From: Bacillota bacterium
GTDB lineage: Bacteria > Bacillota > UBA4882 > UBA10575
Reading direction: 5' to 3'
DNA length: 36,146 bases
NCBI GenBank assembly: GCA_012727895.1
Contig: JAAYGG010000107.1
Span: forward strand, 1 to 36,146
The notes beneath the pieces were generated by a model. That model was not told the origin of the DNA. It made no database searches and worked only from the letters and a program-made list of their open reading frames with translations. The translations under genes and the position numbers were made by a program. Positions 1-36,146 of the stretch are shown here, piece after piece; within the stretch, counting starts at the first letter, position 1; the number at the start of each line of letters is the position of its first letter.

Positions 1-1689
1 ACCTCGGCCAACCCGGACCCCTACCGCGATTATCAACTGGATAAGTTGATGCCGGATGTGATTGAACTCATGGCGGAGCAGGGGCAATTCCTTGATGAAC
101 TGGCCACGCAACTCCGGGATTACACCGGCGAGCGCGGGACCCAGACGGCCATCCTTACGCAGATGGCGTACCAATTAAGGGATATGGCCGACAAACCCCA
201 TACCATCCACAGGCGGATGAATTCCTTTAAGGAGAATATCGGTGCTCTCGGCACCTGGCTCCGGGAGATGAAAGTCCAGCCCATTGATATAGATTATTTC
301 ATTGTCGCCTCGCCCGAACAGAAAATCCCCAAAGCGGACGCAGGCTTTTTCGGTAAATTCTGGCATGAGTTCCGGGGGATGATTGCCTCCTTCTTCGAGG
401 ATTACCAGGCCCTCGGCGATGTTCATGCCGGCGAAGCCGTGCGGGTCTGGACGGTAACCGGGCGTGACCAGGCCCAGCTTCTCAAACAGATGATTGACGA
501 TACCTTCACCGCGCAAACGGGGATCCCGGTTAACCTCCAGTACATCCAGCAACAGGTCTTGATGCCGGCGGTGGTGGCCGGGAGAGGCCCGGACGTGGCT
601 TCGAATCTCTTCCGGAACGACCCGATCAACTACGCCATCCGTAATGCGCTGGTTGATCTCACCGAATTCCCCGATTTTCCCGAAGTAGAAAAGCGTTTCC
701 ATCCCAGCGGTCTCGAACCGTTCCGCTTTGAAGGCGGTGTTTACGGTTTACCGGATACCCAAACCTTCTTTGTCCTCTTTTACCGGAGCGATATTTTGGA
801 GGAATTGGGGATTGGCATCCCGGAAACCTGGGAGGATCTCTACCATATCCTGCCGATTCTCCAGAAAAACCACCTGGAGTTTGGCGTTCCCATTTCCGTC
901 CAGTTGCAGGCGAACCCTTATGGCGGACCGGAAATGGCCATGCAGTCATATGCCATCTTCCTCTTCCAGTGGGGCGGGGAATTATACTATGAGAACGGGA
1001 TCGCCAGCGCCCTCGATTCCGAAGAAGCGATTGGGGCTTTCCGCTTCTGGACCGAGTTATTCCTGAACTACGGCCTTCCCGTGTGGTATGATTTTGTCAA
1101 CCGGTTCCGTATCGGCGAGATGCCGCTGGCTGTAGCCGATTACCAGAACTATAATACATTGGTCGTCTTTGCCCCGGAGATCAGGGGGTTGTGGGGGTTT
1201 GCCCCGGTACCCGGGGTTAGGAAGCCCGACGGTACCATCGACCGTTCTGTGGGCGCCAACGCCATGGCAACGATGATGATTAAAGCGGCCAAGAATAAAG
1301 AGGCCTCCTGGGAATTCATGAAATGGTGGACGAGTGCGGAGACCCAGGAACGGTTCGGCCGGGAGATGGAGACCCTGCTTGGCGCGGCCGCCCGGCATCC
1401 CACCGCCAACATGGAGGCTGTTTCCCGCCTGCCGTGGCCGGTCAAAGACTATAGGGCCCTTATGGACCAGTGGCAATGGGTAAAGGGAATCCCGGAAGTC
1501 CCGGGCGGGTATTTCACACCGCGGCACGTCACCAACGCCTTCCGGAAAGTTATCTACCAAAAAGAAGATCCCCGGGAGACCTTGTTGGATTATGTTATCA
1601 CTATCAATGACGAGTTGACCAGCAAACGTCTGGAATTCGGCCTTGAAACCCTGGAGGATAGAGAAAAAGAGAGAGGAGTGGGAGAATAA
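1..1689 (+). CDS. Extracellular solute-binding protein, large type (5' end outside window)
   Basis: The reading frame is open from base 1, so this is the C-terminal part (about 562 residues) of a longer protein. The internal TTG/ATG at 46/49 lacks a convincing ribosome binding site and is probably not the start. From about residue 147 the sequence is a family 1 extracellular solute-binding protein fold: a VRVWTVTGRD strand, then GRGPDVASN, GGVYGLPDTQTFFVLFYR and ETWEDLYHIL, and near the C terminus WEFMKWWTSAETQERFG. This fold captures a sugar or oligosaccharide and delivers it to ABC permeases. The first ~145 visible residues are a charged helical region unlike a normal binding protein, so the whole protein is probably of the large type with an extra N-terminal domain. 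Two bases separate it from the first permease, with which it should work. The ligand cannot be told from sequence. Confidence 0.85.
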   Translation, partial: TSANPDPYRDYQLDKLMPDVIELMAEQGQFLDELATQLRDYTGERGTQTAILTQMAYQLRDMADKPHTIHRRMNSFKENIGALGTWLREMKVQPIDIDYFIVASPEQKIPKADAGFFGKFWHEFRGMIASFFEDYQALGDVHAGEAVRVWTVTGRDQAQLLKQMIDDTFTAQTGIPVNLQYIQQQVLMPAVVAGRGPDVASNLFRNDPINYAIRNALVDLTEFPDFPEVEKRFHPSGLEPFRFEGGVYGLPDTQTFFVLFYRSDILEELGIGIPETWEDLYHILPILQKNHLEFGVPISVQLQANPYGGPEMAMQSYAIFLFQWGGELYYENGIASALDSEEAIGAFRFWTELFLNYGLPVWYDFVNRFRIGEMPLAVADYQNYNTLVVFAPEIRGLWGFAPVPGVRKPDGTIDRSVGANAMATMMIKAAKNKEASWEFMKWWTSAETQERFGREMETLLGAAARHPTANMEAVSRLPWPVKDYRALMDQWQWVKGIPEVPGGYFTPRHVTNAFRKVIYQKEDPRETLLDYVITINDELTSKRLEFGLETLEDREKERGVGE

Positions 1690-1691
1690 AA

Positions 1692-2657
1692 ATGCCGTCG
1701 GAACCCATGCAAACCTCGCTTTCCATGCCATATAAGAGAAAACTGGCCGAGCGGGGTAGATTAGGAAGATTGCTTGCGGACATTAAGAAGAACAAGGTTT
1801 CCTATTTGTTCCTGGCCCCGTACGGAATTATCTTTCTGTTTTTTACCGTCTTACCGGTCGTGATCTCCATTGGGTTCAGTTTTACCTATTACAACATCCT
1901 GGAACCGCCCCAATGGATCGGCTGGCGCAACTACATCAACCTGTTTTTGGCGGACGAGGTATTTCTCATCTCCATCAAAAACACGTTCTTGCTGGCGGCG
2001 ATCACAGGCAGCCTGGGCTATTTTGCCTCCTTCTTCTTTGCCTGGCTCATCAATGAGTTGCCGCGGAGGATCCGGCCCTTTTTCGTCCTGATTTTTTATG
2101 CCCCGGCTTTGGCCGGTTACGCCGTCTCCCAGATCTGGGGCATCCTCTTCAGTGGTGACGCCTACGGCTGGATGAACGGGTTCTTGATGAAGCTTGGGAT
2201 TATCAGGGAGCCTATCTACTGGTTGACTGACCCCAACTACATGCTCCCCGTCCTGATCGTGGTCGTATTGTGGATGAGCCTGAGCCACGGCTTCCTGGCC
2301 TTTGTCGCCGGCTTGCAGACTGTTGACCGCAGCCTCTATGAGGCCGGCTATACAGACGGGATCAGAAACCGCTGGCAGGAGCTGTGGTATATTACCCTGC
2401 CGTCAATGCGGCCGCAGTTGATGTTCGGCGCAGTGATGTCGATTACGTCCTCCTTTGCCATTCATGACGTCCTGGTCCCGCTGGTTGGTTTTCCCAGTAC
2501 GGACTATGCGGCCCATACTGTTGTCTCCCATCTTGTTGACTACGGCAGCTTCCGGTTTGAAATGGGATACGCCTCGGCCATTGCCACCGTGCTCTTCCTG
2601 GTAATGGTCGGGACCAACAAAATTGTACAAAGATTGTTAAGAAAAGTGGGGCAGTGA
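1692..2657 (+). CDS. Carbohydrate ABC transporter permease (MalF/UgpA type)
   Basis: Inner-membrane subunit of a carbohydrate uptake ABC importer (CUT1-like), 321 residues. After a basic N terminus there are about six hydrophobic segments, the first near residues 37-60 (YLFLAPYGIIFLFFTVLPVV). The cytoplasmic EAA loop that contacts the ATPase is at about residue 217 (EAGYTDG followed by ITLPSMRP). The ATG at 1692 is preceded by a GGAGTGGGAG ribosome binding site. It lies two bases after the binding-protein gene and overlaps the next permease by four bases, so the three are one transcription unit and this subunit should pair with the following MalG-type permease. No ATPase gene is nearby; a shared ATPase (MsmK/UgpC type) encoded elsewhere is the usual solution. 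Substrate unknown. Confidence 0.92.
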   Translation: MPSEPMQTSLSMPYKRKLAERGRLGRLLADIKKNKVSYLFLAPYGIIFLFFTVLPVVISIGFSFTYYNILEPPQWIGWRNYINLFLADEVFLISIKNTFLLAAITGSLGYFASFFFAWLINELPRRIRPFFVLIFYAPALAGYAVSQIWGILFSGDAYGWMNGFLMKLGIIREPIYWLTDPNYMLPVLIVVVLWMSLSHGFLAFVAGLQTVDRSLYEAGYTDGIRNRWQELWYITLPSMRPQLMFGAVMSITSSFAIHDVLVPLVGFPSTDYAAHTVVSHLVDYGSFRFEMGYASAIATVLFLVMVGTNKIVQRLLRKVGQ

Positions 2658-3529
2658 GAACCATGAAGTTACTAAGGCCAAGTAATCTCAGTCGTTCATT
2701 GGGCGGAGACATCTTAAACCTGCTCTTCCTGATTTTATGCGGTTGCCTTATGGCTTTGCCTTTGCTGTATACGATTTTCCAGGCACTGAAACCGCTGGAT
2801 GAGATCTTTATCTTCCCACCCCGGTTTTATGTGCGCAATCCGACACTTGATAACTTTGTCCAGCTCCTGGTGATGATGGGAGAGTCGTGGGTGCCATTCT
2901 CCCGCTACCTCTTTAACACGATCTTTGTTACCATTACCGGCACTATTGGCCATGTTATCGTTGCTTCAATGGCCGCGTTCGTCCTGGCAAAGCATAGATT
3001 TCCCGGGCAAAATCTCTTCTTTAATATAGTCATCCTGGCCTTGATGTTTTCTTATCATGTCACGGCAATCCCCAACTATCTAATCATGGCCCGGCTCAAT
3101 TGGGTCGATACCTACCTGGCGCTCATCGTCCCTTACTTCTCGTATCCGTTGGGGTTGTTCCTGATGAAGCAGTTTATGGATCAGATCCCCGACTCGCTGC
3201 TGGAGTCGGCCAGAATTGACGGGGCCAGTGAATTCAGGATTTTCTGGAAGATCGTGATGCCTTCCGTCAAACCGGCCTGGTTGACCCTGATTATCTTCAT
3301 CTTTCAACAGCTCTGGACGATGCAAGGGGGAGTCTACATCTACAGCGAGCAATTGAAGACCCTCTCTTATGCCTTTAGCCAGATTCTCCTGGGCGGGGCC
3401 GTCACCATTGCCCGGGCAGGGGTGAGCGGCGCCGTGGGCTTGTTAATGATGATCCCCCCGATTGTGCTCTTTATTGTAACCCAGAGCAATATCATGGAAA
3501 CCATGGCCACTTCAGGTATTAAGGAGTAA
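2654..3529 (+). CDS. Carbohydrate ABC transporter permease (MalG/UgpE type)
   Basis: Second membrane subunit of the first sugar importer, 291 residues with six predicted membrane spans. The first is near residues 20-45, and the N-terminal PLDEIFIFPPRF stretch is typical of MalG-type subunits. The EAA loop is clear at about residue 184 (ESARIDGASE followed by IVMPSVKP). The GTG start at 2654 overlaps the stop codon of the preceding permease and has an AAGTGGGG purine tract upstream. An ATG at 2663 is the alternative and would remove only three residues. The overlap implies translational coupling with its partner. It differs clearly from the second MalG-type permease at 9384, so the window encodes two permease pairs rather than a recent duplication. 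Confidence 0.92.
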   Translation: MRTMKLLRPSNLSRSLGGDILNLLFLILCGCLMALPLLYTIFQALKPLDEIFIFPPRFYVRNPTLDNFVQLLVMMGESWVPFSRYLFNTIFVTITGTIGHVIVASMAAFVLAKHRFPGQNLFFNIVILALMFSYHVTAIPNYLIMARLNWVDTYLALIVPYFSYPLGLFLMKQFMDQIPDSLLESARIDGASEFRIFWKIVMPSVKPAWLTLIIFIFQQLWTMQGGVYIYSEQLKTLSYAFSQILLGGAVTIARAGVSGAVGLLMMIPPIVLFIVTQSNIMETMATSGIKE

Positions 3530-3541
3530 GGGGGTAGGAGT

Positions 3542-5074
3542 GTGAAGGCTAAACTAATCCGTTGTTTAGTGCTAGCGCTGATAATTGCCGGTTGCTTCGC
3601 CTGCCTGCCGCCGGCGGCCCAGGCGCGGTTACCATACCATACTTATACCTATGATTACTGGGGAGATGTTGTCTATTCCCCCGCCGCCTACCTGCCAAAC
3701 CGGTTAATAACCGGGGAGGACCTGGGGATCGGGACGCTGCGAACCCCCACGGATCTCTTTGTCGGTAATGACGGGAAGGTCTATATCCTTGATGCGGGGA
3801 ACGGGCGGATTGTCGTTACCAATGACCGCTGGGAACTGGTCCGGGTGATCGACGGGTTTGAGAATAACGGCGTCCCTGACCGGTTCAATAATCCCAGCGG
3901 GATCTTTGTGACGGAAGAAGGCCATATTTATGTAGCTGATACCGACAACGGCCGGCTGGTGGAGTTGAATCCGGAAGGGAAATTTGTCCGGGAGATCGGC
4001 CCCCCGCAATCAGATATCATCAAGGATGATTTTATTTACCAACCGACCAAACTGGTGGTGGACCGGGCGGGGCGAATTTATGTAGTGGCGCGCCATGTCA
4101 ACCAAGGATTAATTGAACTGATGCCGGACGGTACTTTCCGCAGTTATATGGGGGCCAGCCGGGTGGCCTTGAATATGGTGGATTATTTCTGGAAAATGAT
4201 CGCCACCCGGGAGCAGCGGGAAAGAATGGCCCTCTTTGTCCCGACCGAATACAACAACCTCTGTATTGACGAGGAAGGTTTTATCTTCGTAACGACCAGC
4301 GCTTTGAATGAGTGGGATATCCAACGGACCATCGATTCCAGAAGCGAAGACGACCGTTATGCACCAATCCGCCGTTTAAATTTGATGGGCAATGATATTT
4401 TGCGCCGCCGCGGGTATTTCCCGCCGGTCGGGGATATCTTAATCGCCCGGAGAGGTTCGGTGCGCGGCCCGTCGATGCTGGTGGATGTGGCCGTCGATGA
4501 CACGGTCCGGGTTTACAGTGTGCTGGACCGGCGCCGCGGCCGGATCTTTACCTATGACAGTGAAGGCAACCTCCTGTATGTCTTTGGCGCCATCGGCGAA
4601 CGCTTCGGGAACTTCCGGAACCCGGTGGCCCTTGATTATCTTGACGACAAAATCCTGGTCCTGGATTATGAGACCGGTACGGTGACCGAGTTCACCGTCA
4701 CCGCCTATGGCCGGTTGATCCGGGATGCAGTTCACCTGCATTTTATCGGCAAGTATGATGAAGCGGCGGCCTGCTGGGAAGAGGTCCTGCTGCAGAACGC
4801 CAACTACGAAATGGCTTATGTGGGAATTGGCCGGGCTTTTCTACGGCAGAGAAAATTTGAAGAGGCAATGAAAAACTTCAAGCTGGGCAACCACCGTAAA
4901 TACTACTCCCGGGCCTTTTATTACCACCGGCGGGAAGTGATCGGCAGGAATTTCGGGCTGATCGTTGGGGTCCTGGCCGCGTGCTTCCTTGCGCTTTATA
5001 TTATCATCCGAGTACGGGAGAAGAGCCAGAAAAGCGCCTACGGGGAGTATCAAAGCGAGGTTAGAGAGATATGA
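3542..5074 (+). CDS. NHL-repeat beta-propeller protein with TPR-like segment and C-terminal membrane anchor
   Basis: 510 residues. The N terminus is a signal sequence with two possible processing sites: a lipobox-like IAGC ending at Cys18, or an AQA site near residue 29. Residues ~60-380 contain NHL/beta-propeller repeats with the pattern hydrophobic-G-x-hydrophobic-Y-hydrophobic-D (KVYILDAGNGRIV, HIYVADTDNGRLVELNPEGK, RIYVVARHVNQGLIELMPDG). Residues ~385-460 look like one or two TPR-type helical hairpins (GKYDEAAACWEEVL, RKFEEAMKNF). A single membrane helix at ~475-495 is followed by a basic cytoplasmic tail. The product should therefore be exported and membrane-anchored with the propeller outside. 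The GTG start has a GGGGGTAGGAG site. It sits between the permeases and a YIP1-type gene whose ATG overlaps its stop. The function is unknown; a scaffold or sensor linked to the sugar importer is a guess. Confidence 0.8.
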   Translation: MKAKLIRCLVLALIIAGCFACLPPAAQARLPYHTYTYDYWGDVVYSPAAYLPNRLITGEDLGIGTLRTPTDLFVGNDGKVYILDAGNGRIVVTNDRWELVRVIDGFENNGVPDRFNNPSGIFVTEEGHIYVADTDNGRLVELNPEGKFVREIGPPQSDIIKDDFIYQPTKLVVDRAGRIYVVARHVNQGLIELMPDGTFRSYMGASRVALNMVDYFWKMIATREQRERMALFVPTEYNNLCIDEEGFIFVTTSALNEWDIQRTIDSRSEDDRYAPIRRLNLMGNDILRRRGYFPPVGDILIARRGSVRGPSMLVDVAVDDTVRVYSVLDRRRGRIFTYDSEGNLLYVFGAIGERFGNFRNPVALDYLDDKILVLDYETGTVTEFTVTAYGRLIRDAVHLHFIGKYDEAAACWEEVLLQNANYEMAYVGIGRAFLRQRKFEEAMKNFKLGNHRKYYSRAFYYHRREVIGRNFGLIVGVLAACFLALYIIIRVREKSQKSAYGEYQSEVREI

Positions 5075-5694
5075 AATACCTGGATAGCCTGAAATTTGCG
5101 TTTTACGTAATTTTCCATCCCTTTAAAGGTTTCTGGGACTTGAAACATGAGAAGAGGGGGAGTATGTCGGCGGCCCTGACCTTCCTGGTGCTGCTGATTA
5201 TCACCTATATCTTGCGGCGGCAATACACGGGTTTTATTTTCAACGAAAACGACCCGAAAGAGCTGAATGTCTTTATCGAGATCATCAGCGTCCTCCTGCC
5301 CTTCTTCCTCTGGGCCACCGCCAACTGGTGTATAACCACATTAATGGACGGGGAAGGGAGCTACAGGGATATCGTGATCGCCACCGCCTACGCCTTGGTC
5401 CCGCTAATCCTGATCAACCTCCCGTTGGTCCCCTTCAGCAGGATCATTAATATGGAGGAAGGGGCGTTTTATTACTTCTTTGCCTCCGTTTCCGTGCTTT
5501 GGACCGGGGCCTTGATTCTGGCCGGGGCATCGGTTACCCACCAGTATACAATGACAAAGACCGTCTTTACCAGCATACTGTCGGTGGTGGGGATGGGTTT
5601 GATGATCTTTATCGGGCTGTTGGTTTTCAGCCTGTTACAGCAGATGATTAGTTTCGTTTATACAATTTACCGGGAAATTGCATTTCGATTGTAA
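5071..5694 (+). CDS. YIP1-family-like integral membrane protein
   Basis: 207 residues with about five hydrophobic helices (approximately residues 30-47, 65-90, 100-125, 133-155 and 165-195). The N-terminal sequence FHPFKGFWDLKHEKRGS resembles the conserved opening of bacterial YIP1-domain proteins, and the polar loop MDGEGSYRDIVIATAYALVP between helices is also characteristic. The ATG overlaps the stop of the NHL gene as ATGA, indicating coupled translation, and the DUF5696 gene follows after 18 bases. I recall NHL, YIP1 and DUF5696 genes occurring together in carbohydrate-transport loci of Bacillota, which suggests a shared membrane complex. No biochemical role can be assigned. The family call rests on motif recall and topology only. 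Confidence 0.7.
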   Translation: MKYLDSLKFAFYVIFHPFKGFWDLKHEKRGSMSAALTFLVLLIITYILRRQYTGFIFNENDPKELNVFIEIISVLLPFFLWATANWCITTLMDGEGSYRDIVIATAYALVPLILINLPLVPFSRIINMEEGAFYYFFASVSVLWTGALILAGASVTHQYTMTKTVFTSILSVVGMGLMIFIGLLVFSLLQQMISFVYTIYREIAFRL

Positions 5695-5712
5695 AGGAAG
5701 GGGATCACACCG

Positions 5713-8331
5713 ATGAAAACCCGATCTTTTCTGGTGATTGCCTTTATAATTGCCTTGGTGGCCGGCGCCGGGGTGCTTTTCCTCCGCCCTGCCACTGAGA
5801 TCGCTGCGGAAGAGGGTTTGCCCGGGCCGGATACGGCCGGGGAAACGTCCACCGGCAATTCACCGGCAGCGGGGAGCGCGCCGCCGGTTTTGGGCGCCCT
5901 GGGAAAGGTGGCGGAGAATGAATTTCTCGCCCTTTATTTCTCGGAGAAAACCACGGAAGTGGCGGTCCTGAAGAAAAAAACCGGTGAAGTATGGTACAGC
6001 AACCCGCCCGAGCGGGCGGCGGACCCGGTGGCCGTGGGGATTAACAAGACCAAACTGGGATCGCAGTTAAGCATCACCTTTTATACCCCCCACGCCCACA
6101 GGAGGACGATGGATAATGCCAGCGAGAGCATTGAGTACGGGCAATACGAATTCGAGAAGCTGGCAAACGGGATAAAAGTTACTTATACCATTGGTAAAAA
6201 AGAAGAGGTTTATATTATCCCTGAGAAAATCACCGGCGAACGTTTTGACCAGGTTGCGGAGAAAATCAGCTCCTCGCAACTGAGGAACTTGCAGCGGCGT
6301 TATATCAAAATTGACCTGAATGAGGTGGAGGACCGCAGGGAAAGGCAGAAACTTATGGATGAGCACCCGGCATTGCGCCGGCATGACGTGGTCTATGTCC
6401 TGCGGCCGAACTTGAGCCTTTTTGTCCTCCGCCAATTGGACGCGATTTTTGTCGAGGCCGGGTATACGCTGGAAGATGTCAACGAAGACCACAGGGAAAA
6501 CGAGGTTCCCGAGAAGGAAATGCCCAAGGATATTTTCACCATCCCGCTCTATTATACCCTGGACGGGGAAAACCTCGTGGTCTCCATACCCAGCAACGAG
6601 GTGGTCTATCATTCTTCCTACCCGTTGACTGAGATAAAGGTCCTGGAGTTCTTTGGCGCCGCTGGGCCGGGGGCCGAGGGGTATATCTTCGTTCCCGACG
6701 GGTCCGGGGCCTTAATCCACCTGAACAACGGGAAAACCCGGCACCGGGCTTATTACGGCCCTGTTTACGGGCGGGACTTAGCCCTGCAATACACGGAGAT
6801 CTTTGAGGAACGGGAGCAGGTCTACCTCCCGGTTTACGGCATGAAACAGGGGGACAAGGCCTTTTTCGCCATTATCGAGAAGGGCGACTCCTTGGCCACC
6901 ATCATTGCCGATGTCGGCGGCAGGATCAACTCTTACAATACTGTCTGCGCTGAGTTCAGTTCCGTCGCCCACGGCACCATTGACCTGACCACACTGGCCG
7001 GGAACAACGTGATCAAGGTTTACCAGAAGCGGATCTCCCAAGGGGATTTCCAGATCCGTTACGCCTTTTTAAGCGGGGAAAAAGCGAATTATGTGGGCAT
7101 GGCCGAGTACTACCGGGACTACCTGCTCAAAAAAGGCGCCTTAAAAGCGGAACGGACCGCCGGCGCGGTACCGTTCTACCTTGAATTGGTAGGGGCAATT
7201 GACAAGATCAAACCCTTCCTCGGGGTTCCGGCCCGCCGGATTGAAGCGTTGACCACCTTCAACGAGGCCAGGGAGGTGGTTGACCGCCTGCTGGCAGCAG
7301 ATGTTGCCAACCTTAAGCTGCGTTATACCGGGTGGTTTAACGGCGGGTATCGCCAGAGTTTGCCGAGTAATATCAATATCTTAAGAGAACTCGGCGGGCG
7401 GACCGGTTTCACCCGGTTGGCCAGGTATCTGGCAGCTAATAATGTGGAATTCTATCCTTCCGTCACCTTTGAATACGCCAAAAAAGCCGGGATCTTGCGG
7501 GGCTTTAATACAAGGACCTCCGCCTCCCGCTTTATCAACCAGGATGTGGGGGTCTTGTATGAGATCAACCCCGCAACCTACCAGGAAGACAAGGAAAAAC
7601 GGGCGCAATACATGGTCTGTCCTTCCCGTATCGGGCGGTATGTGAACCGCTTCTTGCGCGGGTACCGGTCTCTTAATATAAACGGGATTGCCTTGACCAC
7701 CATGGGACAGGACTTGAACGCCAACTACCGGGAGAAACGCCTGGTCGACCGGGCCCAGGCCCAGAAGTATGTCGAAGCGGAGCTGGCGAAGATGACTGAG
7801 GCCGGGTACCGGTTGTTGGCCGAAGGGGTCAATGCCTACGCCCTGCCCTATACGGCGCATATCATCAATATGCCGCTGGATTCCAACCACTACCTGATTA
7901 CCGACGAAAGCATCCCCTTCTACCAGATCGTCACCTGCGGGCATGTGGATTACGCCGGCGAACCGGTTAATCTTGCCGGTGACCCGCGGCGGGCGTTCTT
8001 AAAAACCATCGAAACCGGCGGCGGCCTTTATTTCACCTGGATTTACCGGGATAACTCCCTGATCAAAGAGAGCGATTATGATCACCTGTATTCGGTGGAT
8101 TATAAAAAATGGTTCGACCAGGCGGTAGCCTATTACCGTGAAGCCCAGGAAGTACTGGGGGATATACGGGGACAGCGCATTATTGACCACCGGCGCCTGG
8201 CCGACAATGTCTATCAAGTAACCTTTGAAAAGGGGAAAACCATCATGGTCAACTACAACCGGGAACCGGTTACCGTGAAAGGGATAACCCTGGCGGCTGA
8301 GAGTTATCATGTGTTACGGGAGGGCAGGTGA
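5713..8331 (+). CDS. DUF5696-type exported protein, possibly a glycoside-hydrolase-like enzyme
   Basis: 872 residues starting at an ATG with an AAAGGAAGGGGAT ribosome binding site. Residues 7-27 are a signal or anchor helix, followed by a low-complexity Gly/Pro/Ala/Thr stretch to about residue 58. Residues ~60-460 are rich in beta strands (EFLALYFSEKTTEVAVLKKK, GEVWYSNPPE, VPDGSGALIHLNNGK). Residues ~480-780 look like an alpha/beta barrel with alternating strands and helices (NLKLRYTGWFNGGYRQ, FYPSVTF, GIALTTMGQDLNANY, RLLAEGVNAYALPYT). The last ~70 residues form a small beta domain (TIMVNYNREPVTVKG, ITLAAESYHV) of the type that closes many glycoside hydrolases. Asp667 and Glu704 lie at predicted strand ends and are candidate acidic catalytic residues. 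That enzyme reading is inference; the family has no assigned function that I know of. Its stop overlaps the GTG of the following permease. Confidence 0.75.
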   Translation: MKTRSFLVIAFIIALVAGAGVLFLRPATEIAAEEGLPGPDTAGETSTGNSPAAGSAPPVLGALGKVAENEFLALYFSEKTTEVAVLKKKTGEVWYSNPPERAADPVAVGINKTKLGSQLSITFYTPHAHRRTMDNASESIEYGQYEFEKLANGIKVTYTIGKKEEVYIIPEKITGERFDQVAEKISSSQLRNLQRRYIKIDLNEVEDRRERQKLMDEHPALRRHDVVYVLRPNLSLFVLRQLDAIFVEAGYTLEDVNEDHRENEVPEKEMPKDIFTIPLYYTLDGENLVVSIPSNEVVYHSSYPLTEIKVLEFFGAAGPGAEGYIFVPDGSGALIHLNNGKTRHRAYYGPVYGRDLALQYTEIFEEREQVYLPVYGMKQGDKAFFAIIEKGDSLATIIADVGGRINSYNTVCAEFSSVAHGTIDLTTLAGNNVIKVYQKRISQGDFQIRYAFLSGEKANYVGMAEYYRDYLLKKGALKAERTAGAVPFYLELVGAIDKIKPFLGVPARRIEALTTFNEAREVVDRLLAADVANLKLRYTGWFNGGYRQSLPSNINILRELGGRTGFTRLARYLAANNVEFYPSVTFEYAKKAGILRGFNTRTSASRFINQDVGVLYEINPATYQEDKEKRAQYMVCPSRIGRYVNRFLRGYRSLNINGIALTTMGQDLNANYREKRLVDRAQAQKYVEAELAKMTEAGYRLLAEGVNAYALPYTAHIINMPLDSNHYLITDESIPFYQIVTCGHVDYAGEPVNLAGDPRRAFLKTIETGGGLYFTWIYRDNSLIKESDYDHLYSVDYKKWFDQAVAYYREAQEVLGDIRGQRIIDHRRLADNVYQVTFEKGKTIMVNYNREPVTVKGITLAAESYHVLREGR

Positions 8332-9317
8332 GACCGATGAAATTTGATTTCCAGGATTTCCTGCTGAAACTGAAAAGAAGCCTTGGCGGCCTGAAGCTGA
8401 AGTTGAACTCCGGCGATAAAACAACGCATATGACTATGGAAAAGAGAAGGGCGATTGCGGGTTACGTCTTTATCTCCCCGTTTCTGATCGGGTTGATCTT
8501 CTTTTTCCTCTACCCGTTCCTTCAATCGGTAATCTTTAGTTTTAACAGTATCCAAATCGGCGCCCAGGGCTATGAGATGACGGGGGTCGGGTTTGAAAAC
8601 TACCGGCGGGCCTTTCTGGTGCACCCGACTTTCAGCCGGGTCTTGGTGGAATCGATCATCCAGATGATCACCGACGTGCCGCTCATCATCATCTTCAGCT
8701 TTTTTGCGGCCAACCTGATTAACCAGAAATTCCGGGGGCGGGCGGTGGCAAGGGCCATCTTTTTCCTCCCCGTCATCATGACCTCCGGGATCATCCTGGC
8801 GGTTGAGAACAACGATTTGCTTTTGGGGATCATGTCCGGCGCCATCCAGCCGGATACCGCCGCCGGTGCGGTGCGTGCCTTAGAGCTGCGGACCCTGTTG
8901 ATGGAGACCAGGATGGACCCGCGGTTTGTCAGGTATATTATTGATGCGGTTGATCGTCTATACGAGATTGTCAAGGCTTCCGGGGTCCAGATCCTAATCT
9001 TCCTTGCTGGTTTACAGACCATCTCCCCCTCCCTCTACGAAGCCTCGACCATGGAGGGGGCAACCGGGTGGGAGAACTTCTGGAAAATTACCTTTCCCAT
9101 GATCAGCCCATTAATCCTGGTTAACACCGTTTATACCGTAATTTACTCGTTCACTAACCCCAACAACCCGGTGATGGAGATTATTAAAAATACGGCTTTT
9201 GCCGAGTCAAGGTTTGGCTTCAGCTCCGCCATTGCCTGGATCTATTTCCTGGTTATCTTGGGGATCCTGGGCATCCTGATCGGGGTCATCTCCAGATGGG
9301 TCTTTTACCATGACTAA
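8328..9317 (+). CDS. Carbohydrate ABC transporter permease (MalF/UgpA type), second system
   Basis: 329 residues with six predicted membrane helices, beginning with GYVFISPFLIGLIFFFLYPF after a ~45-residue basic amphipathic N terminus. The EAA loop is at about residue 238 (EASTMEGATG followed by ITFPMISP). Between the third and fourth helices there is a ~60-residue charged insertion (around residues 160-220, including ALELRTLLMETRMDPRF) that is longer than in the first MalF-type permease. The GTG start overlaps the stop of the DUF5696 gene; an ATG at 8337 is the alternative. It should pair with the MalG-type permease at 9384 and receive substrate from one or more of the binding proteins that follow. 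No ATPase subunit is encoded alongside. Confidence 0.92.
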   Translation: MRPMKFDFQDFLLKLKRSLGGLKLKLNSGDKTTHMTMEKRRAIAGYVFISPFLIGLIFFFLYPFLQSVIFSFNSIQIGAQGYEMTGVGFENYRRAFLVHPTFSRVLVESIIQMITDVPLIIIFSFFAANLINQKFRGRAVARAIFFLPVIMTSGIILAVENNDLLLGIMSGAIQPDTAAGAVRALELRTLLMETRMDPRFVRYIIDAVDRLYEIVKASGVQILIFLAGLQTISPSLYEASTMEGATGWENFWKITFPMISPLILVNTVYTVIYSFTNPNNPVMEIIKNTAFAESRFGFSSAIAWIYFLVILGILGILIGVISRWVFYHD

Positions 9318-9383
9318 AAGGCGGGGCAAAGACCATGTGCGGGCGTGTCTTACTATCCATGGAATAGTTAAAGAGGTGAGAAT

Positions 9384-10382
9384 ATGAAGGCCATATCCTT
9401 AGCAAAAGCAGGACAGGCGCTTGAAACCAGAGAACAGCGGGCAAACTGGCGGCATGCCGTCTTTTTCCAGGCCAAGAAGATTTTATGGGTGACGGTACGC
9501 ACCATTTTGGTGGTGGGGATCTGTTTCTTGATCCTCTATCCCCTCGCCGCTAAGCTGTCCGTCTCCGTCATGGCCGAGCGTGACCTCTATGATATTACCG
9601 TCTGCTATGTTCCCAAGCATTTCACCTGGGAGAACTACCGGGTTGTCTGGAAACATATGGGCTTTCCCGGGACCTTTTTTAACTCGCTCTGGCTCTCATT
9701 GACCACCGGCATCCTCCAGGTAATCGCCTGTACGCTGGTGGGTTACGGATTTGCCAGGTTTGACTTTCCCCTGAAGAAATTCCTCTTTGGGATGGTCATC
9801 GTAATGCTGGTTGTTCCGCCGCAGACGATCATGGTCCCGCTGTTTTTGCGTTTCCGTTTCTTTGATATTTTTGGGATTATAAAATTGTTCAGCGGGAGCA
9901 CAGTCAACCTGATCGATACTTTCTGGCCCTTCATCCTGACCTCGGGTACCGGCACCGGTCTCCGGAACGGGCTGTATATCTATATGATGCGGCAGTTTTT
10001 CCGGGGTTCCCCCAAGGAACTGGAGGAATCGGCGTATGTGGACGGGGCCGGCCCTTATAAGACCTTCTACTATATTATGCTGCCCATTGCGGTCCCGATG
10101 ATGGTTACGATCTTCCTCTTCTCCTTTGTCTGGCAGTGGACCGACACCTTCTATACCACCCTTTTCCTGGAGAAGCTGACGACCCTGCCGACGGTCCTTT
10201 CCTCGCTGGCCGTCTCCATCAACTATCAGGAATTCGGCCCGATGGCAACGATGAGTCCGGCTTACGCTTCCATGCTTAACAATACCGGAAGCGTCCTGGT
10301 GATCCTGCCGCTGATCGCTATCTACCTCGTCGCGCAGAGGTACTTCGTGGAGAGTATCGAAAGGTCCGGTATTATCGGTTAA
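9384..10382 (+). CDS. Carbohydrate ABC transporter permease (MalG/UgpE type), second system
   Basis: 332 residues with about six membrane spans and a ~30-residue N-terminal extension ahead of the first helix (LVVGICFLILYPLAAKLSVS). The EAA loop lies around residue 214 (ELEESAYVDGAGPY followed by IMLPIAVP). The ATG at 9384 has an AAAGAGGTGAGAAT ribosome binding site. A 66-base gap without a terminator separates it from its MalF-type partner, so the two are probably cotranscribed. It ends 142 bases before the array of binding-protein genes, consistent with those proteins feeding this permease pair. The long polar loop between helices four and five (GIIKLFSGSTVNLIDTFW) is unusual but in frame and free of stops. 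Confidence 0.92.
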   Translation: MKAISLAKAGQALETREQRANWRHAVFFQAKKILWVTVRTILVVGICFLILYPLAAKLSVSVMAERDLYDITVCYVPKHFTWENYRVVWKHMGFPGTFFNSLWLSLTTGILQVIACTLVGYGFARFDFPLKKFLFGMVIVMLVVPPQTIMVPLFLRFRFFDIFGIIKLFSGSTVNLIDTFWPFILTSGTGTGLRNGLYIYMMRQFFRGSPKELEESAYVDGAGPYKTFYYIMLPIAVPMMVTIFLFSFVWQWTDTFYTTLFLEKLTTLPTVLSSLAVSINYQEFGPMATMSPAYASMLNNTGSVLVILPLIAIYLVAQRYFVESIERSGIIG

Positions 10383-10524
10383 GGCGGCTGCCGGGAGGAA
10401 AATGGCAATTGGGTAAAGAATATATTATAGAGATGTTATGAAAGTGTAAAGATGGAGTGAGATGAGGTTAAGGCTAAAAGGGGTAAATTAGAAGTGAAAA
10501 ATAAGAAGGAGGTTTAGGGTTCGC

Positions 10525-11852
10525 ATGCAAAGGAAAAGCAGAGTGTTCTTGATTATTACCGGTAGTTTGCTCCTGCTGGCCTTGATAGCCGGCGCAGCTA
10601 CAGTCGTTGGAAAGGAGAAGTACAATTTCCGTGGCCGGACGGTAACCTACTCCGCCTGGTGGGAATTGCGCCCGCAGCCCGGAGCATCGGTGGAGATGGA
10701 CCGGCAGATCCGGCGGGTGGCTGAAGTAGAAAAGAAATACAACGTAAAGATCGATTACGTCAATATTCCCTGGGGAGAGTACCTGGCCCGGTATATTACC
10801 ACGGTGATGGCCGGGGACAGTATGGCCGATATTGTCTGTGTCGAGGTCAACTGGTTCTACCCTACGCTGCTGCTGAACAATTTCTGTACGAACTTGAGTG
10901 AACTTGGGGTCTTTGATTTCACGAAAGAGAAGTTCCAGAAAGAAACGATCGAGTTTGGCAAGTACAAGGGGGGTATTTACTGTTACGAGGTGGGCCGGAT
11001 CTACCCGCGCGGTGTGCTCTACTTCAACAAGACCATGTTCGCGCGGGAAGGCATCACCGACATGTATGATGTTTTCTTTAATTACGAGTGGACCTGGGAA
11101 AAGATGCTTGAATACGCCAAAAAGCTGACCAAGGATACGGACGGGGACGCATCATTGACCAGTGGGGCCTTGGCGGCACGACCGGCCGGGTCTGGTTGGG
11201 CTTTATCATCTCCAACGGCGCTCATTTCATCGATATTTCCGATAAAAGCAAGCCCCGTTTTGCCCTGGGCGATCCCCAGGCCATTGAAGCGCTCCAGGCT
11301 TACCAGGATTTCATCCTCAAACACCAGGCGGTCTTGATCCCGCCGGAGGGTGCGCCGTGGGATTACGCGCTCCAGGCCTTTATCGACGGAAAAGTGGGGA
11401 TGCTCGTCGAGCAGATTTACAGGCTCCACGACTTCAAAACAAAGATGCAGGATGAATACGGCGTGGTCCTGTTCCCGATGGGTCCCAGGATGAAAGAGTA
11501 TACCTCGGAACTCACCGGGCACTTTGTCAAAGTAATGCCGATCACCGTGAAGAACCCGAAAGAAGTGGCGATTGTGGAGGATGCCATGACCGAACCGTAT
11601 CCGGACGAAGACCCCGACGACTGGCGGGAGTATTACGAGATGCGGATGACCGACGAGGAGTCCATCCGGACGGTCGAGATGATCTGGGAGAAAAATCTCA
11701 GCGTCTTTAACCTCCAGTCGGCCTTTGGCATCATGGACATCTTCTATACCATGGACTGGGAGCTCCAGACCGGCGCCAAGACCCCGCAGGCGGCGGTGGA
11801 AGAGTATGCCCAAGAAGCGCAGATGCGGATTAATGACTCCCTGATCTTATAA
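10525..11852 (+). pseudogene. Solute-binding protein copy 1, interrupted by a single-base frameshift
   Basis: The ATG at 10525 has an AAGGAGG site about 12 bases upstream. Residues 1-~30 are a signal sequence with no lipobox cysteine. The first ~208 codons match the neighbouring paralogs up to the KLTKDTDGD block. The frame then changes at about 11148-11150, where GACGC replaces the expected GACGGC, and the original frame terminates at 11337. The remaining protein continues in the +1 frame (IIDQWG-type residues, then GRVWLGFIISNGAHFIDISD) to the stop at 11852. Restoring one G gives a protein of about 442 residues, the same length as copy 2. The break falls exactly in the conserved acidic DxDxDG loop. 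It may be a true inactivating mutation or a consensus error; the downstream sequence still looks well conserved, which favours a recent event or an error. Confidence 0.85.
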
Positions 11853-11877
11853 AACATAAGAATTATATAAAGCAAAG

Positions 11878-11917
11878 TTGCCAATCTGGTTAACCGAAGG
11901 GTTAACCAGATTGGCAA
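11878..11917. repeat. Perfect 18-bp inverted repeat (hairpin) between binding-protein copies 1 and 2
   Basis: The arms are 11878-11895 (TTGCCAATCTGGTTAACC) and 11900-11917, an exact reverse complement, with a GAAG loop. No T-run follows on either side, so it is not a standard intrinsic terminator. It begins 25 bases after the stop of copy 1. It may be an operator or an mRNA-stabilising hairpin; a decayed third copy of part of it (GGTTCGCCAGATTG) occurs at 11974-11987. Confidence 0.85.
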
Positions 11918-11920
11918 TTA

Positions 11921-11957
11921 GTAAACCGGTTAACTATAGATCAGTTAACGGGTTTAC
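11921..11957. promoter_or_regulatory. Second inverted repeat with LacI-operator-like core
   Basis: Fifteen-base arms at 11921-11935 (GTAAACCGGTTAACT) and 11943-11957 pair with one mismatch around a 7-base loop. The left arm is itself nearly palindromic, with AACCGGTT at its centre, which resembles the CG-centred operators of LacI-family sugar regulators. GTTAAC occurs four times between 11889 and 11949. The repeat abuts an extended -10 element, so a bound repressor could block that promoter. The regulator is inferred; none is encoded in this window. Confidence 0.5.
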
Positions 11958-11966
11958 TGGTATAAT
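11958..11966 (+). promoter_or_regulatory. Extended -10 promoter element for binding-protein copy 2
   Basis: TGGTATAAT matches the extended -10 consensus TGnTATAAT exactly. No good -35 hexamer lies 16-18 bases upstream, which is tolerated with an extended -10. Transcription would start near 11973, leaving a leader of about 127 bases before the gene at 12100. Confidence 0.5.
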
Positions 11967-12099
11967 AGCTTACCGGTTCGCCAGATTGTTTTCTCAGGAA
12001 ATGTGCAATAAAAGGGGAGACGCACACGCGCGAACTTGCTTTTATTGGGCACAACCAGCATAATTATAAATAATAAATAAAAAGGAGGCGATTGCTAAA

Positions 12100-13425
12100 A
12101 TGAAAAACTGGTTGCGCGTAGCGGTTGTTAGCGGATTGGTTTTGGTCGTACTGGTAGTGACCCTTACGGCCGGGGGAAAAGAGGAGAAATACAATTTTAA
12201 GGGGCGGACGATTACCTACTCCGCCTGGTGGGAACTACGGCCGGATCCTGGAGTTTCCTTGGAAATGGAGCGGAAGGCCCGGCGGGCTGCTGAGGTAGAA
12301 AAGAAATATAACGTAAAGATCGATTACGTCAATATCCCCTGGGGGGAATACCTGGGCAGGTACATAACATCCGCCATGGCCGGCGACAGGATCGCGGATA
12401 TCGCCATTGTGGAGGCGGAATGGTTTTATCCCACGCTCCTGATGAATAATTTCTGTACAAACTTAAGCGATTTAGGGGTATTTGATTTTACCGCGGAAAA
12501 ATTTGAACCGGTTACGGTGAATTTAGGCACTTACCAGGGAAAAGTTTATGCTTATGAAACCGGCCGGCTCTATCCCCGGGGCGTGCTCTTCTGGAATAAG
12601 AGCATGTTCGCGCGGGAAGGCTTGCCTGATTTATATAAGATTTTCTTCAACTATGAGTGGACCTGGGACAAAATGCTGGAATTTGCGAAGAAACTGACGA
12701 AAGATACCGACGGCGACGGTATAATCGACCAGTGGGGGATCGGCGGCGCCAACCAGCGGTTGGAACAGGCGCTTGTCATCTCCAACAACGCCTGTTATAT
12801 TGATATTACCGACCGGGAAGATCCCAAATTCGGCCTGACCCACCCCAATGCCATTGAGGCCCTCCAGATGCACCAAGATTTGATCCTCAAACACGGGGTC
12901 GTATCAATGTCACCGGAGGGAGCGCCGTGGGATTATAATGTCCATGCTTTTGTCGAAGGCAAAATCGGGATGCTCGTCGGGAAATTCTGGAAGATCAGTG
13001 ACTATATGAAAGGGAAAATGCAGGACGAATACGGAGTCGTTTTGTTCCCAATGGGACCGAAGGCCAAAGAGTATGCCTCAGAGATGACAGGACATAATTT
13101 CAAGACCATGCCAATCACAGTGAAGAACCCCAAGGAAGTGGCGATTGTAGAGAATGCCATGACCGAGCCGTTCCCGGACGAGGCTCCCGACGAATGGCGG
13201 GAATACTATGAATTAAATGTGAATGATGAAGAGTCGATCAAGACCGTCGAAATGATCTGGGAGAAACAACTGGGTGTCGTCAACCTCCAGTGGGCCTTCG
13301 GGATCAACGACATCTTCTATACCATTGAGTGGGAGGTAATGACCGGGAATAAAACGCCCACAGCGGCTGTGGAGGAGAGGGCTCAGGAAGCCCAGATGCG
13401 GATTAAGGATGCTTTAAACCTCTAG
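12100..13425 (+). CDS. Extracellular solute-binding protein copy 2 (family 1)
   Basis: 441 residues beginning with MKNWLRVAVVSGLVLVVLVV, an export signal ending near LTAGG. There is no lipobox cysteine, so it should be a soluble exported protein or keep an N-terminal membrane helix. It has the paralog blocks SAWWELRPDPG, KKYNVKIDYVNIPWGEYLGR, EAEWFYPTLLMNN and NYEWTWDKMLEF. The acidic loop Asp202-Asp204-Asp206-Asp210 (DTDGDGIID) resembles a calcium-binding DxDxDGxxD loop. The C terminus is EERAQEAQMRIKDALNL. The ATG has an AAAGGAGG site. It is closest to broken copy 1, so it may cover that function. Its role is capture of a sugar or oligosaccharide for an ABC importer, most likely the permease pair at 8328-10382; the ligand is unknown. 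Confidence 0.9.
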   Translation: MKNWLRVAVVSGLVLVVLVVTLTAGGKEEKYNFKGRTITYSAWWELRPDPGVSLEMERKARRAAEVEKKYNVKIDYVNIPWGEYLGRYITSAMAGDRIADIAIVEAEWFYPTLLMNNFCTNLSDLGVFDFTAEKFEPVTVNLGTYQGKVYAYETGRLYPRGVLFWNKSMFAREGLPDLYKIFFNYEWTWDKMLEFAKKLTKDTDGDGIIDQWGIGGANQRLEQALVISNNACYIDITDREDPKFGLTHPNAIEALQMHQDLILKHGVVSMSPEGAPWDYNVHAFVEGKIGMLVGKFWKISDYMKGKMQDEYGVVLFPMGPKAKEYASEMTGHNFKTMPITVKNPKEVAIVENAMTEPFPDEAPDEWREYYELNVNDEESIKTVEMIWEKQLGVVNLQWAFGINDIFYTIEWEVMTGNKTPTAAVEERAQEAQMRIKDALNL

Positions 13426-13500
13426 TTTTTGTTGTAATTTGTAATATTACTATAGGTTTTTGCAAGATAGTTTTTGACGGCAAGATTTATTGGAAGAAAG

Positions 13501-13542
13501 AAGAGGAACCCCAAGGAGGCTGAGGTTCCTCTTGCTTTTTTT
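13501..13542 (+). terminator. Intrinsic terminator after binding-protein copy 2
   Basis: A perfect 10-bp stem AAGAGGAACC (13501-13510) pairs with GGTTCCTCTT (13524-13533), followed by GCTTTTTTT. It lies 76 bases after the stop at 13425, so copies 1-2 are separated transcriptionally from copy 3. Confidence 0.92.
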
Positions 13543-13580
13543 GTCCGGGAGAAGAAAAAATCTTTCATGTTTTTTAATGT

Positions 13581-13610
13581 TTGCCATTTCCAATTTAAAT
13601 ATATTATAAT
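13581..13610 (+). promoter_or_regulatory. Sigma-A-type promoter for binding-protein copy 3
   Basis: A -35 TTGCCA (13581-13586) and a perfect -10 TATAAT (13605-13610) are spaced by 18 bases in a very AT-rich stretch, directly after the terminator of copy 2. The expected start near 13617 leaves a leader of only about 40 bases. Confidence 0.8.
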
Positions 13611-13655
13611 ATAGTTATAAATAAAATTTAAAATTCGGGAGGGATGAGGAACAAG

Positions 13656-15008
13656 ATGATAAGAAGACGGAAACTGGTTTTACTTACCCTTGGTGTGCTG
13701 ATCCTTGTTATGCTGGTGGCCGCCACTACGACCAGTGCACGGATTTTCCGGTCGAAGAAACAAGATTTCGGCGGGCGGTCGATCCGCTGGGCAACCTGGT
13801 GGGACTCCGCACCGCAACCCGGCCGGTCGGAACGGGAGGACCTCCGGTTGCAGCGGGAGGCCGAGGTCGGGAAGAAGTACAATGTGAAATTTGAGTACCT
13901 GAATGTCCCCTGGGGCGAGTTTATGGCCAAGTATATCACCACCGTGATGGCAGGGGATGCTATGGCCGAGATCGTCAGTGTCCAGACCGACTGGTTCTAC
14001 CCGACGCTGCTCCTGAATAACTTCTGCCTGAACTTGAGCGAATTGGGTGTCTTTGATTTTAAGGCCTCCAAATTCCAGAAGGAAACCATTGAATTTGCCA
14101 CCCTGGACGGGTCGGTCTACGGGTATGAGATCGGCAGGATCGAGCCCAGAGGGGTAATCTTCTTCAACAAGACCATGTTTGAACGGGAAGGGATTTCCGA
14201 CATTTACGATACGGTTTTCAACTACAAATGGACCTGGTCGGAAATGCTGAAGGTTGCCAAGAAACTGACCAGGGATACCGATGGCGACGGGGTTATTGAC
14301 CAGTGGGGTCTTGCCGGCGCTACCGGCCGGATCTGGCGGGGCTTCATCATCTCCAACGGTGCAAACTTCATTGATATCAGCGACAAATGGAAACCCCGCT
14401 TCAGCCTGGGCGATCCGGCGGCTCTTGAAGCCCTCCAGGCTTATCAGGACTTTATCATAAAAGAAAAAGTCGTCCTGGTCTCACCGGAAGGCTCTCCGTG
14501 GGACTACCCGGTCCAGGCTTTCATCGACGGGAAAGTGGGTATGCTCGTTGCGCAGCTGTGGAATATTGACAAGCTGCGCGACAACATGAGCGACGAGTAC
14601 GGGGTCATCCTCTTCCCCATGGGGCCGCGGATGAAAGAATACACCTCCGAGGCCACCCTGCACCACTTCAAAGTCTTCCCGATCACCGTGAAGAACCCGG
14701 AACAAGTGGCGATTGTGGAGAACGAGATGACCGAGCCATATAAAGTCGGCGGCCAGTTGCTGCTGATGGAAGAGAAAAACGAAGAATGGCTGGAAATGCG
14801 GGTGACCGACGAGGAATCGATCCAGATAGTCCAGATGATCTGGGACAAGAACATCAGCGTCTTCAACCTGCAGGAAGCCTTTGGCGTCATGGATATCTTC
14901 TACACAATCGACTGGGAACTCCAGACCGGAAACAGCACACCGCAGGCGGCGGTGGAAGAGTACGCCCAAGAGGCCCAGATGCGGATTAACGACTCCTTAT
15001 TACTCTAA
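13656..15008 (+). CDS. Extracellular solute-binding protein copy 3 (family 1)
   Basis: 450 residues from the ATG at 13656, which has GAGG six bases upstream. An ATG at 13644 is in frame, but its GGAGGG is immediately adjacent, so it is less likely. The basic N terminus MIRRRKLVLLTLGVLILVML is an export signal without a lipobox cysteine. Family blocks include RWATWWDSAPQPGRSERED, KKYNVKFEYLNVPWGEFMAK, DWFYPTLLLNN, the acidic DTDGDGVID loop and EEYAQEAQMRINDSLLL. Relative to copies 1-2 it has an extra short segment near residue 370 (VGGQLLLMEEKNEEWLEM), shared with copies 4 and 5. It is driven by its own promoter. Likely ligand class is sugars or oligosaccharides; no specific ligand can be read from the sequence. 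Confidence 0.9.
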   Translation: MIRRRKLVLLTLGVLILVMLVAATTTSARIFRSKKQDFGGRSIRWATWWDSAPQPGRSEREDLRLQREAEVGKKYNVKFEYLNVPWGEFMAKYITTVMAGDAMAEIVSVQTDWFYPTLLLNNFCLNLSELGVFDFKASKFQKETIEFATLDGSVYGYEIGRIEPRGVIFFNKTMFEREGISDIYDTVFNYKWTWSEMLKVAKKLTRDTDGDGVIDQWGLAGATGRIWRGFIISNGANFIDISDKWKPRFSLGDPAALEALQAYQDFIIKEKVVLVSPEGSPWDYPVQAFIDGKVGMLVAQLWNIDKLRDNMSDEYGVILFPMGPRMKEYTSEATLHHFKVFPITVKNPEQVAIVENEMTEPYKVGGQLLLMEEKNEEWLEMRVTDEESIQIVQMIWDKNISVFNLQEAFGVMDIFYTIDWELQTGNSTPQAAVEEYAQEAQMRINDSLLL

Positions 15009-15297
15009 TCGCCGGTTACACGAAGCACAGTCACTTTCTGCTTCGTCAACCGGGTGATCCGATTAGCCCTTGAGAGCCGGAAGAGCGGGATAACACGCTC
15101 TTCCGGCCCTTAGGCGTTAGGCGCCGGGTTTGCCCTTTTTTGCTCGTCCGCACCGTCTTCCCGCGTGACGCAATCCGCAAGCCCGGCGCCGGTATTTTCC
15201 ACACCATTTTCGGGAAAGGATTCGCTTCCCTTATCCCGGCCATAGCCTAGAGCGGGCCGGGGCGGGGGAAGGCTGAAGAATGGGGGAGGATTAAGCT
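15009..15297. other. Intergenic region with three consecutive inverted repeats
   Basis: I see no gene in these 289 bases, but they are rich in dyad symmetry. Hairpin A, 15012-15053, pairs CCGGTT...ACGAAGCA with TGCTTCGT...AACCGG with small bulges. Hairpin B, 15076-15107, is a perfect 12-bp stem, GCCGGAAGAGCG with CGCTCTTCCGGC, and an 8-base loop. Pair C has 14-base arms at 15120-15133 and 15177-15190 (GGCGCCGGG core) with one mismatch and a 43-base interior. No T-run directly follows A or B, so they are not classical terminators. A ribosome binding site (GGGGGAGG) for the next gene lies near 15282. There is no obvious promoter. Confidence 0.6.
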
Positions 15298-16641
15298 TTG
15301 AAAAAAAACAAGTTATTCCTGGTGGTTTTTCTGGCGGGAATAATCTTCCTTCTCCTGGCCGTTGCCATGGTGGCCGGCGGGAAAGAGAAGAAATATGATT
15401 TTGGCGGCCGGACCATTACTTATGCCACCTGGTGGGAGATTAAACCGCAGCCGGGCCGGTCGGAACGGGAAGACCTGCGGTTGCAGAGAGAAGCAGAGGT
15501 CGCAAAGAAGTATAATGTAAAAATCGATTATACGACAGTTCCCTGGGGCGAGTTTATGGCCAAATATCTCACCACCGTGATGGCAGGGGATGCCATGGCC
15601 GATATCGTCAGTGTTCAGGTTTGCTGGTTCTATCCGACACTACTGATGAATAATTGTTGTCTCTCCCTATCCTCTTTGGGCGTTTTTGATTTTAACGCGC
15701 CCAAGTTTCAAAGGGAGAGTATAGAATTTGCCACCCTGGACGGGGAGATCTATGGCTACGAGATTGGGAGGATCGAGCCCAGAGGGGTGATCTTCTTTAA
15801 CAAATCCATGTTTGAACGGGAAGGACTCCCCAATTTGTATGAGATTTTCTTTAATTACGAGTGGACCTGGGATAAGATGCTCGAGTTTGCCAAGAAAGTA
15901 ACAAAAGATACCGACGGCGACGGGATTATTGACCAATGGGGGATTGGCGGCGCCACTGGCCGGCTCTGGGGCGGTTTCGTTTTCTCCAATGGCGGCCATT
16001 TTGTCGATATATCCGATAAGTGGAACCCCCGGTTCAGTATGGGCGATCCTAATACCCTCGAGGCCCTTCAGGCTTTTCAGGATTTTGCCATAAAACACGA
16101 GGTTATGCTGGTGAAACCAGACGGCGCCCCATATGACTACCCGGTCCAAGCCTTCCTCGACGGGAAATTGGGTATGCTCTGCGCTCAAGTTTGGAACCTT
16201 GACAAGATGCGGGACAGCATGAACGATGAGTACGGGATAGTTTTATTCCCTATGGGACCAAAGATGAAGGAATATACAGCGGAGGCCACCGGCCACCATA
16301 TCCGGACCTTCCCGGTGACCGTCAAGAACCCGGAACAGGTGGCCATCGTGGAAAATGCCTTGACCGAACCTTATGAAGTCGACGGTGAACTGCGGGTTAT
16401 CGAAGAGAAGAACGAAGAATGGTTGGAAATGCGGGTAACCGACGAAGAATCAATCCGGGTGATCCAGATGATCTGGGACAAACAGTTGAGTGTCTTCAAT
16501 TTACAGGAAGCCTTTGGGATCATGGATATCTTCTATACCCTCGAGTGGGAGTTGGAACACGGGATCAAGACACCGCGGGCGGCGGTGGAAGAAGTTTCCC
16601 AGGAAGCCCAGATGCGGATTAGTGATTTCTTGTTGCTTTAG
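15298..16641 (+). CDS. Extracellular solute-binding protein copy 4 (family 1)
   Basis: 447 residues from a TTG start, supported by an upstream GGGGGAGG site and by exact agreement with the length of copy 5. The N terminus MKKNKLFLVVFLAGIIFLLL is an export signal without a lipobox; processing is probably near the VAGG segment. Conserved blocks include ITYATWWEIKPQPG, KIDYTTVPWGEFMAKYL, VCWFYPTLLMNNCCLSLSSL, DTDGDGIIDQWGIGGATG and EEVSQEAQMRISDFLLL. Odd features are cysteines in the NNCC block where the other copies have NNFC, and EEVSQE in place of EEYAQE or EEYSQE. No terminator separates it from copy 5, so copies 4 and 5 are probably cotranscribed. The role is substrate capture for a sugar ABC importer; ligand unknown. 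Confidence 0.9.
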   Translation: MKKNKLFLVVFLAGIIFLLLAVAMVAGGKEKKYDFGGRTITYATWWEIKPQPGRSEREDLRLQREAEVAKKYNVKIDYTTVPWGEFMAKYLTTVMAGDAMADIVSVQVCWFYPTLLMNNCCLSLSSLGVFDFNAPKFQRESIEFATLDGEIYGYEIGRIEPRGVIFFNKSMFEREGLPNLYEIFFNYEWTWDKMLEFAKKVTKDTDGDGIIDQWGIGGATGRLWGGFVFSNGGHFVDISDKWNPRFSMGDPNTLEALQAFQDFAIKHEVMLVKPDGAPYDYPVQAFLDGKLGMLCAQVWNLDKMRDSMNDEYGIVLFPMGPKMKEYTAEATGHHIRTFPVTVKNPEQVAIVENALTEPYEVDGELRVIEEKNEEWLEMRVTDEESIRVIQMIWDKQLSVFNLQEAFGIMDIFYTLEWELEHGIKTPRAAVEEVSQEAQMRISDFLLL

Positions 16642-16749
16642 TTGCCAGCGTTTTCTGAATCAATCCCGGAGAAGGCCCCGTTCCCACTATGCCGGTCCTT
16701 GCCTGCCGCGGGCCGGGTGATGGGAAGGCGGGAAAAAGGGGGTTACACC

Positions 16750-18093
16750 TTGCAAAAAAACAGGTTGTTCCTGGTGATCCTGGCGGGACTAGTCTTTATT
16801 GTCCTGGCGGTTGCTGTGGCTGCCGGCGGGAAAGAGAAAAAATATGATTTTAGCGGCCGGACCATTACTTATGCCACCTGGTGGGAGTATAAGCCGCAGC
16901 CGGGCCGGTCGGAACGGGAAGACCTGCGGTTGCAGAGGGAAGCGGAGATCGCAAAGAAGTATAACGTAAAAATCGATTATACAACAGTTCCCTGGGGCGA
17001 ATTTACGGCCAAATACATCACCACCGTGATGGCAGGGGATGCCATGGCCGACATCGCCAGCGTCCAGATTGACTGGTTCTACCCGACACTGCTGATGAAT
17101 AATTTCTGCCTCAACCTTTCCGCGCTGAATGTCTTTGATTTCACCGCCCCCAAGTGGCAAAGGGAGACCGTGGACTTTGCCACCCTCGACGGGGATGTCT
17201 ATGGGTACGAGATTGGAAGGATCGAGCCCAGGGGGGCGATTTTCTTCAACAAGGCCATGTTCGAGCGGGAAGGCCTGCCCGACTTGTATGAGGTCTTTTT
17301 CAATTACGAGTGGACCTGGGATAAGATGCTCGAATTTGCCCAGAAACTAACGAAGGATACCGATGGCGACGGGATTGTTGACCAATGGGGGATTGGCGGC
17401 GCCACCGGCAGGGTCTGGTGCGGTTTGCTCCTCTCCAATAACGCCCATTTTATTGATATCTCCGATAAAAGGAACCCCCGGTTCAGTATGGGCGACCCCA
17501 ATGCCATCGAAGCCCTCCAGTTCTTCCAGGATTTGGCCATAAAATACAAGGTTATGCTGGTTAAACCGGAAGGGGCCCCTTATGATTACCCGGTCCAGGC
17601 CTTCCTCGAGGGGAAACTGGGGATGCTCTGCGCCCAGATCTGGAATATCGATAAGATGCGGGACAACATGAAAGATGAGTATGGAATAGTCCTCTTCCCC
17701 ATCGGGCCGAAGATGAAGGAGTATACGGCGGAGGCTTCCGGCCACCACCTGAGGACCTTCCCGGTGACCGTGAAGAACCCGGAACAGGTGGCCATGGTGG
17801 AGGACGCCTTGACCGAGCCCTATAAAATCGATGGTGAGTTGCGGGTTATCGAAGAGAAGAATGAAGAGTGGCTGGAAATGCGGGTGACCGATGAGGAGTC
17901 GATCCAGGTTGTCCAGATGATCTGGGACAAACAGCTGAGTGTCTTTAACTTCCAGGCCGCCTTTGGTATTATGGATATCTTCTATACCATCGAGTGGGAA
18001 TTGGAGCACGGACAAAATACACCGCGGGCGTCGGTGGAGGAGTATTCCCAGGAAGCCCAGATGCGGATTAATGACTATATGGCCCCGTTATAA
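16750..18093 (+). CDS. Extracellular solute-binding protein copy 5 (family 1)
   Basis: 447 residues. The frame is open back to 16642, but the true start is taken as the TTG at 16750: it follows a GGGAAAAAGGGGG tract, begins LQKNRLFLVILAGL exactly where copy 4 begins KKNKLFLVVFLAG, and gives the same length as copy 4. It has an export signal without a lipobox cysteine. It shares ITYATWWEYKPQPGRSERED, KIDYTTVPWGEFTAKYI, DWFYPTLLMNNFCLNL, DTDGDGIVDQWGIGGATG and EEYSQEAQMRINDYMAPL. It is the closest relative of copy 4, indicating a recent tandem duplication followed by divergence in the middle region (CGLLLSNNAHFIDISDKRN against GGFVFSNGGHFVDISDKWN). It is the last gene before a terminator. Sugar-binding role inferred from family and location. 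Confidence 0.9.
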   Translation: MQKNRLFLVILAGLVFIVLAVAVAAGGKEKKYDFSGRTITYATWWEYKPQPGRSEREDLRLQREAEIAKKYNVKIDYTTVPWGEFTAKYITTVMAGDAMADIASVQIDWFYPTLLMNNFCLNLSALNVFDFTAPKWQRETVDFATLDGDVYGYEIGRIEPRGAIFFNKAMFEREGLPDLYEVFFNYEWTWDKMLEFAQKLTKDTDGDGIVDQWGIGGATGRVWCGLLLSNNAHFIDISDKRNPRFSMGDPNAIEALQFFQDLAIKYKVMLVKPEGAPYDYPVQAFLEGKLGMLCAQIWNIDKMRDNMKDEYGIVLFPIGPKMKEYTAEASGHHLRTFPVTVKNPEQVAMVEDALTEPYKIDGELRVIEEKNEEWLEMRVTDEESIQVVQMIWDKQLSVFNFQAAFGIMDIFYTIEWELEHGQNTPRASVEEYSQEAQMRINDYMAPL

Positions 18094-18149
18094 ACGGGAA
18101 GAAACTCGTCAAATCCGGTAAAACGCTGCTGTTCTGATGATTCGCGCGC

Positions 18150-18180
18150 GAAGGCGGCTTTTGGCCGCCTTCTTCTTTCG
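18150..18180 (+). terminator. Intrinsic terminator after binding-protein array
   Basis: A perfect 9-bp GC-rich stem GAAGGCGGC (18150-18158) pairs with GCCGCCTTC (18164-18172) around a TTTTG loop and is followed by TTCTTTCGTT. The T-tract is interrupted, so efficiency may be moderate. It separates the binding-protein array from the GldF/GldG-type operon. A weak promoter candidate for that operon lies near 18276-18317 but is not convincing. Confidence 0.75.
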
Positions 18181-18350
18181 TTAGTAGCCGGGGCGTTCCC
18201 GGGCGGATATGTAAACCCGGGTTCCCGGAGGTGTCTTCTTGTTTTACCGGCTTGTATGGGAACAAAAAGCCAAGAAAAGCGTTATTTTACCAAGAGCCGT
18301 CGGAGGTTTTATGTTATGGTCAAATATAGACAGGGGGAGGGTAAAACAGA

Positions 18351-19214
18351 GTGAAAGCCATTTACTACCGTGAATTGCAGGCCTATTTTTCTTCTCCGGC
18401 CGGGTATGTTTTTATCGGGTTCTTCCTCTTAATTTCCGGTTTCTTTTTTGCCCTGGCCAATCTGCTCCCCGGCAATTCCGATTATATTGATACCCTTGGC
18501 AGCATCACCTTTATCTTCTTGATTGTAGTGCCCCTTCTGACCATGAAACTAATGGCTGAAGAGATGCGGCACAAGACCGACCAGTTGCTTTTGACCTCCC
18601 CGCTGCGGATCGCCGATATTGTTCTTGGCAAATACCTGGCAGCGGTGAGCGTTTTCTTACTCACCCTTTTAGTTACCGGGATCTACCCGTTGATTATGAA
18701 TTTCTACGGTTATATTGCGGTCTGGGAGATTGTCGGGGGTTACATCGGCTTTTTCCTGCTGGGGGCATGTTTTATCGCCGTCGGCCTCTTTATTTCCTCA
18801 CTAACCAACAACCAGACGGTGGCGGCGGTGGCGACCTTTGCCACGCTCCTTTTCATCTGGATTATCGATTGGGTGAAACAGGGTATCCCCACCAACCGGG
18901 TGGCGGGGCTGATTTTCGCCGGGATCCTGGCAGCCGGGGTAACGGCTTTTGTCTATTTCAATCTCCGCAATATCTTTGCCAGCATTCTCACCGGCCTGCT
19001 GGGGGCGGCGGTTATTCTCATCGTCTATCTGGTGAACCCCCTTTTCTACCATGGCCTGATCATCCGGTTCCTTGACTGGTTTTCCCTGCTCCAGCGTTTT
19101 CAGGGGTTTGCCATGGGCATCCTCAGCCTCAATTCCGTCCTGTACTACCTTAGTTTCTGCTTTGCCTTTATTTTCCTGACCATCCGGGTAATTGAGAAGA
19201 GAAGATGGAGCTGA
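18351..19214 (+). CDS. ABC-2 type transporter permease (GldF-like)
   Basis: 287 residues, mostly hydrophobic, with six membrane helices. The N-terminal MKAIYYRELQAYFSSPAGYV is typical of ABC-2 permeases of the GldF/NosY/YtrC kind, followed by LLISGFFFALANLLPGN. The soluble segment LTMKLMAEEMRHKTDQLLLTSPLR also matches that class. The GTG start has a strong GGGGGAGGG site. It begins a three-gene operon with a GldG-like and a DUF4340 gene. In Bacteroidota GldF/GldG belong to gliding motility, but related GldFG-type modules are widespread in other phyla, where the transported material is unknown. An ATPase gene normally lies immediately upstream and is absent here, so the ATPase must be encoded elsewhere or the module is incomplete. 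Confidence 0.85.
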   Translation: MKAIYYRELQAYFSSPAGYVFIGFFLLISGFFFALANLLPGNSDYIDTLGSITFIFLIVVPLLTMKLMAEEMRHKTDQLLLTSPLRIADIVLGKYLAAVSVFLLTLLVTGIYPLIMNFYGYIAVWEIVGGYIGFFLLGACFIAVGLFISSLTNNQTVAAVATFATLLFIWIIDWVKQGIPTNRVAGLIFAGILAAGVTAFVYFNLRNIFASILTGLLGAAVILIVYLVNPLFYHGLIIRFLDWFSLLQRFQGFAMGILSLNSVLYYLSFCFAFIFLTIRVIEKRRWS

Positions 19215-19228
19215 AAAGGGGGAGAGGG

Positions 19229-20665
19229 ATGAAAAACCTGAAAATCCTGGCGTCTTTCCAAAACAAAAAATTCAGGTACGGCGGGTATGCCGCCTTGCTT
19301 ACGGCAATAGTGATTGCCTTATTGATTATCATCAACCTCCTGGCCGAACAGGTCCCGGTGAAGATTGATCTTACGGAGAACCGCATGTTTACCTTGTCCG
19401 AGCAGACCCGGCAGATCCTGGACCGGTTGGAACAGGATGTCATTATCTACGGGGTGGCCGAGCCCGGTAAAGAAGACCGGATGGTGGACGAGGTGGTCCA
19501 GAGGTACAGCCGCCGCTCGCCGCGGGTTTCCGTGGAATACCTTGACCCCTACCGGCAACCGGCGTTTATCCGGCAGTTTGACCCGGAGGGGAAGGGGATC
19601 CGCGAGGGCAGCTATATAGTGGTCAGCGGCGACAAATTCCGGGTCATCGACAAATGGGATCTGTTTAATATCAGTTACCAAAACCCATTTCAACCGGAAA
19701 AAACAGGACTGGTGGCGGAGGAACGTTTCACCAGCGCCATCATGTATGTTACCGCAGAAAAAAACCCGGTGGTTTATGCGCTGAAAGGCCACGGCGAGGA
19801 AGACCTCCCGTTTAACCTCAGGGAAAGACTGCGCCATGATAATTACGAACTGAAAGAGTTGACCCTGGTGGCCAAGGAAAAGCTCCCGGAGGACCTGGAC
19901 CTCTTATTGGTCCTCTCACCAAAAAGGGATTTAACTGCGGAAGAAGAAGAGAAAATCCGGGATTACCTTGCCGCCGAAGGGCGCGCCCTTTTCATTCTCA
20001 ACTGGTATGCAGCGGATTTACCTAACTTCCAATCGCTCCTGCGGAGCTATGGCCTGAAGCTGCAGCCCACGGTGATTGTGGAGGGGGATGCCGGCCGCCA
20101 TGCGGGGAACCCGGTATGGTTGTTGCCGGAGATGAAAGAGCACGAGATTTTAACCCCCCTGGTCAACGAGAGGATGCCGGTGGTCTTTCCGCTGGCGCAG
20201 GCCCTGGAGGTACTGGAAGTACGCCGGCGCTCGCTGGAGTTCACACCGCTCTTAACCACCTCCGCCAAGTCATGGGGGAAGGTCAATCTCAACCCGGCCA
20301 CTGCCGATAAGGAACCGGGTGACCTGGAAGGCCCATTTACCGTTGCCATGGCTGTTGTCGACAAGGACTGGACCGAGGAAACCGGGGAACTGGAAAGCCG
20401 GCTGGTGGTGACGGCCAATTCCGGCTTTCTCGCGCCTCAGTTTCTCATGCAGGTCCCCGGGAACCTTAATTTCGTTATGAACTGCCTGAACTGGCTCACC
20501 GACCGGGAGGAGGTCATTTCCATCAGCCCGCGGAGCCTGATCCACCTGAGCCTCCGGATGAGCGGCTGGCAAAAACTGATCTACTCCGGGATCGTGGTGA
20601 TCCTTATTCCTGTCCTGGCGCTGGGCGCCGGAGCTGTGGTGTGGTTGAGGAGGAGACATCTATGA
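19229..20665 (+). CDS. GldG-like ABC transporter auxiliary protein
   Basis: 478 residues from the ATG at 19229, preceded by an AAAAGGGGGAGAGGG site; an in-frame ATG at 19205 inside the upstream gene is the alternative and adds eight residues. A membrane helix at residues ~14-36 is followed by the family hallmark VKIDLTENRMFTLSEQT and a large extracytoplasmic domain (DVIIYGVAEPG, VSVEYLDPYRQP, KNPVVYALKGHGEED, LLLVLSPKRDLTAEEEEKI). A C-terminal membrane helix lies at ~452-472 before WLRRRHL. The domain belongs to the ABC_transp_aux/GldG group. Its position after the GldF-like permease and its ATGA overlap with the DUF4340 gene match the standard order of these modules. The substrate is unknown. 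Confidence 0.85.
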   Translation: MKNLKILASFQNKKFRYGGYAALLTAIVIALLIIINLLAEQVPVKIDLTENRMFTLSEQTRQILDRLEQDVIIYGVAEPGKEDRMVDEVVQRYSRRSPRVSVEYLDPYRQPAFIRQFDPEGKGIREGSYIVVSGDKFRVIDKWDLFNISYQNPFQPEKTGLVAEERFTSAIMYVTAEKNPVVYALKGHGEEDLPFNLRERLRHDNYELKELTLVAKEKLPEDLDLLLVLSPKRDLTAEEEEKIRDYLAAEGRALFILNWYAADLPNFQSLLRSYGLKLQPTVIVEGDAGRHAGNPVWLLPEMKEHEILTPLVNERMPVVFPLAQALEVLEVRRRSLEFTPLLTTSAKSWGKVNLNPATADKEPGDLEGPFTVAMAVVDKDWTEETGELESRLVVTANSGFLAPQFLMQVPGNLNFVMNCLNWLTDREEVISISPRSLIHLSLRMSGWQKLIYSGIVVILIPVLALGAGAVVWLRRRHL

Positions 20666-22101
20666 GCAAGCCTAAACTACTACAGAACAAACTGCTGCGG
20701 AGCCTCATTTTTCCCCTGATCTTGCTGGTAATCGCCGGCGGTATCTATTTTTACCTGGCGCACCTGCAGGGGGCGGGGGAACCGGCGGCGGAGGATGACC
20801 GTATCGTCCTGAGCAACCACGAGAAAAACGCGGTCCTCCGGATGGAATTGGCAACGGCGGCCGGCCGGGTAGTGCTGGTAAAAGAGGACGGGAAGTGGCA
20901 AGTGGAGGAGCCTTACCCGGTTCTCCTCAACCAGGCCCGGGTCGATGATATTGCCTACAGCTTCAGCCGGCTTTTTGCCGAACGGGTGGTGGAGGAGGAC
21001 CCGGAAGACCTTGGCCTTTACGGGCTGGATGAACCAAGGGCTACAGCGCGCGCGGTCTTGGAAGGCCAAAACGAACTCGTCTTTTACCTTGGGGATAAAA
21101 CCTCCGTCGGCAACTCCTACTATCTCCAGGTGGCCGGTTCGCCGGCGGTTTATACGGTCTGGCGGACCCACGGGGTGAATTTCCAGGCCACCCTGGGCGA
21201 CCTGCGCGAACGCCGTCTTCCCCGGGTCATCCCGGAGCAGGTGGAGTATTTCCGGAGGAAATGGCCGGGCGTGCCGGAGATGGAGATCCGGAGGACCCCC
21301 GAACTAGCCGAGGGTGAGGAGGAAACCGAGTTCCGCCTCGGCTTCTGGCAGATGGAGGTACCGTACGGCCGTCCCCAGTGGGTGGATGGAACCGAATTCA
21401 CCAAGGCTGTCCAGGGGCTCTCCATGCTGTGGATCGACGAGTTTGTCGACGACCACCCGGCGGACCTCTCCCGCTACGGCTTGGACAACCCCAGGGGCGA
21501 ACTCCTGGTGAAGGCAGGGGAAAATAACCTGCACTTGTTCTTCGGGAAAGAAAACAAAGACGGGCTGGTTTATTTTAAAACCGCCGGTGCGGACAATGTC
21601 TACGCCATGAGAAAAAGCCGCCTTTCACTTATGGAGATGAAGCCCTTCGCCCTGGTGGAAAAGTTCATCCTTCTGGCCTTTATTGACAAGGTGGAAGAGG
21701 TTGTTGTCGAGGCCGGGGAAGAAGAATATACCCTTACTATTGAACGGTTGGAAAAGCCCAAGGCCAAGAGGGGAAAGAAAGAAGAAGAGGAAAGCGAGGC
21801 AATATACCGGGTGAACGGCAGGGAAACAGAGGAAGAGACCTTTAAAAAGTTGTACCAGGAGATTATCGGGCTGCGGGTGGATTCGGAGAACGACCAGAGG
21901 TTGGCGGCAGGCGAGCCCGAAATCCGGGTCAGGTTCGTCTTTGCCACCAGTGACCGCCAGCAGATCAGCTTCGGCCTCGTCCCCTACGACCGGGATTTTT
22001 ATGCAGTCGTCCGTGACGGCGTCTCCGATTTTCTTATCGCCAGGAGCCGGGTGGAAAGAATGCTGGCCGCGGTACGGGCCTACGCCAGAGCGGAGGGCTG
22101 A
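20662..22101 (+). CDS. DUF4340-domain membrane-anchored protein
   Basis: 479 residues. The ATG at 20662 overlaps the stop of the GldG-like gene as ATGA and has an AGGAGGAG site about seven bases upstream; a GTG at 20641 is a poorer choice. A single N-terminal membrane helix (residues ~12-32) is followed by an extracytoplasmic region with repeated DUF4340 features: GRVVLVKEDGKWQVEEPYPV, then YGLDEPRATARAVLEGQN with FYLGDKTSVGNSYYLQV, and again YGLDNPRGELLVKAG with FFGKENKDGLVYFKTAGADN. A lysine/glutamate-rich segment near residues 365-385 (KAKRGKKEEEESEA) looks like a flexible linker. Such proteins commonly end GldF-GldG operons; their role is unknown. No terminator is evident before the convergent gene. 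Confidence 0.85.
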   Translation: MSKPKLLQNKLLRSLIFPLILLVIAGGIYFYLAHLQGAGEPAAEDDRIVLSNHEKNAVLRMELATAAGRVVLVKEDGKWQVEEPYPVLLNQARVDDIAYSFSRLFAERVVEEDPEDLGLYGLDEPRATARAVLEGQNELVFYLGDKTSVGNSYYLQVAGSPAVYTVWRTHGVNFQATLGDLRERRLPRVIPEQVEYFRRKWPGVPEMEIRRTPELAEGEEETEFRLGFWQMEVPYGRPQWVDGTEFTKAVQGLSMLWIDEFVDDHPADLSRYGLDNPRGELLVKAGENNLHLFFGKENKDGLVYFKTAGADNVYAMRKSRLSLMEMKPFALVEKFILLAFIDKVEEVVVEAGEEEYTLTIERLEKPKAKRGKKEEEESEAIYRVNGRETEEETFKKLYQEIIGLRVDSENDQRLAAGEPEIRVRFVFATSDRQQISFGLVPYDRDFYAVVRDGVSDFLIARSRVERMLAAVRAYARAEG

Positions 22102-22199
22102 AGCAGAACGGAGAGCCGGGTTGAAGGCTATCTTTGAGGCTGGATTAAGGGGCCGGGACCGCGGGTACCGGCAACACGCGGCCAGATCCGGAGTGGTTA

Positions 22200-23000
22200 T
22201 TATTCCGGGTCCTGGTTGGAGCTTCCCGCGGCGCTGCCGGGGCGGGTGGAGTATAGATGCGCAAGAAGCGCCGCCGCGCCGCCTATGGCAACGGCAAGGA
22301 AGACAAAGAAGGAGAATCTTGGCCCGCCCGGGGGGAAATCCTCCGGTGACAGCAGCACGTAGCGATGGGGATGGTCCGGGGGCGGGGGGCCGTCCAGTTC
22401 CACCAGGCTGACCTGGTCAAAGTAGGCGGTGCCGGCGACCGGCGCATCCGCACGGCCCAGGCGCACCGCCACCGTCACTTCCCTCTGCCGGGAGTGGGTG
22501 CGGAAGTTGATCTCCGTATAGAGCCAGATGGAGTCCCCGGTGATGTCCGGGGAGTGATAAAACCCTGGTGCAATCAAGGAGAAGTTGGCGCCGATCCGCC
22601 CTTCCGGCCCCACGTTGCGTGTTAGAATCCAGCCGGAGAACCGGTAGTTGGTATTGGGTTTTACCCGGACTTTCTGGGCAAGCCAGGCGTCGTTCGGCGC
22701 CGGCGAAGTGATCTTTAAAGAGTAACGGCCGCTGCAGGGGTTTTCGGTAGAGACCGCAACCCGGGAACCCGCCCGCTGGAAACCGGCGCGCCAGCCCCAG
22801 GGGACCAGATCCGGCCTTGCTTCCTCGAACCCGCCGTTTAGCAAAAGGTTCTTCCAGTTCCAATGGTAAGGGTCGAGGCCCTCTTCATGGTGGAAGTACC
22901 GCGGGCCGCCGCCCGGCCCGGGAATCGCCGCCCAAACCAGGAGGGCATAAAGTAAAACCCACCAATACCCGTTTTTCTCCCTTGTACCCCTTTTTATCAT
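22200..23000 (-). CDS. Membrane protein with putative carbohydrate-binding (CBM4_9-like) domain
   Basis: 266 residues from the ATG at 23000, which has an AAGGGGAAGGGA ribosome binding site; the upstream in-frame ATG at 23027 lacks one. An N-terminal hydrophobic stretch (WWVLLYALLVWAAI) is a signal or anchor. Residues ~43-200 show the layout of a CBM4_9-type jelly roll: NLLLNGGFEEARPDLVPWGW, SGRYSLKITSPAPND, WLAQKVRVKPNTNYRFSGWI, REVTVAVRLGR, GTAYFDQVSLVEL. A second hydrophobic helix near residues 222-245 (FSFFVFLAVAIGGAAALLAH) is followed by a polar tail of about 20 residues. The protein should expose a ligand-binding domain outside the inner membrane. It lies 114 bases downstream of the secretin gene on the same strand, so cotranscription is possible. 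Family assignment is by pattern only. Confidence 0.65.
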   Translation of the reverse strand: MIKRGTREKNGYWWVLLYALLVWAAIPGPGGGPRYFHHEEGLDPYHWNWKNLLLNGGFEEARPDLVPWGWRAGFQRAGSRVAVSTENPCSGRYSLKITSPAPNDAWLAQKVRVKPNTNYRFSGWILTRNVGPEGRIGANFSLIAPGFYHSPDITGDSIWLYTEINFRTHSRQREVTVAVRLGRADAPVAGTAYFDQVSLVELDGPPPPDHPHRYVLLSPEDFPPGGPRFSFFVFLAVAIGGAAALLAHLYSTRPGSAAGSSNQDPE

Positions 23001-23114
23001 CGGTATAGTCCCTTCCCCTTGTTTCATGAAAAAAATCTTTCAGAGCTCTTGCTGCCAATGGCCAGGCATCCCATTACCCGCGCATGGTATGGGCCGCGTG
23101 TAGCAGGGGCCGTT

Positions 23115-25469
23115 TTATTCTTCAGCCTGGTCCGCTCCGGGTTCTGCCGCCGTTTCCCCGGCAGCAGCCTCCCCGGTCTGGGAAAGTTCGACTTCGACAG
23201 AGACAGGAGCGGACGCCTCCTTTTCCGGGACGGCGGCGCCAGTCTCCGGGCTGGCATACTCCCCGGAGAGCAGGTAGGGAGTGATGACAATCACAAACTC
23301 CGTCTGCTCCTTGTTGGTGGCCTTGTAGCGGAAGAGGTTGCCGAGGAGAGGAATATCGCCCAACAGCGGGATCTTATTCACAGTCTCACTTTCCTGGGTT
23401 TGGATGAGCCCGCCGATGATGATGGGATCGCCGTCCCGCACCCGGACGGTGGCTTCCAGCGAGCGTTCGCTGGTGGCGGGGATCGGCGTCTCGTCGGCCC
23501 CGGCTAAGGAGTCGGGGGCGCTCTCCGTGATCCGCGGGTTAATTTCCAAAGTAATCTCCCGGCTGGCGGAGACCCATGGTATCAGGTTCACCTGGATACC
23601 GACGATCACCTCAACCAGGCGGGTCATTGTCTCCGTCTGGGTCCCTTCGCTCCCCGGGACAATGGTGGTTACCGCTACGGTCCGCGGGTAACGGGTGGTC
23701 ACATTGAAGTTGGCCTTGTGCCCGCTAAGGGTGGTGATCTGCGGGTTGGCCCATAGTTTTGCCTTCCCTTCCCGGACCATCGCCTCCAGTGTAGCCTTGG
23801 CCAGCCGTGCCGCAGCTGATCCGGGGAAGATGGTGTCGGTGACGACCAGTTGCAAAGACCCTTCTTTCCAGCTGAGAGTGGTTTTGTCCCCGGCGCTCCC
23901 TTCGCCGGCATCGGTGAGTCCGAAGTTAAAGGCGGATCTATCACTGAGCTGGACCACGATGATTTCAAAGAGGATCAACGGGTTTTGCAGGTCAATCTCT
24001 TCTATATACTGGCGGACCTGGTTGATCTGGATTGCCGAGCCGGTCACCGCCAGGGCGTTGGCCTCCTTAATCACCATGATGTCGGCCTTCGGGATCCGGG
24101 CGGGGAGCAGGGTCGCGGCGGTTTCCGCCTTCAGGTGTTTCAGGCGGATGATCTCGGTGGAGATCCGGTTTTCCGGGCGGTCGACTTCTTGCAGGTATTT
24201 GGCGAATAATTCATGGATCCTGTTACCGGCGGTGACCATCAACCCGTTCTGTTCCCGGAAAGGCAGGACATTGTTCCGCGGGAAGTGGGGGGGAAGGTTT
24301 TCGATGACATACTCGACCGCGGTATGCTTTAGCTGGTAGTAGCGGGATTCCAGCAAATCTCCGCTCTCCGGGCGCAGGTTGATACCGTCTCCGAAGATAT
24401 AGGCCTTTTCTTTTTTCTGAAAGATATAGGGGGTGCCCTGCAGGAGGTAGGAAAAGGCCTCTTCGAGGGTGACGCCGTCTAAAAAGACGCTGTTAATCAT
24501 ATACATAACATTGCTGTAGATGATCAGGTTTTCCCCGGCTTTTTGGGCCAGTTCTCCCAGGACCTCGTTGAGGGGGGCGTTCTTGATCGCCAGGGAGAAG
24601 AGTTCCCGTTCCTCGTCGTAGAAGATCTTGATATTCGGGTGGGCTTGCGCCCGGTAGACATACAAATGGTCGGGCCGGCGGTCAAATAAAAAACCGTGTG
24701 CGTCAAGGATGGTTGTGAGCGCCGTCAGGACCGGTAATTCTTTGAATTGGGCGCTAACGGGCCCGCGGACCTCGGGGCCGTAGAGGATATTGACCCCCGC
24801 CTCCCGGGAGATTGTGTCCAAAACCCGGGTAATATCCACATTTTCCGCCTGGAGCGTCAATAAGCCGTTGGCGTAATGGATCTGTAACCCGCCGACACCG
24901 GCCCAAGCCTGCGATTTCCTGCGAAAACGGAAGATATCTTTATCCGCCTGGAGTTCATAATCGGCGGAATCGGCCAAAAGCTGGAGCAAGGTGGAAAGAT
25001 CCACGGAATAAAGGGATAAAGTCACGACTTCGTAGGCGTCCGGGGGGTAAACGATATTCTTTTTTGTCAGGGAGACAATCTCCTTTAAGATCTGGTTCAA
25101 CGGGGCGTTATTGGCGGTAACGTTCAAAAATTCCCCGTCTGCTTCGATCTGAAGCAAGTGGGCGGGATCCGGCGAGATAAAATAGATATTATCCCGGTGC
25201 TCGACGATAAGCCGGTATTCCCGGGCCAAAAGGGCCAGGACTTCGTGGAAAGTCGCCTGTTTCAGTTGGATGGTCACTCTTCCCTGGACCGCCGGGTCGA
25301 CAAAGATATTGACTCCTTCCACTTCTGCCAAAGCCCGTAACACATCATGGAGGTCGGCGTTTTTGAAATCCAGATCCCTTGGCGCCTCGGCCCCAACCGC
25401 AGCGGGAAATAGAGCGATAAAAGCAAAGAGGATCAGAAGAACAGTCAAGGGTTTTGTCTTATGTAGCAC
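23115..25469 (-). CDS. gspD: Type II secretion system secretin, with four STN-like N-terminal modules
   Basis: 784 residues from the GTG at 25469, chosen because GAGGGG lies about ten bases upstream and the next residues form a clean signal peptide ending AVGA. The frame is open further upstream, to 25532, without a good site. Four STN-like modules occur at about residues 31-90, 102-175, 183-265 and 270-345 (DLHDVLRALAEVEGVNIFVD, APLNQILKEIVSLTKKNIVY, DITRVLDTISREAGVNILYG, APLNEVLGELAQKAGENLII). Two secretin N-domains follow at ~365-485. The C-terminal secretin domain (~490-760) carries EVIVGIQVNLIPWV, GDPIIIGGLIQT, VNKIPLLGDIPLLGNLFRYK and EFVIVITPYLL. Secretins form the outer-membrane channel of T2SS and type IV pili. 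The divergent gspE-C operon makes T2SS the better reading. The tail is acidic and Ala/Glu-rich, possibly for a pilotin-like contact. Confidence 0.93.
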   Translation of the reverse strand: MLHKTKPLTVLLILFAFIALFPAAVGAEAPRDLDFKNADLHDVLRALAEVEGVNIFVDPAVQGRVTIQLKQATFHEVLALLAREYRLIVEHRDNIYFISPDPAHLLQIEADGEFLNVTANNAPLNQILKEIVSLTKKNIVYPPDAYEVVTLSLYSVDLSTLLQLLADSADYELQADKDIFRFRRKSQAWAGVGGLQIHYANGLLTLQAENVDITRVLDTISREAGVNILYGPEVRGPVSAQFKELPVLTALTTILDAHGFLFDRRPDHLYVYRAQAHPNIKIFYDEERELFSLAIKNAPLNEVLGELAQKAGENLIIYSNVMYMINSVFLDGVTLEEAFSYLLQGTPYIFQKKEKAYIFGDGINLRPESGDLLESRYYQLKHTAVEYVIENLPPHFPRNNVLPFREQNGLMVTAGNRIHELFAKYLQEVDRPENRISTEIIRLKHLKAETAATLLPARIPKADIMVIKEANALAVTGSAIQINQVRQYIEEIDLQNPLILFEIIVVQLSDRSAFNFGLTDAGEGSAGDKTTLSWKEGSLQLVVTDTIFPGSAAARLAKATLEAMVREGKAKLWANPQITTLSGHKANFNVTTRYPRTVAVTTIVPGSEGTQTETMTRLVEVIVGIQVNLIPWVSASREITLEINPRITESAPDSLAGADETPIPATSERSLEATVRVRDGDPIIIGGLIQTQESETVNKIPLLGDIPLLGNLFRYKATNKEQTEFVIVITPYLLSGEYASPETGAAVPEKEASAPVSVEVELSQTGEAAAGETAAEPGADQAEE

Positions 25470-25842
25470 TTCATCCAGCCCCTCATAGAGAGATTCGTTC
25501 AGACATAGTTGATAAAAAGCGGGCAAGCGCATTAGAAAAAAAAAATAAACCGCTTCTTGCCATAATTATTTTCGCTCTTAATATTATTCTTTCAGGCGTC
25601 AGTTTTTCCTGCCGGGCAAAGGAAATAATTCACAGCTTCCCCGGCTTTCCGGCGCCGCCGGTTTCGCCCGGATGCCGCCGCCTCCCGGGGATCTCCCAGA
25701 TACAGCCGGCAAAGAAGAGGGGATCCTCATTTAGAAGCACGGCAGGAATCGGCGGGCCGGTATAGAAATTAAATTCTTATTAGTGGTATCGATATAAAAA
25801 TAAATACTTGGTGGAATCACCAATACCGGTTTGGAGGGTCCC
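25470..25842. other. Divergent intergenic region between gspD and gspE
   Basis: This 373-base gap separates the two halves of the T2SS locus and must hold promoters for both directions. AT-rich tracts occur at 25531-25600 and 25761-25807, separated by a GC-rich stretch. A TATAAA at 25793-25798 is a candidate -10 for gspE, with only a weak TTAAAT 18 bases upstream. I could not fix a promoter for gspD. A small inverted repeat lies just before the gspE ribosome binding site. No credible gene is seen here. Confidence 0.5.
25808..25823. promoter_or_regulatory. Inverted repeat TTGGTG-GAAT-CACCAA upstream of gspE
   Basis: Perfect 6-base arms (25808-25813 and 25818-25823) flank GAAT, ending nine bases before the GGAGGG ribosome binding site of gspE and downstream of the candidate -10. 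It could be an operator or a translational control hairpin for the whole secretion operon. It is short enough that chance cannot be excluded. Confidence 0.4.
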
Positions 25843-27582
25843 ATGCAAGTTCCAGGATCAACAGGCAAAGAGCAATCAAGCGATATGACCGCCCCGGTCT
25901 ATCTTGGCGAATTATTGGTGCGCAAAGGGCTAATCACCCCGGAGCAACTCCACTATGCCCTCGCCAAACAGAAGGAAACCGGTGAGTTTCTCGGTGAAAT
26001 CATGGTGAGGGAGGAGTTCCTCACGGAGAAAGCGCTAAAACAGGCCCTGGCAGAACAGTTGGGCCTTCCCTTTGTGGAACCGGCCGGGATGGACCTGGCG
26101 CCGGAGGTGATCGAGAGTATCCCCGCCCAACTGGCCCAGAAATACCGGGTGGTGCCGGTGGCAAAGAGCCGGGATGCAATCACCGTGGCCTGTGCCAACC
26201 CGATGGACTTGCCGCTTCTGGACAAGCTGAAGCGGGAGACCGGCGCCACGCTTAAACTGGCCGTAACCACAGGGGAGCAGATCGACCGGGCGCTGGAGAA
26301 GTATTATCACGAGCGGCTCCATAATGTCTCCGCGATCCTGGAGGAGATCAACGAGAAGGACCTGGCGCACCTGGCCATTGAATCCGGCGTGGAAATAACC
26401 GACCTGGACGCCATGCGGACCCTGGCCAACGAAGCCCCCATCATCCGGCTGGTCAATTTCTTCCTTGCCGAAGGGGTGCGCCTGGGGGCCAGCGACATTC
26501 ATTTTGAACCCTTTGAAAACGAGGTCAAATTACGTTACCGGATTGACGGCGTTCTTTACGAAAGGACCCCCCCGCCCCGCAACCTTTACCCGGCGTTGAT
26601 CTCCCGGATCAAGCTGATAGCCGGGATGGACATCACCGAAAAAAGGCTGCCGCAGGACGGGCGGATCCGGCTGCGCCTGACCGCCCAGGATCTGGACCTG
26701 CGGGTGGCGGTGGCTCCGACCCTCCACGGGGAAGAGGTGGTCATCAGGATCCTCAACCGGCAGAGTATCTTGCTGGATCTGGACGAATTGGGGATGGAGT
26801 CCATCCTGGAGCGGTTTGAGAGCCTAATCAACCTCTCCCACGGCATGATCCTGGTCACCGGGCCAACCGGTAGCGGTAAAACCACCACTTTGTACGCGGT
26901 TTTATCCCGGCTGAACCGGCCCGAGCGGAAGATTATCACCATTGAAGACCCGGTGGAATACGAGTTGCCAGGGGTCAACCAGATCCCGGTTAACCCGAAA
27001 CTGAACTTCGGTTTCCCGCAGGCCTTGCGGACGATTGTCCGGCACGATCCCGACGTGATCCTGGTCGGGGAGATCCGGGACCTGGAGACAGCGGAGATGG
27101 CCGTCCAATCGGCCTTAACCGGGCACCTGGTTTTCTCCACCCTACATACGAACGATGCGGCCACGGCCTTTACCCGCCTGGTCGATATGGAAGTCGAAGA
27201 GTACCTGGTGGCCTCGACCGTCCGCGGTGTCCTTGCCCAGCGGCTGGTCCGGCGGATCTGTCCCGACTGCCGGGTGGAGTACCAGCCAACGCAAAAAGAA
27301 GAAAGGATCCTGGCTAAACTTGCTTCGCCGCCGCCCGTCCTTTACCACGGCGCCGGGTGTGAAAGCTGTAACAATATTGGCTACCGCGGCCAACTTGGCC
27401 TCTTTGAACTGCTGGTGACGTCGCCGGCCATCGAGACCCTGGTGATGAAGAGGGCAAACAGTTCGCAGATCCGGGCCTGCGCGGTGGAGGAAGGCATGGA
27501 AACCCTGCGGGAAGACGGGTGGAAGAAGGTCCGTGCCGGTTTGACCACCATTGCCGAGGTGCTCCGGGTAACGCAGAGTTAA
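25843..27582 (+). CDS. gspE: Type II secretion system assembly ATPase
   Basis: 579 residues from the ATG at 25843, which has GGAGGG about six bases upstream; a TTG at 25831 overlaps that site and is rejected. Residues ~15-150 are a GspE N-terminal (MshEN-like) domain with YLGELLVRKGLITPEQLHYA and its repeat-like second half. The ATPase core has Walker A GPTGSGKTT at 340-348 (Lys346), an Asp box around EDPVEYELPGVNQ, Walker B ILVGEIRD with Glu410, and a His box GHLVFSTLHTNDA. A tetracysteine zinc motif is present, Cys473-x2-Cys476 and Cys506-x2-Cys509, as expected for GspE and PilB assembly ATPases. It powers pseudopilus assembly at the inner membrane together with GspF and GspL. It is the first gene of the ten-gene + strand secretion operon. 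Confidence 0.95.
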   Translation: MQVPGSTGKEQSSDMTAPVYLGELLVRKGLITPEQLHYALAKQKETGEFLGEIMVREEFLTEKALKQALAEQLGLPFVEPAGMDLAPEVIESIPAQLAQKYRVVPVAKSRDAITVACANPMDLPLLDKLKRETGATLKLAVTTGEQIDRALEKYYHERLHNVSAILEEINEKDLAHLAIESGVEITDLDAMRTLANEAPIIRLVNFFLAEGVRLGASDIHFEPFENEVKLRYRIDGVLYERTPPPRNLYPALISRIKLIAGMDITEKRLPQDGRIRLRLTAQDLDLRVAVAPTLHGEEVVIRILNRQSILLDLDELGMESILERFESLINLSHGMILVTGPTGSGKTTTLYAVLSRLNRPERKIITIEDPVEYELPGVNQIPVNPKLNFGFPQALRTIVRHDPDVILVGEIRDLETAEMAVQSALTGHLVFSTLHTNDAATAFTRLVDMEVEEYLVASTVRGVLAQRLVRRICPDCRVEYQPTQKEERILAKLASPPPVLYHGAGCESCNNIGYRGQLGLFELLVTSPAIETLVMKRANSSQIRACAVEEGMETLREDGWKKVRAGLTTIAEVLRVTQS

Positions 27583-27596
27583 GAAGAGGTGATCGC

Positions 27597-28796
27597 TTGC
27601 GGTTTTTCTATAAAGCGGTAGACGCCGCCGGAACCGTTCGCAGCGGCTACCGGACGGGGGAGAACCGGGAAGCCGTTTTTCGCCTCCTTAGAGAGGAAGG
27701 CCTATTCCCCCTTGAGGTGAAAGCCACCCATGGCAGGGGTTTGTCCTTCCGCCGCCGGGTGGGGAAGAAGGATCTGCTTGCCTTCACCCAGCAATTGAGC
27801 GGACTCCTGGATTCCGGGATCCAGCTGAGCAAAGCCCTGGAGATCATGACGCAACTGCTGGAGAAATCCGCCATCGGTCCGGTCGTCCGGGATATCCACC
27901 GTCTGGTGCAGGAGGGGGCCTCCTTCTCCCGGGCCCTGGAGACCCACAAGGAGGTCTTTGACCCCCTCTATATCAACCTGGTCCGGGCCGGGGAAAACAG
28001 CGGCCTCATCGCGCCGGTCCTGGATAAGCTGGCCCGCTCCCTGGAAGACGAGATTAAGTTGAAAGCCGACATTTTATCGCAGACTTTATACCCTACCCTG
28101 GTCACCGCGGTTAGCGTCGTCGCCATCTTTTTGCTTCTCCGGTATGTGGTCCCGAGGTTTGAAGGGTTCTTCCTCCGCTTCGGCGGGGAGTTACCCTTGG
28201 TCACCAGGGTAATCCTGGCGCTCAGTCACGGGTTGACCCATTACGGCCTGCCGATCCTCGTTTTCCTTCTGGGTGCGGTGGTCGCAGTGTTCTTGTATTT
28301 CCATAGTGAACGGGGGAAATGGGCCTGGAGCCGGTGGGTGCTCCGCCTGCCTTTGCTGGGGCCCGTGGTTTTGCAGTTGAATATCGCCGGTTTCTGCCGG
28401 ATGCTGGGGATGATGCTGAAAAGCGGGGTCGCGCTCTTGGACGGCCTCGCGCTCCTCAAGACGACCATCGGCAATAAGGTGTTGGCCCGGATCATTGCCC
28501 AGGCCGAAAGCGAGGTCCGCAAAGGGGGAACCCTCGCCCGGTTCTTCGCCGGACAGGAAGAGATCCCCTTTTTAGTCACGCAAATGGCCGGCGTGGGGGA
28601 GGAAGCGGGCAACCTCGACGAGATGCTGGAGAAGATCGCCCGCCTCTATGAGGAGGATACCAGGAGAAAGATTGAGAACCTCATCTCGCTGGTGGGTCCG
28701 GTCCTCATTTTAATCCTGACCGGCGTGGTTTTCCTGATTGCCTTGGCCGTGTTGTTACCGGTGATGCAGATTGATTTTAATGCGCCGTTACGTTAA
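27597..28796 (+). CDS. gspF: Type II secretion system inner-membrane platform protein
   Basis: 399 residues from a TTG start at 27597, which has an AGAAGAGGTGA site and gives the family's expected length and N terminus (RFFYKAVDAAGTVRSGY). Two T2SSF domains are visible. The first (residues ~60-185) contains LLAFTQQLSGLLDSGIQLSK and DPLYINLVRAGENSGLIAPV; the second (~260-385) contains FCRMLGMMLKSGVALLDGLA and LVTQMAGVGEEAGNLDEMLE. Membrane helices lie at about 160-182, 208-232 and 365-388. GspF is the platform around which the GspE ATPase turns or pushes during pseudopilus assembly. The gene follows gspE after 14 bases and precedes the major pseudopilin, the canonical E-F-G order. Confidence 0.95.
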   Translation: MRFFYKAVDAAGTVRSGYRTGENREAVFRLLREEGLFPLEVKATHGRGLSFRRRVGKKDLLAFTQQLSGLLDSGIQLSKALEIMTQLLEKSAIGPVVRDIHRLVQEGASFSRALETHKEVFDPLYINLVRAGENSGLIAPVLDKLARSLEDEIKLKADILSQTLYPTLVTAVSVVAIFLLLRYVVPRFEGFFLRFGGELPLVTRVILALSHGLTHYGLPILVFLLGAVVAVFLYFHSERGKWAWSRWVLRLPLLGPVVLQLNIAGFCRMLGMMLKSGVALLDGLALLKTTIGNKVLARIIAQAESEVRKGGTLARFFAGQEEIPFLVTQMAGVGEEAGNLDEMLEKIARLYEEDTRRKIENLISLVGPVLILILTGVVFLIALAVLLPVMQIDFNAPLR

Positions 28797-28825
28797 AAAC
28801 AGCAAGAAGGAGGAGAAGGAGAGAA

Positions 28826-29317
28826 ATGGGAGAGATTAAACGGCGGAGGGGCCGCGCGCGTACGGGCGAAGAAGGTTTTACCCTCCTGGAGATCGTGGCT
28901 GTCCTCATTCTGGTGGCGGCGCTTCTTGCCCTGGTGGGGCCGCCAATTATGAAACGGTTGGATGACGGCAGGGTGAAAACCGCCCAGGCGCAGCTGGCCA
29001 TGTTAAAAAGCGCCCTGGACTTCTACAGGCTTGACATAGGGACCTACCCCAGCACTGAAGAGGGGTTGCGCGCCCTTGTCCGGAAACCGGAGGGGGCTTC
29101 CCCCCGCTGGCAAGGGCCTTATCTCGACGGGGCCCTGCCGGTAGACCCGTGGGGCAACCACTACGTTTACCGCTACCCCGGGGAGCGGAACCCGGAGAGC
29201 TTTGACCTTTACTCGCTGGGGGCCGACGGACAAGAGGGAGGAACCGGAATAAATGCCGATATCAGCCTGCCCGGGATTGAAGAAGAGGGTGTCTACGAAG
29301 GCCTCATGGATTACTGA
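28826..29317 (+). CDS. gspG: Type II secretion system major pseudopilin
   Basis: 163 residues. The ATG has a long AAGGAGGAGAAGGAG site. A basic 17-residue leader ends in Gly and is followed by FTLLEIVAVLILVAALLALV, the class III signal cut by prepilin peptidase between Gly17 and Phe18, with the conserved Glu at mature position 5. The C-terminal half has the features that separate GspG from type IV pilins: GTYPSTEEGLRALV, LPVDPWGNHYVYRYPG, FDLYSLGADGQEGGTGINAD. This is the calcium-stabilised GspG fold and is the best single argument that the locus is a T2SS. It forms the shaft of the periplasmic pseudopilus. No prepilin peptidase gene is present in the window, so it must be encoded elsewhere. 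Confidence 0.95.
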   Translation: MGEIKRRRGRARTGEEGFTLLEIVAVLILVAALLALVGPPIMKRLDDGRVKTAQAQLAMLKSALDFYRLDIGTYPSTEEGLRALVRKPEGASPRWQGPYLDGALPVDPWGNHYVYRYPGERNPESFDLYSLGADGQEGGTGINADISLPGIEEEGVYEGLMDY

Positions 29318-29756
29318 AAGGGAGGCCGGTTTCACTCTCCTGGAGATCGTGGCCGTTCTCTTGCTCGTGGTTTTATTGGCTTCCCTGGTTTTTCCCCATT
29401 TTGACCTGGCTTACTCCAGGTGGCAGGAGAACACCGCCCTTTTACAGATCCTCCGGGATCTGAAGGAAGCGGAGAGCGAGGCGGCGGGGAAGGGCCGGGA
29501 TATGCGGCTGGTTTTCCTCCCCGGCAAGGAGTATTACCTGCTGGAGTTGGGAGGGACGCCGTTGCGCCGGCCGCTGCCCGGGCTTATCCTGGCCGGGGAA
29601 GAGGAGGCGGAGGATGAGAAGACGGTCATTAAATTCGGGAAAGAGACCCCGGAAGAGCAGGAGGTTGTTTTTCTGGGGGCCAGGGGCCGGGTTTACCGGG
29701 TGCTGGCGGCAAAGGGCCGGCCGCCGGAGATCCTTGTTGACGGTGAAGGCGGGTAA
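29253..29756 (+). CDS. gspH: Type II secretion system minor pseudopilin GspH-like
   Basis: Up to 167 residues from the ATG at 29253, which has GGGAGG about 11 bases upstream and lies inside the end of gspG; a GTG at 29289 is a plausible later start giving a shorter leader. The prepilin signal is AGFTLLEIVAVLLLVVLLAS, with cleavage after Gly and Glu at position 5. The remainder is a small beta-rich domain (ENTALLQILRDLKEAESEAA, MRLVFLPGKEYYLLELGG, EQEVVFLGARGRVYRVL), as in GspH/FimT-type minor pseudopilins. It is assigned as H from its place between gspG and gspI and from its size. Minor pseudopilins form the tip and start pseudopilus assembly. Confidence 0.85.
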   Translation: MPISACPGLKKRVSTKASWITEREAGFTLLEIVAVLLLVVLLASLVFPHFDLAYSRWQENTALLQILRDLKEAESEAAGKGRDMRLVFLPGKEYYLLELGGTPLRRPLPGLILAGEEEAEDEKTVIKFGKETPEEQEVVFLGARGRVYRVLAAKGRPPEILVDGEGG

Positions 29757-30105
29757 TCCCGCGGGCAAGGCCGGTTTTACCCTGCTGGAAGTGGTGGCGG
29801 CCCTGGTGCTGTTAGGTGTCTTCCTCAGCCACCTGCTGCCGGCCTTTACGCAACTGGCGGCTTTCCAGGGGCAGGTGGCCGCCGAGACCGAAGCCCTTGT
29901 CCTGGCCCGGGGAAAACTGGAGGAGATTGTCGCCGGCGGGGAGAGGGGCCGGGAGGGACGGTTCCCGGCGCCCTGGGCCCATTATTCCTGGAGTTACCAG
30001 GTGGAAAGACCCGCCGGGCGCCTGGTCCGGCATACCCTCAAACTCCGTTGGAGGGGGTTTTTTGGTGAGCGCGAGGTTACCGTCGCCCGGCTGGAAGCGG
30101 AGTAA
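29737..30105 (+). CDS. gspI: Type II secretion system minor pseudopilin GspI-like
   Basis: 122 residues from a TTG at 29737, set six bases after GGAGA; TTG 29734 and GTG 29743 are near-equivalent alternatives. The frame is open upstream, but that segment is the antisense-like shadow of gspH. The leader is LTVKAGNPAGKAG followed by FTLLEVVAALVLLGVFLSHL, with the usual Glu5. The short mature domain (LVLARGKLEEIVAGG, HYSWSYQVERPAG, TLKLRWRGFFGEREVTV) fits GspI, which in known systems forms the tip complex with GspJ and GspK. It overlaps gspH upstream and gspJ downstream, so the minor pseudopilins are translationally coupled. Confidence 0.87.
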   Translation: MTVKAGNPAGKAGFTLLEVVAALVLLGVFLSHLLPAFTQLAAFQGQVAAETEALVLARGKLEEIVAGGERGREGRFPAPWAHYSWSYQVERPAGRLVRHTLKLRWRGFFGEREVTVARLEAE

Positions 30106-30679
30106 GGCCTTTTCCCCAAGCAGCCGGGGTTTTACCCTTTTTGAGGTCCTGGTGGCTATCACCTTGACCGGCTTTATCATGCTGGGAATCTTAAACGTGC
30201 TCCAGAATACCGCCGCTTTTTCCCGGCGCAGCTATTCCCGGGGGGATGAGGAACGGGCGATCCGCCTCCTCACCCGCAGGCTGGAAGAGACCTTGAACTC
30301 CGCCTACCTCTGCCCGTATCTTGGGGTGGAGCTTACGCTCCTGCGCGGCGATACGCGGGGTTTCACTTTGCCGGTTTGCCGGGAAGGGGCGCCGGGGCGG
30401 GCCGGTTTTTTTCTCCGCGCCGGCGGCCTGGTTTACCAGTGGGAGGGAATCCGGGACGGGGAGGTAACGGAAGAGACCGTTATTGCCCGGCTGCCGGAAG
30501 CGGCCTTTTCCTACCTGGACGGGAAGACCGGCCTCTGGGTCTCTTACTGGCAGGAAGATTATTACCCGCGCCTGGTGCGCCTGCGCTTGAACTGGCGGGA
30601 GGCGGAAACGGGCGGAAGCGGCCCGCTTCCAGATATAATCATCCCGGTACTGGTGGGGACGGAGTATGGTATTGAATAG
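30065..30679 (+). CDS. gspJ: Type II secretion system minor pseudopilin GspJ-like
   Basis: 204 residues from the GTG at 30065, which has TTGGAGGGGG upstream. The leader is long (about 22 residues, ending SPSSRG) before FTLFEVLVAITLTGFIMLGI, a class III signal with Phe instead of the more common Leu at mature position 4 and the conserved Glu5. The mature part has SRGDEERAIRLLTRRLEETL, typical of GspJ, followed by beta-strand segments (VELTLLRGDTRGFTL, GGLVYQWEG, LWVSYWQEDYYPRLVRLRLN). The size agrees with GspJ (about 200 residues). It overlaps gspI by 41 bases and gspK by 14. The G of the leader is kept, so it should be a prepilin peptidase substrate. Confidence 0.88.
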   Translation: MSARLPSPGWKRSKAFSPSSRGFTLFEVLVAITLTGFIMLGILNVLQNTAAFSRRSYSRGDEERAIRLLTRRLEETLNSAYLCPYLGVELTLLRGDTRGFTLPVCREGAPGRAGFFLRAGGLVYQWEGIRDGEVTEETVIARLPEAAFSYLDGKTGLWVSYWQEDYYPRLVRLRLNWREAETGGSGPLPDIIIPVLVGTEYGIE

Positions 30680-31808
30680 AAAAAATAACGGCGCCGTTTT
30701 GCTAGCGGTAACTTGGGTTTTGCTAATCCTGACCGGGATCATGATTACCCTGGGCTACCAGGCGCAACTGGAAACCCTTCTCCTTACCGGGTATAGGGAA
30801 GAACTGGAAACGAGGGTAGCCGCCCGGAACCTGCTGCAGCTGGTGATTCACCGCCTGCAAAACGATGACAGCGATTACGACGCCCCGGGGACAATCGATT
30901 TCCCGTATGCTCTCGCCACTGAGTTGGGATATACCTACGCCGCTGAGGTGGAACTCTGGGACGAGGGAAGCCGCTTCAATCTGAACAATACTCCGGCCTA
31001 TATGTGGCGGTCCTTTTTCGATGATGCCCCGGACTGCTACACCTTTGTGCACCAGTGGTTTTTTTCCCGGGACGCCACCGCTTACGGTACACCGGCGGTG
31101 GTCCGGCAGAATTACTTATTTGCCGTAGACGAGTTGGGGAAGTTGCCGGGGGCGGAGGCCATCGCGGCCTATGCGGACATGTTCCGCTCGGAACTTACCG
31201 TCTACAGCCCGGCCCTCTTTTACCTGCTGGACGGGGAGACCTTCCTTGCCCTCCTTAAACGGACGGGCGAAGATTACGGCGCCTCGCTTGAGATGGCGAT
31301 GATTGACGCTTTTAACAGGAACCGCTGGGACGCCATGTACCAGGCGGGCCTCTTTGAACTGGTCGGTAGACTAGGTCTCCCGGTCTTCCCGGACATAGCG
31401 AAGCTGGAACCTTTCATCACCACTGAGGGCTTTTTGAACCCGAATTTCATCAGCCCCCGGCATTTGAACGCCGTGATTGGCGCGCCGCCGGTAAACAGTG
31501 TCCGGCTCTATGAGTTGAAGACGATCCAGGAGACCACCCCTTTTACCGGGTGGGAATATTTCAACGCCTATCTTCAGGAGGTATACGGGGAGAATTACTC
31601 GCCCTTTGTCCGCCTCTATTTCACCTTCAAGACCCGGATCTGGGGGGTCCGGATCCGGATGATGGGCGCAACCGGGGCGAATTATACTTTGACCGCCATT
31701 TTAGAAAGGAGCAGGGAAAAAGCGTTGACATCCTGGGCGGTCAGGATCCTCTCCTTGCAGGAGGAATGGGTGGCGGCTAGAGGAGGAGGGACCGGTGTTG
31801 ATGAATAA
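30666..31808 (+). CDS. gspK: Type II secretion system minor pseudopilin GspK-like
   Basis: 380 residues, the largest pseudopilin, starting at an ATG inside the end of gspJ. The short basic leader MVLNRKNNG is followed by AVLLAVTWVLLILTGIMITL, the GspK-type hydrophobic segment, in which position 5 is not Glu. The globular part has the GspK signatures DEGSRFNLNNTPAYMW and a helical region resembling the GspK saposin-like domains. GspK caps the pseudopilus with GspI and GspJ. The loss of Glu5 is normal for this subunit and argues that it is the tip protein. Downstream it ends inside the ribosome binding and start region of the GspL-like gene. Confidence 0.88.
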   Translation: MVLNRKNNGAVLLAVTWVLLILTGIMITLGYQAQLETLLLTGYREELETRVAARNLLQLVIHRLQNDDSDYDAPGTIDFPYALATELGYTYAAEVELWDEGSRFNLNNTPAYMWRSFFDDAPDCYTFVHQWFFSRDATAYGTPAVVRQNYLFAVDELGKLPGAEAIAAYADMFRSELTVYSPALFYLLDGETFLALLKRTGEDYGASLEMAMIDAFNRNRWDAMYQAGLFELVGRLGLPVFPDIAKLEPFITTEGFLNPNFISPRHLNAVIGAPPVNSVRLYELKTIQETTPFTGWEYFNAYLQEVYGENYSPFVRLYFTFKTRIWGVRIRMMGATGANYTLTAILERSREKALTSWAVRILSLQEEWVAARGGGTGVDE

Positions 31809-33258
31809 AAAAGCGGTAGGATTGGACCTGCGGGCGGACGGCTGGACCGTGTTGGAAGTGGTAAGGCGCGGGCGCACGGGCCTTGACGACCTGGAGGTAG
31901 TAAACCTTGCCCGGGGGAAATGGGAGCCCAAGGCCACTCCCGAAGCCCGCGGGGAGATGTTGAAGGCCGCCTTCCGTCAGCAAAAAATCAGCCGGCACGG
32001 ACTGGTGGTTTCTCTCCCGTCCGGCCCCGGCCAATGGGAACGGCCTACCCTGCCCGGGCTTTCACCACCGCTGGTAAAAACGGCTTTCCTCGCCGATCTG
32101 GCGGCGAAGCTCTCCCGGCCCCCGGAGGAGCTGGCCCTTGCCTGTAAAATACGGCCGGGAGAGGGGAACGCCTCCGAGGTGGAGGCCTTTGTCTACCCGC
32201 AACAAGCGGTCGCCGGCTACCGGCAGATCTTGCACCACGCCGGCCTGCGCTGGTTCTCCCTCCTCCCCCGGCCGTACGGGATCGCCAATTACCTGCTGGC
32301 CTTCTCCGGTCACCTCCGCCGTGACGGCGAGCAGGTATTTGTCGTCGAGATTTCCCCTTTGGAAACGGAGGTTTTTCTCCTGGGCCGGGAGGGGATTATT
32401 CACCACCGGAGCTTTCCCAGTCCGGTCACGCTAGACGGCGCCTACAACCTGGAGGCGCTGGCCGAAGAGTTAAAACTCACCCGGTTCCACTTGCGAAAGC
32501 ACCGGGGTGCAGTCAACCCGGTCTTTGTTTACCTTTCCAGCCCGTTCGCGGAACCGGAGAACGAAACGGTTCTAAATACGGTAGCAGCAGGTCTGGGACT
32601 GGACCCGGACCGGGCGGCTTTCTTCTCCAGTCTCCGCCCGCCCGCCGGTTTGAGCGCCGGCGAGTGGGAGCAGCCCGGGGTTTTGGCCGCCGCCGGTATG
32701 GTCTTGGAACGTTTGGGGGAGACCGGCAGCGGGATGCGCCTCTCCTTGCCGGATGAGAAGGAACCCCCGGGGAAAAGGGAGTTTTTCTCCTGGGCTTTGC
32801 TCCTCCTGGCCTTCCTTCTGGGGGTGGGCGGCCTCTTTTTCCGCTTTGATACCCTCCGGAAGGAACGGGTTTTTCTCCGGGAGTGGCTGCAGCGGCAAGA
32901 ACCGGAACTGGCGGGGGTCCGCCGGCTCCTGGCGAAAGAGGAAAGGTTGCGGAAGAAGATGGACCTCTATTCCGGCCTGGAAAAAGAGGGACAGTTTTTC
33001 TTTACCTTCCTGGCGGAATGGGAACGGGTGGTCCCGCCCGGGACGATTATCACCACCCTCACCTTGGAAAAAGGCAGGGTCAGCCGTCTGAGCGGGCAGA
33101 CCCCTTCCTTTTCCCTGTTTTACGAGGCGCTCCTGGCGTCGCCCTTCTTTAAAGATCTGCAGGTAATGGAGGGGATTACCACCAACCCGGAGGGGCTGGA
33201 GGTCTTCCACCTTTCCGTTCCGGCCGGGGTTGGGAGAGGAGATGAAAGAACAAGATGA
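31801..33258 (+). CDS. gspL: GspL-like protein (PilM/PilN fusion-type architecture)
   Basis: 485 residues from the ATG at 31801, with an AGGAGGAGGG site about ten bases upstream; GTG 31795 and TTG 31798 are in-frame alternatives. Residues ~1-310 form a cytoplasmic actin-like (PilM/GspL-type) domain opening with KAVGLDLRADGWTVLEVV, as in PilM, with FVVEISPLETEVFLLGREG inside. A single membrane helix at ~320-342 (FSWALLLLAFLLGVGGLFFRF) is followed by a coiled-coil stretch and a PilN-like ferredoxin-fold domain (LAEWERVVPPGTIITTLTLE, YEALLASPFFKDLQVM). This bitopic arrangement equals GspL, which recruits the GspE ATPase to the membrane. The N-terminal domain recalls PilM more strongly than proteobacterial GspL, a sign of the close T2SS and type IV pilus ancestry. 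Confidence 0.87.
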   Translation: MNKKAVGLDLRADGWTVLEVVRRGRTGLDDLEVVNLARGKWEPKATPEARGEMLKAAFRQQKISRHGLVVSLPSGPGQWERPTLPGLSPPLVKTAFLADLAAKLSRPPEELALACKIRPGEGNASEVEAFVYPQQAVAGYRQILHHAGLRWFSLLPRPYGIANYLLAFSGHLRRDGEQVFVVEISPLETEVFLLGREGIIHHRSFPSPVTLDGAYNLEALAEELKLTRFHLRKHRGAVNPVFVYLSSPFAEPENETVLNTVAAGLGLDPDRAAFFSSLRPPAGLSAGEWEQPGVLAAAGMVLERLGETGSGMRLSLPDEKEPPGKREFFSWALLLLAFLLGVGGLFFRFDTLRKERVFLREWLQRQEPELAGVRRLLAKEERLRKKMDLYSGLEKEGQFFFTFLAEWERVVPPGTIITTLTLEKGRVSRLSGQTPSFSLFYEALLASPFFKDLQVMEGITTNPEGLEVFHLSVPAGVGRGDERTR

Positions 33259-33800
33259 AGTTGGACCGGAAGAAGATCCTCCCCCTGTTTGTGATTGTTT
33301 GCTCCTTGACGGTATTGGCCTGGCGGTTCGGCGCCCCCCTTCTCCGTCCCGGCCGGGCCCCGGAAGACCTTAAGCTCCTGCGGGAAAGGGTGAGCACCGC
33401 CCGGGCCCTGCTGGAAGAGAAGGACCGGTTGGATGAGGAGATTGGCCGGCTGGAGGAGGCGGTGACCCGTTGGGAGGGACGTTTTTATTGGCTGCCACGG
33501 GAAAGCGCCCTCGCCGAACTGGTGGCCGCCCTGGACCGGCTGGCGGCCGGGTCCGGCCTGAGCGTCCGGGAAAAACGCCTCCACCGGCGGTTACCCGCAG
33601 TGGAAGGGTGGGAAAAGGTCGGGGTCACCATTAGCGGCCGGGGGGAGTTCGCCGGGTTGACCAAGTTTTTAAGCGACGTTTTGCAGGAAGGAAGGGTGAT
33701 CCTGGTCGAAAAGATCCATTTAACCGCCGAACCCCGCAGCGGGTGGCTTTCTTACCAGATTACCCTGACCACGCTCACCAGAGGAGAGGGGATGGAATGA
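33255..33800 (+). CDS. gspM: GspM/PilO-like inner-membrane protein
   Basis: 181 residues; the ATG overlaps the stop of gspL as ATGA. One membrane helix at residues ~7-26 (KILPLFVIVCSLTVLAWRF) is followed by a charged coiled coil (about 37-75, LKLLRERVSTARALLEEKDR) and a ferredoxin-like domain (SALAELVAALDRLAAGSGLS, VGVTISGRGEFAGLTKFLSD, RVILVEKIHLT). The KFLSD/LV.K.H pattern is characteristic of PilO/GspM. It should dimerise with the C-terminal part of GspL in the periplasm to form the inner-membrane platform. Its position directly after gspL is canonical. Confidence 0.85.
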   Translation: MKLDRKKILPLFVIVCSLTVLAWRFGAPLLRPGRAPEDLKLLRERVSTARALLEEKDRLDEEIGRLEEAVTRWEGRFYWLPRESALAELVAALDRLAAGSGLSVREKRLHRRLPAVEGWEKVGVTISGRGEFAGLTKFLSDVLQEGRVILVEKIHLTAEPRSGWLSYQITLTTLTRGEGME

Positions 33801-34240
33801 TGCGGGAGAAATGGTTGCTACCTGTCGCCCTGGGCTTGTCCCTGGCGGCCGGCGGTTTCTTTGTTTATAGCTACAACCAATGGCGGCAGCCGCTTACTCT
33901 CCCTGCGGCCGGCAGGGAAAGAATCACCGCCGGCCGGGAGGGCCTGCCCTCCCCGAGCCTGCTGGAGAGGGCAGATCTGGCCGGCGTCTATTTCAACCCC
34001 TTTTTCCCCGGCAGCGTGGAATTGGAAAGGACAGACCTGCGCCGTTCCGGCCTGGTGCTCCGCGGCACCTTGCTGGGGAAGGAATCCCTGGCCATAGTGG
34101 AATCGGCCGCTGACCCCAACCAGAGCTGGCTGGTGCGGGAGGGGGACGAGGTGATGGGGGAGAAGATCCTCCTGATCGGCAGGGGCTGGGTGGAGGTGTT
34201 GGTCAACGGGGTACACACCCGGCGCCTGGAGACAGAGTAA
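33797..34240 (+). CDS. gspC: GspC-like (PilP-like) connector protein
   Basis: 147 residues from the ATG at 33797, which overlaps the gspM stop and has a GGAGAGGGG site; the next codon is also ATG. A membrane helix lies at residues ~6-24 and a Pro/Arg-rich linker follows. The homology-region domain (about 80-145) carries SGLVLRGTLLGKESLAIVES, SWLVREGDEVMGEKILLIGR and GWVEVLVNGVHTRRLE, the beta barrel shared by GspC and PilP. That domain links the inner-membrane platform to the N-terminal domains of the secretin. There is no PDZ domain, so it is shorter than classical GspC and nearer to the PilP or minimal GspC form. It is the last gene before the operon terminator. Confidence 0.82.
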   Translation: MMREKWLLPVALGLSLAAGGFFVYSYNQWRQPLTLPAAGRERITAGREGLPSPSLLERADLAGVYFNPFFPGSVELERTDLRRSGLVLRGTLLGKESLAIVESAADPNQSWLVREGDEVMGEKILLIGRGWVEVLVNGVHTRRLETE

Positions 34241-34257
34241 AAAAAAAGATAAAGGAT

Positions 34258-34286
34258 AAAAGCCGGCCTACCGGCTATTTTTTTTA
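34258..34286 (+). terminator. Intrinsic terminator of the T2SS operon
   Basis: A perfect 6-bp stem AGCCGG (34261-34266) and CCGGCT (34271-34276) around CCTA is followed by ATTTTTTTT and preceded by A-rich sequence that extends the stem. It lies 20 bases after the gspC stop, so the xylanase gene is not part of the secretion operon. Confidence 0.92.
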
Positions 34287-34316
34287 CATTTCAGCAGCTA
34301 TTTGGGTTTTTTTTCC

Positions 34317-34345
34317 TTGACACCGGACAAAGAATATATTATATT
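34317..34345 (+). promoter_or_regulatory. Near-consensus promoter for the xylanase gene
   Basis: A perfect -35 TTGACA (34317-34322), a 17-base spacer and a -10 TATATT (34340-34345) match the housekeeping sigma factor consensus at 11 of 12 positions. It lies just after the T2SS terminator. Transcription should start near 34352, giving a leader of about 315 bases before the GTG at 34669. Confidence 0.85.
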
Positions 34346-35835
<1,490 letters not shown>

Positions 35836-35857
35836 TGGGGTGAGATAGCCCCTAAGC

Positions 35858-35896
35858 AAAAATGCCCGCCCGTTTTATACGGGCGGGCATTTTTTG
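35858..35896. terminator. Strong bidirectional intrinsic terminator
   Basis: A perfect 11-bp stem ATGCCCGCCCG (35862-35872) and CGGGCGGGCAT (35880-35890) with a 7-base loop is flanked by an A-run on the left and a T-run on the right. It can therefore end both the xylanase transcript and the convergent - strand gene at 35934. Confidence 0.95.
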
Positions 35897-35933
35897 TGTC
35901 TGCCGTCCAGTTTTCCCCCGTGAAGCACGCCGG

Positions 35934-36146
35934 TCAATTCTTCGCCGCGACACTGTGCACGGTGAGGGGGAGGGAACTTTCGAGCCGGTTGTCTACTGCC
36001 AGATCAATACGGTAGCGCCCGGGCTTTTCAAAGCGTAAACCATTGAGGTCCAAAACGGTGTTCCCACAGACCGAGTAGATATCCGGGGGAAAGCTGATAT
36101 TGATCCTGCCTTCAATGATCGGCACGATCGGGTTGCCGTCCTCATC
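35934..36146 (-). CDS. Hypothetical protein, C-terminal part (5' end outside window)
   Basis: The - strand frame is open to the window edge at 36146, so only the last 70 residues are seen (DEDGNPIVPIIEGRINISFP at the left). The GTG at 36125 is an internal valine codon, not a start. The visible part is beta-rich (TVLDLNGLRFEKPGRYRIDL, RLESSLPLTVHSV) and ends AAKN. The phrase KPGRYRIDLAVDNRLESSLP resembles the C terminus of small all-beta hypothetical proteins such as the DUF6941 group, where a GxYxF/L..D....S.PL pattern recurs. That is a tentative recollection. It converges on the bidirectional terminator. Confidence 0.6.
   Translation of the reverse strand, partial: DEDGNPIVPIIEGRINISFPPDIYSVCGNTVLDLNGLRFEKPGRYRIDLAVDNRLESSLPLTVHSVAAKN

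Follow-up and report, generated by a model that had tools for sequence, protein, structure and literature searches.

What an uncharacterised protein of glycosidase-like appearance does in the midst of a sugar transport operon is the question raised by the locus examined here. The window, the whole stretch of DNA that was analysed (36,146 nucleotides, contig JAAYGG010000107.1 of a Bacillota bacterium), carries on its plus strand an open reading frame (5713-8331) for a protein of 872 amino acids, which matched DUF5696 (PF18952) over residues 254-865 with an E-value of 8.6e-214 and a score of 712 bits (curated cut-off 25.6), the full profile being covered. An earlier note on this DNA had read the protein as an uncharacterised glycosidase on the plan of large retaining enzymes, likened its barrel to those of GH36, GH101 and GH129 enzymes and proposed Asp667 and Glu704 as candidate catalytic acids. 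The gene itself was found to be as described, with the motif RYTGWFNGGYRQ at residues 537-548, Asp at 667 and Glu at 704, and with a sugar permease pair on either side (1692-3529 and 8328-10382). A search of open-licence papers for DUF5696, PF18952 or an operon of NHL, YIP1 and permease genes found none.

The protein was divided into a hydrophobic anchor (residues about 1-30, by hydrophobicity), an N-terminal region with a GH129-like WxSxP motif, a GH129-like barrel region (about 445-800) and a small C-terminal beta region (about 820-870), the limits of the latter three being set by homology only. A hydrophobic segment begins not only the query but also 54 of the 59 non-redundant DUF5696 relatives over which conservation was counted, and thus the protein is probably membrane-anchored with its body outside the cell. 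Two structure predictions were set aside, as both had a mean pLDDT below 50; the barrel with flanking beta domains and the strand-end placing of Asp667 and Glu704 that the note described can thus be judged through homology to GH129 only. The source genome (2.3 Mb) carries a single copy of the gene; near-identical copies were detected in two further metagenome-assembled genomes, and the near relatives were 90% and 88% identical. DUF5696 was found above the Pfam cut-off in 25 of 299 sampled genomes of the phylum. In one family, that of genome G066, it was present in 79 of 121 genomes, a single genome having as many as nine matches; in the tree, the members from this family are placed close to a Cohnella sequence. 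No relative was found among viral contigs.

Search of the PDB with the query as a single sequence returned nothing relevant. By use of a profile of 26 DUF5696 members, five distinct chains were matched up to E=1, and these came from only two proteins: DagB (ZGAL_3152; PDB 5opq), a GH129-like alpha-1,3-(3,6-anhydro)-D-galactosidase that was the best match at 3.4e-11, and NagBb of Bifidobacterium bifidum (PDB 5wzn), a GH129 alpha-N-acetylgalactosaminidase, at 3.8e-8. The DagB match consisted of three colinear stretches (N-terminal, barrel start and C-terminal), the C-terminal one not being significant alone. No GH36 or GH101 chain was among the matches up to E=1, and of the likenesses originally proposed only that to GH129 was borne out; structural kinship to GH101 would come through GH129 only (PMC8106489).

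For further comparison, GH129 proteins were gathered from related genomes of the G066 family. Profile-profile alignment (hhalign) of DUF5696 with the five GH129 proteins nearest NagBb gave a probability of 98.7% and E=3e-16 over 459 columns, compared to 71.6% and 3.5e-5 for a more divergent GH129 set and 0.6% for an unrelated neighbour family that served as control. In the reverse search, E-values ran from 2.9e-8 to 7.1e-13 for the five NagBb-like proteins and from 5.9e-6 to 0.11 for the more divergent ones; the two weakest of the latter were inseparable from background, since the best of 950 shuffled decoys reached 0.2 and the best of 304 neighbour proteins 0.11. The Pfam model of GH129 (PF11308) was absent from the matches of the query at E up to 10, from the source genome and from 299 genomes of the phylum, and no GH129 fragment was found in plasmids. 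The Pfam DUF5696 model also matched GH13 and DUF6259 barrel proteins weakly, which we took as no more than an indication of a TIM-barrel fold. Based on the profile comparisons, homology of DUF5696 to the GH129 group appears well established, and a (beta/alpha)8 barrel would follow from it.

The catalytic residues were compared by MAFFT alignment and named motifs, the profile-profile alignment being unreliable over the catalytic region. In the PDB chain of NagBb, Asp435 lies in the context YLD435VF and Glu478 in SSE478E, and we take the former to be the nucleophile and the latter the acid/base. Glu704 of the query (codon at 7822-7824, plus strand) falls in the column of Glu478, as NagBb HGILTSSEEVSDWAVP pairs without gaps with query AGYRLLAEGVNAYALP; in the same alignment the invariant R680, 24 residues upstream of E704, meets NagBb Arg454. 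Asp435, which is counted as one of the two NagBb catalytic residues and equated with Asp486 of DagB (PMC5698469), meets query residue 660 by MAFFT, or residue 662 if the column is judged by four Asp-bearing members with an ALD/AVD-like context (L013, L115, L116 and L124). Codons 660-662 (7690-7698, plus strand) encode Ala-Leu-Thr, and residues 655-666 (NINGIALTTMGQ) provide no acid in either register. Of the 59 relatives, 45 had Ser and 8 had Ala at column 660, and 32 had Arg at column 662. The four Asp-bearing members branch apart from most DUF5696 proteins and, with Asp at column 662, have no acid at 704. The column of the conserved GH129 Asp521, which follows the VPLY motif, is occupied by Gly743 (7939-7941, plus strand), a Gly in 59/59 relatives. 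In the GW motif, the Asp of HLDGW falls at Thr539, a position taken from the HMMER alignment because the combined-alignment column for NagBb residue 330 was unreliable.

These comparisons bear directly on the residues first proposed as catalytic. Asp667 (7711-7713, plus strand) is Asp in just 5 of 59 relatives and is not supported as a catalytic residue. Glu704 does align with the GH129 acid/base and is kept within the genus of the query, but it is acidic in only 18/59 relatives. Since D667 is not conserved, and since the family has no conserved acidic pair (the nucleophile column being Ser/Ala or Arg), an active retaining glycosidase of the kind envisaged in the earlier note is unsupported; the want of such a pair is a finding that the note itself had named as counting against its reading.

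Other residues are well kept in DUF5696. Most of the family retains D671 (53/59), H742 (46/59) and D663 (40/59), these being replaced in the query by Asn, Cys and Thr, respectively. Asp at column 671 was lost at scattered points of the tree, with six changes for six rows rather than one event. The polar set kept by most members also includes N707, Y709, N753 and R680, and W541, N707 and N753 are among the most conserved residues of all. D329, D355 and E767 are nearly invariant, the first two being located before the barrel. E767 (58/59) was weighed as a catalytic residue and put aside, as the model, poor in this part, places it in a helix that precedes a strand, and its GH129 column is not acidic.

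It may be asked whether DUF5696 is an active glycosidase, or a carbohydrate-active enzyme of related kind, whose catalytic machinery has been rebuilt and which would trim oligosaccharides at the membrane just ahead of import. The kinship to GH129 and the E704 of the query are consistent with such an enzyme, although the GH129 positions are without a conserved acidic pair. A new site could be built from D671, H742, D663, N707, Y709 and N753, and the catalytic acids of DagB do differ from those of NagBb (PMC5698469); in GH117, catalysis is by a His/Asp pair (PMC11574756), and the Asp at column 662 of the four early-branching members also fits. The explanation is nonetheless weaker for the query itself, because this protein is devoid of the D663, D671 and H742 that a rewired site of the majority would use. 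With the gene linkage described below, which is far stricter than that of a control glycosidase family, we consider an active enzyme unlikely, if still a serious alternative.

The carbohydrate context that the note had recognised was apparent from the solute-binding proteins, permease pairs and nearby glycosidases of the locus. All of the following genes are on the plus strand. A solute-binding protein gene cut by the contig start (1-1689; PF01547, E=8.9e-21) is followed by an upstream pair of ABC permease genes (1692-2657 and 2654-3529; PF00528), a gene for an NHL-repeat/TPR protein of 510 amino acids (3542-5074; PF01436, E=3.2e-16) and one for a YIP1-domain membrane protein of 207 amino acids (5071-5694; PF04893, E=3.1e-15). 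DUF5696 comes next, followed by a downstream permease pair (8328-9317 and 9384-10382; PF00528) and five consecutive genes for solute-binding proteins (10525-18093), the first with a frameshift. The permease pair and solute-binding protein thus share a strand, the arrangement by which a carbohydrate ABC importer operon was recognised.

By neighbour-family profile searches, the order NHL, YIP1 (directly upstream of DUF5696), DUF5696, permease, permease was found on one strand in 45/45 loci, which are non-independent, as eight are from one genome and many from one family with shared ancestry. The NHL/TPR protein is sometimes fused to the YIP1 protein, and the upstream permease pair is present in 36/45 loci. 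By contrast, when 20 GH42 beta-galactosidase genes of overlapping genomes were treated likewise, only one was followed directly by a permease pair, and NHL or YIP1 genes were near none of them (0/20); this control is small, and the contrast with 45/45 is nonetheless large. The glycosidases near the modules vary and include GH26, GH42, GH3 and GH31, with GH2, GH4, GH35, GH26, GH9 and GH43 elsewhere. Since the five-gene order with its permease pair is fixed in all 45 loci, the linkage suggests that DUF5696 is the partner of a transporter and not a hydrolase of the ordinary kind. Kinship to GH129 and transporter linkage are both well supported, and the latter, which extends beyond the coordinates given in the note, is the more interesting result compared to the catalytic reading.

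A long solute-binding protein was detected in 37 of the 45 loci. These relatives are about 980 amino acids in length, of which about 560 make up an uncharacterised N-terminal domain; the profile of this domain is matched by positions 1-411 of the window. The domain constitutes a separate family, to which a single genome can have as many as 21 matches; the long protein was rejected as a mark specific to the module, as it also occurs without DUF5696.

Taken together, the kinship, residue loss and gene linkage lead us to favour, with moderate confidence, a membrane-anchored, extracytoplasmic GH129-like protein that has lost the GH129 catalytic residues and that, alongside NHL and YIP1 proteins, serves a carbohydrate ABC importer as a fixed partner without hydrolytic activity. 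On this basis DUF5696 would retain the sugar-holding cleft of a glycosidase and not its cutting chemistry. It probably binds or positions an oligosaccharide in what was once the active-site cleft, and the sugar would then be handed to the downstream permease pair, with the NHL-repeat and YIP1 proteins acting with DUF5696 as a fixed part of the importer. Physical contact with the permeases is proposed from gene order alone, and surface location is probable from the hydrophobic segment. As a speculation, the variability of column 704 may reflect a role in specificity.

Certain findings count against a non-hydrolytic partner. E704 is kept in the genus of the query, and DagB illustrates that catalytic acids can differ within the superfamily (PMC5698469). 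The conserved D671, H742, N707, Y709, N753 and R680 could represent a rebuilt active site, an objection tempered by the absence of D671 and H742, as well as D663, from the query. That DUF5696 is instead a structural, assembly or regulatory part, which would hold the NHL protein, YIP1 protein and permeases together or signal transporter load, we judge improbable, for although its constant association with genes for NHL/TPR and YIP1 proteins and the constancy of the module beside different glycosidases are in accord with such a part, the high conservation of W541, N707 and N753, which by alignment are expected near the barrel mouth, favours a ligand pocket.

The importer partner that we favour was compared to known systems. 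DUF5696 and NagBb share DYxxMAxxYR-like, GW..G and VPLY/IPFY motifs, and E704 of the query falls in the Glu478 column; unlike NagBb, DUF5696 is not acidic at the Asp435 and Asp521 columns, has an extra N-terminal region and is obligately linked to a transporter. DagB, by contrast to DUF5696, is an active hydrolase in which the candidate nucleophile Asp486 is kept (PMC5698469), and it sits in a carrageenan gene cluster whereas DUF5696 sits in an ABC importer operon. Similarly to importers of the CUT1 type (MalFG and UgpAE), the DUF5696 operon encodes permeases in pairs together with solute-binding proteins, all from the families usual for such systems. It differs from this type by the second permease pair and the solute-binding protein of about 980 amino acids at most loci, and by the fixed extra NHL/TPR, YIP1 and DUF5696 genes.

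We put forward, tentatively, the possibility of a distinct class of Bacillota carbohydrate ABC importer with a built-in extracytoplasmic assembly of NHL protein, YIP1 protein and a non-cutting receptor of glycosidase fold, often with two permease pairs, present in up to about nine copies per genome and directed at different glycans. By this work the uncharacterised DUF5696 family is given relatives and a role that can be tested, and a five-gene transport core is brought together whose members, when annotated one by one, appear as 'sugar permease', 'NHL', 'YIP1' and 'DUF'. If the non-hydrolytic role is correct, a glycosidase label for DUF5696 would be misleading, and many glycan operons of Bacillota would hold an undescribed importer accessory.

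Further features of the window were noted. The first solute-binding gene after the permeases (10525-11852, plus strand) is split by its frameshift, as an intact relative of 442 amino acids on the related contig L002 matches it in two different frames; this represents either a pseudogene or an assembly error. A run of five solute-binding genes is also present in L002 (13832-20616), and perhaps several binding proteins share one importer. Downstream, genes for an ABC-2 membrane protein, ABC_transp_aux and DUF4340 lie in a row (18351-22101, plus strand) and resemble an export-like ABC system. These are followed at 22200-34240 by type II secretion/type IV pilus-like genes, with a secretin on the minus strand, a GspE-like ATPase, a GspF-like protein and PilN. 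At 34669-35835 (plus strand), a GH11 xylanase with ricin-type lectin repeats is encoded, which suggests growth on xylan.
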